NCBI RefSeq assembly: GCF_000732925.1
Contig: NZ_CP008953.1
Location: 2,480,001 to 2,544,000, forward strand
Direction: 5' to 3'
From: Amycolatopsis japonica
GTDB taxonomy: Bacteria; Actinomycetota; Actinomycetes; Mycobacteriales; Pseudonocardiaceae
Length of the DNA stretch: 64,000 nt
This document shows, one piece after another, positions 1 through 64,000 of this stretch. Position numbers and translations under genes: made by a program. Position 1 is the first letter of the stretch. Each line of letters opens with the position of its first letter. The notes under the pieces were generated by a model. The model was not told the origin of the DNA. It saw nothing but the letters and a program-made list of their open reading frames with translations, and ran no database searches.

Positions 1-915
1 TTCGATGATGTCGGCCGCTTCGCCCCGCTCGGCGTCGACGCGTTCATCGCCGATCCCGTCGCGGAGCAGCTCGACCGACTCTTCCGGTGTGAACACGTCG
101 AGCGCCACGTGCCGGGCATCGGTCAACTCGGCAAGGCGGCGCCTGCTGGTGACCAGCACCAGGCAGGTCGGAAGGGCGGGCAGCAACGGCAGCACCTGGT
201 CGGCCGACGCCGCGTTGTCCAGCAGGATCAGCGCGCGCCGTCCGTCCAGCAGCCGCCGGAACAGGGCGCTGCGGTCGGCGAGGGTGAGGCAGCCGATCTC
301 GCCACCGGACGCCCCGAGCCGGCGCAGGAAGCCTTCGAGTACCGCGGCCGGGTCGGCGGCGGGGAGATCCGCGTCGAAGCCGCGGAGATTCACGACCAGC
401 CGCACGTCGGCGAAGCGGTCCCGCTCGGCCAGCAGCCGCGCGACTTCGCCGGCGAACCGGGTCTTGCCGATCCCGGCCATTCCGGAGATCGCCCACACAC
501 CGGCGTCCTCCGGCTCGGCCTCCAACACCTGGCGCAGCTGCTCTTGCCTGCCGACGAACCTGCCGGTCCCGCCGGGGAGGTGATCGGCCACGCTGATCAC
601 GGCCGCCTCGGTGGCGTCTCCGGTGATCACGCGGTGCGCCTGCCGCCATTCCGCGGCGACGTCCATGCCGAGCAACACGGCCGCGATGTCGACGACCAGT
701 TCGACGTCCAGCCGCTTGCGCCCGGGCAGCAGGCACCGATACACGGTGTTGTAGGCGGGGAGATCGGCCGTCCCGCGGGCCGTGCGCAGGCGCCGCACCC
801 GCCGGTGCAGTTCCCGGTGGGACAACCCCGCCCACGCCAACGCCTGCCTCAGCCGCTGCGAGAGCTCATCGTACGACCGGGCTCCGATCGGACTCGGCGG
901 CTGCTCCTCCGTCAC
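1..915 (-). CDS. NB-ARC (STAND) transcriptional regulator, N-terminal part
   Basis: The reading frame is open from a GTG at 915 to the window edge (305 codons), so the C-terminus lies outside. Reverse translation gives an N-terminal HTH-like segment (SHRELHRRV, NTVYRCL), then an NB-ARC ATPase with the P-loop GMAGIGKTRF and a kinase-2-like LILLDNAASADQV. Purines (AGGGGG) lie about 6 nt before the GTG. The protein is clearly paralogous to the divergent gene starting near 1060; both share the order HTH, FVGR(Q) entry motif, P-loop, LLDN. Family knowledge: such proteins are AfsR/STAND-type ATP-dependent regulators, often next to biosynthetic loci. The C-terminal TPR sensor expected from the paralogue is not visible here. 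The target is unknown. Confidence 0.85.
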   Translation of the reverse strand, partial: MTEEQPPSPIGARSYDELSQRLRQALAWAGLSHRELHRRVRRLRTARGTADLPAYNTVYRCLLPGRKRLDVELVVDIAAVLLGMDVAAEWRQAHRVITGDATEAAVISVADHLPGGTGRFVGRQEQLRQVLEAEPEDAGVWAISGMAGIGKTRFAGEVARLLAERDRFADVRLVVNLRGFDADLPAADPAAVLEGFLRRLGASGGEIGCLTLADRSALFRRLLDGRRALILLDNAASADQVLPLLPALPTCLVLVTSRRRLAELTDARHVALDVFTPEESVELLRDGIGDERVDAERGEAADIIE

Positions 916-1059
916 GGGAACCCCCTGGACACGCGAACCGAATGCCGGTCGACCTTAGTCGAGAGCAACGACCGATGGGCCGGATCGGCGAACTCGATGG
1001 TCGGCGATCTCTTCCATTCGGACAGTGCCGATCGACCATACGGACTACCCTTCCCGATC

Positions 1060-3567
1060 GTGAATCCCGACCGAACGGACGTGGGCGACGTGCCGCCGGA
1101 GCCGTTGGGCGCCGGTTCGTTCGACGAGCTGGCGGCCCGGCTGAACACGCTGCGCGGCTGGTACGGCGTGTCCTACCGGGAGCTGCACCGGCGGGTCGTG
1201 CGAGGGCGGCGGGCGGCGGGAAACCCCGATCTGCCGGTGTTCAACACGGTCTACCGCTGCCTGCGGCCGGGGAGACGGCGGGTCGACGCGGACCTCGTCG
1301 CGGACATCGTGCGCGCGCTCACCGCCGACGAGGCGGTGGTGGCCCGGTGGCGGCAGGTGTGTCAGGTGATCGCGGGGCTCACCGCGGACTCGTCGTGGGT
1401 GACCGTGTCAGGTGAGCTGCCGGCCGACAGCACCGAGTTCGTCGGCAGGCAGGCCGAGCTGGCCGCGATCACCGATCCCGGCGGCGACGAGCGGTGGTCG
1501 CCGGTGGTGATCGACGGTATGGCCGGTGTCGGCAAGACCAGCCTCGCCGTCCGTGCCGCACACCGGCTGGCACACCGGGACGGTGTCGCGGCCCGGTTGT
1601 GGGCGGACCTGCGTGGCTACGACGCCGACCGCGCGCCCGCCGATCCGCTCGCGGTGCTGGACGAGTTCCTGCGGCGGCTCGGGGTGCCGGGCGGGGAGAT
1701 CCACCGTCTCGGTCCGGCGGACCGGCAGGCGACCTACCGGCGGCTGCTCGCGGACCGGCACCCGGTCGTGGTGCTGGACAACGCGGCGGACGCCGACCAG
1801 GTGCGCCCACTGCTGCCGGACCGGCCGGGCGGCGTCGTGCTGATCACCAGCAGAAGGCGGTTGACCGGGTTGGCCGGTGCGCGGTCCGTGCACCTGGAAG
1901 CGTTGCCGGGGACCGAGTCGCTCGACGTGTTGCGCAGGCTGGTCGGCGCGGCCGAGGTCGCCGAGGACACCGAGGCCGCCGCGCGGATCGCCGACCTGGT
2001 CGGCCATCTGCCACTCGCGTTGACGGTGGTGGCGGGCCGGATCCGGAACCGCCGCGACTGGACGTTGCGCGACCACGCCGCCCGGCTCGCGGAACGCCGG
2101 GACAGCCTGCGGGTCGAGGACGAGCTGGAGAACGCCATCGGTCTGTCCTATGCGGACCTGCCCGCCGAGGCCGCGCTGCTGCTGCGGCTCCTCGCGATCC
2201 ATCCCGGCCGCGACGTCGACACGCGCGCGGCGGCCGCGCTCGCCGGGGTGGACCTGGGTACGGCGGAGGAACTTCTGGGCGAACTCGTCGCCAGCAGCCT
2301 GGTGCAGCGGCAAGTCCAGGATCGGTTCGGCCTGCACGACGTGGTCCGTCTCTACGCGGCGGGGCTGGCGCGGGACGTGGACGCCGCTTCCGCGCGGCAG
2401 GCCGCGCTCGGGCGGTTGTTCGGCTACTACCGGCACACCGCCAGCCGTGCCATGGACCGCTACGCCCCGCATGAACGCGACCGCAGGCCCGCGGTGTCCA
2501 CTTCGGACGTTCCGGCACCGGACTTCGCCGACCTCGCGGCGGCGACCGAGTGGCTGGACGCCGAGCGGCACAACCTGGTGGGTATCACCGCGCTGGCCGA
2601 GGAACAGGGCCGAAGCGAGGACGCGGCCATGATGTCGCCGATCCTGAACCGGTACCTGTACAACGCGTTGCTGTTCGCCGACGCGGAGATCGTGCACGGC
2701 ATCGCGATCCGCGCCGCCGACCCGCTGATCCAGGCGAGCGCGCATATGAGCCTCGGTGCGGTCTACCTGCGTTCCAACCGCTACCAGGAGAGCATCGACC
2801 AGCTCAAGCAGGCGCTCGAGCGATACGACGCGGCCGGTGACCGCACCAGCTGGGCGCGGGCACTGAACAATCTCGGCAACGCGTTCGACCGGCTCAGTGA
2901 CTTCGCGGCGGCCGAGGACTGCTACCGGCAGGCGTTGCTCGTGCACCGGGCGACCGGCAACCGCACCAGCGAGAGCCGTGCGCTGGGCAATCTCGGGAAC
3001 AGCGCGATGCGCGTCGGTGACTGGGACAAGGCGGCGACGTACCTCGACGAGGCACTGGCGATCATGCTGGAGGTCGAGGACCGGGTCGGGGAATGTCTGA
3101 CCTACGGCAACCTCGGCACGGTGCGCGAGCAGCAGGGTCACTCCGCCGAGGCGCTCGGCCACTACCGGCGGGCGCTCGTCACCGCACGCGAATTCGGCTA
3201 CCGGTTCCCGGAAACCGAGGCCTTGCTCCACATCGGAGTGTTGCTCGCGCGGCTGGGCGAGCACGACGACGCCTTGACGCATCTGAGCGAGGCACTGGAC
3301 CTCGCACGCCGGAACAGCTTGGGCGAGTTCGAGGTCAAGGCCCTCAACGGAATCGGCATCGCGCTCGGCGGCAAGGGGGACGCCGCGGGCTCGATCGCCA
3401 GGCACCGCGAAGCGCTCGCGGTCGCCGAGAAACTGGGCGATCGCTATGAGCAGGCACAGGCGCACAAGGGGATCGAACGCGGCGCGGCCGTCGCCGGCGA
3501 CACCGGCACGGCCGACGATCACGGGGAGAAGGCGCGGGCCCTGCTCACCGAGATCGGCCTGCGCTAG
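1060..3567 (+). CDS. NB-ARC/TPR (STAND) transcriptional regulator
   Basis: The product is about 835 aa. An N-terminal HTH-like region (about 15-85) is followed by a FVGRQAEL linker and an NB-ARC ATPase with P-loop GMAGVGKTSL near residue 155 and VVLDNAADADQV. From about residue 540 to the end there are tandem TPR units (ALNNLGNAF, ALGNLGNSA, TYGNLGTVR). The start is uncertain. The frame stays open far upstream, but the paralogue on the other strand aligns from the FDELAARL segment, so GTG 1060 or GTG 1081 is favoured over ATG 997. Neither has a strong ribosome site. About 145 bp separate it from the divergent paralogue, implying a shared promoter region. It is probably a ligand-gated regulator; effector and targets are not visible. 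Confidence 0.85.
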   Translation: MNPDRTDVGDVPPEPLGAGSFDELAARLNTLRGWYGVSYRELHRRVVRGRRAAGNPDLPVFNTVYRCLRPGRRRVDADLVADIVRALTADEAVVARWRQVCQVIAGLTADSSWVTVSGELPADSTEFVGRQAELAAITDPGGDERWSPVVIDGMAGVGKTSLAVRAAHRLAHRDGVAARLWADLRGYDADRAPADPLAVLDEFLRRLGVPGGEIHRLGPADRQATYRRLLADRHPVVVLDNAADADQVRPLLPDRPGGVVLITSRRRLTGLAGARSVHLEALPGTESLDVLRRLVGAAEVAEDTEAAARIADLVGHLPLALTVVAGRIRNRRDWTLRDHAARLAERRDSLRVEDELENAIGLSYADLPAEAALLLRLLAIHPGRDVDTRAAAALAGVDLGTAEELLGELVASSLVQRQVQDRFGLHDVVRLYAAGLARDVDAASARQAALGRLFGYYRHTASRAMDRYAPHERDRRPAVSTSDVPAPDFADLAAATEWLDAERHNLVGITALAEEQGRSEDAAMMSPILNRYLYNALLFADAEIVHGIAIRAADPLIQASAHMSLGAVYLRSNRYQESIDQLKQALERYDAAGDRTSWARALNNLGNAFDRLSDFAAAEDCYRQALLVHRATGNRTSESRALGNLGNSAMRVGDWDKAATYLDEALAIMLEVEDRVGECLTYGNLGTVREQQGHSAEALGHYRRALVTAREFGYRFPETEALLHIGVLLARLGEHDDALTHLSEALDLARRNSLGEFEVKALNGIGIALGGKGDAAGSIARHREALAVAEKLGDRYEQAQAHKGIERGAAVAGDTGTADDHGEKARALLTEIGLR

Positions 3568-3598
3568 CCGGTGCCGCAGTGACGGTTGCGAGTGGGCC

Positions 3599-3641
3599 GA
3601 AGGCTCCCTTCGCCGCGTCTGATGCGACGAAGGGAGCCTTC
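3599..3641. terminator. Hairpin terminator between convergent genes (GAAGGCTCCCTTC family)
   Basis: Arms 3599-3616 and 3624-3641 pair over 18 bp with one mismatch around a 7-nt loop. It sits between the 3' ends of the STAND regulator and the secreted-protein gene, so it can serve both. The same arm sequence recurs at 23365-23407 and 45059-45101. Confidence 0.75.
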
Positions 3642-3687
3642 ACCACGCTTCCGGCGTGGCCTTGGTGCCATACCGACGCGAGCCGAT

Positions 3688-4209
3688 TTACTTCCAGCTG
3701 TACGCGGCGCCGCCGAAGCCCGGCTGGACCTTCGCCCGCACCTTGGGGGTGGCGGCGAGGCCGTAGTAGCCGCCACCCTTCTTCGGCGGGCCCGACCACC
3801 GCACGAGAACGGTGCCACTGGTTCCGCATCCCGCCGTCGTCCAGGTCGCGACGCTCTTCTTTTTCTTGGTGCTCCAGTAGTGGCCCTGCGCCTGAACGCA
3901 GACCCTGCTGTTACTGCCGGGCGGGAGCTGCCATTTGTAGCGGCGGTGCTGAGGGTTCTTCTTCGAATCCAAGGAGATCCAGCCGCAGCCCGCCTTGTCC
4001 TCTTTCCAGCGGCCGTAACCGGCCAGACCGCCCCGCCATCCACCACAGGAGTCGGAAGCGTCGACGCCCTCCGTGGGCACTTCGGTCAGTGCGATCTCCG
4101 TCGTGGTCGTGTCCATCTGCTCGTCAGCCATCGCCGGCGCGCTCTGCGCGGCGAGAGTCATACCCGCGACCACCAGGCCGGTCGTGACCCGTGTCGTCCA
4201 TTTCTTCAA
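3688..4209 (-). CDS. Small secreted Cys-containing protein of unknown function
   Basis: The product is 173 aa from a TTG start at 4209, with AGAGAAG just upstream. It has a classic signal peptide: basic MKKWTTR, a hydrophobic stretch, then SAPAMA as the likely cleavage site near residue 28. The mature part has four Cys (in DSCGGW, AGCGWI, RVCVQA, AGCGTS), suggesting two disulfides, and is rich in Trp, Gly and Lys with a KKKK patch. I do not recognise the fold. It lies downstream of the NRPS operon on the same strand with a 141-bp gap that contains a TTGATCGA-type repeat also found upstream of the NRPS regulator, so co-regulation is possible. It could be an extracellular binding or inhibitor protein; no catalytic motif is seen. 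Confidence 0.75.
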   Translation of the reverse strand: MKKWTTRVTTGLVVAGMTLAAQSAPAMADEQMDTTTTEIALTEVPTEGVDASDSCGGWRGGLAGYGRWKEDKAGCGWISLDSKKNPQHRRYKWQLPPGSNSRVCVQAQGHYWSTKKKKSVATWTTAGCGTSGTVLVRWSGPPKKGGGYYGLAATPKVRAKVQPGFGGAAYSWK

Positions 4210-4324
4210 AATGCTTCTCTTTCTCGATTTCGCGCGCTCGGATATTTTCCATCAGCCGGTAATTCGGCTACGTCAAACATTAACGGCGGCGCGGGGAACC
4301 GGACAATGATCTTGAGCGACGACC

Positions 4325-4342
4325 TTGATCGAGGTTGTTCGA
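4325..4342. promoter_or_regulatory. Paired TTGNTCGA direct repeat, candidate operator
   Basis: TTGATCGA and TTGTTCGA are spaced so that the repeat period is 10 bp, followed by AAAAC. A third related copy (TTGAGCGA) lies at 4312. Nearly the same element occurs at 21817-21834 upstream of the NRPS operon. It is 116 nt upstream of the secreted-protein start. The function is inferred. Confidence 0.4.
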
Positions 4343-4350
4343 AAACCGGG

Positions 4351-7300
4351 TCACCGCACCAGGTCCCGGTCGGCGAGCGCCTGTACGCGGTCGAGGTCGG
4401 CGTCGATCTCCGCGGGTGGTGCCGCGTCCGGCAGCAGTTCCTCGATGTCGTGCAGCGGCCGGTACCGCAGGCCGAGCACGCCCCACACCACCAGCACGGC
4501 ACCGGAGACCACCATCAGCGTGGCGAAACCGCCGAGCAGGTCGGCGAGCGGTCCCGCGGTCAGGAACCCGAGTGGTTGCATGGCGGTCGCCAGCATGACG
4601 TTGATGGCGAGCACCCGGCCCTGCAGATGCTGGCCGACCTTCGTCTGGATGATCGACAGCCAGTGCGCGTTGCCGATGCTCATGCACGCCAGTCGCACGA
4701 ACAGGCCGATCGCGATCACGAACACCGAAGGCCACGCACCCATCAGCGCCACGCCGATCCCGGAGCCGACGACGAACGCGATCATGCCGGTGGCCCGGCG
4801 CGCGGTGCCGCCCCAGGTGATCACGACGAGCGCGCCGACCGCCGCGCCGATCCCGCCGACGGCACTGACCACACCCAGTTCGCCCGTCGAGCCGATCGAC
4901 AGGACCAGCGGGGTGAGGCCGACCCACATCACGGCGGTGAAGTAGTTGACCACCGCGAAATAACCGATCATCACCAGCAGCGGTTTGCGGCGCAGCACGA
5001 ACTTCCACCCGCCGGTGACCGCCCTCGTGAACGGTTCGACCCGGGTGAAGGACATCCGGTCCGGGAACCGCACCAGCACCAGGGTGGTCACGCCGATCGC
5101 GAACGTGGCGACGTCGACCACGACGACCCCGGTCAGCCCGGACAGTCCCATGAGGACACCGCCGAGGACGGGTCCGAGTACGGTGCCGAGCCCGGCGCCC
5201 ATGTCGGCGAGCGCGTTGGCCTGCGGCAGATACGGCTTCGGTACCAGCTGGGCGATCGCCGCCAGGTAGGCGGGCCGGTGGAACGCCGACGCCACCGACA
5301 TGACGCCGACGATCGCGCAGACCGTCACGAGATCCAGCCGTCCCAAGGCGAACAGCACGGCGAGCACGGCCATCGCCGCACCGCTCGTCAGGTCGCAGCA
5401 CAGCATGATCCGCCTGCGGTCCACCCGGTCGGCGAGCGCGCCGCCGACCGGCGTCAGCAGCATGCTCGGCACGCGGGCGAGCAACACGACCAGCGCGAGG
5501 TCGATGACGCGTCCGCTCAGCTGGTACGCCCACACACCGAGCGCGAACGCGCTCAGTTCGTTGCCGATCATCGACACGGCTTGGCCACCCGCCACGGTGT
5601 AGAACGCGCGCAGCCCACGCCGGGTCGCGGCCGCGGCGACCGGGACGTCGTCGATTTCCGGCGGCAGGTCACCGGCGGCCCAGCGGGACAGCCGGTCCCG
5701 CAGCAGTGCGGCGACCTCGGCGGCCTGGTGGCGCAGGAAGTAGTGCCCGGCCTTGGGTAGCACGGCCAGTTCGACGCGGTCGGCGAACACACCCCACTCC
5801 CGGTACCGCTCCTGGTACAGCTCGGTCGCCGGGTCGCTCGCCCCGGCCACGCACAGGACCGGCGCGACGAGCCGGGGCTGTGGCCCGGCGTCCGGGTCGA
5901 GCGCGCGGCCGAACCAGGACTGCGCCTGCCCCGCGTCGTGCCGCAGCGCGTGCAGCATCGCCGCGCTCGCGGCCTCGTCCATGTCGTCCAGCAGTCCGCC
6001 GGTGGCCCGCAGGGTGTCCCGGTAGAGCCGGTCCGCGACCCAGCGTTCGCGCGGGAAGCGGCGTTGCAGCCAGGCCGACAGCTTCCCCGGCAGGCGTGCG
6101 GCGGGGAAGCTGCCCGCCACGACCACCCCGGCGACGGTGCGGCCGTCGGCTTCGAGCCGGGCGGCGAGCGCGGTGGCCACCGCCGAACCGACGCAGTGCC
6201 CGTACACGGCGACCGGACCCGTGACGGTCCGGCCGATCTCGTCGGCCAGCAGGTCGACCACCTCGTCGACGGTGCGGAACGCCTCGTCGGGCCGCGCCAC
6301 GTCGTGGCCCGGCAGCTCGACGGCGAGCAGGTCGATCTCCGGTGCGGCGACGGCGAGTTCGGTGGCCAGCGGCTGGAACACCGCGGCCGAGCCGCCGCCG
6401 TAGGGCACGCAGACGAGCGTCACGTCCGGCGTGCCCGTGCGGGCGGGGGAGAGGCGGTGCAGCAGGCGCCCGTCGTCGGTGTCCCGTCCGGCGTCGAGAT
6501 GGGCGGCCAGTTCGCGGACGGTCGGATGCAGGAACAGGTCGATGACGCGCAACCGCTCGTCGATCAGCCGGACCGCGCGGACCGCGGTGAACGAATGGCC
6601 GCCGAGGGCGAAGAAGTCGTCGTCGGCGTGGATCTCGGACACGTCGAGCACCTGTGCCCACGCCTGTGCGACGCGGTGCTCTGCAGGCGTTTCCAGCGAA
6701 CGCGAACCCGTCACCGGCTCGGGACTGGGGACGGTGACCGGGCGGGACCCGGCGCGGGCCGGACCGGCCGCGGCGACTCGATTGTCCACATCGGACATCA
6801 GTCCGGTCAGGAGCGCCTGGAAGTCGGCGACGATCTCTTCGGCGGTGGCGGCGTCGAACAGGTCGGCCCGGTAGGCGAGGCCACCGAGATAGGTGTCGCC
6901 GTCGTTGACCAGCACCAGGCTGAGGTCGAACTTCACCTGCTCGCCCGCGTCGCGGACGGCCGTCACCTCGACACCCGGGATGGCGGGCGGTGTCGCCGGC
7001 TGATCGAGGACGTTCAGCAACACCTGGAAGATCGGCGTCGCGGCCACGGATCGCTCCGGCCGCAGCCGCTCGATGATCCGTTCGAGCGGCGTCTCGGCGT
7101 GCGCGAAAGCGCCGAGCACGGTCTCGCGGGACCGGCCGAGCAACTCCCGTACGGTCGGATCGCCGCCGAGATCCGTGCGCAGCACGAGCGTGTTCACGAA
7201 ACAGCCCACCGTCGACTCGACGTCCGGGTGATGCCGTCCGGACTCGGGCACGCCGACCGCGACGTCTTCGGTACCGGCGCGGCGGCCGAGCAGTTCCTGC

Positions 7301-10300
7301 CAGCAGGCCAGCAGCACCATGAACGGCGTCACGCCCGTCTCGGCCGCGACCCGCCGCACGCGTGCGGTGAGCGCGGCGGGGAGCGCGAACCGGACGTGCC
7401 CGCCGGACCACCCGGCCACCGCCGGACGGGGCCGGTCGGTCGGCAACGTGAGCAGCGGCGGCAGCCCGGAAAGCCGGTCACACCACCAGTCCAGGTCTTC
7501 GTCGCGTGCGCGGGCGGCCAGCCAAGCGGCGTAATCCGCGTACTGGACGGGCAAAGCCGCGTCCGGTGCGGATCCCGCGAGCCGGGCGGCGTACGCGTCG
7601 GCGAGGTCCGTCCCGATCACGCCGCGAGACCAGTTGTCGGTCGCGATGTGGTGCACGGTGAGCGCGAGGACGTGCTCGTCGTCGGCGATCCGGAACAGCG
7701 ACGCCCGCAGCGGCGGCTCCCGGTCGAGCGCGAACGGCCGGGCCAGTTCCGTCCGGCACGCCGCGTCGACCCGATCGGCGGCGATGTCCACAACGGACAT
7801 AGGGACGCGGTCGGCCGGTACCGGCACGGCCACCGGGGTCCCGTCCCGTTCCTCGATGACGGTGCGCAGGACGGTGTGCCGTGCGGCGACGTCCCGCACC
7901 GCGAGCGCCATCGCCGCCGAGTCCAGCGGCCCACGCAGCCGCAGCACGAGATCGGCGTGATAGGCCGAGCCCGGGCCGAGCAGTTCGAGGAACCACAGCC
8001 GCGCCTGCGCGGACGACAGCGGCGCGGGTGCTTCGGGATCCGGCCGCACGGGGATGGGTGCGCCGCCGGACACGCCGTCCGGGTCGGCGGCCAGCACGGC
8101 GGCGAGATCGGCCAGCACGGGGTGCTCGAACATCGTGCGCACGGCGACATCGCGGTGCAGCGCCTCACCCAGCCGTCCCGCCACGCGCACCGCGGCGAAG
8201 GAATGCCCGCCCACGGCGAAGAAGTCGTCGTCCGCGGAGATGCCGTCGATCCCGAGCACGTCGCTCCAGATCCGCGCCACGAGCCGTTCGGCCGGGGTCG
8301 CCACCGGCCGCCGCGTCGCGGGCACACGCTCGGCGGCGTCGGGCAGAGCCGCCCGATCGATCTTGCCGTTCGCGTTGAGCGGCAAGCGATCCAGCACGGT
8401 CAGCGAGGCGGGCACCATGTAGTCCGGCAGCCGCTCGCGCAGTGTCCGGCGTACGGTCGCCACGTCGAGTCCCGGCCCGACGAGCCAAGCGGCCAGGCGC
8501 CGGTCGAGGCCGTCACCGACCGGCAGGACGACGGCCTCGGCCACGCCGTCGACGTCCCGCAGTGCGGCGGTGACCTCGCCCAGTTCCACCCGGTGGCCGC
8601 GCACCTTCACCTGGTCGTCGGCGCGGCCGAGGAACTGCACGGTGCCGTCGGCGCGGATCCGCAACAGGTCTCCGCTGCGGAAGCATCGCACGCCGGTGCC
8701 CAGCGGGTCGGGCACGAACCGGGCCGCCGTCTGCGTGTCGTCGCCGAGATAGCCCCGCGTGATCTGCGGTCCGCCGATCACCAGTTCGCCGGTCATGCCA
8801 CCGGGAACGACCGCGCCGCGCGCGTCGACGAGATGACCGGCGACCCCGGGCAGCGGGATGCCGAGCGGTACGTATCCGGTGCGTTCGTGCGGTGGGACGG
8901 TCGCCACGTCGCAGGTCATCGAGATCATCGTGCTTTCGGTGTGCCCGTAGTGGCTCTGCACCCGCAGGCCGGGCCGGGCTGTCTCGACGCGCTCGACGAG
9001 CGACCACGGGCACGCTTCACCGGCGAGGATCAGCAGCCGATTCGGCAGCACGGCGGCCAGATCCCCATGCCGGGCAAGGAGTTCCAGGTGGCTGGGCACG
9101 CATTTGAGCACGTCGACCGGATGCTCGGCCAGGTAGCGGGCGAAGGATTCCGGGTCCATCGCGGTGTCCCGCTCGACCAGATGCACCGTGCCGCCGGTGG
9201 TGAGGGCACCATAGACGCAGGTGAGGCCGAAGTCGGCGGCCGGGGTGGAGACCACGGCGAACGACGCGCCCGCCACGTCGCCGAGCCGGGGCAGCATGCC
9301 CGACAGGTAGTGCGCGACGTTGCGGTGCTCGACCGCGACACCCTTGGGAGCGCCGGTCGAACCGGACGTGAAGATGACGTGGATGAGGTCGTGCCCCGCG
9401 ACCGGGACGCCCGGCCTGCTGCTGGGCTGGGCGGCGACGGCGTCGTCGACGGTCAGGACGGTGACATCGGGAACGGTGATGTCGAGGCCGGGTTCGGCGA
9501 GCAGGATCCGGGCCTTCGCGGTGGCGAGGATGGCGGCCACCCGCGACGGCGGGTAGGTGGTGTCCATCGGCAGATACGCGCCACCGGACTTCATGATGCC
9601 CAGCACCGCGACCGCGACATCGGTGCCCTGCTCCAGCAACATCCCGACCGGCTCGTCAGCGCGCACGCCCAGTTCACGGAGCCGATGCGCGAGCCGGTTG
9701 GCCCGCTCGTCGAGCTGCCGGTAGGTCAGCGAACCGGCCCCGCCGACCACCGCGACCGCGTCCGGGCAGCGGTCGGCGGTGTCCTCGATCAGGGTGTGCA
9801 CCGGCCGGAGTTCGGTCCGATCCTGGGCCGGTCCTGCCAGCACCGGCGAGGTGACGACCTCGACGGGCACCTCGGCCACTGGCCGGTCGAGGTCCGCGGT
9901 GATCCCGTCGACGAGCGTGACGAACCAGCGGGCGATCCGCTCCGCGGTGCCCCGGTCGAACAGGTCGGTGCGGTAGGCGAGCCCGCCCGAATAGCCGTCA
10001 CCGGACCGGGACAGTGCGAGGCTCAGGTCGAACTTGACGCCGCGCACCGGCGGTTCGGTGACTCGCGTGGTCAGGCCGGGTAGCTCGGGCGTCCGTGACG
10101 GTTCGTCGAGGACGTTGAGCATGACCTGGAAGATCGGCGACGCGTCGAGCCCGCGCCGGGGCGCGACCCGTTCCACGATCCGCTCGAACGCCACGCCCGT
10201 GTGCGCGAACGCGTCGAGCACCGTGTCGCGTGCGGTGGCGAGCAGATCGCGGCCGGTGGTCGCCCCGGCCAGGTCGGTGCGCAGCACCAGCGTGTCGACG

Positions 10301-11262
10301 AAGCAGCCGACGACCCGTTCGGCGTCCGGGTGGCGCCGTCCGGACTCGGGCACCCCCACCGGAACGTCGGTCGTCCCGGCCAGCCTGGCGAGCAAGGTCT
10401 GCCAGCACGCCAGGAACACCATGAACGGGGTGGCGCCGGTGGTGCGGGCGATCTCCCGCAGCCGCGCGGTGAGGGCGGCAGGCACCTTGACGACGACTTC
10501 GGCGCCCTCGTCACCGGCCACGGCCGGCCGGGGCCGGTCGGTCGGCAGCGCCAGCACCGGGGGCAGTCCGGCGAGCCGCTCGTGCCACCAGTCCAGATCG
10601 GCCTCGGCGGTGTCCGGCCTGGAATCATTCCATGCCACCAGATCCGCGTACTGGAGCGCCGGTGGTGGCGGTACGTCGCGGAGGCCGAGGCGGGCCGCGT
10701 AACAGGCGGCGAGGTCGTCGAGCACGACCGCGGCCGACGGGGCGTCCATCGCGATGTGGTGGAACGTCAACGCCAGCACACGCCGGTCGGCGGCGACGCG
10801 GAACAGCACCGCCCGCATCGGCGGCAGGTCGCCGAGCGCGAACGGACGGACGGCCTCGGCGGCCACGGCGGCGTCCAGTTCCTCCGCCGTCACGTCCACA
10901 GTGGACACCGGAACGCCGGGTCCCGGGCACCGCATCGGCTCGCCGTCGATCTCCCGGTACACGCCGCGGAGCACGTCGTGGCGGTCGGCGACGTCACGGA
11001 CCGCGGCGAGGAGCGCGGTCTCGTCGGCCGGTCCGGTCAGGTCGAGCACGAGCGGCAGGTTGTAGGTGTGGCCGCCGGGTTCGAAGCGGGCCAGGAACCA
11101 CAACCTGGCCTGCGCGGACGACAGCGGCGCCGGTGATCCGTCGCGAGGGAGGCGGGGGATGGAGGGCTCCGCGGCGGGGCCGCCGCTCAGTGCGGCGGCG
11201 GCGCGGCCCGCGAGCAGTTCGCGCATCCGTCGCTGCGCGGGGGTGATCAGTGAGTCGGTCAT
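4351..11262 (-). CDS. NRPS2: C-A-PCP-C-PCP-TE with fused MFS exporter
   Basis: The product is 2303 aa, and its ATG overlaps the NRPS1 stop (ATGA), so translation is coupled. Domains by approximate residue: C3 40-480 (HHIAMDA), A4 490-985 (TSGSTGAPKG, unusual YGHTE in place of YGPTE), PCP4 with Ser1021 in GGHSF, C4 1075-1510 (HHIATDN), PCP5 with Ser1557 and no A domain in this module, and TE 1612-1850 with elbow GHCVG (Cys1690) plus downstream Asp and His (ASDPAT, AGHYF). Residues from about 1880 form a complete 12-TM MFS transporter of the EntS/MFS_3 type, with loop motif GGALADRVDRRR. No stop separates TE from MFS. By eye the A4 pocket reads about D-F-T-K-I-A-H-M-I; Lys at the fourth position recalls Asp-type codes. 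It probably finishes, releases and exports the peptide begun on NRPS1. The product is unknown. Confidence 0.93.
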   Translation of the reverse strand: MTDSLITPAQRRMRELLAGRAAAALSGGPAAEPSIPRLPRDGSPAPLSSAQARLWFLARFEPGGHTYNLPLVLDLTGPADETALLAAVRDVADRHDVLRGVYREIDGEPMRCPGPGVPVSTVDVTAEELDAAVAAEAVRPFALGDLPPMRAVLFRVAADRRVLALTFHHIAMDAPSAAVVLDDLAACYAARLGLRDVPPPPALQYADLVAWNDSRPDTAEADLDWWHERLAGLPPVLALPTDRPRPAVAGDEGAEVVVKVPAALTARLREIARTTGATPFMVFLACWQTLLARLAGTTDVPVGVPESGRRHPDAERVVGCFVDTLVLRTDLAGATTGRDLLATARDTVLDAFAHTGVAFERIVERVAPRRGLDASPIFQVMLNVLDEPSRTPELPGLTTRVTEPPVRGVKFDLSLALSRSGDGYSGGLAYRTDLFDRGTAERIARWFVTLVDGITADLDRPVAEVPVEVVTSPVLAGPAQDRTELRPVHTLIEDTADRCPDAVAVVGGAGSLTYRQLDERANRLAHRLRELGVRADEPVGMLLEQGTDVAVAVLGIMKSGGAYLPMDTTYPPSRVAAILATAKARILLAEPGLDITVPDVTVLTVDDAVAAQPSSRPGVPVAGHDLIHVIFTSGSTGAPKGVAVEHRNVAHYLSGMLPRLGDVAGASFAVVSTPAADFGLTCVYGALTTGGTVHLVERDTAMDPESFARYLAEHPVDVLKCVPSHLELLARHGDLAAVLPNRLLILAGEACPWSLVERVETARPGLRVQSHYGHTESTMISMTCDVATVPPHERTGYVPLGIPLPGVAGHLVDARGAVVPGGMTGELVIGGPQITRGYLGDDTQTAARFVPDPLGTGVRCFRSGDLLRIRADGTVQFLGRADDQVKVRGHRVELGEVTAALRDVDGVAEAVVLPVGDGLDRRLAAWLVGPGLDVATVRRTLRERLPDYMVPASLTVLDRLPLNANGKIDRAALPDAAERVPATRRPVATPAERLVARIWSDVLGIDGISADDDFFAVGGHSFAAVRVAGRLGEALHRDVAVRTMFEHPVLADLAAVLAADPDGVSGGAPIPVRPDPEAPAPLSSAQARLWFLELLGPGSAYHADLVLRLRGPLDSAAMALAVRDVAARHTVLRTVIEERDGTPVAVPVPADRVPMSVVDIAADRVDAACRTELARPFALDREPPLRASLFRIADDEHVLALTVHHIATDNWSRGVIGTDLADAYAARLAGSAPDAALPVQYADYAAWLAARARDEDLDWWCDRLSGLPPLLTLPTDRPRPAVAGWSGGHVRFALPAALTARVRRVAAETGVTPFMVLLACWQELLGRRAGTEDVAVGVPESGRHHPDVESTVGCFVNTLVLRTDLGGDPTVRELLGRSRETVLGAFAHAETPLERIIERLRPERSVAATPIFQVLLNVLDQPATPPAIPGVEVTAVRDAGEQVKFDLSLVLVNDGDTYLGGLAYRADLFDAATAEEIVADFQALLTGLMSDVDNRVAAAGPARAGSRPVTVPSPEPVTGSRSLETPAEHRVAQAWAQVLDVSEIHADDDFFALGGHSFTAVRAVRLIDERLRVIDLFLHPTVRELAAHLDAGRDTDDGRLLHRLSPARTGTPDVTLVCVPYGGGSAAVFQPLATELAVAAPEIDLLAVELPGHDVARPDEAFRTVDEVVDLLADEIGRTVTGPVAVYGHCVGSAVATALAARLEADGRTVAGVVVAGSFPAARLPGKLSAWLQRRFPRERWVADRLYRDTLRATGGLLDDMDEAASAAMLHALRHDAGQAQSWFGRALDPDAGPQPRLVAPVLCVAGASDPATELYQERYREWGVFADRVELAVLPKAGHYFLRHQAAEVAALLRDRLSRWAAGDLPPEIDDVPVAAAATRRGLRAFYTVAGGQAVSMIGNELSAFALGVWAYQLSGRVIDLALVVLLARVPSMLLTPVGGALADRVDRRRIMLCCDLTSGAAMAVLAVLFALGRLDLVTVCAIVGVMSVASAFHRPAYLAAIAQLVPKPYLPQANALADMGAGLGTVLGPVLGGVLMGLSGLTGVVVVDVATFAIGVTTLVLVRFPDRMSFTRVEPFTRAVTGGWKFVLRRKPLLVMIGYFAVVNYFTAVMWVGLTPLVLSIGSTGELGVVSAVGGIGAAVGALVVITWGGTARRATGMIAFVVGSGIGVALMGAWPSVFVIAIGLFVRLACMSIGNAHWLSIIQTKVGQHLQGRVLAINVMLATAMQPLGFLTAGPLADLLGGFATLMVVSGAVLVVWGVLGLRYRPLHDIEELLPDAAPPAEIDADLDRVQALADRDLVR

Positions 11263-14200
11263 GCCGTGCTTCCCGCCTGGACATCGATGGCGCCGTCGTC
11301 CGCCAGTACGGTCATCGCGATCCGTTCCAGTTCGACCGCGAACTCCCGCAGCACGGGCCGGTCGAACAGACAGCGCACCGGGACGGGGAACCCGAGCGCC
11401 TCGCCGAGACGGCCGACGACCTTGGTCGCGGCGAGGGAATGTCCGCCGAGGCCGAAGAAGTCGTCCAGCGCGCCGACCTGCTCTTGGCCGAGCACCTCGG
11501 CCCAGATCATCGCGACAAGTTCTTCGACCGCCGATTCCGGCCGGCTGTCGGGCCGCGTCTGCGCGACGGGGGCGGGTAGCGCGGTGCGGTCCACCTTCCC
11601 GGTCGCGGTGACGGGGAACGCGTCGAGCGGCACCCAGCGGTGAGGCACCGCGTAGTCGGGTAGCCGTCCGCGCAGCACGGCCGCCGCCACATCCGTGTCC
11701 ACAGTGGACGGAGTGAGATAGCCGACGAGATGGGGTTCGCCCTCCCCGGAGCGCACCACGACCACCGCGTCGGTCACTCCGGCGACCGCGCGCAGCACAT
11801 GCTCCACCTCGCCGAGTTCGACCCGGTTGCCGCGGATCTTCACCTGGTGGTCGGCGCGGCCGTGGAACTCCAGCGCGCCGTCGGCACGCCAGCGGACCAG
11901 GTCGCCGGTGCGGTAGGAACGGACCCCGTGCAACGGGTCGGTACCGAAGGCGGCCGCGGTCCGCTCCGGACGGTCGCGGTAGCCCGGTGTCACGCCGGCA
12001 CCGCCGATGGACAACTCGCCGACGGCGCCGGGAAGCGCGGTCCGGCCGAACGGGTCGACCACTGTGAGCAGGGTGCCGTCGAGGGGGCCGCCGATCGGTA
12101 TCGGCCGGTCGGCCGCCAGGTCGGCGGTGGTCACCAGGTGCGTGGTCGCGGTGATGGTGGTCTCCGTGGGGCCGTAACAGTTGCGCAGGCTCGCGACCCG
12201 GGCGGTGACCTGCCGCGCCAGCGCGACGTCGAGGGCCTCGCCGCCGGAGAACACGTGCAGTCCCGGCAGCTCGGGAAGTCCGGCGGCGACGAGCATCCGC
12301 AAGGTGGTCGGTGTCGGGTTGAAGCGGGTCGCGCCGGTCGAGACGAGCCGCCGGACCAGCGCGTGCCCGTCGACGGCACAGTCCCGGTCGGCGATCGCGC
12401 AGTGCGCGCCCGCGGTCAAGGTCGTCCAGATCTCGCCGGTGGCGGTGTCGAACACGAGCGGCGCGACCGCGAGCCAGGTGTCGGACGGCCGGACGCCGGT
12501 GACTTCGCGGAAGGCGTGGACCAGCGCGGCGAGATTCCGATGCGTGACCGTGACGCCCTTCGGCCTGCCCGTCGAACCGGAGGTGTAGAGGACGTAGGCG
12601 AGGTCGTCCAGGCCCGGTTCCCGCAGCGCGCGGTCGTCCGTGACGGGATTGTCCAGGTCCACGACGGTCAGGTGCGGCAGGGCGGCGCGGGCCACGTCCA
12701 GCGCGGGACCGCGGGCGGCGACGACCCGGATCCCGGCATCGGCGGCGAGTGCCGCGATCCGGTCCGCGGGATGGCCGGGGTCCAGCGGAAGGTACGCGCC
12801 ACCGGCCCGCCATACCGCGAGCAGCCCGGCGGGCAGGTATTCGTCGCGGGGCAGGCATACGCCGACCACGTCGCCGGTGGCGACACCCGCGGCGAGCAGA
12901 CCGCGGGCGCCCCGTGCCGACCACGTGGCCAGGTCCGCATAGGACAGCCGGCCGGTAGGCGATGAGGTCGCCACCGCGCCGGACTGTCGCGCGAGCACGT
13001 CGGCGATCACGGTCCGGGTGGCGGGCAACGGTTTCCCGGTTCCCCAGGAGAACAACGCGGCACGTTCCGCGGCGTTCAGGATGTCCAGTGTGGACAGTTG
13101 GGCGTCCGGGTCGTCGGTGAGGCGGTCGAGGAGGGTGCCGTACCAGCGGGCCCAGCGTTCGATCGTGTCCCGGTCGAACAGGTCGGTGCGGAACACGAGC
13201 CTGCCCGTGTAGCCGTCGCCGGTTTCGGCGAGGTCGAGGTTCAGGTCGTACAGCGCGGTGGCGACCGGTTGCGGCAGCACCGTCACCGCCAGGTCGCCGA
13301 GCGTCGCGGCCGCCTGGTCGTCGAGGACGTTCATCATCACCTGGCACACCGGGGTGCTCGCCGGATCCCGCTCCGGCGCGAGCCGCCGCACGACCTCGTC
13401 GAACGGCACGTCGGCGTGTGCGAACGCGTCGAGCACCGCGTCGCGTGTCCTGGCCACGAGGTCGCGGCCCGACACGTCGGTCCCCAGATCGGCACGGACG
13501 GCCACGGTGTCGACGAAGAAGCCGACCATCCCGGCCAGTTCGGCGGTGCGGCGGCCGCTGTGCGGCACGGCGACGGCGAGGTCCCGTACCCCGGCCAGCC
13601 GGGCGAGCAGCAGTTGCCAGGCCGCGAGCAGGACCGTGAACGGGGTGGTCCCGGTCGCGCTCGCCAGTGCCCGGACCCGCTCCGTGACGTTCGCGGGCAG
13701 CCGGACCGGGACCTCGCCGGCCGTCCAGTCCGCGATGGCGGGGCGGGGCCGGTCGGCGGGCACTCGCAACGCGGGCAGATCAGCGAGCCGCCGCTCCCAC
13801 CAGTCGAGCCCCGCCGCCCGGTCCTGTTCGCGTTCCCGTACGGCGTGGTCGGCGTACTGGACCGAGAGTGGCGGATCATCGGGTTCCGTGCGGTACCACG
13901 CGTCCATTTCGGACAGCAGGAGCCGTTGGGACGTCGCGTCGGTGGCGATGTGGTGGCAGGTGAGGGCGAGCACGTGATGGTCCGGGCTGAGCCGGAACAG
14001 GACCACGCGCAGTGGTGGAGCGGCGTCCAGGGCGAACGGCCGCCGGATCTCCGCTCTCACCGCCGCGGCCAGATCTGGTTCACGGACGTCCACAGTGGAC
14101 ATCGGGACGGCGTCGGCCGGTCCGAGGAGTGCGACCGGCTCCCCGTCGATCTCGGTGAACCGGCTGCGCAGCACGTGATGGCGCGTCGTGACTGCGCGGA

Positions 14201-17200
14201 CGGCGCGGTACAGCCGGGGCTCGTCGAGTGCGCCCAGGATCCGTAACACGGTGGGAGAGTTGTACGCGGCGCTGTCCGGGTCGAGCTTCGCCGCGAACCA
14301 CAGCATGCGCTGCGCCGGTGACAGTGGCGCGGGGGCGTACGGGTCCGCGCGGGCGACGAGCGGTCGGTCGGCGGGGGTGGCTTCCCCGTCGATCCGCGCG
14401 GTGAAGTCGGCGAGCACGGGGTGGTCGAACAACGTGCGGACGGTGATCCGGCGTCTCAGCCGGGTGTGCAGGAGGCCGACCACCCGGGTCGCCGCCAGCG
14501 AGCGGCCGCCGAGGGCGAAGAAGTCGCTGTCCGGGCCGATCTCCACGTCGAGTTCGAGGCATTCCCGCCACACCTGCGCGACCACCGCCTCGGCTTCCGA
14601 CAGCGGTGCGACCGCGGCAGGGCGGGCGACGGGCGTCGGCGGAAGGGCGCGTCGGTCGAGCTTTCCGTTGGGCAGCAAGGGGAGCGCGTCCAAGGCGCAC
14701 CACGAACTCGGCACCATATAGGCGGGCAGTAACCGTCGTAGTCGTCGCTCGACGGCCGCCGTGTCGACGGTAGGGGGAGTGAGGTAGCCGATCACGTGCG
14801 CGTCCACGCCGTCCTCGGCGACCGCCACCGCCGCGTCGTCCACATCGGACAGTCCACGCAGGACGGATTCGATCTCGCCCGGCTCGAACCGGTTGCCGCG
14901 CACCTTCACCTGGTCGTCGGCGCGGCCGACGAATTCCAGTGTCGCCTCGGGGCGCCACCGGACCAGATCACCGGTGCGGTAGCAGCGTTCGCCCGGCCGC
15001 ATCGGGTCGGCGACGAACGCGGGCCCGGTCAATTCGGGCTGTGCCCGGTAGCCGGTCGCCACACCGGTGCCGCCGATCCACAGCTCGCCGATCGCGCCGG
15101 GCGGCGCGAGCCTGCCCGCCTCGTCCACCACGTACAGCCGCGCGCCTGGCGTCGGCGAACCGATCGGGACCCGGTCCCGGTCGTGCCCGGTGACCCGGTG
15201 CGCGGTCGCCGCGACCGTGGTCTCCGTCGGGCCGTAGCCGTTCCACAGCTCGCCGACCAGCGGCCGGACCCGCGCGGCGAGATCGGGGTCGAGCACCTCG
15301 CCGCCGAGCAGCAGCCGCAGCGTGGGGTCACCCGCCCAGCCCGCGGCGAGCAGCATCCGCAGGCTCGTGGGGGTCAGGTCGACGACGGTGACCCCGCTTT
15401 CGGCGATCCGCCGCGCGAGCCGGTGACCGTCGATGGCGGTGTCGCGGTCGGCGACGACGCAGCGCGCGCCGGTGGCGAGCGGCCACCACAGTTCCTCGGC
15501 CGACACGTCGAAGGCGAGCGGCGCGACCGCGAGCATCGCGTCGTCCCGCGTCATACCGGGGCAGAGCCCGCGGGAACGGACGAACGCGTACAGGTTCGCG
15601 TGGCTGATCTCGACCCCCTTGGGCCGCCCGGTCGACCCGGAGGTGTACAGCACGTAGGCGAGGGAGTCGCCATCCGGCAGCACCGGCTCGAAGGGCACCC
15701 CGTCGGTCCGGTCGGCATCGACCACGCGCAAGCCCGGCGCGGCGTCGGCGACTTCCGACGCCACCGGCTGGGCGCCGCCGCGCGTGAGCAGGATGCGCAG
15801 GCCGGCCTCGTCCGCGAGCTGGGCCAGCCTGGCGACGGGTTGTCCGGTGTCGAGCGGCAGATATCCCGCACCCGTCCGCCACACGGCGAGCAGCGCGGCG
15901 GGAAGGAACTCGTCGCGCGGCAGGCATACCCCGACCGTGTCCCCGGCCGTCACCCCGGACGCGGCGAGCACGCGCGCGATCCGGTCGGCGTGGCCCACAA
16001 GTTCCGCGTACGTCAGCTGCCCGCCCTCAGCGGACAGCGCGACCGCGTCGGGTGTCCGCGACGCGGTGCGCCACACCGCCTCCGGCACGCCGGCCGCGTC
16101 GTCGTCGGGCAGCGCGGGGCCGGTGCCCCAGCTCGTCAGCACGGCGAGTTCCCCGTCGGCCGCCAGTTCCAGTGTGGACAGCGCGGTGTCCGGTGTGGAC
16201 ACAGCGGTGTGCAGTAGGTGCAGCAGGGAACGGGAGAACCAGCGGGCGCGGTCGGGGGCGAGCCACGACGGGTCGTGCTCGACGATCAGCTCGGTGCCGC
16301 CGACATGGGTGTTCACGAACACCGTCAGCGGGTTGTGGCTGCCGCCGGTCGGCAGCTCGCCGAGCAGGTCCAGCCGCGTGTCCGGCCCGTACGCCGACAG
16401 CGGCAGGCCGTCGGGCTGCACCGCGATCGACACGGGGGTGAGCGGTACCCCGGTCGGCCGGTCGCCGCCCCACAGCCCGGCGAGTTCACCGCTGGGCAGG
16501 CCCCGATGGTCGATAGCGCGCGCCGCCGTGGTCATGGCCGCGCGCAGGAGGTCGCGGAACGACGTGTCCGCGTCGAGCCGCAACCGCACCGGCAGGACGT
16601 CGACGAGCGGCCCGACGGTGTGCTCGAGCTCGGGCCGGTCCCGGTGCGCGGCCGCCATCCCCAGCAGCACGTCCTGGCCCCGCACCAGTTCGCCGACCAG
16701 CAGTCCCAGCGCCGACAGGTACACCGCGAACGGCGTCACCCCGGTCGATTCGGCCAGCGCACGCACCGCTGACCCCAGCGATCCCGGTAGCGGAGTGCTG
16801 ATCCGTTCCCCTCCGAAGCGCTGACGGCCGTGCGCGGCGCGGTCGAACAGGGCGTCCGGCGGGGTCGCGCCCGCCAGCTCTTCCGACCAGTACGCCGTCA
16901 GCCGGCCTCGCTCTTCGGGTATCGCCGCGAGCGCGCGTTCCCGCGACGCCACCGCGCCCACCTGCGCGAAGGAAGCCGCGGGTGCGCCGGTCAGCTCGGC
17001 CATGAGCACGCCGATGGACGCGCCGTCGGTGGCGATGTGGTCGGACACGACGATCAGGTCGGCCACGTCGTCGTCGAGGCGGAGCAGCGTGATCCGCAGG
17101 AGCGGCGTGTCACGGGAGAGGTCGAACGCGTGCCGGGCGGCGGAGGCGGCGAGTTCCCCGGCTTGACGGTCCGCGTCGGGCAGCCCGCGCAGGTCGTGTA

Positions 17201-19307
17201 CGTCCACCGGAACCCGCACCGGCGGGCCCACCACCATGACCGGTTCGCCGTCGTGGTCGCCGATCGTGCCGCGCAGCACCTCGTGCCGGGCCACGACCTG
17301 GTCCGCGGCGGCCCGCAGTGCGGGCACCGACACCCGGCCGCGCAGCCGCAGCCGCCACGCGACGGTCGTCGCGGTGCCGGTCGAACCGAGCTGGGCGAGC
17401 GTCCACAGATCCCGTTGCGTGCCGGTCAAGGGAAAGGTCCCCGGGTTTTCCTCCAGTGCCAAGGAAGGCGCGGCGGCCGGAGCGTCCGCGAGCCGCCGCG
17501 CGACCGCGGCCACCGTGCCGTCGGAGAGGAACTCCGTCAGTGTCACCACCCGGCCGGTGCTCTCCCGCAGTCGCGCGACCGCGCGCGCCGCGGCCAGGGA
17601 ATGCCCGCCAGACTCGGAGAACCGGTCGTGCACACCGATCCCCGGCAGCCCGAACGCGGCAGCGACCTCCTCGGCGACCAGCCGCTCCGCCTCGGTGCCC
17701 GGGGCGGTGTACTCGGTGTCCTCGCGGTCGAAGACCCACGCCGCCAGCGCGGTCCGGTCCGCCTTCCCGGTCGTGCCGAGCGGGATCGCGTCGAGGACGG
17801 CGATCCGTGACGGCACCAGGTGCGCGGGCAGCCGCGAGCGCAGCCACCGCAACAGTTCCTGCTCGGTCACCGCGGCCCCGGCCGGTTCGGCGAACCCGAC
17901 GAGCCTGCGTTCCCCGTGCTCGTCGGCGGGCGCGAGCACCACCGCGTTGCCGACGGCCGGGTGGGTGAGGAGCGCCGCCTGGACCTGTCCCGGTTCGATC
18001 CGGAAGCCCCGCACCTTCACCTGGTCGTCGGCGCGGCCGACGAAGTGGTGCACGCCGTCGCGGCATCGGACCAGGTCGCCGGTGCGGTAGTGCCGGACGC
18101 CGCGGGAGTCGACCACGAACTTCTCGGCGGTCAGCTCCGGCTGCCCCAGGTACCCGCGGGTGACGAGTGTCCCGCTGACCCACAGCTCGCCGACCTCGTC
18201 GTCACCGAGCGCGCGACCGTCGGCATCCCGCACCGAGAACGCGGCGCCGGGAAGCGGGGTCCCGATCGGCGGGTCGGCCGATTCGTCCCGGCCGACTTCG
18301 TGGCACGAACAGTTCACCGTCGCCTCGGTCGGGCCGTAACAGTTCACGATCCGCCGCACGCCCTCGTTGGCGTAGAGGCGGTCGACGAGCGACCGGTGCA
18401 GGGCCTCACCCGCGATCGCTACGGTCCGCACCGAACGCGGGAGCGGGGTCCGCGCCAGCACCGCCAGGACGGACGGCACGCCCTGCACGAACGTCACCTC
18501 GTCCCGCGCGGCCAGCCCGGGCAGCGCGAGCAGGTTCTCGGCGAGCACCAGGCTCCCGCCGGTCACCAGGGGCGGGAAGACTTCGGCGACGGACGCGTCG
18601 AAGCAGACCGACGCGGCGCCGAGCACGCCTCGCAGCTCGTCGTCGCCGTAGGTCGCGGCCGCCCACGCCAGCAACGCGAGCACGTTGCGGTGCTCGACCT
18701 GGACACCTTTCGGCCTGCCGGTGGAGCCGGACGTGTAGATCACGTACGCGAGGTCCGTGCCGGAACCCGGGACAGCGGGGGCGGCCGTGGGCGCGGAGGC
18801 GACGTCCCCGACGGCCAGCACCGGCACGTCGGCGTCCGCGAGCGCGACCGGATCCGGTTCGTCCGCCACCACCAGCGACAGCCCGGAGTCCGCGACGACC
18901 GACGCGCCGTGCGCAGGAGGAGCGGCCGGGTCCAACGGGACATAGGCGCACCCCGCCTTCAGCACCCCCAGCAGGGTGGGGACCAGCCACCGGCCGCGGC
19001 GCAGGCAGACGCCGACGAGGTCACCGCGGGCCACCCCGCGACGGAGCAGCGCGTACGCGACCGTGTTCGCGGCCTCGTCCAGCCGCGCGTAGCTCAGCCG
19101 CTCGTCGCCCGCGACGAGCGCGCAGCGGTGGGGTGTCCTTTTCGCCTGCGCCTCGAACGCCTCGTGTACCCGCTCGAATCCGCCCAGATCTGCCCGCAAC
19201 CGCTGAATCCCCTCGTGACCCGGCCGGAGTTCGCCGACCTCGGCAGATTGAACTTCCGGGACGCCGCCCGGACCAGGAAACCCGACCGGAAACTGTGCGG
19301 ACGGCAA
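11259..19307 (-). CDS. NRPS1: A-PCP-C-A-PCP-C-A-PCP
   Basis: The product is up to 2682 aa. A TTG at 19307, 7 nt after the upstream regulator stop, is the longest start; a TTG at 19199 preceded by GAGGGG is an alternative. Domains by approximate residue: A1 45-535, PCP1 (Ser570 in GGHSL), C1 620-1045, A2 1060-1565, PCP2 (Ser1603 in GGRSL), C2 1640-2070, A3 2085-2580, PCP3 (Ser2624 in GGHSL). There is no C domain before A1, so this is the initiation protein. C1 has SDHIATDG (first His of HHxxxDG is Asp); C2 has HHIATDA. There are no epimerase or methyltransferase domains. Pockets by eye: A1 D-A-A-Q-A-A-C-V-N, A2 D-V-E-D-L-G-G-V-A (acidic, so a basic substrate is plausible), A3 D-T-G-P-F-G-C-I-T. 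Two rare TTA codons are present at 14730-14732 and 14244-14246. Confidence 0.93.
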   Translation of the reverse strand: MPSAQFPVGFPGPGGVPEVQSAEVGELRPGHEGIQRLRADLGGFERVHEAFEAQAKRTPHRCALVAGDERLSYARLDEAANTVAYALLRRGVARGDLVGVCLRRGRWLVPTLLGVLKAGCAYVPLDPAAPPAHGASVVADSGLSLVVADEPDPVALADADVPVLAVGDVASAPTAAPAVPGSGTDLAYVIYTSGSTGRPKGVQVEHRNVLALLAWAAATYGDDELRGVLGAASVCFDASVAEVFPPLVTGGSLVLAENLLALPGLAARDEVTFVQGVPSVLAVLARTPLPRSVRTVAIAGEALHRSLVDRLYANEGVRRIVNCYGPTEATVNCSCHEVGRDESADPPIGTPLPGAAFSVRDADGRALGDDEVGELWVSGTLVTRGYLGQPELTAEKFVVDSRGVRHYRTGDLVRCRDGVHHFVGRADDQVKVRGFRIEPGQVQAALLTHPAVGNAVVLAPADEHGERRLVGFAEPAGAAVTEQELLRWLRSRLPAHLVPSRIAVLDAIPLGTTGKADRTALAAWVFDREDTEYTAPGTEAERLVAEEVAAAFGLPGIGVHDRFSESGGHSLAAARAVARLRESTGRVVTLTEFLSDGTVAAVARRLADAPAAAPSLALEENPGTFPLTGTQRDLWTLAQLGSTGTATTVAWRLRLRGRVSVPALRAAADQVVARHEVLRGTIGDHDGEPVMVVGPPVRVPVDVHDLRGLPDADRQAGELAASAARHAFDLSRDTPLLRITLLRLDDDVADLIVVSDHIATDGASIGVLMAELTGAPAASFAQVGAVASRERALAAIPEERGRLTAYWSEELAGATPPDALFDRAAHGRQRFGGERISTPLPGSLGSAVRALAESTGVTPFAVYLSALGLLVGELVRGQDVLLGMAAAHRDRPELEHTVGPLVDVLPVRLRLDADTSFRDLLRAAMTTAARAIDHRGLPSGELAGLWGGDRPTGVPLTPVSIAVQPDGLPLSAYGPDTRLDLLGELPTGGSHNPLTVFVNTHVGGTELIVEHDPSWLAPDRARWFSRSLLHLLHTAVSTPDTALSTLELAADGELAVLTSWGTGPALPDDDAAGVPEAVWRTASRTPDAVALSAEGGQLTYAELVGHADRIARVLAASGVTAGDTVGVCLPRDEFLPAALLAVWRTGAGYLPLDTGQPVARLAQLADEAGLRILLTRGGAQPVASEVADAAPGLRVVDADRTDGVPFEPVLPDGDSLAYVLYTSGSTGRPKGVEISHANLYAFVRSRGLCPGMTRDDAMLAVAPLAFDVSAEELWWPLATGARCVVADRDTAIDGHRLARRIAESGVTVVDLTPTSLRMLLAAGWAGDPTLRLLLGGEVLDPDLAARVRPLVGELWNGYGPTETTVAATAHRVTGHDRDRVPIGSPTPGARLYVVDEAGRLAPPGAIGELWIGGTGVATGYRAQPELTGPAFVADPMRPGERCYRTGDLVRWRPEATLEFVGRADDQVKVRGNRFEPGEIESVLRGLSDVDDAAVAVAEDGVDAHVIGYLTPPTVDTAAVERRLRRLLPAYMVPSSWCALDALPLLPNGKLDRRALPPTPVARPAAVAPLSEAEAVVAQVWRECLELDVEIGPDSDFFALGGRSLAATRVVGLLHTRLRRRITVRTLFDHPVLADFTARIDGEATPADRPLVARADPYAPAPLSPAQRMLWFAAKLDPDSAAYNSPTVLRILGALDEPRLYRAVRAVTTRHHVLRSRFTEIDGEPVALLGPADAVPMSTVDVREPDLAAAVRAEIRRPFALDAAPPLRVVLFRLSPDHHVLALTCHHIATDATSQRLLLSEMDAWYRTEPDDPPLSVQYADHAVREREQDRAAGLDWWERRLADLPALRVPADRPRPAIADWTAGEVPVRLPANVTERVRALASATGTTPFTVLLAAWQLLLARLAGVRDLAVAVPHSGRRTAELAGMVGFFVDTVAVRADLGTDVSGRDLVARTRDAVLDAFAHADVPFDEVVRRLAPERDPASTPVCQVMMNVLDDQAAATLGDLAVTVLPQPVATALYDLNLDLAETGDGYTGRLVFRTDLFDRDTIERWARWYGTLLDRLTDDPDAQLSTLDILNAAERAALFSWGTGKPLPATRTVIADVLARQSGAVATSSPTGRLSYADLATWSARGARGLLAAGVATGDVVGVCLPRDEYLPAGLLAVWRAGGAYLPLDPGHPADRIAALAADAGIRVVAARGPALDVARAALPHLTVVDLDNPVTDDRALREPGLDDLAYVLYTSGSTGRPKGVTVTHRNLAALVHAFREVTGVRPSDTWLAVAPLVFDTATGEIWTTLTAGAHCAIADRDCAVDGHALVRRLVSTGATRFNPTPTTLRMLVAAGLPELPGLHVFSGGEALDVALARQVTARVASLRNCYGPTETTITATTHLVTTADLAADRPIPIGGPLDGTLLTVVDPFGRTALPGAVGELSIGGAGVTPGYRDRPERTAAAFGTDPLHGVRSYRTGDLVRWRADGALEFHGRADHQVKIRGNRVELGEVEHVLRAVAGVTDAVVVVRSGEGEPHLVGYLTPSTVDTDVAAAVLRGRLPDYAVPHRWVPLDAFPVTATGKVDRTALPAPVAQTRPDSRPESAVEELVAMIWAEVLGQEQVGALDDFFGLGGHSLAATKVVGRLGEALGFPVPVRCLFDRPVLREFAVELERIAMTVLADDGAIDVQAGSTA

Positions 19308-19314
19308 CTTCCGG

Positions 19315-21762
19315 TCAGGACGGCACCATCGCGATACCCATCGCGTCGTACAGCGATTGCGCGCGTTCGCGATACGGCTTGGCCTTGTCCGGCGCGCCGA
19401 CGCCGTCGTGGGTCGCGGCGATACCGGTCAGCGCGCGGGCCTCCTCATGCGGTTCGCGGGTCAGCCGGGCGAGTTCGGCGGCCCGCGTGTAGTGCGCGAG
19501 CGCGGTGGGCCGGTCACCGCGGGCCAGCGCGCTGTCCGCGAGCCCGTTGTGCACGAGGGTCTCCAGCGGCCGGATGCCCGTCGCCACCGCGATGTCGAGC
19601 GCGGCCTCCTGGTGCACGCGGGCCGCCGCCGCGTCGTCCTGCCGGAGGTGCACCAGCCCGAGGTAGGCCAGTGCGTATCCTTCGGCCTCCCGGTGGCCCT
19701 CGGCCCTGCTGACCGTCAGCGATCGGCCGAGGTGGTCGTGGGCCTCCGTCCACCGGCCCAGCGCGCGGTACACGTCTCCGAGGTTGTGCAGCGCGATCGC
19801 TTCGCTCAGCCGGTCACCGATGCGTTGGGCGTTGGTCAGGCATTGCCGATAGCAGTCGAGAGCGGCGTCCAGTTCGCCCCGGCGTTCGTGGACGAAGCCG
19901 AGGTTGGACAGCGCGCGCCCCTCGTTGAGGCGGTCGCCGTTGTCCCGGGAAACCGTGACCGCCCTGCTCAAGTGGTCCGCCGCGTCGGCGTAGCGGCCCA
20001 GTTGCCCGTACACGGTGCCGAGGATGTTCAGGGCGCGGCCGGTGGCGACCGGGCTCGCGTCGACGTCGAGGCAGCGGGTCAGATGTGTCACGGCCTCGTC
20101 GAAATGGCCGAGCCGGGCGCAGATCGCCGCCAGGTCGACGAGCGCCTGCTGGATGCCGATGGCATCGCCCGCCCGCTGTGCCTCGCCGAGCGCGAGACGG
20201 TGCAGTGTGCGCAGCGCGCCGTAGTGACCGTGGACCCGCAACACCTGCCACAGCACGGTCGAGAGGTCGCGGGCGTAGGTGTCGCCGGTGGCCGACGACT
20301 GTTCCGCGATGGCGATCAAGGTGGGCATCTCCGCCGCCAGCCAGGTCGCCGCGTCTTCGGCGCCGGTGAACCTGACGTTCTCGGCGATCGGGGTGAGCAG
20401 CGGTCTTCGGTTGGGGTCGCCCGCCCCCATCGACCCGGCCGCGTCGGCCGCCCCGGCCACACAATGCTCGGCGAGCCGGCGCAGGGCCGCCGATCGCCGC
20501 CGCGCCGGTTCCTCGTCGGCACGGCCGCGCGCGTAGTCGCGGACCAGGTCGTGGAATTCGAACCGGCCGTCCGCGCGGTGCGCGAGCAGCAAGTGACTGT
20601 CGACGAGCGCGTCGAGGAGCCGGCGGGTCTCCGGCGGATCGGTGCCCAGCAGAGCCGCCGCGGCGGCGGTGTCCCAGTGCGGGCCGGGGTGGAGTCCGAG
20701 CAGACGCAGGCCCGACGCGACGTCGCCGGGCAGCGCGTCGTAGGACCAGGACAGCACGGAGGGCAGGGAGGTGGTCTTCTCTTCGGTGGTCAGTGCGGCG
20801 AGCCGGCCGCCGGCCGAACGCATCGAGGACGCCACGTTCGCCAGGTTCCGGTGGTGCGCGAGCCGTTCACCGACGATGCGCAGGGCGAGGGGCAGGCCGC
20901 CGCATCCCGACACCATGTCGGCGAGCGCGGTGCGGTCGGTGAATCTTCGTCCGTCGCCCGCCAACCGGTCGAGCAAGGAGAACGACTCCCGTTCGGTCAG
21001 CAGGGGCACCGGCACCCGGTGCGCGTCGGCGCTGATCGTCAGCCCGTGCAGGGCCGCGCGGCTCGTCACCACCACCGCGCAACCCGCGTGCCCGGGCAGC
21101 AGCGGCCGGACCTGGTCCGCCGAGCGGGCGTTGTCCAGCACGATGAGCACCGAACGGCCGGCCAGCACACTGCGCAGCGACGCTGCCCGGTCGTCGAGGT
21201 CGGCGGGCACATCCGCCACGGGCACGCCGAGCGCCCGCAGGAACGACCGCAGCACCTCGGCCGGATCGACCGGCGCCCCCGGCCCGTACCCACGCAGGTT
21301 CGCGAACAACTGCCCGTCGGGGAAGTCCTGCTTGACGCGGTGCGCCCATTGCACGGCCAACGACGTCTTGCCGACCCCGGCCATGCCCTCCAGCACCGCC
21401 ACGAGGACACCCGCGCCGGCCTTCTCGCCATGGAGGGCGTCGAGCACGTCGATCTCCCGCTGACGCCCGATGAACGACGTGATCCCCGAAGGCAGTTGCG
21501 CGGGCACCGCAACGACCGGCGTTTTCGCAGGTGAAACCGCGTCCGGGCAGTAGTGCCGCACGAACCGGCTCGCCTGCTCGCCCTGGAGACCCAGCCCCAG
21601 CGCCAGCGCCTCCACCGAATGGCGCCGTGGCCTGGCGACCCGGCCGCGTTCGATGTTGCTGATGCTCCGCACCGTCAACCCGGTGCGTTCCGCCAGCTCC
21701 TCTTGCGTCAGCCCGGCATCCCGCCGTGCCTCACCCAGCAGCGAACTCGGCCCACGGTCCAT
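19315..21762 (-). CDS. XRE-NB-ARC-TPR (STAND) regulator of the NRPS operon
   Basis: The product is 815 aa. Residues 8-60 are an XRE helix-turn-helix (GLTQEELAERTGLTVRSIS). A FIGRQREID segment leads into an NB-ARC ATPase with P-loop GMAGVGKTSLAV near residue 130, LIVLDNARSADQV, and CGGLPLALRIVG. From about residue 480 to the C-terminus there are TPR-like repeats (RALNILGTVY, RALSNLGFVH, ALHNLGDVY). The stop is 7 nt before the NRPS1 TTG, so the regulator and both synthetases form one operon. It is likely a pathway-specific, ATP-switching DNA-binding regulator acting on its own promoter. The TTGATCGA repeat pair 55 nt upstream of its start is a candidate site. The ligand is unknown. Confidence 0.9.
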   Translation of the reverse strand: MDRGPSSLLGEARRDAGLTQEELAERTGLTVRSISNIERGRVARPRRHSVEALALGLGLQGEQASRFVRHYCPDAVSPAKTPVVAVPAQLPSGITSFIGRQREIDVLDALHGEKAGAGVLVAVLEGMAGVGKTSLAVQWAHRVKQDFPDGQLFANLRGYGPGAPVDPAEVLRSFLRALGVPVADVPADLDDRAASLRSVLAGRSVLIVLDNARSADQVRPLLPGHAGCAVVVTSRAALHGLTISADAHRVPVPLLTERESFSLLDRLAGDGRRFTDRTALADMVSGCGGLPLALRIVGERLAHHRNLANVASSMRSAGGRLAALTTEEKTTSLPSVLSWSYDALPGDVASGLRLLGLHPGPHWDTAAAAALLGTDPPETRRLLDALVDSHLLLAHRADGRFEFHDLVRDYARGRADEEPARRRSAALRRLAEHCVAGAADAAGSMGAGDPNRRPLLTPIAENVRFTGAEDAATWLAAEMPTLIAIAEQSSATGDTYARDLSTVLWQVLRVHGHYGALRTLHRLALGEAQRAGDAIGIQQALVDLAAICARLGHFDEAVTHLTRCLDVDASPVATGRALNILGTVYGQLGRYADAADHLSRAVTVSRDNGDRLNEGRALSNLGFVHERRGELDAALDCYRQCLTNAQRIGDRLSEAIALHNLGDVYRALGRWTEAHDHLGRSLTVSRAEGHREAEGYALAYLGLVHLRQDDAAAARVHQEAALDIAVATGIRPLETLVHNGLADSALARGDRPTALAHYTRAAELARLTREPHEEARALTGIAATHDGVGAPDKAKPYRERAQSLYDAMGIAMVPS

Positions 21763-21816
21763 TTCGCGGATGTTAGATCGGGTGCGACACCGAAAAACGG
21801 TGGTTCGGGGAAGATT

Positions 21817-21834
21817 TTGATCGAAATTGGTCGA
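21817..21834. promoter_or_regulatory. Paired TTGNTCGA direct repeat upstream of the NRPS operon
   Basis: TTGATCGA and TTGGTCGA lie in the same orientation with a 10-bp period, followed by AAAAC, in the 84-bp gap before the STAND regulator start. A near copy lies at 4325-4342. Two half-sites one helical turn apart suit a dimeric HTH regulator. Which protein binds is not shown. Confidence 0.45.
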
Positions 21835-21846
21835 AAACGCCGGAGC

Positions 21847-22221
21847 TCAGGGGGTGAAGAGACGGTGCGTTCCCGGCGCTGACGTGCCGGCGGCCTTGGC
21901 GGATCGCTCCGCCGCTCGTTCGAAGTCGGCGCGAGCCTGGCCGGACAGGCCGAGCCCGGCCGCGATGAGCCGGACGGTGTCGCGGCGGGGCCGGTCGACG
22001 CGGCCGTGCTCGAGATCCCTGATCGCCCGGACGCTGACCGTCGAGCGGGCGGCGAGAAGCCGCTGGGTCGCGCCGAGGCTGGTCCGGTGGCTGCGCAGCA
22101 ACCTGCCGAAACGGGCCGGACCCTCGTCCGCCGGGTTCGTCGTGTCCGGCGCGGGGGCGGCGCTGGTCACTTGTCCGAGGTATCGGGGCAGGGGCGGTCC
22201 CGTGTGCACGACTTGAGTCAC
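21847..22221 (-). CDS. Small XRE-family helix-turn-helix protein
   Basis: The product is 124 aa from a GTG at 22221 with GGAGG six nucleotides upstream. The central region (about residues 35-100) reads as an XRE HTH: FGRLLRSHR, TQRLLAARSTVSVRAIRDLEHG, then RPRRDTVRLIAAGLGL. This last segment strongly resembles the end of the HTH in the neighbouring STAND regulator (RPRRHSVEALALGLGL), so it looks like a free-standing version of that DNA-binding domain without ATPase and TPR. The N-terminal 35 residues are Pro-rich and low in structure. It lies 84 bp upstream of the regulator on the same strand and may share or modulate the same operator. Confidence 0.75.
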   Translation of the reverse strand: MTQVVHTGPPLPRYLGQVTSAAPAPDTTNPADEGPARFGRLLRSHRTSLGATQRLLAARSTVSVRAIRDLEHGRVDRPRRDTVRLIAAGLGLSGQARADFERAAERSAKAAGTSAPGTHRLFTP

Positions 22222-22325
22222 TGGCGTCCTCCGCTTCGCTCAGCGATGCCGCATCATGGTCGGCAGGCGGCAGGCGGAGGGACAACCGGAAACTTCACCG
22301 AAGAAGTGCCGGTCCCACCGGGGAA

Positions 22326-22355
22326 GCCCGTTCGGCTCGGGTGAGCCGAACGGGC
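22326..22355 (-). terminator. Hairpin terminator after the M23 peptidase gene
   Basis: A perfect 13-bp stem (22326-22338 with 22343-22355) with a 4-nt loop lies 10 nt past the stop of the secreted peptidase gene. No long T-run follows, as is usual in high-GC actinomycetes. Confidence 0.75.
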
Positions 22356-22364
22356 CCGGCGGCG

Positions 22365-23237
22365 TTATCCGCAGCAGATGTTGTAGCCGTGGTTCCGCCA
22401 GAACAACGAGGGACTCGGATTGTCGAGAACCGGATCGCCGGTGCTGTCCGACGCGCTCTCGTGCCTGCCCGGCCGGTACTCGACATGCGTGTGCGCGGAG
22501 CTCGCGCCGCGATACTCCTCGGTGCCGATCTGCCGGCCACGGCTGACGAATTCACCGACCGCGAGGCCGTTCGACGGATTGAGATGCAGGTAGATGATGG
22601 TGAAATCCTGATCCCGATTGTAGATCGCCAACGTGGACAGGCCGCCGCTGCCGTTGCTGCCTTCGGTCTTCCTGATGACCTGGCCCTGGGTCATCGAATA
22701 CACGGAAACGCCGAAGCCCCGGGCGAAGTCGATGCCCTCGTGCCTTCCCGACGTGCTCACGTAGCCGTCGAAATAAGAGCTGATACGGCCGGAGTCGCTG
22801 TGGTAAAGCCCGGTCTCCAGCCATTCGTTTCCAGGCAGGCCGAGCAGATGACCGACGTTTTCGTTGTACGTCGAGGTCAGGTTTCCTTTGGCGCCGTGCG
22901 GAAACGAGTCGATCGGGCCCGTCCAGCCGTTCTTGAAGAAAACGGTGACCACCGCGTCCCGCCGGTTCCACACCGAGGCCGCGTTGTTCCTCACGCACAG
23001 GCCCTTTCCCGCCCCCGCGCCGAGGAAGTGATAACAGTCGGCGCCCGTGCCGTAGTTGCCGACCGACGCGTCGAAATCGCTGACCGATCCCTGTTGATTG
23101 CTGTTGTAGTACAAACAGAATTCGCCGTCTTCGCAGACGCCGTTCCGTGCCGTCGCGGCTTGCGCCGCCGGGGTGAACAGGAGGGTGCCACTCAACGCCA
23201 ATACCATGCCGAACAGTGCGACCATCACTCTTCTCAA
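22365..23237 (-). CDS. Secreted M23-family peptidase with N-terminal crystallin-like (I36-type) domain
   Basis: The product is 290 aa with a signal peptide ending at PAAQAA (about residue 28); the TTG at 23237 gives the proper basic start MRRV. Residues 30-130 resemble the beta-gamma-crystallin-like peptidase-inhibitor I36 family (GVCEDGEFCLYYN, paired Cys, SVWNRRD). Residues 160-285 carry M23/lysostaphin-type zinc-site motifs: HEGIDFARG (HxxxD) and AHTHVEYR (HxH). Family knowledge: M23 enzymes cleave peptidoglycan cross-bridges. The pairing of an inhibitor-like domain with a peptidase may reflect autoinhibition or wall binding; that is inference. It is a single gene, flanked by hairpins on both sides. 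It could also be a non-catalytic wall-binding M23 protein. Confidence 0.8.
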   Translation of the reverse strand: MRRVMVALFGMVLALSGTLLFTPAAQAATARNGVCEDGEFCLYYNSNQQGSVSDFDASVGNYGTGADCYHFLGAGAGKGLCVRNNAASVWNRRDAVVTVFFKNGWTGPIDSFPHGAKGNLTSTYNENVGHLLGLPGNEWLETGLYHSDSGRISSYFDGYVSTSGRHEGIDFARGFGVSVYSMTQGQVIRKTEGSNGSGGLSTLAIYNRDQDFTIIYLHLNPSNGLAVGEFVSRGRQIGTEEYRGASSAHTHVEYRPGRHESASDSTGDPVLDNPSPSLFWRNHGYNICCG

Positions 23238-23364
23238 CGACGTTCCCTTTCCCTTTGAACGCGGCGGATCAGCCAGTGCGCGACGGTACGTACGGGATGG
23301 GCGCCGGGGAAGTCGTGAAGGGAAAACTGCCGCTCATTCGGCGGTCATGGGTCGATGACGAGGT

Positions 23365-23407
23365 GAAGGCTCCCTTCACCGCGTCTACTGCGGTGAAGGG
23401 AGCCTTC
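23365..23407. repeat. Extragenic hairpin, GAAGGCTCCCTTC family
   Basis: A perfect 18-bp stem (23365-23382 with 23390-23407) with a 7-nt loop. It lies in the 538-bp gap between the secreted peptidase start and the end of the next minus-strand gene. It is the second copy of the family seen at 3599 and 45059, and may end transcription of the 24246-23776 gene. Confidence 0.75.
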
Positions 23408-23453
23408 GCCCCGGTCACTCACCCGCCCCGGCCGCTTCGCCGCCGGCGCCTGC

Positions 23454-23506
23454 GTCGCGAAAGCCACTTTCGCGACGTCAGATGTCTCGAACGTGGCTTT
23501 CGCGAC
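23454..23506. repeat. Extragenic hairpin, GCGAAAGCCACTTTCGC family
   Basis: Arms 23454-23476 and 23484-23506 pair over 23 bp with two mismatches and a 7-nt loop. The core is shared with the hairpin at 37245-37291. The remainder of this gap (23507-23775) shows no gene that I can support. Confidence 0.7.
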
Positions 23507-23775
23507 ACGTTCGACAGGCGGAAAGCTCGCGAAGATCCTTCCCTACCTCACGGGCACCACGTTTGACCTTCCCCGCAATAGAACGACCCAAATCACTCAC
23601 GACCCCTGCTTGAAGTCGGGCAAAATACCCAAATCGGGCGCCGCAATCGGGAAATACATCCTTTATGGACAGAGTGGACGCACCAGGCTCCGTGGCGAGC
23701 CCGCTCAAGTCGCCACCTCCATCGCCACGACACCTTGACGTCCGCCTCGGTTCCAGCCGAGTCGTGGCCGGTGTC

Positions 23776-24246
23776 TCACGGCGGAGGCTGCCGGTACTTC
23801 CGCGTGAACCGGACACCGTTGAAGGTGTGGGTGCAGCAAGGGCACGTCGGCTCCAGGTCGTCGACACCTAGTTCGGGGTCGACGACCTGCAACCGGTTGT
23901 CGTCGTCCACGTAGAGGCCGCTGTAGTAACTGGCCTCGCCGATCCGCACGCGGTCGCGTCGTTCGTGCGGCTGCCGGGCGACCAGCCAGTGGATCGGGTC
24001 GGGGGAGTCGAGCCGGGCGGCGGCCTCGTTGTACACCTCGTCCCACTCCGCGCCGATCTTGCCGAGCAGGAACCGGAACAACGGCGTGTAGTCCAGGCCT
24101 CGGCGCGCCCGCGGCCCCATGGACCCGCGTGTCCGATCGGAGGCGCGTTCCCGTTTCGTGTTGCGCTGGTGCCGGTGATCCCCGCCGTGATCGTGGTGGA
24201 CGTGTCTGGCGCGGGTGTTCACGCGACGGTACAGCGGCTCCTTCAT
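23776..24246 (-). CDS. Conserved-looking protein with CPCC motif, unknown function
   Basis: The product is 156 aa from ATG 24246 with AGCAGG just upstream. The N-terminal third is basic and His/Arg-rich (RARHVHHDHGGDHRH), probably disordered. The rest has a compact composition with GLDYTPLFRFLLGKIG, DSPDPIHWLV and, near the C-terminus, CPCCTHTFNG, which could be half of a metal site or a redox-active Cys set. I do not recognise the family. It is transcribed alone, divergent from the ImmA-like gene over a 539-bp gap and followed by two strong hairpins. Metal binding is only suggested by the His and Cys residues. Confidence 0.6.
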   Translation of the reverse strand: MKEPLYRRVNTRARHVHHDHGGDHRHQRNTKRERASDRTRGSMGPRARRGLDYTPLFRFLLGKIGAEWDEVYNEAAARLDSPDPIHWLVARQPHERRDRVRIGEASYYSGLYVDDDNRLQVVDPELGVDDLEPTCPCCTHTFNGVRFTRKYRQPPP

Positions 24247-24785
24247 CGCACCTGCTTTCTTTTGTCTCGGCCAGAGTTGCCCGTGCCTTCAAGGCTATCG
24301 TCAAGAAAGGGCCTCCCGGCGAATTTACGATTGTCGAGGCCGGCGCGAAGAATTGACATGTCCAAGCGGTCGAGTGAAGCCGTGGTGTGATTGGCCCTTG
24401 TGTTCGACTGGTGGGATCTCGACGCCAAAGGGTGGATCTGACGCTTCGCAATCGATCGATTACCTAGTGCCAATAGGGACAATGGTGTCCGGACAACGGA
24501 CGCCGAGTAAGGGGTGGCGGCCCTGTTCCCGCTTTGGAGACGGAGGCTCTTCCTCCTGTTAGCCGGGCGTTCGGTGGCGAATATTTTCCGGAGTTGATCC
24601 GTTCAGGTGATGCGCTGACGCGAACTGATCACTCGTGTTAGCCTGCCGCTGGTTGCTCGCGAGGGTCTGGCGTTTCGGATGTGAAGTCCGCGTCATCTGG
24701 GGATGCGAAACAACTGTGGTGCAGCATTTCCTACTTCGCCACGGGTCTGTTCGGACCCGTGGGTTCGAGTGGTCCTGGGGGTCAG
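24247..24785. other. Divergent intergenic region with a short hairpin
   Basis: This 539-bp stretch separates two divergent genes and is richer in A/T than its surroundings, so it should hold both promoters. No ORF here has convincing coding character. A 7-bp stem with 6-nt loop (24741-24747 with 24754-24760) lies 26 nt before the GTG of the ImmA-like gene and could affect its translation. The frame of that gene is open further upstream to ATG 24681, so a longer product cannot be excluded. Confidence 0.4.
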
Positions 24786-25328
24786 GTGAAAGCGATTCAT
24801 GGTTTCGTCGAGACCATTGCCGCTGAGCGGAAACTTCGTCGTGGCCTGCGTAAAGAATTTGTCAAGTTCGGGATCGACGGGCCGGTCGAAATGTCCGAAC
24901 TCTGCCGCCGCATCGGGGAAAGCCGAGGTCGGCCGATCAAACTCATCGCGTTCCCGATGGAGGTTCCCGGCCCGTGTGGAGCGTGGCTGAGCGCGTCTTC
25001 GAGCGACTACATCGTCTTCCAGTCGGAGACCACCCGAATTCACCAAGAGCACATCATCGCGCATGAGCTGGGTCATATCCTGGCCGGTCACCAGGCCGAA
25101 CCGGATGAAGAGGAAATCTGGTCCCGGTTCATGCCCGACCTCGACCCGGGGGTAATTCGCAGGCTGTTGAAAAGAACGCAGTACGACTCGGCCAGGGAGC
25201 GGGAGGCCGAGACGATCGCCACCCTCCTGCTCGAGCGGTCCGTGGTCGTCCGGCAGCTCGCCGGGCCGGGTTCGTCGCGGACCAGGCGGATGCGGCACGC
25301 CCTCGACGAGGCGCGGGGCTGGCTGTGA
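24786..25328 (+). CDS. ImmA/IrrE-type zinc metalloprotease
   Basis: The product is 180 aa from GTG 24786, preceded by GGGGG at a 5-nt distance; an upstream ATG at 24681 would add 35 residues of poor character. The zinc motif HELGH is at about residues 93-97 in IAHELGHILAGH, with a later helix REREAETIATLLL that could supply the third ligand (Glu). Family knowledge: ImmA/IrrE proteases cleave or inactivate XRE-type repressors, as ImmA does for ImmR and IrrE for DdrO. The stop overlaps the start of the next membrane-protein gene (GTGA), and an XRE regulator follows 1.3 kb downstream. A signal-to-regulator cascade is plausible. The actual substrate is not shown. Confidence 0.8.
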   Translation: MKAIHGFVETIAAERKLRRGLRKEFVKFGIDGPVEMSELCRRIGESRGRPIKLIAFPMEVPGPCGAWLSASSSDYIVFQSETTRIHQEHIIAHELGHILAGHQAEPDEEEIWSRFMPDLDPGVIRRLLKRTQYDSAREREAETIATLLLERSVVVRQLAGPGSSRTRRMRHALDEARGWL

Positions 25329-26434
25329 GCCTGGCCAAGGAGTTCGTGATCGCGGCGCTGGCGTGGTTCTCCTTCCGGCTGGCGCGATCGCCGCGCGCCC
25401 CGGCGATCTGGGCGCTGGTCGGCTGCCTGGTGCTGCGGCTGCTGACCGCGCCGTCGAGCATGGTGGCGCTGCACGAGTTCACCGGCGGGGCGCTCGACGT
25501 CGCCACCTTCCGCCTGGTCCAGACCGTCGCGCTCGACGCCAGCCTGTTCTGCCTGCTGGTCTTCTTCCTGCTCTCCGCCGGCGGCTCACGGCGGCGGGTG
25601 ACCCTCGATGCCGGGCTGCTGATGCTGGTCTGCGCGGCCCTGGCGGTGGCGATGTTCGTGGTCCCGGCCGCGTCGCGCGAGCAGGCCTTCGGCGTCGGCG
25701 CGGCGTTGCCGTCGGTGGTGACGGAACCGGGGGTGGCGTTCTTCTACCTGGTCGACGCGGCCTACGGCACCTATACGACGGTGCAGGCGGCGAGCTGGGC
25801 CCTGCGTGACGCCGCCGAGACCCCGCTCCGTGTCCGCTGGGGACTGCGGATCGCCGCCTGCGGCCTGATCGTGCTCGCGCTGACCTCGGTCGCGCGATTC
25901 GGCACGATTCTCGTGCGCTGGGCCGGTGGTGACGTGCCATCGGCCGTCCCGGACGTGACGGCCGTGCTGGTCCACTTGGGAATCATCCTGTTCATGGCCG
26001 GGATCACCCTGGTCGGGCTGCTCGCCGTGCTCGCCGCGGTCCGGCTGTGGCTGCGGCACCGGCGGCGGTACGAGGATCTGCGTCCACTGTGGGGGCAGCT
26101 TCACGACGTCTTCCCTGGCGACGCGCTGTACGCCGGACAGCGGCACGGGTGGCTGGAGGAGCTCGCGTTCTGGCGATTGCATCGCAGGTATTGGCGAAGA
26201 GTCGTCGAGATCCGCGACGGGCTGGTTCGGCTGAGCCCGTACCTGGCCGACAGTGGTTTCGTCGAAGGCCGGGAACGGGTGTCGCCCGAGGTCTTCCGCG
26301 AGGCGCTGACCCGGTTGCGTGCGGGGGAGCGGCCGACCTCGCGCACCGCGGTGGCGGTGGCGCGTCCGGAAGGGCCGGACATCGAGGCCGACGTCGGGGC
26401 GCTCGTCACGCTGTCGAAGACCTTGCGCGCCTGA
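25325..26434 (+). CDS. MAB_1171c-like integral membrane protein
   Basis: The product is 369 aa. The first 240 residues contain about seven hydrophobic segments (FVIAALAWFSF, LFCLLVFFLLSA, LLMLVCAALAVAMFVV, LVHLGIILFMAGITL and others). The last 120 residues are soluble and polar (RRYEDLRPLWGQLHDVF, WRRVVEIRDGLVRLSPYL). This layout and the pairing with an ImmA/IrrE protease match the actinobacterial MAB_1171c family, sometimes labelled a putative transporter but without proven transport. The 4-nt overlap with the protease gene indicates translational coupling and joint function. A membrane sensor controlling the protease is one reading; a transporter is another. Confidence 0.75.
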   Translation: MSLAKEFVIAALAWFSFRLARSPRAPAIWALVGCLVLRLLTAPSSMVALHEFTGGALDVATFRLVQTVALDASLFCLLVFFLLSAGGSRRRVTLDAGLLMLVCAALAVAMFVVPAASREQAFGVGAALPSVVTEPGVAFFYLVDAAYGTYTTVQAASWALRDAAETPLRVRWGLRIAACGLIVLALTSVARFGTILVRWAGGDVPSAVPDVTAVLVHLGIILFMAGITLVGLLAVLAAVRLWLRHRRRYEDLRPLWGQLHDVFPGDALYAGQRHGWLEELAFWRLHRRYWRRVVEIRDGLVRLSPYLADSGFVEGRERVSPEVFREALTRLRAGERPTSRTAVAVARPEGPDIEADVGALVTLSKTLRA

Positions 26435-26469
26435 TCGTCCGTTTTTTCCTCAGTTGTACGGAACCGGGA

Positions 26470-26516
26470 GTGAATCATTCACGTCAGTTGATGAAAGGGA
26501 GGTGGCCGCCTATACT
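26470..26516 (+). promoter_or_regulatory. Promoter with operator-like palindrome for the XRE gene
   Basis: TTGATG at 26488-26493 and TATACT at 26511-26516 are exactly 17 nt apart, close to the vegetative consensus. The palindrome GTGAAT-C-ATTCAC (26470-26482) lies immediately upstream of the -35 box. This fits autoregulation of the XRE gene that starts 84 nt after the -10 box. Confidence 0.6.
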
Positions 26517-26599
26517 CCGGTACTCGGGGGGACCTGCACCGCCATACGGCAGCGCGGCACGGGTTCGTGAGGAACTCGGCGGTGTTCTTGGGAGGCAGC

Positions 26600-27061
26600 A
26601 TGTCCCGGCAGGACGAACCAGGCCGGAGCCTGGCCGAAAAACTCGACCATCTGTTCGCGCACGTCACCCGGCGCAACGGCAGCGAATTCACCTACGAAGA
26701 GGTCGCGTCCGCGATCACCGCCGAGGGTGTGACGATCTCCCAGAGCTACGTTTGGCAGCTGCGCAAGGGAAAGAAGGACAACCCGACGCTCAAGCACCTG
26801 CAAGGGCTGGCGGATTTCTTCGGCGTCCCGGTCACGTACTTCTTCAACGAGGGCGTGAGCGATCGGGTGGACCGGCAGCTGGAATACCTGCGCGCGGAGC
26901 AGGCGCGGTTGCGTGAACTGGCCGACACCGACGAGGTGCGGCTTATGGCCATGCGCGCGGGCGAGCTCACGACCGACCGCCGCGAACTGGTGAAGAATCT
27001 GCTGGACGTCGTCTGGCGGGATCAGCAGGCCATGCGAGAGCGTGGGTCCAAACAGGACTGA
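26600..27061 (+). CDS. EspR-like XRE transcriptional regulator
   Basis: The product is 153 aa from ATG 26600, with GGAGG four nucleotides upstream; the frame is open to ATG 26567 but that start lacks a ribosome site. Residues 10-85 form an HTH of the EspR type (YEEVASAITAEG, ISQSYVWQLRKGKKDNPT, LADFFGVPVTYFF). A helical region follows (about 90-150) that probably dimerises. It ends 222 bp before the LAL activator, on the same strand. Given the ImmA-like protease upstream, it is a candidate substrate or partner. Regulation is likely from the promoter and palindrome at 26470-26516. Confidence 0.85.
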   Translation: MSRQDEPGRSLAEKLDHLFAHVTRRNGSEFTYEEVASAITAEGVTISQSYVWQLRKGKKDNPTLKHLQGLADFFGVPVTYFFNEGVSDRVDRQLEYLRAEQARLRELADTDEVRLMAMRAGELTTDRRELVKNLLDVVWRDQQAMRERGSKQD

Positions 27062-27283
27062 CGCGTCCGGCGTCGCCGGTTGTGCTTGTCGTGTCTGGGT
27101 TTTCCGCTTAGTCCACAGTGGCCGTCCACTGAGAAAAACGGACGAACCTCTCATTTGTTCTCTTGGGTCGACACGATAGGGTGACGTCCTCTAGGCTCCT
27201 CGGCAAGAGTTCCTGTGTGGAACGGACGATGTCGGTTCGCCACCGGACTCCACATTGCGGGTTTGCCATGGGGGCGACGAAGA

Positions 27284-30094
27284 ATGCACGTGAAATCAGT
27301 GAGCAGAGCGGACGGCGACGTCCGCGCGGGGGCATACCCCCGTGCGGAGTTGCTGGTGCTGCGAGACTTCTTGAAGGAAACCGAACAGGGAAACGCCGTC
27401 GCGGCGGTGGTCACCGGCACCGCCGCGAGCGGGAAAAGTGAACTCCTGCACGCATTCGGGCAACAATGCGCTGAAGCGGAAGCAACGGTACTGAGCGCGC
27501 TTTGCGTGGAAGCGGAGAAGGATCTTCCGTTGACCGCGCTGTTCCAGCTTTTCCGCGGCCCGGCACTGTCCGAAGACCTGCGCGTGAAGGCCGCGGACCT
27601 GCTCACCCGGGCGGAGGAGACCGGGCTGACCGGGCGGCCCAGCACGCACCTGATGCTCGACCTGCTGGAGCTCGTACGCGAGCTCGCCGCGCGCCGCCCG
27701 GTCGTGGTGCTCGTCGACGACTTCCACCATGTGGACACCCCGTCGTTGCACTGGCTGATGTTCCTCATGCGCCGCATGCGCACGATGAACGTGCTCATAG
27801 TGCTGACGGAGTCGTTGTCCGCCAAGCAGACATTGCCCTTGCTGGGCGCCGAGTACCTCCGGCTCCCGCACTGCCGCCGGATCCGGCTGAAGCCGCTGGG
27901 CCGCGACGAGGTGGCCCGGTTCGTCCCACCCGGACAGGACGACACCCTGGTACAGGGCCTGCATGAGCTCAGCGGCGGGAATCCGTTGCTGGCACAGGCA
28001 CTCCTCGAAGATCTCCGTGCCTCGGGCGTACCCCTCGCGCCCGAGACCCGGCCGATCCCCGGGGATCACTACTGCCAGGCGGTGGCGGCGTGTCTCCAGC
28101 GCGGCGACCAGGACACCCGGACCCTCGCCGGGGTCCTCGCGGTGCTGGGCAAGGGAGAAACGGTCTGCCTCGCCGTCCGGGTGGCCGGGATGGACCAGCG
28201 CACCGCCGGCCGCGCGATCACCCTCCTGCACCAGGTCGGCCTGCTCGACGCCGGCTGGTTCCGGCATCCGATGACGGTGACCGCGGTACTGGCCGACGTC
28301 CCGGTCCCGGAACGCGCGCGGTTGCACGAACGTGCCGCCGTGCTCCTGCACCACGACGGCGCCGGCGCGCTCGAGGTCGCCCGCCACCTCGTCGCGGCCG
28401 ACCGGGCCGAGCGGCCGTGGGCGGTGCCCGTGCTGCGCACCGCGGCCGAACTGGCCAAAGTGGACAACCAGACCTCGTTCGCCGTCCAATGCCTGAAACT
28501 GGCCTGCCGGTCGTGCGGGGACGAAGCGCTCGAAGTCGAGATGGTGACCCAGCTCGCCGGTCTGGAATGGCGGAACAACCCGGCCGTCGGCGCCGTGCAC
28601 ACCGACCACCTCTACGAGATCTTCCTCGCCGGGAACCTCCCGGTGCGGGCCGCCGCCATCCTGGTGCGGTTCCTGCTGTGGCACGGCCGCACCGGGGAAG
28701 CGGGCGAGGTGCTCGACAGGCTCGCCACCATGGAGCCCTCGGCCGACGATCGCACCGAAGCGGAACTGCGCATCACCCGCCTGTTCATTCTCTGTTCGTA
28801 TCCCGTTCTGCGCGACAAGCTGCCCGCCCCGGCCGCGAAGGACCGCGTTCCCGCGCAATCCTTCGACCCCAACGTCCAGGCCGCGATGGCGTTGAGCCGG
28901 ATCGTCACCAACGGCCCGGACGACGACGCCATCGCGTCGGCCGAGAACGTGCTGAAGAGCATCCAGCTCGGCGACACGATGGTCGAATCCGTACGCAGCG
29001 CGCTGTTCGCGCTCATCTACGCCGACCGGCTCGACAAGGCGGTGCCGTGGTGCGAGCTGCTGCAGCAGGAGGCCGCCGACTGCGACGCGCCCAGCTGGCA
29101 GGCCGTGTTCGCGGCCGCGAGGGCGGAAATGGCGCTGCGCCAGGGAGATCTGGTGACGGCGGAGAAGCAGGCCAAGGCGGCCTTGACGTTCATCACACCG
29201 CAGAGCTGGGGCGTGGCCGTCGGAGTCCCGCTGGCGACGCTGTGCCTGGCCGCCGTCGGAATGGGCAAATTCGAGGAGGCGGCCGCGCATATCAACCAGC
29301 CGGTGCCCGCCTCGATGCTGCAGACCCGGTTCGGCCTGCACTACCTGCGCGCCCGCGGCAGGCTCTACCTGGAGACCGACCGGGTGCACGCGGCGCTCGG
29401 CGACTTCGTCCTCTGCGGGGAACTCAGCAAGAGCTGGGATTTCGACCTGCCGGTGCTGGTGCCCTGGCGCGGTGACACGGCCGAGGCGTACCTTCGGCTC
29501 GGCATGCCGGAGAAGGCCAAGTCCCTTTTGGACGAACAACTCGCGAAGCTCGCCGGCTCGACGTCGCATGTGCGGGGAATCTCGTTGCGGCTCAAGGCCA
29601 AGATCGCCGAACCGCAGAAGCGGCCCGAACTGCTGCGTGAAGCGGTGAAGATCTTCCAGGCGGGCGGTATCCGCCTCGAACTCGCCCGCGCGCTTGGCGA
29701 TCTCAGCCGCGCGCACTACACCCTCGCCGAGTCGGGCCGTGCGCGCACGGTGGCCCGCCAGGCATGGCACATCGCGAAGGGTTGCCACGCCGAGGTGATC
29801 TGTCGCGATCTGCGTCTCGACGGAACGGCCGACGAGGGGAAGCCGGTCTCCACAACGGCGGACATCGCCGCGTCGAGCGTCGAACGCGAGCTCATCGAAT
29901 CGCTGAGCGAGGCCGAGCGAAGGGTCGCCGGGCTGGCTTCACTCGGGCACACGAACCGGGCGATCGCGAGCAAGCTCTACATCACGGTGAGCACGGTCGA
30001 ACAGCATCTCACCCGTGTCTACCGCAAACTGGACGTCAACCGGCGGCGGGATCTGCCGTCGTGGCTCCAGGTCTCGGTCGTCAACAGCGCCTGA
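27284..30094 (+). CDS. LAL-family (large ATP-binding LuxR) pathway activator
   Basis: The product is 936 aa from ATG 27284, with a G-rich stretch upstream; GTG 27290 is an alternative and the frame stays open to 27215. The N-terminal AAA-type ATPase has P-loop GTAASGKSELL near residue 45 and a Walker B VVVLVDDFHHVD. The middle is helical and TPR-like. The C-terminus (about 875-935) is a LuxR HTH: SEAERRVAGLASLGHTNRAIA, then VSTVEQHLTRVYRKL. LAL regulators are typical activators of type I PKS clusters. The position at the left edge of the guanidine/C5N polyketide genes makes it the likely activator, perhaps through the phased GGGG repeats found before several of those genes. It ends in a strong bidirectional hairpin. 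Confidence 0.92.
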   Translation: MHVKSVSRADGDVRAGAYPRAELLVLRDFLKETEQGNAVAAVVTGTAASGKSELLHAFGQQCAEAEATVLSALCVEAEKDLPLTALFQLFRGPALSEDLRVKAADLLTRAEETGLTGRPSTHLMLDLLELVRELAARRPVVVLVDDFHHVDTPSLHWLMFLMRRMRTMNVLIVLTESLSAKQTLPLLGAEYLRLPHCRRIRLKPLGRDEVARFVPPGQDDTLVQGLHELSGGNPLLAQALLEDLRASGVPLAPETRPIPGDHYCQAVAACLQRGDQDTRTLAGVLAVLGKGETVCLAVRVAGMDQRTAGRAITLLHQVGLLDAGWFRHPMTVTAVLADVPVPERARLHERAAVLLHHDGAGALEVARHLVAADRAERPWAVPVLRTAAELAKVDNQTSFAVQCLKLACRSCGDEALEVEMVTQLAGLEWRNNPAVGAVHTDHLYEIFLAGNLPVRAAAILVRFLLWHGRTGEAGEVLDRLATMEPSADDRTEAELRITRLFILCSYPVLRDKLPAPAAKDRVPAQSFDPNVQAAMALSRIVTNGPDDDAIASAENVLKSIQLGDTMVESVRSALFALIYADRLDKAVPWCELLQQEAADCDAPSWQAVFAAARAEMALRQGDLVTAEKQAKAALTFITPQSWGVAVGVPLATLCLAAVGMGKFEEAAAHINQPVPASMLQTRFGLHYLRARGRLYLETDRVHAALGDFVLCGELSKSWDFDLPVLVPWRGDTAEAYLRLGMPEKAKSLLDEQLAKLAGSTSHVRGISLRLKAKIAEPQKRPELLREAVKIFQAGGIRLELARALGDLSRAHYTLAESGRARTVARQAWHIAKGCHAEVICRDLRLDGTADEGKPVSTTADIAASSVERELIESLSEAERRVAGLASLGHTNRAIASKLYITVSTVEQHLTRVYRKLDVNRRRDLPSWLQVSVVNSA

Positions 30095-30100
30095 ACGTGA

Positions 30101-30146
30101 ACGACGAAGGTCTCCTTACCCCGCAAGGTAAGGAGACCTTCGTCGT
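30101..30146. terminator. Perfect 20-bp bidirectional terminator hairpin
   Basis: 30101-30120 pairs perfectly with 30127-30146 around a 6-nt loop, between the convergent LAL and methyltransferase genes. This stem shares no core with the other hairpin families here. Confidence 0.85.
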
Positions 30147-30151
30147 TTCGT

Positions 30152-30967
30152 CTACTTGACGGCGGTGACGGCCGCCATCGTGCCCGCCCACCAGTAGGTG
30201 CAGTCGGCCGGCGGCTTCAGGTCGCGGACGACCTCCACCCGGAACGAGCTGAAATGGTCGAGCAGGGCACGCTGGTGCGCCCGGCTCAGTGAGTCGATTT
30301 CGTTGGTGTAGTAGGAGAAGACGCCGCCGGGGCGAAGATGGGCGGCGGCGTGCTCGAAGAATTCGGCGGCCAGCACGATGGCCTTCGGGCCCAGGGTCCT
30401 GGCGAATTCCCGTTCATCGGTCGGATAGGTGTCGTAAAGGATCGCGTCGTACTGGCCGAGGCCGCCGAGCACGTCCTGCCAGGCGCCGAGTTCCAGCCGG
30501 ATATCGCGATCCGGCCACTGGGAGCGCCATTTCTCGAACTCGGCCTTCACCTCGGAGTTGATTTCGATCAGGGTGTGCGACCGGACGCCCGCGTCCTGGA
30601 CGTAGGTGGCCGAAATACCCATCCCGAAACCGACTTCGAGCAGATCGCCGCCGTTCGCCGCGGCGTTTTCCGCCAGCACCTTCATCAGCGGCCGCTCCCA
30701 GTTCTGCATCACCTGCTGGCCCTGGATGAGCAGCTGCGTCGGATCGCTGTAGTCCGCCGTGCTGTCCTGCCAGTTCCGGCGGATCAGCGGCCGGTGCGAG
30801 CCCTCGACGAATTCCTGCTGGATGGTGTCGAGGTGTTCCAGATCGCTCGCGAACTCGAACACCGCGCGGCCGAGAAGGAGGTTGCGCTGGCCGGGCCCCT
30901 TGGCCCGGAGGAAGTCGTCCCTGACCGGGTCCACCGTTATCTTGAATTCCTTGAAGTTCCGTTGCAT
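30152..30967 (-). CDS. Guanidino N-methyltransferase (guanidinoacetate-methyltransferase-like)
   Basis: The product is 271 aa from ATG 30967 with AGGAGA eleven nucleotides upstream; the frame extends to 31120 but without coding character. The SAM motif I is LLEVGFGMGISATYVQ. Further hallmarks of the GAMT/arginine N-methyltransferase-2 family are ILYDTYPTDER, LRPGGVFSYYTNE and PPADCTYWW. Family knowledge: GAMT methylates the guanidine of guanidinoacetate. ECO-0501 is described as carrying an N-methylguanidino terminus, so this enzyme probably methylates a guanidino group of arginine, 4-guanidinobutyrate or the finished chain. It is convergent with the LAL gene and divergent from the next membrane-protein gene. 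A GGAATAGGGG repeat pair lies about 115 nt upstream of the start. Confidence 0.88.
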   Translation of the reverse strand: MQRNFKEFKITVDPVRDDFLRAKGPGQRNLLLGRAVFEFASDLEHLDTIQQEFVEGSHRPLIRRNWQDSTADYSDPTQLLIQGQQVMQNWERPLMKVLAENAAANGGDLLEVGFGMGISATYVQDAGVRSHTLIEINSEVKAEFEKWRSQWPDRDIRLELGAWQDVLGGLGQYDAILYDTYPTDEREFARTLGPKAIVLAAEFFEHAAAHLRPGGVFSYYTNEIDSLSRAHQRALLDHFSSFRVEVVRDLKPPADCTYWWAGTMAAVTAVK

Positions 30968-31080
30968 TCTGGTATATCTCCTACGGTCACGCGAGTTCCT
31001 TTCCCTCTCACGGTATCGGTGATCTTGGTTCCGTGCCGAAATGCAGGGGGTGACTTGACCACTGAACGGCACTGACGTCG

Positions 31081-31104
31081 GGAATAGGGGTTTTGGAATA
31101 GGGG
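31081..31104. promoter_or_regulatory. GGAATAGGGG direct repeat in a divergent promoter
   Basis: Two identical decamers GGAATAGGGG (31081-31090 and 31095-31104) lie between the methyltransferase gene and the VC0807-like gene. They share the AGGGG core with repeats at 31847, 37950 and 45546, but the period here is 14 bp instead of 10 or 20. Confidence 0.4.
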
Positions 31105-31149
31105 GTGAACTTCTCCGCACGGGCGGTTTCCCCGTGATAGGAACTTCAC

Positions 31150-31839
31150 ATGCCGGGGGAAACGAAGAACCAGGAAACCGACGGACGCGGCGCGCGCACG
31201 CGCTCCCTCGTCTCGTTGATCGCCGACGTCACCGTGCCGGTCGTCGTCTACTACGTACTGCTCGCCTTCGGCTGGAGCAGCGGCTCCGCCTTGGTGGCGG
31301 CCACGATCGCCATCGGCGTCCTCGTGCTCGCCGTCGCGGTGAAGGAACGCAAGGTCGACGGCTTCGGAGTGTTCGTCCTCGTCGTCTGCGCGGTGACCCT
31401 GCTGGTCTCCCTGGTGAGCGGGGACGAACGCCTGCTGCTGGCCAAGGATCCCTTCACCAGCGGCCTGGCCGGGATCGCCTTCCTCGGCAGCCTCGCCTTC
31501 GGGAAACCGGTGACCTTCTTCATCTCCCGGCGGATCCGGGCGCTGACCCCGGCTCGCCGCGCGGGCTGGGACCGGCTGTACGACACGGAACCCGAGTTCC
31601 GCAAACTGCACCGGGTCTCCACTGCGGGCTGGGGCGTGGTCCTGGTCGCCGAATCCGCCGCACGGCTCGTCCTGATCTACCTGCTGCCCGCGTCGGTGAT
31701 GGTCGGCCTGTCCACCGCGATCGAGCTGACCGCGATCACCGGTGTGGTCGCCTGGACCGTCTGGTACCGGCGGCGCTCCGCCGGCCGGGGCCTGGAAAAG
31801 GCGCTTCACAAGGCGGATACCGCGCCCGCGGCTGTCTAA
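31150..31839 (+). CDS. VC0807-like integral membrane protein
   Basis: The product is 229 aa with about six hydrophobic segments (VPVVVYYVLLAFGW, LVAATIAIGVLVLAVAV, GVFVLVVCAVTLLVSLV, GIAFLGSLAF, LIYLLPASVMVGL, ITGVVAWTVWY) and a conserved-looking polar loop (RRAGWDRLYDTEPEFRKLHR). This layout resembles the VC0807 family of bacterial membrane proteins, whose function is unknown. ATG 31150 has AGGAA upstream. It is followed after 108 bp by the flavin monooxygenase gene, with a triple GGGG repeat between them. A role in self-protection or transport is possible but unproven. Confidence 0.75.
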   Translation: MPGETKNQETDGRGARTRSLVSLIADVTVPVVVYYVLLAFGWSSGSALVAATIAIGVLVLAVAVKERKVDGFGVFVLVVCAVTLLVSLVSGDERLLLAKDPFTSGLAGIAFLGSLAFGKPVTFFISRRIRALTPARRAGWDRLYDTEPEFRKLHRVSTAGWGVVLVAESAARLVLIYLLPASVMVGLSTAIELTAITGVVAWTVWYRRRSAGRGLEKALHKADTAPAAV

Positions 31840-31846
31840 AATGGAC

Positions 31847-31872
31847 TAGGGGCGAGTAGGGGAAAGTGAGGG
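31847..31872. promoter_or_regulatory. Triple 10-bp-phased AGGGG repeat before the monooxygenase gene
   Basis: TAGGGG at 31847, TAGGGG at 31857 and TGAGGG at 31867 lie exactly one helical turn apart, about 75-100 nt before the monooxygenase start. The same triple arrangement occurs 45-70 nt before PKS1. Confidence 0.5.
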
Positions 31873-31947
31873 GTTGGTCCCCGCCGGACCCCGTCGTACG
31901 TTTCGGTCGAGACAGTGTGGCCCCGATGACCAGGGAGATCCGCCACG

Positions 31948-33609
31948 ATGACCGCAGCCGATTTCGCGCCCCCGCTGACCACTCTCTGCCCCGATTTCCC
32001 GTTCGCCTACGACGATTGGCTCGCGCATCCGGCCGGGCTCGGCGAACTGCCGCCGGACCGACTCGGACAGGAGGTCGCCGTCGTCGGTGGCGGGATAGCG
32101 GGTGTGGTCGCGGCCTACGAACTGCTGCGTCTCGGCCTGAAACCGGTGGTCTACGAAGCGGGCCAGATCGGCGGCCGGATGCGCTCGATCCCGTTGGCGG
32201 GTGAGGACGGCGCGATCGCGGAGATGGGCGCGATGCGGTTCCCGCCCTCGGCCACCACCCTGTACCGGTACATCGACGAGGTCGGCCTGGAGACCAAGCC
32301 GTTCGCGAACCCGTTGTCCCGCAGTACTTCCACCACGGTGATCAATCTCGACGGCGTGACCTACCGCGCGCGGACCCCGGCGGATCTCCCGTCGGTTTTC
32401 CACGAGGTCGACGACGCCTGGCACAAGGCACTGCAGGAACTGGCCGATCTGTCCACCATGCGCGACGCCATCCGGATGCGCGACACCGCCATGGTGAAGG
32501 CGATCTGGAACCGGCTGCTGCCCGAACTCGACGACCAGTCCTTCTACGGTTTCCTGGCGCGGTCGACGGCGTTCGCCTCCTTCCGCCATCGCGAGATCTT
32601 CGGTCAGGTCGGCTTCGGAACCGGCGGCTGGGACACCGACTTCCCCAACTCGGTACTGGAGATCCTCCGCGTCATCTACACCGGCGTCGAAGAGGGGCCG
32701 CGGCAGATCATCGGCGGTTGCCAGCAACTCCCGCGGCGGCTGTGGAACCACGCGCCCGCTTCGGCGCGCTTCTGGCCGGCCGGGACGTCGGTCGCTTCGC
32801 TGCACGATGGATCGCCGCGTCCAGCCGTCATCGGGTTGCGCCCGGCGGGGGACGGGTTCGCCGTCGAGGACGAAAACGGTGACGTGCGGACCTATCCGGC
32901 CGTGGTCTTCACCGCGCAGCACCGGGTGCTGCTCACCAAGATCGCCGGAGTGCGCCCTCTGCTGCCCGCGAACGTGTGGACCGCACTGGAACGCACGCAC
33001 TACATGGGCGCTTCGAAGTTGTTCGTCCCGGTCGACCGGCCGTTCTGGCACGACGTCGATCCGCGCACCGGCGAGGAACTGATGGGGATGACCCTGACCG
33101 ATCGGACCCCGCGCAGCGTCTACCTGTTCGACGACGGACCGGATTCGCCGGCCGCGCTGTGCCTTTCCTATACCTGGAACGACGATTCTCTCAAGTTCGC
33201 GACACTCGGCCCGGCCGAGCGGCTCGAACTCGCACTGGACGCGCTCGCCGACATCTACCCGGGTGTCGACATCCGCTCCCACATCACCGGCGACCCGGTC
33301 ACCGTCACCTGGGAGAACGAGCCGAACTTCCAAGGCGCGTTCAAGGCGAACCTGCCGGGGCAGTATCGCTACCAGCGTCGCTTGTTCACCCATTTCCGGC
33401 AAGACGACCTTCCCGCCGCCCAGCGCGGCCTGTTCCTCGCCGGTGACGACATCTCGTGGATGGGTGGCTTCGCCGAAGGGGCGGTCACCAGCGCGCTCAA
33501 CGCGGTGTGGGGGACGCTGCGCCATCTCGGCGGGGCCACCGACCCGCGTAACCCCGGGCCCGGCGACGTCTTCGACCACATCGCGCCGATCGAACTGCCC
33601 GAGTCCTGA
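31948..33609 (+). CDS. FAD-dependent L-amino acid monooxygenase, probable arginine 2-monooxygenase
   Basis: The product is 553 aa; ATG 31948 has GGGAGA upstream. The FAD-binding Rossmann motif VAVVGGGIAGVVAAYEL is at about residues 43-59, followed by VVYEAGQIGGRM and the substrate-side motif EMGAMRFPPS. The C-terminus has the FAD-contact segment SWMGGFAEGAVTSAL. The layout fits the flavin amine oxidase/tryptophan 2-monooxygenase group. Family knowledge: related enzymes in guanidino-starter polyketide pathways convert arginine to 4-guanidinobutyramide. The neighbouring guanidine methyltransferase and bare loading ACP support that role. The amidohydrolase, starter-CoA ligase and acyltransferase normally needed next are not clearly present here. 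A bidirectional terminator follows. Confidence 0.88.
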   Translation: MTAADFAPPLTTLCPDFPFAYDDWLAHPAGLGELPPDRLGQEVAVVGGGIAGVVAAYELLRLGLKPVVYEAGQIGGRMRSIPLAGEDGAIAEMGAMRFPPSATTLYRYIDEVGLETKPFANPLSRSTSTTVINLDGVTYRARTPADLPSVFHEVDDAWHKALQELADLSTMRDAIRMRDTAMVKAIWNRLLPELDDQSFYGFLARSTAFASFRHREIFGQVGFGTGGWDTDFPNSVLEILRVIYTGVEEGPRQIIGGCQQLPRRLWNHAPASARFWPAGTSVASLHDGSPRPAVIGLRPAGDGFAVEDENGDVRTYPAVVFTAQHRVLLTKIAGVRPLLPANVWTALERTHYMGASKLFVPVDRPFWHDVDPRTGEELMGMTLTDRTPRSVYLFDDGPDSPAALCLSYTWNDDSLKFATLGPAERLELALDALADIYPGVDIRSHITGDPVTVTWENEPNFQGAFKANLPGQYRYQRRLFTHFRQDDLPAAQRGLFLAGDDISWMGGFAEGAVTSALNAVWGTLRHLGGATDPRNPGPGDVFDHIAPIELPES

Positions 33610-33619
33610 ACGGGTCGAG

Positions 33620-33658
33620 GCCCGGTCCGGCGACTGGGGGATAGTCGACGGACCGGGC
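33620..33658. terminator. Bidirectional terminator hairpin
   Basis: 33620-33635 pairs with 33643-33658 over 16 bp with one mismatch and a 7-nt loop, between the convergent monooxygenase and membrane-protein genes. Confidence 0.75.
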
Positions 33659-33672
33659 AGGCGAGACAGTGC

Positions 33673-34212
33673 TCAGCTCGCGTAACTGGGGGTTCGCTGA
33701 GCCTGCCTGAGTACCTTGGCCCGGTACACCCAGACCCCGGCGGTGCGGAAGATGACCATCGTCAGCGCCATGGTGACGAAGAAGGCGGAGACGCCGCCGG
33801 CGTCGATCCCGGTGTCCATCAGGAACTTGCCGAAGTCGGCCGCGAACGAGTGGCTGTGCTCCAGCGTGTAGACGAAGATGAGCCGTCCCACGAGGACGAA
33901 CAGCCACAGTCCCAAGTAGACCCAGCCCGCCCTGGTGTAGACGGCGGATTTCTCCTGGTCCCACTCGACCTTCGTGCCCTTCAGCAATCCCCAGCCGATC
34001 AGGACACCCGCCGCGATGCCGACCAGGCCGGCCAGTGAGTTCGGCGTGGTCAGCTTGAGGTCGTAGAGGACTGCCCAGCCCACCAGCGCGCACGTGAAGA
34101 ACGGCAGGATCAGGATGACCAGGTGGGCCTTGTGGCGACCGATGTGCGTGAACAGCACCAGCGCCAGCAGTACGCCGCTCAGGATGAGGGCGTTTCGCAT
34201 GGCTTCACTCAT
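33673..34212 (-). CDS. Membrane protein, DUF1453/CcdC-like
   Basis: The product is 179 aa from ATG 34212 with AAGGAG five nucleotides upstream. About five transmembrane segments are visible (LILSGVLLALVLF, LVILILPFFTCALVGWAVL, LAGLVGIAAGVLIGWGLL, WVYLGLWLFVLVGRLIFVY, AFFVTMALTMVIFRT), with a short GRHKAHL loop. It resembles the other small membrane protein at 37320-37808 in size and in the L-V-G-R/R-G loop, so the two may be related. The family function is unknown. It is divergent from the response regulator across a palindrome-rich 177-bp gap, suggesting shared control by the two-component system. Confidence 0.65.
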   Translation of the reverse strand: MSEAMRNALILSGVLLALVLFTHIGRHKAHLVILILPFFTCALVGWAVLYDLKLTTPNSLAGLVGIAAGVLIGWGLLKGTKVEWDQEKSAVYTRAGWVYLGLWLFVLVGRLIFVYTLEHSHSFAADFGKFLMDTGIDAGGVSAFFVTMALTMVIFRTAGVWVYRAKVLRQAQRTPSYAS

Positions 34213-34282
34213 CAAAACTCCTTCGAAAGACTCCCCATCCGGCAGTTCGATGCCGGTTGTCCCGAAATCTAGGGCGAACGGC

Positions 34283-34344
34283 CGCGCCGATCATCGGCGC
34301 GCGGGTGGGAATCCGGTTGGAGATCGGCGTCCACCTCGAGGTGG
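34283..34344. promoter_or_regulatory. Two palindromes in the divergent promoter of the response regulator
   Basis: CGCGCCGAT-C-ATCGGCGCG (34283-34301) and the perfect palindrome CCACCTCGAGGTGG (34331-34344) lie between the membrane-protein gene and the response regulator, the second 45 nt before ATG 34390. Either could be an operator for the NarL-type regulator; this is inferred from position only. Confidence 0.4.
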
Positions 34345-34389
34345 AGTGCCGTGTGGCGCGGACCGGTGAGGGCAGGCCATGATGCAGGC

Positions 34390-35058
34390 ATGGTCGAAGA
34401 AGTGCCCCCGGTCCGGATCGTGATCGCCGAAGACCAGGCGGCGGTACGCGAAGGGCTGGCCCTGCTGGTGGGGACGGTCGCGGGGATCACCGTGGTCGGC
34501 CAGGCGCCCGACGGCGAGGTCGCCGTGCGGCTGGCCGGGGAACTGAGCCCGGACGTCGTGCTGATGGACCTCTCCATGCCCCGGTGCGACGGCGTCGAGG
34601 CGACCCGGCGGATCAAGGAACAGCATCCGGAGATCGAGGTCGTCGTGCTCACCACCTACGCCGACGACGACTGGGTGCTGCGTGCCTTGGAGGCCGGAGC
34701 GCTGGGATACCTGACGAAATCGGCGAACAAGCACGAAATCGGGCGCGCGGTGCACGCGGCCGCGGCGGGACAGGCCCTGCTCGACCCGCGGGTGCAGCGG
34801 CGAGTGCTCGGCGCCGCCCTGGCGCCCGCGCCCGCTTCGGCGCCGCCGCCCGAGGACGACGCGAAGCTCACGAAGCGGGAAGCCCATGTGCTGACGCTGA
34901 TCGCGGCGGGGCGCAGCAACAAGGAGATCGCCGCGGAACTGTTCGTCAGCGAGACGACGGTCAAGAGCCACATCAACCGGATCTTCGCCAAGACGGGGAG
35001 CCGGGATCGGGCGCAGGCGGTTCGTTATGCGTACCAAGCAGGTTACGTGCGGGACTGA
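34390..35058 (+). CDS. NarL/FixJ-family response regulator
   Basis: The product is 222 aa. The receiver domain (about 8-125) has the acidic pair in IVIAEDQ, the phospho-acceptor Asp60 in VVLMDLSMP, Thr in VVVLTTYAD and Lys in LGYLTKSAN. An Ala/Pro linker leads to a LuxR HTH (about 155-218): LTKREAHVLTLIAAGRSNKE and SETTVKSHINRIF. The frame extends upstream to 34351 but ATG 34390 gives the normal receiver start. The cognate kinase is the convergent gene at 35134-36273. The pair sits among biosynthetic genes and may sense envelope stress or the product, as such pairs often do. The target is unknown. Confidence 0.92.
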   Translation: MVEEVPPVRIVIAEDQAAVREGLALLVGTVAGITVVGQAPDGEVAVRLAGELSPDVVLMDLSMPRCDGVEATRRIKEQHPEIEVVVLTTYADDDWVLRALEAGALGYLTKSANKHEIGRAVHAAAAGQALLDPRVQRRVLGAALAPAPASAPPPEDDAKLTKREAHVLTLIAAGRSNKEIAAELFVSETTVKSHINRIFAKTGSRDRAQAVRYAYQAGYVRD

Positions 35059-35121
35059 ATCACGCGAGTTCCGTGCCTGATCACGCGAGTTACGCCTTCA
35101 ATCACGCGAGATCCGCCTGGC
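35059..35121. repeat. Three tandem 21-bp units beginning ATCACGCGAG
   Basis: ATCACGCGAG occurs at 35059, 35080 and 35101, exactly 21 bp apart, followed by TTCCG, TTACG and ATCCG. The array fills most of the 75-bp gap between the convergent response regulator and kinase genes. It has no hairpin symmetry and no coding frame is evident. Confidence 0.65.
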
Positions 35122-35133
35122 GGCACGTTCGCC

Positions 35134-36273
35134 TCAGCCCGGCACCCGGGCGGTGACGTCCCAGAACCGGCCGTCCGGACCGGTGACCAGGGTGCCGTCG
35201 ACGAGTTCGATCCGTTCGCGCATCCCGGTCAGGCCGTAGCCCGGCGTGTGCCCGGGGTCCGGTGCGGCGGCGAGAGGGTTGCGGACGTGCAGCCGGACCT
35301 CGTCCGGCGGGTACTCCAGTTCGACGCTCACCGCCTCGCCCGCCGCGTGCTTGGCCGCGTTCGTCAGCGCCTCCCGGCAGATCCGCAGCAGCGCGATCGT
35401 CTGCGCCGACGGGAGGTCGCGGTGCTCGCCCAGCATGGTGAACTCTGCCGGAGTGTCGTGTTCCCGGCCGAAGGTCCGCACGAGTTCGTTCAGCGCGTCC
35501 GGCAGGGCGCGGACGTCCTCGCGCAGGGCCGCCACGGCGTCCCGGACGTCGCTGAGCCCTTGGTCGGCGAGGCTTCGCGAAAGCGCGAGCGAACGCAGGG
35601 CGCCTTCGGTGTCGTCCTCCTCCACCAGCAGCGTGTGCATCACCTCCAGCTGGACGCGCAGCGCGCCGAGGGAATGGGCGACGACGTCGTGGATCTCGCG
35701 GGCGATACGGGTGCGCTCGTCGAGCGTCGCGGCGCGCACGCCCCGGGTGTGCGCCAGCCGTTCCTGGTGCAGCAACCGTTCCGCCTGCGCGACCCTGGTC
35801 AGATGACCGCGGCGGGTGAATCCGACGAGGACCACGATGACGACCGCGCCGAGCGCGCCCAGCCATGCCTCGGAGGGGCGGTGGCCGAGCAGGCTGGAGG
35901 CCACGATGGCGGCGGCGTCGAAGACCATCAGCGCGATGATCGCGACGGTGCCCGGTTCCAGCCGTGAGGCGAACGCGGCGAGGGTGATGCAGGTCATGAT
36001 CACGGCGGTGCCGTCGGTGGCGGCGCCGGTACCGAAGGCCGGGACCGCGCTCGCCGCGGCCAGCGGGAGCAGGGCGGCGCGGGGGAAGCGCTCGCTGATC
36101 CCGATCCACAGCAGCCAGCTCGCCGACGACACGGCGTAGAGCACCCACAGCCAGCCGGCGCCGGCCGGGACGGTCGCGGTCATCTGGGTGACGGCCAGCA
36201 GCGCCGTCCCGGCGGCGGGCGCGGCCCATCGCCAGCGACGTTCCTCGGCCTCTTCGGACGCTGCTTCGGTCAT
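35134..36273 (-). CDS. Sensor histidine kinase (HisKA_3 type)
   Basis: The product is 379 aa. Residues 15-150 hold about five or six transmembrane segments (LLAVTQMTATV, LYAVSSASWLLWI, ALLPLAAASAVPAF, AVIMTCITLAAFA, IIALMVFDAAAIVASSLL, AVVIVVLVGF), leaving little extracellular sequence, so sensing is probably intramembrane. The dimerisation/phosphotransfer helix is DERTRIAREIHDVVAHSLG with the phospho-His in EIHD. The ATPase domain has CREALTNAAKHAA (N box) and GYGLTGMRERI (G box). It is the likely partner of the convergent NarL regulator. The pair is tail-to-tail rather than in an operon, which is less usual. Confidence 0.9.
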   Translation of the reverse strand: MTEAASEEAEERRWRWAAPAAGTALLAVTQMTATVPAGAGWLWVLYAVSSASWLLWIGISERFPRAALLPLAAASAVPAFGTGAATDGTAVIMTCITLAAFASRLEPGTVAIIALMVFDAAAIVASSLLGHRPSEAWLGALGAVVIVVLVGFTRRGHLTRVAQAERLLHQERLAHTRGVRAATLDERTRIAREIHDVVAHSLGALRVQLEVMHTLLVEEDDTEGALRSLALSRSLADQGLSDVRDAVAALREDVRALPDALNELVRTFGREHDTPAEFTMLGEHRDLPSAQTIALLRICREALTNAAKHAAGEAVSVELEYPPDEVRLHVRNPLAAAPDPGHTPGYGLTGMRERIELVDGTLVTGPDGRFWDVTARVPG

Positions 36274-36473
36274 ACGACGATCGTAGGGCCACCACGACTT
36301 TTCGCTCGCGGGCGATCATTCCGAGGGTGGAAATACCGTCACCGTTGGTAGGAGGTCGCTCTCTCGCGGTTGTTTCCGCAGGAAGCGTCCGGCTAGTGTT
36401 CGCCGAGGCGAAAGAAAGCGGTCTCTCCGACCCTCCGCCGAACAATTCCCATCCCTTTCGGAGGAATCCTGCG

Positions 36474-37229
36474 ATGACCGCTCCAAGCGGCGATGCCGGG
36501 GACTGGGTCCGTGTTTTCCGGCCCGGAGGACCGTCGGTACCGCGTCTGATCTGCCTGCCCGACGCCGGTGCGGCCGCGAATGCGTTCTTCCCGCTTTCCG
36601 CCGCGCTCGCGCCGGGGATCGAGGTGCACGCGGCGCAATATCCGGGACGTCAGGATCGGGTCGCGGAACCGTGTGCCGAAGACATCGGGGAATTGGCCGA
36701 CCGGGTCACCGGTGCGCTCGCGCTCTGGGAAGGCGCGCCGTTCGCGGTGTACGGCCACGGAATGGGCGCGGTCGTCGGTTTCGAGGTGGCGAGGCGGCTG
36801 GAGCAGGTGCTGACCGGGAGCCCGGTCGCGCTGATCGTGTCCGGCTGCCCGGCCCCGTCCCGGTCCGGCTCCGTCGGGCTCCACCTGCTGCCGGATCAGG
36901 ATCTCGTGACCGAGCTGTACTCGCTTCGCGACGCCGGCTCGCCCGGTGCGCGGGACGCGGAGCTGCTCAAGGCCACTTTCCCGGCCATCCGGGCCGATTT
37001 CCGGGCGCTGGCCGCCTACCGGCCCGAACCCGGGCCGGCGCTGCGCTGTCCGGTCACGGTGCTCGTCGGTGACAGCGACCCGGCGGTGTCCCTCGACGAG
37101 GCGCGCGCTTGGCACGAGTACACCACCGGCCCGTTCGACCTCCAGGTCTTCCCTGGTGGGCACGGTTTCCCGGAGGCTCGGCCCGAGGAGTTCGCCGAGG
37201 TGGTGACCGCCGCGGTCCTGCGGCGGTGA
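36474..37229 (+). CDS. Type II thioesterase-like alpha/beta hydrolase with Gly at the nucleophile position
   Basis: The product is 251 aa from ATG 36474, with GGAGGA nine nucleotides upstream. It is full length for type II (editing) thioesterases and keeps family landmarks: the oxyanion region CLPDAGAAANAFFPL, YPGRQDRV, GDSDPAVS for the catalytic Asp and GGHGFPEA for the His. The elbow, normally GHSMG, reads GHGMG (codon GGA at 36759-36761), so the nucleophilic Ser is replaced by Gly96. Two base changes separate GGA from the nearest Ser codon types, so a simple sequencing error is unlikely. Either it is a non-hydrolytic binding protein, or it uses another mechanism, or it has decayed. Cluster context suggests a former or altered proofreading role for the PKS. 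Confidence 0.85.
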   Translation: MTAPSGDAGDWVRVFRPGGPSVPRLICLPDAGAAANAFFPLSAALAPGIEVHAAQYPGRQDRVAEPCAEDIGELADRVTGALALWEGAPFAVYGHGMGAVVGFEVARRLEQVLTGSPVALIVSGCPAPSRSGSVGLHLLPDQDLVTELYSLRDAGSPGARDAELLKATFPAIRADFRALAAYRPEPGPALRCPVTVLVGDSDPAVSLDEARAWHEYTTGPFDLQVFPGGHGFPEARPEEFAEVVTAAVLRR

Positions 37230-37244
37230 AGCGGCGATGACGTT

Positions 37245-37291
37245 GCGAAAGCCACTTTCGCAACCTTCAAGGTTGCGAAAGTGGCTTTCGC
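37245..37291. terminator. Near-perfect palindrome, GCGAAAGCCACTTTCGC family
   Basis: 37245-37267 pairs perfectly with 37269-37291 (23 bp) around one base. It lies between the convergent thioesterase and membrane-protein genes. The core matches the hairpin at 23454-23506. Confidence 0.8.
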
Positions 37292-37319
37292 GTCATCGTG
37301 GCCCGCGTGACGTCCGGGG

Positions 37320-37808
37320 TCAGCGTTGCGGGCTGCCGCCCGGGATCTTGGCGCCGCCGAGGCGGGCGGACAGCACGAGCGTCATCGCCATCAGGTTCGC
37401 ACCCAGCGAGAGCAGGATGGTGCCACCGCCGGAGGTCAGCGTCGCGCCGGCGAAATGCCCGATCACGCCGAGCACGCCGCGGACGAGCAGCAGGCCCACC
37501 CAGACGGCGAGGCCGAGCGCGCCGATCCGCTGGTAGACCTTGTCGCCGCGCCGCTGCAGCTGCGTCATCGCGCCCATCGCGGCGCCACCCAGGAGCGAGA
37601 CCAGCAGGCCCACGCCGAGGAAGACGATGTCGGTCACGCTGATGGTGGTGTCCAGATGCCGCATCTGGATGACCCCGATGGCGACCAGGGTGAGCGGCCC
37701 GCCCCAGATTTCCACGTTCTCCAGCGGTTTCCAGCTCATGCGCTGGTAAATCACGTAGACGACGACGGCGATGGCGACCGCGATGTTGATCAGCGTGCTG
37801 GTGTCCAC
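37320..37808 (-). CDS. Small membrane protein, DUF1453/CcdC-like
   Basis: The product is 162 aa from GTG 37808 with GAGGAG nine nucleotides upstream. Four to five hydrophobic segments are visible (INIAVAIAVVVYVIY, GPLTLVAIGVIQM, IVFLGVGLLVSLLGGAAMGAM, GALGLAVWVGLLLVRGVLGVIG, LLSLGANLMAMTLVLSA). It resembles the 33673-34212 protein in length and general pattern, but the similarity is weak by eye. Function is unknown. It is divergent from the UDP-glucose dehydrogenase operon; the 304-bp gap carries two TAGGGG boxes, so it may be controlled together with the sugar genes. Confidence 0.65.
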   Translation of the reverse strand: MDTSTLINIAVAIAVVVYVIYQRMSWKPLENVEIWGGPLTLVAIGVIQMRHLDTTISVTDIVFLGVGLLVSLLGGAAMGAMTQLQRRGDKVYQRIGALGLAVWVGLLLVRGVLGVIGHFAGATLTSGGGTILLSLGANLMAMTLVLSARLGGAKIPGGSPQR

Positions 37809-37949
37809 TGCGCACTCTCCTCGGCTGTGGGCGACCTGTTCGTTCGGTATCGATCACGAGCGTAGGAGCAGGCACCCGTCCCGGCGACCAACCACGGGTT
37901 GACGTCCGGGTGGAATTCCCCGATCCACCCGAACCGGGGAACCGGCGAT

Positions 37950-37975
37950 TAGGGGTGGGCACCGGTCGCTAGGGG
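37950..37975. promoter_or_regulatory. Two TAGGGG boxes 20 bp apart before the sugar/C5N operon
   Basis: TAGGGG at 37950-37955 and 37970-37975 is spaced by exactly two helical turns, 138-163 nt upstream of the UDP-glucose dehydrogenase start. The rest of the 37809-38112 gap shows no gene. Confidence 0.45.
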
Positions 37976-38112
37976 TTGTTGGCGCTTCGAGGCCGATCCT
38001 ACTGTCGGGTTCATCGGCCGGACCGCCAATTCCCGGCCCGATCGGCTCTCGCTTCCGAATCCCCTTTCCCGGAATTCGGAGCCGGATTTCGCCGACTGAA
38101 AGGTGTCTCACG

Positions 38113-39453
38113 TTGCATTCCTACCAAGTGGCCGTCGTCGGCGCCGGATACGTCGGGCTGACCACCGCGGCGTGTCTCGCCTCGCTCGGACACCGGGTCC
38201 GGTGCACCGATTCCGATCGCGGCAAATTGGCCCGGCTCCAGCGCGGTGAGGTCGACATCCTGGAAAAGGACCTGCCCGGTCTGGTCGCCGAGGGAATCGC
38301 CGCCGGACGGCTCGGTTTCGTCGAATCGGCCGCGGAGGCCGTCGAGACCGCGGAAGCCGTCTTCCTTTGTGTACCCACCCCGATGGGCGAGGGTGGGATG
38401 GCCGATCTGTCGGCCGTCATCGACGTCGCGACCAAGGTCCGTGACGTGCTTTCGCCGGGTTGCGTGCTGGTGAACAAGTCGACCGTGCCGGTCGGGACCG
38501 CGGCCAGGGTCGCCGCGCTGCTCGGCCGGGACGACGTCGCGGTGGTGAGCAATCCGGAGTTCCTTCGCGAGGGCACCGCCGTCCACGACTTCCTCAACCC
38601 GGACCGGATCGTCGTCGGTTCCGACACCCGCGGCCCGGCGGAACGCGTCGCGGCGCTCTACGCCCGGCTCGGCGCCCCGACGGTGCTGACCGACGCGGCG
38701 AGCGCGGAGATGGTCAAGTACGCCGCCAACTGTTTCCTCGCCACGAAACTGTCCTATGTGAACGCCATCGCCGAACTGTGCGAGCGGCTCGACGCCGACA
38801 TCGGCGACGTCACCGAAGGCATGGGCTACGACCGCCGGATCGGCCCGACGTTCCTTTCGCCGGGGCCGGGCTGGGGTGGTTCCTGCCTGCCCAAGGACAC
38901 CATGGCGCTCAAACAGGTCGCCGAGGTCGCGGGTTTCGAGTTCGGCCTGCTCGACGAGGTCATCTCCGGGAACGCGAAACAGGCGTCCCGGGTGGTCGAG
39001 CGGATCGCCGTCGCCTGTGGACTCGACGCGGACGCGGATCTCACCGGCCTGCGGATCGGCCTGCTCGGGCTGACCTTCAAGGCGGGCACCAACGATCTCC
39101 GGGATTCCCCGGCACTGAGCGTCGCCCGGCTGCTGGCCGAGCGTGGCGCGGAGCTGACCGGGTACGACCCCGGCCTCACCGGCGCCGAACCGCCGATCCC
39201 CGGCGTCCGGGTCGTCGACGACCCCTACTACATCGCGAAGGACGCGCACGCGCTGGTCCTGCTGACGGATTGGCCGCAGTTCCGTGCCCTGGACTGGCCG
39301 CGGATCGCCGGCCTGCTCGAAGGACCGGTCGTCATCGACACCCGCAACCACCTCGACCCCGACGCGCTCAGCCGGGCCGGCATCGCCTGGCGCGGCTTCG
39401 GCAGGCCGCCGGTCGACCCGGTGCGCACGCCGTCCTTCGACCCCGTTCCCTGA
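38113..39453 (+). CDS. UDP-glucose 6-dehydrogenase
   Basis: The product is 446 aa from a TTG start with GAAAGG upstream. It has an N-terminal NAD Rossmann fold (VAVVGAGYVGLTTAACLASLG), a central domain and a C-terminal UDP-binding domain (GLTFKAGTNDLRDSPAL). The catalytic Cys is residue 258 in GWGGSCLPKD, with VNKSTVPVGT and NPEFLREG as family markers. It oxidises UDP-glucose twice to UDP-glucuronate in the cytosol. It is first in a tight operon with a glycosyltransferase, which fits the glucuronic acid described for ECO-0501. GDP-mannose dehydrogenase is a close relative, but the context favours UDP-glucose. Confidence 0.93.
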   Translation: MHSYQVAVVGAGYVGLTTAACLASLGHRVRCTDSDRGKLARLQRGEVDILEKDLPGLVAEGIAAGRLGFVESAAEAVETAEAVFLCVPTPMGEGGMADLSAVIDVATKVRDVLSPGCVLVNKSTVPVGTAARVAALLGRDDVAVVSNPEFLREGTAVHDFLNPDRIVVGSDTRGPAERVAALYARLGAPTVLTDAASAEMVKYAANCFLATKLSYVNAIAELCERLDADIGDVTEGMGYDRRIGPTFLSPGPGWGGSCLPKDTMALKQVAEVAGFEFGLLDEVISGNAKQASRVVERIAVACGLDADADLTGLRIGLLGLTFKAGTNDLRDSPALSVARLLAERGAELTGYDPGLTGAEPPIPGVRVVDDPYYIAKDAHALVLLTDWPQFRALDWPRIAGLLEGPVVIDTRNHLDPDALSRAGIAWRGFGRPPVDPVRTPSFDPVP

Positions 39454-39488
39454 CCGTCCTCAAAGGACAGAAACGAAAGGTGGACCCC

Positions 39489-40712
39489 ATGCGGGTTTTG
39501 TGCACCGTGACCGGCTCGCAGGGCCACGCACGGGCGGTGCTGCCCTTGGCCAGGGCGGCGGCGAAGGCGGGCCACGACGTGCTCGTCGTGACCCCGCCGG
39601 AACTGGCCGACGTCTTCGAACCCGGGCTCATGCGGATCGAACCGGTGCTTCCGGGCATGGTCGAGGCCATCGGGCGGATGGTGCAGGAACGTCAGGAGGC
39701 CGAAGCGGCCGGGACTCCGCGCAGGGTGCTGGACACGCGCGACCAGCTGATCGCCACCGCGAGCGGCCCGCACGTCACCACCGCCTACCAGAAGCTCTAC
39801 CCCCTGGCCAAGGAATTCCAGCCCGACATCGTGGTGCGTGACGGCGCGGAGCTGTCCGGCGTGCTGGTCGCCGAGCAGCTCGGCGTCCCGTACATCAGCG
39901 CGCCGTCGGGTGCGGGCAACCTGATCGACCCGGCGGGCCTGGTGGAGCCGCTGAACGAGCGCCGCCAGGAGCTGGGGCTCGCCGCCGAACCCGACGCCGG
40001 GATGGTGCACCGCTACGGCCGTTTCGACTGCCTGCCCGCCGACACCTCGTTCGCCGCCTTCGATCTGCCGACGCCCTTCACCTACCGCCAGCCGTCGGAG
40101 GTGGCCACCGGCGAGGTCTTGCCGCCGGAGATCGCCGCGCTGCGCGCGGACCGGCCGCTGGTGCTCGCCTCGGTCGGCACCGCGCTGCCCATGCTCGGCG
40201 CGTTCAAGGCGTTCGGCATCGACCCGCCGGAGGAGATGGAGGACCCCGACGTCACGGTGCGCGCTCTGATCGAAGGGCTGTCCAGTGTGGACTGTTCGGC
40301 GGTGGTGGCGACGGCCGGGTTCCCGATCGGCGACGTCGAGGTCGGTGACAACGTGCTCGTCGTCGAACGGATGCCGCAGCCGCTGCTGCTCGAATGCGCG
40401 CAGCTCTTCCTGACCCACGCCGGGTACAACAGCATCCGCGAGGCGTTGCGCGCCGGAGTGCCGATGGCCACGCTGCCGCAGTTCGGCGACCAGCCGCACA
40501 ACGCCCGCCGCGTCGAGGAGCTCGGGTTCGGCAAGCAGATCCCCGCCACCACGCCGGAAGCGGTCGCCGAGACCTGCCGCGCGGTGCTGGCCGACACCCG
40601 GATCGCGGCCACCGTCGCGCGGGCCCAGCGGCGGAGCCTGACCATGCCGGGCGTGGAGTCCGCCGTGGCCCACCTCGAAGAGCTCGCCGGCCGGGCCGCG
40701 GGAACGGAGTAG
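39489..40712 (+). CDS. GT-B glycosyltransferase, probable polyketide glucuronyltransferase
   Basis: The product is 407 aa from ATG 39489 with GAAAGGTGG upstream. The fold is GT-B of the macrolide/UGT type: N-terminal acceptor domain (VTGSQGHARAVLPLARAAAKAG) and C-terminal nucleotide-sugar domain with FLTHAGYNSIREALRAGVPM and PQFGDQPHNARRVEELG, the His-Gly-Asp-Gln pattern of this family. It lies 35 nt after the UDP-glucose dehydrogenase gene, so UDP-glucuronate is the likely donor and a chain hydroxyl the likely acceptor (C13 in ECO-0501). The donor preference is inferred from context alone. Confidence 0.9.
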   Translation: MRVLCTVTGSQGHARAVLPLARAAAKAGHDVLVVTPPELADVFEPGLMRIEPVLPGMVEAIGRMVQERQEAEAAGTPRRVLDTRDQLIATASGPHVTTAYQKLYPLAKEFQPDIVVRDGAELSGVLVAEQLGVPYISAPSGAGNLIDPAGLVEPLNERRQELGLAAEPDAGMVHRYGRFDCLPADTSFAAFDLPTPFTYRQPSEVATGEVLPPEIAALRADRPLVLASVGTALPMLGAFKAFGIDPPEEMEDPDVTVRALIEGLSSVDCSAVVATAGFPIGDVEVGDNVLVVERMPQPLLLECAQLFLTHAGYNSIREALRAGVPMATLPQFGDQPHNARRVEELGFGKQIPATTPEAVAETCRAVLADTRIAATVARAQRRSLTMPGVESAVAHLEELAGRAAGTE

Positions 40713-40716
40713 CGCG

Positions 40717-42282
40717 GTGCAGATCGACCACTACGTCAGCCAGCTGCTGGACGTGCTTTCCACGCGGCCGGACGAGATCGCGTTGCGTCACGGCGACGAG
40801 GCGCTGACTTCGGCGGAACTCGCGGCGGCCATCACCGGTGCCGCCGCCGCGCTGCGCGACCGCGGGACCGGCGAGGGCGGGGTGGTGGCCCTGCTGACCG
40901 TGGGGAACAGCCCGGCGACGCTGATCGGCCGGTACGCCGCCAATCTGATCGGTGCCACCGTGGTGCACCTGCGCGGTATCAACGCCGCCGATCCGCTCGA
41001 CGAACTCCCGATCGCCACGCAGGTCGAGATCGTCGACGACACCGGTACCACCGTCCTGCTCACCGACGCGGCGAACCTCGACCGGGCCAGGAAGATCCGC
41101 GACGCCATGGCGGAACCGGCGGCGCTGGCGGCTTTCGGGGACTTCGGTGACGACGTCGCCGACATCACCGGGACCGCTGGCGAGGTCGAGCCGCGAGCCG
41201 AGGGCACCGCGGTGCTGACCTACACCAGCGGGACCACCGGCAGGCCCAAGGGCATCGGCCGCGGGTTCGGCGGGCTGGGCGCGGTGGTCACCAAGGCCCG
41301 GCACATGACCGAACGCTGCACGATGCTGGTCACCACGCCGCTCAGCCATTCCGTTTCGTCCACAGTGGACGACGCGGTCGCGTCCGGCGGGATGATCGTC
41401 CTGCACGAGGGATTCGACGCCGGCGCCGTGCTCGAAGCCGTGGAACGCCACCGGGTCAACCGGGTCTACCTGGCCACCCCGCAGCTCTACGACCTGCTCG
41501 ACCATCCGGCACTGGGCACCACGGACCATTCCAGCTTGCGCGAGCTCTACTACGGCGGGAGCCCGGCCTCCCCGGTGCGGCTCTCCCGGGCGGCGGAGGT
41601 GTTCGGCGCGAAGCTGATCCAGATCTACGGCACCACCGAAAGCTGGGTGATCGCCGCGCTTTCGCCGGAAGAGCACCTGAAACCGGAGCTGCTCACCACG
41701 GTCGGCAAGGCGGTCCCGTTCGTCCAGGTCGGCATCCGCGACCCGCACGTGCGGCACGAGCTGCCCGCCGGGAAGACCGGGGAGATCTGCGTCCGGTCGC
41801 CGATGATGATGGACGGCTACTGGAAGCGGCCCGACCTAACCTCGCGGGTCCTCATCGACGGCTGGCTGCACACCGGCGACGTCGGCTATCTCGACGAGAA
41901 CGGCTACCTGTACCTGGTCGACCGGCTCGCCGACATGATCAAGACCAACGGCATCAAGGTGTACCCGGCCGAGGTCGAGAACGCGCTGCTGGCCCATCCG
42001 GATGTCGCGCAGGCCGCGGTGTTCGGGGTCGCCGACGAGGACAACGTCGAGTACATGCACGCGATCGCGGTGCCGCGCCGGGGCAGGGACGTGGATCCCG
42101 CCGACCTGGCCGCGCAGGTCGCGCGGGTGCTGTCCCCGAGCCACGTACCGGCGGAGATCCGGCTCCGCGCCGAGCTTCCGCTGACCGACGCGGGGAAGCC
42201 GGACAAGCTCCGCCTCCGCGAGGAGGCGAAACCCGCCACCAAGTCCAGCCACGCCAAGCCAGAGAGCGAGTTGACGTCATGA
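40717..42282 (+). CDS. Adenylate-forming acyl ligase, probable C5N amide synthetase
   Basis: The product is 521 aa from GTG 40717, 4 nt after the glycosyltransferase stop. It is an ANL-superfamily enzyme: P-loop [19 protein letters not shown] (A5), [18 protein letters not shown] (A7/A8) and the C-terminal catalytic Lys in LTDAGKPDK. Its stop overlaps the ALA synthase start (ATGA). C5N pathways use a triad of ALA synthase, ALA-CoA ligase and an ANL-type amide synthetase that joins the cyclopentenone to the polyketide acid. This divergent ligase is the better candidate for the amide synthetase, and 43500-45035 for the CoA ligase, but the two assignments could be reversed. A role in activating 4-guanidinobutyrate is a third option. 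Confidence 0.85.
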
Positions 42283-43487
42283 CCACCTATCTGGAGTCCT
42301 TCCAGCGCACCCTGCAGGGCGAAGTGCTGCAGAAACGCGACTTCCTGGAGATCGGGCGGCAGGCGGGCCGGTTCCCTGCGGCCAGCCGGTACGAGGAGGC
42401 CGAAGCGGTCGCCGAGATCAACGTCTGGTGCAGCAACGACTACCTCGGCATGGGCCAGCATCCGGACGTGCTATCCGCGATGAAGGAGGCCGTCGAGCGG
42501 TTCGGCGCCGGGGCGGGCGGTTCGCGCAACATCGCGGGCACCAACCACTACCACGTGGCGCTGGAACGCGAACTGGCCGAACTGCACGGCAAGGAGGACG
42601 CGCTGCTGTTCACCTCCGGCTACACCGCCAACGACGGTTCGCTGACCGTGCTGGCGGGCCGCCCCGAGGACTGCATCGTGTTCTCCGACGAGAAGAACCA
42701 CGCCTCCATCATCGACGGGCTGCGGCACAGCGGCGCGGAGAAGAAGATCTTCCGCCACAACGACGTCGCGCATCTGGCCGAGCTGCTCGCCGCCGCCCCG
42801 GCCGACCGGCCGAAGATGATCGTGTTCGAATCGGTCTACTCGATGAACGGCGACGTCGCGCCGCTGGCGGAATTCGCCGCGCTGGCGAAGCAGTACGACG
42901 CCATGACCTATGTGGACGAAGTGCACGCCGTCGGGATGTACGGCCCCGAAGGTGCCGGGATCGCCGCGCGCGAGGGGATCGCCGACGAATTCACCGTCGT
43001 GATGGGCACGCTGGCCAAGGGCTTCGGCACCACCGGCGGGTACATCGCCGGGCCCGCCGCGCTGATCGACGCCGTGCGCACGCACTCGCGTTCGTTCATC
43101 TTCACCACCGCGCTGCCGCCCGCCGTGGCCGCCGGCGCGCTCGCCGCGGTCCGGCACCTGCGTTCGTCGGAGCGGGAGCGCGAGATCCTCGCCGACAACG
43201 CGCAGCTGCTGCACAAACTGCTCGCCGAACGCGGGATCCCGTTCCTCTCGGACGAGTCGCATATCGTGTCGATCCTGGTCGGGGACGACGCGCTGTGCAA
43301 GAAGGTGCACGAACTCCTGTTGCAGCGGCACGGGATCTACATCCAGTCGATCAACGCGCCGAGTGTCCCGTTCGGACAGGAGATCCTGCGCACGGCCCCG
43401 TCGGCGGTGCACACCGGCAGCGACGTGCAGAAGATGGTCGAGGCGCTGGACCAGATCTGGCTGGATCTCGGCCTGCCGCGCGGCTGA
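42279..43487 (+). CDS. 5-aminolevulinate synthase for C5N unit
   Basis: The product is 402 aa, full length. It is a PLP fold-type I alpha-oxoamine synthase: [13 protein letters not shown] and [14 protein letters not shown] near the N-terminus, [10 protein letters not shown] for the PLP-ring Asp, and the Schiff-base Lys247 in TLAKGFG. It condenses glycine with succinyl-CoA to 5-aminolevulinate. Family knowledge: most actinobacteria make haem by the glutamyl-tRNA C5 route and do not need this enzyme, so its presence next to two ANL ligases marks 2-amino-3-hydroxycyclopent-2-enone (C5N) synthesis. The ATG overlaps the upstream ligase stop and 12 nt separate it from the next ligase. Confidence 0.95.
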
Positions 43488-43499
43488 GAGGGGAGTCCG

Positions 43500-45035
43500 G
43501 TGTCCTTGTCCCTCGCGGCCGTCCTCGCCGATTCGGCGGGCAGGCGGCCGGATCACCCCGCGCTCGTGTTCGACGGGGAACCGTTCTCCTACCGGGAACT
43601 CTGGGCCGGGGCGAAGAGGTACGCCTCCGCGCTCCGGGGCCAGGGGGTCGCCGCCGGCGACCGGGTCGTGCTGCTCCTGCCGAACACGCCGGAGTTCCCG
43701 ATGGTCTACTTCGGTGCACTGGCGCTCGGTGCGGTCGTCGTGCCGGTGCACACGTTGCTCGTCGCGGAGGAGATCCACTACATCCTCACCGACTGCGACG
43801 CCCGGGTGCTGATCTGCGGAGCCGCCCTGCTGGAGCAGGGAGGCGAGGCCGCCGGCGCGGCCGGTGTCGAAGTCCTGACGATGCTGGAGGACGTCGACAC
43901 CGGCCGCGTCCGCCTCGACGTCCTCGCCGGGGCCGCGGCCGAGATCGAGCGGTACGAACCGCGCGAACCCTCGGACCTCGCGCTGATCCTCTACACCTCG
44001 GGGACGACCGGCAAACCCAAGGGCGCGATGCTGACCCACCTGAGCATCGTGCTGAACGTGGCCACCACGATGCTGTCGCCGTTCGACTTCCACGCCGACG
44101 ACGTGCTGCTCGGCTGTCTGCCGTTGTTCCACACCTTCGGCCAGATCTGCGGGATGGCGACCTGTTTCCGTGCCGGCGCGACGATGGTGCTGATGTCGCG
44201 GTTCGACGCGCGTGCCGCGCTGGAACTGATGGTGGAACAGAACTGCTCGCTGTTCATGGGCGTGCCGACGATGTACGTCGCGTTGCTGGAGGCAGCCGAG
44301 GACGAGCCGCGGCGGCCCAAACTCGACCGGGCCTTCTCCGGCGGTTCGTCGCTGCCCGTCGCGCTGCTGGAGCGGTTCGAGGCCGTGTTCGACTGCCCGA
44401 TCTACGAGGGGTACGGCCTCACCGAGACCTCTCCCGTGGTGGCCTACAACCAGCGCGCGTGGCCGACCCGCGCGGGCACCGTCGGCAAACCGATCTGGGG
44501 CGTGGACGTGGCCATCGCGCGTGCCGAGACCGAAGACCGGATCGAACTCGTGCCGCCGGGCGAGGTCGGCGAGATCGTCGTCCGGGGGCACAACGTGATG
44601 GCGGGCTACCTGAACCGCCCCGAGGCGACGGCCGCCGCGATCGTGGACGGCTGGTTCCGCAGCGGCGACCTCGGTTTCCTCGACGACGACGGCTATCTGT
44701 CCATTGTGGATCGCAAGAAGGACATGATCCTTCGCGGCGGCTACAACGTGTATCCGCGTGAGATCGAGGAAGTCCTGGCCAGGCATCCCGCGATCGCCCA
44801 GGTCGCGGTCGTCGGCGTGCCGGACGACCGGTACGGCGAGGAGATCTGCGCCGTCGTCGTGGCCGCTTCCGATCGGGAACCCGGGCCGGAACTGGCGGCG
44901 GAGCTTGTGGCGTGGAGCAAGAAGCGCGTCGCGGCCTACAAGTATCCGCGCCGGGTGGAGTTCCTGGACGCGATGCCGCTCGGGCCCAGCGGCAAGATCC
45001 TCAAGCGGGAGCTGGCGGACCGGCTCGGGCGCTGA
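43500..45035 (+). CDS. Acyl-CoA ligase, probable 5-aminolevulinyl-CoA ligase
   Basis: The product is 511 aa from GTG 43500 with GGGGAG five nucleotides upstream. It is a typical long-chain acyl-CoA ligase-like ANL enzyme: LYTSGTTGKPKG, YGLTETSPV, SGDLGFLDDDGYLSIVDRKK, RGGYNVYPREIEEVL and catalytic Lys in LGPSGKILKREL. In C5N loci this member makes ALA-CoA, which cyclises to the aminocyclopentenone. An alternative is activation of the 4-guanidinobutyrate starter, since no other dedicated starter ligase is seen in this window. It is the last gene of the five-gene operon; a 20-bp hairpin follows 24 nt after the stop. Confidence 0.88.
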   Translation: MSLSLAAVLADSAGRRPDHPALVFDGEPFSYRELWAGAKRYASALRGQGVAAGDRVVLLLPNTPEFPMVYFGALALGAVVVPVHTLLVAEEIHYILTDCDARVLICGAALLEQGGEAAGAAGVEVLTMLEDVDTGRVRLDVLAGAAAEIERYEPREPSDLALILYTSGTTGKPKGAMLTHLSIVLNVATTMLSPFDFHADDVLLGCLPLFHTFGQICGMATCFRAGATMVLMSRFDARAALELMVEQNCSLFMGVPTMYVALLEAAEDEPRRPKLDRAFSGGSSLPVALLERFEAVFDCPIYEGYGLTETSPVVAYNQRAWPTRAGTVGKPIWGVDVAIARAETEDRIELVPPGEVGEIVVRGHNVMAGYLNRPEATAAAIVDGWFRSGDLGFLDDDGYLSIVDRKKDMILRGGYNVYPREIEEVLARHPAIAQVAVVGVPDDRYGEEICAVVVAASDREPGPELAAELVAWSKKRVAAYKYPRRVEFLDAMPLGPSGKILKRELADRLGR

Positions 45036-45058
45036 CCTCTGTGCGGCTGTAGTGGGCT

Positions 45059-45101
45059 GAAGGCTCCCTTCGCCGCATGTGATGCGGCGAAGGGAGCCTT
45101 C
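45059..45101. terminator. Perfect 20-bp hairpin ending the sugar/C5N operon
   Basis: 45059-45078 pairs perfectly with 45082-45101 around a 3-nt loop; flanking AGTGGGC and GGCCCAAGT extend the pairing imperfectly. It is the third copy of the GAAGGCTCCCTTC family in this window. Confidence 0.85.
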
Positions 45102-45296
45102 GGCCCAAGTCGGATACGGGACACGCAGACCTGTCCTTGCCCGCCCTGTGCGCGATGGCGCCGGTCGTGAGTGGCGTTTCGGGTTAGAGCGGAAGCGTAT
45201 TTCCCTACCCACGCCTGGGTAGGTGATTGTGACGTGTCTGCGGTCGGGGCGCCGGTCTCAGAGATCGATGGCATCGGAAGCTCGCCGCGGCACGGT

Positions 45297-45505
45297 CGAG
45301 TGTGGAGGATTTGGGACGTCGAGTGTCCCAAATCCTCCACGCTCGAATCACCTGGCCGGCTCTCAAGCGTTGGCGTGTCGGGGGACCGGGTCTCGGAGCT
45401 TGATCAACGGAGGATTGTGGACATTCAACGTCCCCAATCCTCCGTTGATCAAGGTCGCAGCCGAGTGGGGAGGATTTCGGACACTGGACGTCCCAAATCT
45501 TCCCC
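45297..45505. repeat. Array of three related hairpins upstream of PKS1
   Basis: Three inverted repeats share the arm core GGAGGATT...GGAC and all have 7-nt loops: 45297-45317/45325-45345 (21 bp, one wobble), 45399-45422/45430-45453 (24 bp, one mismatch) and 45467-45482/45490-45505 (16 bp, two mismatches). They occupy the 580-bp gap between the C5N operon and PKS1; no coding frame is supported there. They could be tandem terminators or an insulating or mobile extragenic repeat. Confidence 0.75.
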
Positions 45506-45545
45506 GCCCGCCGACCCCTGTCCGCACCCCGCGCACGACGGTGAA

Positions 45546-45572
45546 CAGGGGCACGTAGGGGTGCGAAAGGGG
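45546..45572. promoter_or_regulatory. Triple 10-bp-phased AGGGG repeat before PKS1
   Basis: CAGGGG at 45546, TAGGGG at 45556 and AAAGGGG at 45566 are spaced by exactly 10 bp, ending 44 nt before ATG 45616. It matches the triple before the monooxygenase gene at 31847 and is a candidate site for the cluster activator. Confidence 0.5.
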
Positions 45573-45615
45573 TCCGTTCCCGCACTAGCTTTGGAATCCC
45601 ATCCTCGAACCCGAA

Positions 45616-57150
<11,535 letters not shown>

Positions 57151-57172
57151 CGTGAAACACCCTGGAGCTGCG

Positions 57173-60100
57173 ATGTCCACATCCGAGAACAAGGTCGTCG
57201 AGGCCCTGCGGGCGGCGCTGAAGGAAGCCGACCGCCTGCGCGGGGAGAACCGGCGCCTGACCGGCGAGCCCATCGCGATCATCGGCATGGCCTGCCGTTA
57301 CCCAGGCGGGGTCCGCTCGCCGGAGGAACTGTGGGACCTGGTCGCCGGGGAACGCACGGGCCTCACCGGATTCCCGGCCGACCGCGGCTGGGACCTCGAC
57401 GGACTCTACGACCCCGAGCAGGGCAAACCGGGTAAGAGCTACGTCCGGGAAGGCGGTTTCCTGCACGACGCCGCCCGATTCGACCCGGCGTTCTTCGGGA
57501 TCTCGCCGCGCGAGGCGCTGGCGATGGACCCGCAGCAGCGGTTGCTCCTGGAGATCTCCTGGGAGGCGATCGAACGCGCGGGGATCGCCCCGGATTCCCT
57601 GCGGGGCAGCCGGACCGGCGTGTTCGCGGGGGTCATCCACAACGAGTACTCGGCCATCGCGGGCACGCCGCCCGCGGACCTCGAGCCGTATCTCGGCAAC
57701 GGGAGTTTCGCGAGCATCGCCTCCGGGCGCGTTTCCTACACCTTCGGGCTCGAAGGCCCGGCGGTCACGGTCGACACGGCGTGTTCGTCGTCGCTGGTGG
57801 CGCTGCATCTGGCGGCACAGGCGTTGCGGCAGGGTGAATGTTCGCTCGCGCTGGCGGGCGGGGTGACCGTGATGGCCAACCCGGCGGCGTTCGTGGACTT
57901 CAGCCGTCAGCGCGGGCTCGCGGCGGACGGGCGGATCAAGGCGTTCGCCGAGGCCGCGGACGGCACCGCCTGGGGTGAAGGCGCGGGCATGCTGCTCGTC
58001 GAGCGGCTCTCCGACGCCCGGCGCAACGGGCACCGCGTCCTCGCCGTCGTCCGCGGATCCGCGGTGAACCAGGACGGCGCCTCGAACGGGCTCACCGCGC
58101 CCAACGGTCTTTCCCAGCAACGGGTCATCCGGCAGGCGCTGGCGAACGCGCGGCTCGCACCGTCCGATGTGGACGCCATGGAGGCGCACGGCACGGGCAC
58201 CCGGCTCGGCGACCCGATCGAGGCCCAGGCTTTGCTGGCCACCTACGGCCAGGACCGGAACACCCCGCTCTGGCTCGGTTCGGTGAAGTCGAACATCGGG
58301 CACAGCCAGGCCGCGGCCGGGGTCGCGTCGATCATCAAACTCGTCGAGGCGATGCGGCACGGTGTGCTGCCGAAGACCCTGCATGTCGACACGCCGACGT
58401 CCCATGTGGACTGGTCCGAGGGCGCGGTCACGTTGCTGACCGAAGCCGAGCCGTGGCCGAAGACGGATCGCCCCCGGCGCGCCGCGGTGTCCTCGTTCGG
58501 GATCAGCGGGACCAACGCGCACGTCGTCCTCGAACAGCCCGCCGAGGAAGAAGAACCGCCCTCCACGCTCGCGGGGCCGGTGCCGTTCGTGCTGTCCGGC
58601 AAGACCGAAGCCGCCCTGCGCGAGCAGCTGGCACGCGTGCGGGAGCTCGCGCGGGATTCGGACGTCACCGCGGCGGACCTCGCGTTCTCGCTGGCCACCA
58701 CGCGGACCGCCCTGGAACATCGGGCCGCCGTCGTCGGCACGCTGGACGACTTGCTCACCGCTTCTTTGCTGGAAGGGCGGGCGACGGACGGCGGGACGGC
58801 GTTCCTGTTCGCGGGCCAGGGCAGCCAGCGGCTCGGGATGGGCCGGGAGCTGGCCGAGCGTTTCCCGGTGTTCGCCGAGGCCTTCGACGACGTCTCCTCG
58901 CGATTCGAGCGACCGATCGCGGAGCTGTCCGCCGAGGAGCTGAACCAGACGGCGAACACGCAGTGCGCGTTGTTCGCGTACGAGGTGGCGCTCTTCCGCT
59001 TGGTGGAGAGCTGGGGCATCCGGCCGGACTTCCTGGCGGGGCATTCCGTCGGGGAGATCGCGGCGGCCCACGTCGCGGGTGTGCTGTCGCTCGAAGACGC
59101 GGTGACGTTGGTGTCGGCTCGTGGTCGCCTGATGCAGGCGTTGCCGAGCGGCGGCGCGATGGTGGCTCTTCAGGCGACTGAGGCCGAAGTGACTCCGTTG
59201 CTGACGGAGCGGGTGTCGCTGGCCGCGATCAACGGTCCGGAGTCGGTGGTCGTGTCGGGCGACGAAGACGCTGTCGCCGCGGTGGTTTCCCAGTTCGAGG
59301 GACGCAAGAGCAAGCGCCTCACGGTGAGTCACGCGTTCCACTCCCCGTTGATGGAGCCGATGCTCGACGACTTCCGCGCGGTGGTGGAGGGGCTGGCCTT
59401 CGCCGAGCCGCGGATCTCGATCGTGTCCGGCGGCTTGGCCGAAGTGTCCACTTCGGACTATTGGGTTCGGCACGTCCGTGACGCGGTGCGGTTCCACGAG
59501 TCGGTCGAATTCCTGAAGGCCGAGGGCGTCACGCGGTTCCTGGAGATCGGGCCCGACGCCGTCCTGACCGCCATGGCCAAGGAAAGCGCCGAGGACGCGG
59601 CCGTCCTCCCGGCTTCGCGACGGGATCGCCCCGAGGTGACGACCCTGCTGACGGCGGTCGCCGGACTGCACGTCCATGGGGCCGAGGTCGACTGGGCGCC
59701 GCTGTTCGCCGGTGCCCGGCGCGTCGATCTGCCCACGTATCCGTTCCAGTACGAGCACTTCTGGCTCGAATCCGGTGCCGCTCACCGCGACGTCTCCGCC
59801 GCCGGGCTGGACGCGTCGCCGCACGCCCTGCTCGCCGCCGCCGTCCGGCCGGCGGGCGAGGACGAGATCCTCCTGACGGGCAGGATCTCGCTGAGCACGC
59901 TGCCGTGGCTGGCCGACCACGTCGTCGGCGGAAACGTCCTTCTGCCCGGCACCGCCTTCGCGGAACTCGCGCTCGCGGCCGCCGACGAGGCCGGGTGCGA
60001 AGCCGTCGAGGAACTGAATCTGGAAGCGCCGCTGGTGCTGCCCGAGAAGGGCGGCGTCCAGCTGCAGGTCGCGGTCGGCGCCGCGGACGACCAGGGCAGG

Positions 60101-63100
60101 CGCTCGGTCACCGTGCACGCCCGGCCGGAGGACGACGACGTCTGGGTGCGGCACGCGTCCGGCGTCCTCGGTGCTGCATTGTCCACACAGGACGAGATGA
60201 CCGAGTGGCCGCCCACGGGTGCGGAGCCGGTCGACCTCGAAGACTTCTACCCGAACCTGAGGGCCGAAGGGCTCGGCTACGGTCCCGCCTTCCAGGGGGT
60301 TCGTGCCGTCTGGACCCGCGATGGCGACGTGTTCGCCGAAGTCGAGGTGGACGACACCCCTGGCACCTTCGGGATCCATCCCGCGTTGTTCGACTCCGCG
60401 CTGCACGCCATCGGCGTCGGCGAATCGCGGGGGCTGGAGATCCCCTTCGCCTGGTCGGATCTCCGCCTGCACGCCGACGGCGCGACGGTGCTCCGGGTCC
60501 GTCTCAGCCCTGCGGGTGACGGCGCCGTCTCCGTTTTCGCGACCGATCCCGCCGGAGCTCCGGTGCTGTCGGTCGGCTCGCTCAGCCTGCGGGCTCCGGT
60601 CGCCGCGGCCGCGTCGCTTCCCCGAGACTCGCTGTTCCGCGTCACCTGGACGCCGGTGACGGTGCCCGCCGGGGCAGGGGAGCCGGCCGTGGAGTCCTTT
60701 GTGGACTTCGCGGACGTCCGGCACGCGACGGCGCACGCCTGGGAGATCGCCGTGGAGCCGGGCGAGGATCCCGTGGTGTTCCTGACCAGTGGCGCGTTCA
60801 CCGATCCGGCGCAGGCCGCGGTCTGGGGACTGGTGCGTTCGGCGCGGGAGGAGTACCCCGGCCGGTTCGTGCTCGTCGACGCCGACGACCCCACCACGCT
60901 CTCGGACGGCCTGCTGGCCGGGATCGTGGCCTCCGGCGAGACCGAAGCCGTCGTGCGCGAGGGCGAGGTCCGTGTCCCGCGGCTCACCCCGGTGCGCGGT
61001 GGTGAAACCGGACCGGGCTGGGATCCGGACGGAACGGTCCTGATCACCGGCGGCACCGGTGCGCTCGCCGCCGAACTCGCCCGTCACCTCGTCACGCGAC
61101 GTGGTGTGCGGAACCTGATTCTCGCCGGTCGCCGCGGTTCCGCCGCGGAAGGCGCGAACGAGCTGGCCGCCGAACTGGCGGACCTCGGCGCCCAGGCGCG
61201 TATCGTCGCCTGCGACGTCGCGGACCGCGACCAGCTGACGGCGTTGCTCGACGGCGTTCCGCTCACCGCGGTCGTCCATGCCGCGGGTGTGCTCGACGAC
61301 GGCCTGCTCGCCGACCTGACCCCGGACCGGTTCGAAACCGTGTTCAGGTCCAAAGTGGACGGCGCGCTCCTGCTCGACGAACTGGCCGGCGACGCCCACC
61401 TCGTGTTCTTCTCCTCCGCGGCCGGCGTGCTCGGCAGCGCGGGACAGGCCAACTACGCCGCCGCCAACGCCGCCCTCGACGCGGTGGCCGCGCGCCGCCG
61501 CGAACGCGGACTGCCCGCGACCTCGCTCGCGTGGGGGCTCTGGGAGACCGGCGACGGGATGGCGGGCGCGCTCGCCGGAACCGATCGCGCGCGGATGGCG
61601 GGCTCCGGGCTGCTGCCGCTCCCGGCCGCCGACGCCTTGACCCTCTTCGACTTCGCCGTGGGAGCGGAGGAAGCGCTGTTCGTGCCGATGCGGCTCGACG
61701 TGCCCGCCCTTCGCACGAGTGTTACGGACGTCCCGCTCCTGCGGGCCTTCGCCGGGAAATCCCGGCGAACCGCGTCGGCCGCCCCCGCCGCGCGGGAACT
61801 GCGTGACCGGCTGGCGTCGCTGCCCGCCGAGGAACGAGACCGGGAACTGCTCGCGCTGGTGCGCGGCCAGGTCGCCGACGTGCTCGGCCACCGGGACGCC
61901 GGAGCCGTCGAACCGGCCCGCCCGTTCCGGGAGCTGGGTTTCGACTCGCTGACCGCGGTGGAACTGCGCAACGGTCTCAACGCCGTCTCCGGGCTCCGGC
62001 TGCCCGCGACCGCGGTGTTCGACCACCCCACCCCGAAGGCGCTCGCGGAGTTGCTCGCCGCCGAACTGTTCGGCGCCGCGCCCGACGTTCCGGTCCGGCG
62101 GCCTGCGACCGTGGCCGACGAGCCGATCGCCATCATCGGCATGGCGTGCCGTTACCCCGGCGGGGTCGCCTCACCGGAGGACCTCTGGCGGCTGGTCGCG
62201 GAGGGCCGCGACGGCATCTCGCTCTTCCCGGCCGACCGAGGCTGGGACGTGGACGGCCTCTACGACCCGGACCCCGGCAAGGCGGGGAAGAGCTACGTGC
62301 GCGAGGGCGGATTCCTCCACGAGGCAGGCGATTTCGACGCCGGTTTCTTCGGGATCTCGCCGCGTGAGGCACTGGGCATGGACCCCCAGCAGCGGCTGCT
62401 GCTGGAGGTCTCGTGGGAGGCCTTCGAACGGGCCGGGATCGACCCCGGAACGCTGCGGGGCAGCGACACCGGCGTCTTCGCCGGGCAGATGTACCACGAC
62501 TACCTCACCGGTGCCACGGTCGTTCCCGACGACGTCGAGGGTTACCTCGGCACCGGCAACTCCGGAAGTGTGCTGTCCGGGCGGGTTTCCTACACCTTCG
62601 GCCTCGAAGGCCCGGCCGTCACCGTCGACACCGCATGTTCGTCGTCGCTGGTGGCGCTGCACCTGGCGGCTCAGGCGTTGCGCCGCGGCGAATGCTCGCT
62701 CGCGCTGGCCGGCGGGGTGACCGTGATGGCCACCCCGGAGACGTTCGTCGACTTCAGCCGTCAGCGAGGCTTGGCGCCGGACGGCCGCTCGAAGTCCTTT
62801 TCGGACGGTGCGGACGGCACGTCCTGGTCCGAAGGCGTCGGCATGCTGCTCGTTGAGCGGCTCTCCGACGCCGAGCGCAACGGGCACCGGATCCTGGCCG
62901 TCGTCCGCGGTTCCGCGGTGAACCAGGACGGCGCGTCCAACGGGCTCACCGCGCCGAACGGTCCTTCGCAGCAGCGGGTGATCCGGCGGGCTTTGGCGGA
63001 CGCGCGTCTGGAACCATCCGAAGTGGATGCCGTCGAGGCGCACGGGACCGGCACCACGCTGGGCGACCCGATCGAGGCGCAGGCGTTGCTGGCGACCTAC

Positions 63101-64000
63101 GGTCAGGGCCGGGAGGACGCCGCGCTGTGGCTCGGGTCGATCAAGTCGAACATCGGGCACAGCCAGGCGGCCGCCGGGGTGGCGGGCGTGATCAAGATGG
63201 TCGAGGCGATGCGTCACGGGGTGCTGCCGAAGACGTTGCACGTCACCGAACCGTCGTCCCATGTGGACTGGGCGGCGGGTGCGATCTCCCTGCTGACCGA
63301 GGCGCGGCCCTGGCCGGAGGCCGGACGGCCCCGGCGCGCGGCGGTGTCGTCGTTCGGGATCAGCGGGACCAACGCGCATATCGTCCTGGAGCAGGGGCCC
63401 GCTCCGGTGGAGGCCGCCGAATCCGGTGAGGGACTGGCGCCGTTCGTCCTCTCCGCCGGGAGTGAAGCGGCCCTGCACGACCAAGCGTCGCGGTTGAGGG
63501 ACTTCCTCGCCGAGACACCCGCCGCCTTGACCGACGTCGCGTTCTCGCTGGTGACCACCCGCGCGGCACTGGAGCACCGGGCGGCCGTCGTGGCCGCGGA
63601 CCGCGAAACCCTGCTGGCCGGGCTGGAAAACCTCGCCATCACCGGTCGTGCGACGGAGGGCCGGACGGCTTTCCTGTTCACCGGTCAGGGCAGTCAGCGG
63701 CTCGGGATGGGTCTTGAGCTGACTGAGCGCTTTCCGGTGTTCGCCGAGGCTTATGACGAGGTGTGTTCCCGCTTCGAACAGCCGCTCAGGGACTTGTCGT
63801 CGGATGAGCTGAACCAGACCGCCAATACGCAGTGCGCGTTGTTCGCGCTTGAAGTGGCGTTGTTCCGTTTGGTCGAGAGCTGGGGTGTCCGGCCGGACTT
63901 CCTCGCCGGTCACTCGGTCGGCGAGATCGCGGCCGCCCACGTCGCGGGCGTGCTTTCCCTCGACGATGCCGCCAAGCTGGTGTCGGCACGCGGCCGGTTG
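57173..64000 (+). CDS. PKS2 (partial): module 3 (KS-AT-DH-KR-ACP) and KS-AT start of module 4
   Basis: ATG 57173 has GGAG six nucleotides upstream, 22 nt after the PKS1 stop; 2276 codons are visible and the gene runs off the window. The N-terminus is a short coiled-coil docking helix ([20 protein letters not shown]). Module 3: KS with DTACSSS; AT with GHSVG and HAFHS (malonyl); DH with [13 protein letters not shown] and DSALH; KR with GGTGALAAE and an LDD motif; ACP GFDSL. No ER lies between DH and KR. Module 4: complete KS, then an AT whose GHSVG region is nearly identical to AT3, cut before its specificity motif. Module 3 predicts an unbranched extension and an alkene, as at C20=C21 of ECO-0501. 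Confidence 0.95.

What the first reader, a model, noticed from the sequence alone, without database searches (positions are those of the whole stretch)
4351..6420. NRPS terminal TE fused in frame to a full MFS exporter
The frame runs without a stop from PCP5 through a TE domain into about 400 residues of a 12-TM EntS/MFS_3-like transporter. Release and export on one polypeptide would anchor a 2303-residue synthetase to the membrane and channel product out. With the other oddities of this locus, this is the least explained system in the window.
Basis: partly seen in the sequence, partly recalled or inferred. Interest (0 to 1): 0.75.

Follow-up and report, generated by a model that had tools for sequence, protein, structure and literature searches.

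The report
Peptide synthetase fused to its exporter
A bacterial peptide-making enzyme carries what looks like its own membrane pump on the same protein chain, a design shared by many soil bacteria, so releasing the finished compound and exporting it are probably physically joined.

Summary
Confirmed, on the minus strand: NRPS2 (4351-11262, 2303 aa) is C-A-PCP-C-PCP-TE-MFS in one open frame. It is no frameshift and no one-off: 140 distinct TE-MFS sequences stay open across a 15-127 aa linker, in four phyla, three in this genome. Junctions are not enriched in internal starts (24 of 140; 37 of 140 in a control stretch). Fused MFS parts form one side of a branch in an MFS tree (SH-aLRT 89). The TE-MFS model is confident (pLDDT 88.3, pTM 0.85) with a drug/H+-antiporter fold. 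Best reading: a membrane-anchored synthetase whose Cys-TE releases, and whose MFS exports, one small, perhaps strained-ring peptide. Transport, ring chemistry and direct hand-over are inferred. Eight literature searches aimed at such fusions, in open-licence papers only, found no description. New variant of a known kind.

The parts
4351..11262 (-). NRPS2, 2303 aa, C-A-PCP-C-PCP-TE-MFS; ATG start at 11262 overlaps the NRPS1 stop
9877..11127 (-). C domain (residues 46-462)
8341..9792 (-). A domain (residues 491-974), specificity letters DFTKIAHMI
8095..8289 (-). PCP4 (residues 992-1056)
6775..8022 (-). second C domain (residues 1081-1496), followed by no A domain
6496..6681 (-). PCP5 (residues 1528-1589)
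5701..6468 (-). TE domain (residues 1599-1854); triad Cys1690, Asp1810, His1840 by alignment to ObiF1
5614..5700 (-). 29-residue TE-MFS linker without a start codon
4354..5634 (-). MFS exporter domain, from the first modelled long helix to the C-terminus (HMM match 4510-5613)
11259..19307 (-). NRPS1, A-PCP-C-A-PCP-C-A-PCP; the true start may be nearer 19199
19315..21762 (-). HTH, NB-ARC, TPR protein, probable regulator of the cluster
   Evidence: role inferred
4210..4350 (.). gap after NRPS2 where close relatives L039-L042 carry four genes (PLP lyase-like, SbnA, carbamoyltransferase-like, SbnB-like); none of the four is found in the 64 kb window

Best explanation
NRPS2 is a bifunctional release-and-export protein. 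Its soluble assembly line is held at the inner face of the membrane by a C-terminal MFS domain of the drug/H+-antiporter fold. The peptide assembled on NRPS1 and NRPS2 is taken over by a cysteine-nucleophile TE of the ObiF/SulM kind, released (perhaps by closing a strained or otherwise reactive ring on a beta-heteroatom) and exported by the attached MFS. Shown by computation: one continuous frame, conservation of the fusion, the Cys-Asp-His triad, the folds, and purifying selection on the MFS part. Inferred: membrane location, transport activity, which compound is exported, ring chemistry, and direct TE-to-MFS hand-over.
For: One open frame with both domains above Pfam cut-offs. 140 distinct fused sequences with open junctions in four phyla. 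Fused MFS parts on one side of a branch, SH-aLRT 89. TE and MFS distances correlate, r 0.88 over 45 rows. dN/dS of the MFS part 0.13-0.20 in four pairs, TE 0.16-0.24. MFS columns as conserved as TE columns (0.59 and 0.57; linker 0.34); G347, D351 and R352 of the loop resembling MFS motif A invariant in 45 rows. Cys nucleophile in 133 of 139; ObiF1 and SulM nearest. Model pLDDT 88.3, pTM 0.85. Precedent for transporter-tethered NRPS: cereulide (passages of PMC7527721).
Against: No transport, localisation or product data. Six of 139 fused TEs have Ser. Cys-TEs without an MFS also exist (L144, L151, L152), so Cys-TE chemistry does not require the fusion. The SulM lactam motif Gln-Cys-Asn is absent. 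The linker is variable in length and little conserved, which argues against a tight fixed channel. A simple hydropathy scan gave 10 merged hydrophobic segments, not 12. The last C-PCP has no A domain, so what reaches the TE is unclear.
Confidence: 0.68

Rival explanations
1. The MFS part is only a membrane anchor or scaffold for the synthetase; another pump exports the product.
For: In the cereulide system the transporter's tethering role is itself needed for synthesis (passages of PMC7527721). No transport data here.
Against: An anchor would not need transporter constraints, yet G347, D351 and R352 are invariant in 45 rows, MFS columns are as conserved as TE columns, dN/dS is 0.13-0.20, and the model superposes on transporters over more than 350 residues.
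Confidence: 0.15
2. The MFS is made or ends up as a separate protein, by an internal start or by cleavage in the linker, so the fusion is only genetic.
For: 131 of 140 junction stretches hold some in-frame ATG, GTG or TTG, and 24 of 140 have one with a Shine-Dalgarno-like site. The linker is variable. In L126 an A-PCP frame is followed by a separate overlapping MFS frame.
Against: The control stretch inside the TE has more such sites, 37 of 140. The window linker has no start codon. A conserved in-frame fusion over four phyla is not needed for separate proteins. Cleavage was not testable.
Confidence: 0.1
3. The fusion only co-localises: an ordinary hydrolytic or macrocyclising TE frees a stable peptide or siderophore into the cytosol and the MFS picks it up by diffusion, with no strained ring and no hand-over.
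For: Loose variable linker. Distant EntS resemblance. The ObiF-like Asp position is shared with hydrolytic type II TEs (passages of PMC6668435 and PMC11298585).
Against: Cys nucleophile in 133 of 139 and closest similarity to two ring-forming Cys-TEs. No siderophore gene was recognised beside NRPS2 in the window, though that region was only partly scanned.
Confidence: 0.35
4. Frameshift, sequencing error or chimeric assembly.
For: None found.
Against: Same junction in 140 distinct sequences from four phyla.
Confidence: 0.01

Closest known systems
ObiF/ObiF1, obafluorin NRPS with beta-lactone-forming Cys-TE (PDB 6n8e, PMC6668435)
   Same: TE sequence (E 1.6e-43 for PCP-TE), fold (Z 30.3, 242 residues, 37%) and Cys/Asp/His triad with Asp in the RifR-like position (passages)
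   Different: ObiF ends in MbtH-like and aryl-A domains or the MbtH-like domain, with no MFS; product chemistry here unknown
SulM, sulfazecin NRPS with beta-lactam-forming Cys-TE (PDB 8w2c, 8w2d, PMC11298585)
   Same: Cys-TE, same fold (Z 29.8), Asp in position II
   Different: Lacks the Gln-Cys-Asn motif (His-Cys-Val here); no MFS reported in the passages read
Cereulide CesAB with ABC transporter CesCD (PMC7527721)
   Same: Transporter holds an NRPS at the membrane (passages)
   Different: Separate proteins, ABC not MFS, interaction mapped through C domains
Poly-epsilon-lysine and poly-Dap synthetases (PMC4668381)
   Same: NRPS with C-terminal transmembrane segments (abstract and passages)
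   Different: No C or TE domain; transmembrane segments surround tandem soluble domains; not an MFS
MFS drug/H+ antiporters (SotB, VMAT, NorA) and EntS
   Same: MFS_1 and MFS_3 above cut-off; fold Z 30-32
   Different: Below the EntS and TIGR00900 curated cut-offs; fused to an NRPS

Membership tests
Cys-nucleophile type I TE (ObiF kind) | Cys at the nucleophile position | tested here: met
   window GHCVG; 133 of 139 fused TEs
Cys-nucleophile type I TE (ObiF kind) | catalytic Asp in the RifR-like position II | tested here: met
   window Asp aligned with the ObiF1 Asp; position described
Cys-nucleophile type I TE (ObiF kind) | forms a beta-lactone | not testable with these tools
   needs a biochemical assay
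SulM-type beta-lactam TE | Gln-Cys-Asn motif | tested here: not met
   His-Cys-Val in the window; motif given
MFS exporter | Pfam MFS_1/MFS_3 gathering scores | tested here: met
   98.4 and 78.5 bits against 33.4 and 27
MFS exporter | 12-helix MFS fold | tested here: met
   model helices fit 12 if 415-469 counts as two (my reading); superposes on SotB, VMAT and NorA; plain hydropathy gave 10 merged segments
MFS exporter | transports the cluster's product | not testable with these tools
   needs an export assay
EntS enterobactin exporter | NCBIfam NF007792 cut-off | tested here: not met
   101.5 against 324 bits
Poly-lysine-type membrane NRPS | no C or TE domain | tested here: not met
   C and TE domains present; feature from PMC4668381
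NRPS assembly line | C, A, PCP and TE domains | tested here: met

The most novel reading that the evidence does not exclude
A whole family of NRPSs joins a strained-ring-forming Cys-TE to its own MFS pump, so that a reactive peptide (beta-lactone, beta-lactam or similar) is handed from TE to transporter at the membrane and never builds up in the cytosol: release-coupled export and self-protection in one polypeptide.
Probability: 0.3. Interest if true: 0.87.

Novelty: new variant of a known kind. Interest (0 to 1): 0.62.

Why it matters
NRPSs are usually treated as soluble assembly lines with separate exporters. A conserved covalent synthetase-exporter family gives a directly testable case of product hand-over from release domain to pump, names the likely exporter of each such cluster, and flags many uncharacterised clusters whose Cys-TE is related to beta-lactone and beta-lactam formers.

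Tried and rejected
Frameshift or artefact: rejected by 140 distinct open junctions. Internal translation start: no enrichment. EntS identity: not met. SulM lactam motif: not met. Five plasmid records matched; the two opened carried no annotation over the match, though both hold the fusion. No phage record matched at E 1e-20. A 396-genome phylum draw scored only about two candidates per genome, and its 3 of 396 says little about true frequency. Queries held both domains and so favour fusions; searches used one domain alone.

Rows dropped before counts: repeated TE-MFS pairs counted once; one of 140 TEs not readable at the nucleophile. MFS rows reduced from 171 to 59 representatives, TE rows from 142 to 32 plus two solved ones. 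Of 132 terminal A domains 21 gave no specificity letters and 1 only part; these rows can repeat a gene. The lyase table used only loci with at least 1100 bases downstream, 105 rows, not independent. SbnA was looked up in 6 of the 7 genus genomes with a close fusion; G051 was left out. A motif-A pattern count held repeats and is not used.

Literature: of ten searches, eight aimed at such fusions and gave no description of an NRPS-MFS or TE-MFS fusion in their listings; sought Cys-TEs and poly-lysine synthetase. I saw passages of PMC10700112 (FhuF-like domains, not relevant), PMC3924187 (lists a sensor kinase-MFS fusion family), PMC6668435, PMC4668381 and PMC7527721, and passages plus one section of PMC11298585. 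Only open-licence papers are held. I recall, from no call, that NCBI may name some such proteins as combined synthetase/MFS transporter.

Full report
WHAT IS THERE. The frame lies on the minus strand. Window 11262-4351 encodes 2303 aa with Pfam Condensation x2, AMP-binding, PP-binding x2, Thioesterase, MFS_1 and MFS_3. HMMs made from these loci give C(46-462)-A(491-974)-PCP(992-1056)-C(1081-1496)-PCP(1528-1589)-TE(1599-1854)-MFS(1884-2251). NRPS1 upstream is A-PCP-C-A-PCP-C-A-PCP. The last C-PCP of NRPS2 has no A domain.

IT IS A FAMILY. The window's genome (Amycolatopsis, judged by its nearest named relatives) holds three TE-MFS proteins: the window, an 82% copy and a 40% one. In 60 genomes of the genus 32 match at E 1e-60 or better. 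In genome contigs 148 stretches encode relatives; the 80 kept include Herpetosiphon, a Spirochaetes MAG, Dyella, Rhodanobacter and Solirubrobacter. In loci L001-L117, 112 ORFs had a TE hit, 119 an MFS hit and 112 both; those queries held both domains. With a TE-only query over 148 genomes of the class, 14 of the 18 listed places were fused and 4 were not. With an MFS-only query over 100 relatives of genome G557, 58 matches came from 16 genomes, 54 of them in open frames of over 1600 aa (domain make-up checked only for fetched loci). With repeats removed there are 140 distinct TE-MFS sequences, linker 15-127 aa, median 40.

ONE UNIT, CONSISTENT WITH ONE ORIGIN. In a quick tree of 59 MFS representatives (29 fused, 30 alone) the fused rows are one side of a branch, SH-aLRT 89; some lone rows are long branches, so one origin is not excluded rather than proven. 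In a TE tree of 34 rows the fused rows are also one side of a branch, weakly (56), with ObiF1 next to them. TE and MFS distances correlate at r 0.88 over 45 rows; the best of 1000 permutations was 0.21. Mean majority-residue frequency is 0.57 (TE), 0.34 (linker) and 0.59 (MFS). dN/dS in four pairs is 0.16-0.24 (TE) and 0.13-0.20 (MFS). The MFS part is thus selected as protein about as strongly as the TE.

NOT A SEPARATE MFS, AS FAR AS SEQUENCE TELLS. 131 of 140 junction stretches hold some in-frame start codon, but only 24 one with a Shine-Dalgarno-like site, against 37 of 140 in equal stretches inside the TE. The window linker has none; two GTGs lie inside the MFS domain without such a site. 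Cleavage cannot be judged.

THE RELEASE DOMAIN. The nearest solved sequence is ObiF1 (E 1.6e-43 for PCP-TE), then SulM. Cys is the nucleophile in 133 of 139 readable fused TEs, Ser in 6. In the alignment the window's Cys, Asp and His face those of ObiF1, whose triad is Cys1146, Asp1254, His1284 with Asp in the RifR-like position (passages of PMC6668435; PMC11298585). The Gln-Cys-Asn motif proposed for beta-lactam TEs is absent. Cys-TEs without an MFS also exist (L144, L151, L152).

STRUCTURE. AlphaFold2 on 45 aligned members gives pLDDT 88.3 and pTM 0.85: an alpha/beta-hydrolase, a short linker and a bundle whose long helices I read as 12; a plain hydropathy scan gave 10 merged segments. Foldseek ranks ObiF1 first. 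VIA-align gives SotB Z 32.4 (373 residues), VMAT1 32.1, NorA 30.4, ObiF1 30.3 (242 residues, rmsd 2.0, 37%) and SulM 29.8. A shared fold does not show the substrate.

CLUES TO THE PRODUCT. Close relatives L039-L042 and the genome's own second copy (L200) carry four genes just after NRPS2: a PLP protein best matched by hydroxyaspartate and threonine ammonia-lyases (below cut-offs), SbnA for L-2,3-diaminopropionate (above cut-off), and carbamoyltransferase- and SbnB-like proteins (below cut-offs). The window and L038 lack all four at this site; G053 keeps there a scar of the first and the last gene. At the second locus of G007 and G053 the loss is the opposite: the regulator and NRPS genes are gone, and the region just upstream of NRPS1 runs into the complete four-gene set. 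All 6 genomes looked up keep one close SbnA (82-95%). This reciprocal loss suggests that the four genes serve the window-type NRPS in trans. The PLP lyase-like gene follows 24 of 27 clusters whose last A domain reads DFTK.AHM and 0 of 78 others (rows not independent); one of the three exceptions is L038, whose genome has the gene at the other locus. Of 110 readable terminal A domains 68 have K at the fourth position (Asp-like, by codes I recall), 31 read DVWH.SL.D (Ser, recalled) and 11 are other. A Ser, or a beta-hydroxylated or beta-amino Asp-like residue, would offer a beta-heteroatom for a four-membered ring; that is inference.

HOW IT LIKELY WORKS. Peptide from NRPS1 and NRPS2, transfer to the TE cysteine, release (possibly with ring closure), export by the tethered MFS. 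Co-localised release and export follows from the anatomy; direct hand-over does not, and a loose linker fits a model without it. The nearest functional precedent is cereulide, where an ABC transporter tethers the NRPS to the membrane and is needed for synthesis (passages of PMC7527721). Poly-lysine and poly-Dap synthetases are membrane NRPSs without TE (PMC4668381, abstract and passages).

VERDICT. Real, conserved and, as far as eight aimed searches of open-licence papers reach, not described as an architecture. Each domain is of a known kind, so it is a new variant of a known kind, interest 0.62.

Noticed in passing
window 4210-4350; L010; L200; L203; L204: Reciprocal gene loss: the window-type locus lost a four-gene L-Dap/carbamoyltransferase/PLP-lyase set, while the second locus of G007 and G053 lost its NRPS genes and kept that set.
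   Followed up: partly
window 6496-8022: The last C-PCP of NRPS2 has no A domain; relatives such as L043 have C-A-PCP there. Whether PCP5 is loaded in trans is open.
   Followed up: partly
window 11259-19307 against L199, L041, L042: NRPS1 of the window has a third C-A-PCP module where the second copy and its relatives show two PCPs in a row.
   Followed up: no
L201 (G000:C1:4882000-4900000): Third TE-MFS NRPS of this genome sits beside two ATP-grasp ligase-like genes and a TauD-family dioxygenase.
   Followed up: no
   Followed up: no
L069, L149, L178, L193, L194, L195: Six fused TEs with Ser instead of Cys; natural variants for testing what the Cys does.
   Followed up: no
   Followed up: no
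window 45679-64000: Two very large plus-strand frames (3823 aa and at least 2276 aa); the second begins like a modular polyketide synthase, by eye. A separate cluster.
   Followed up: no
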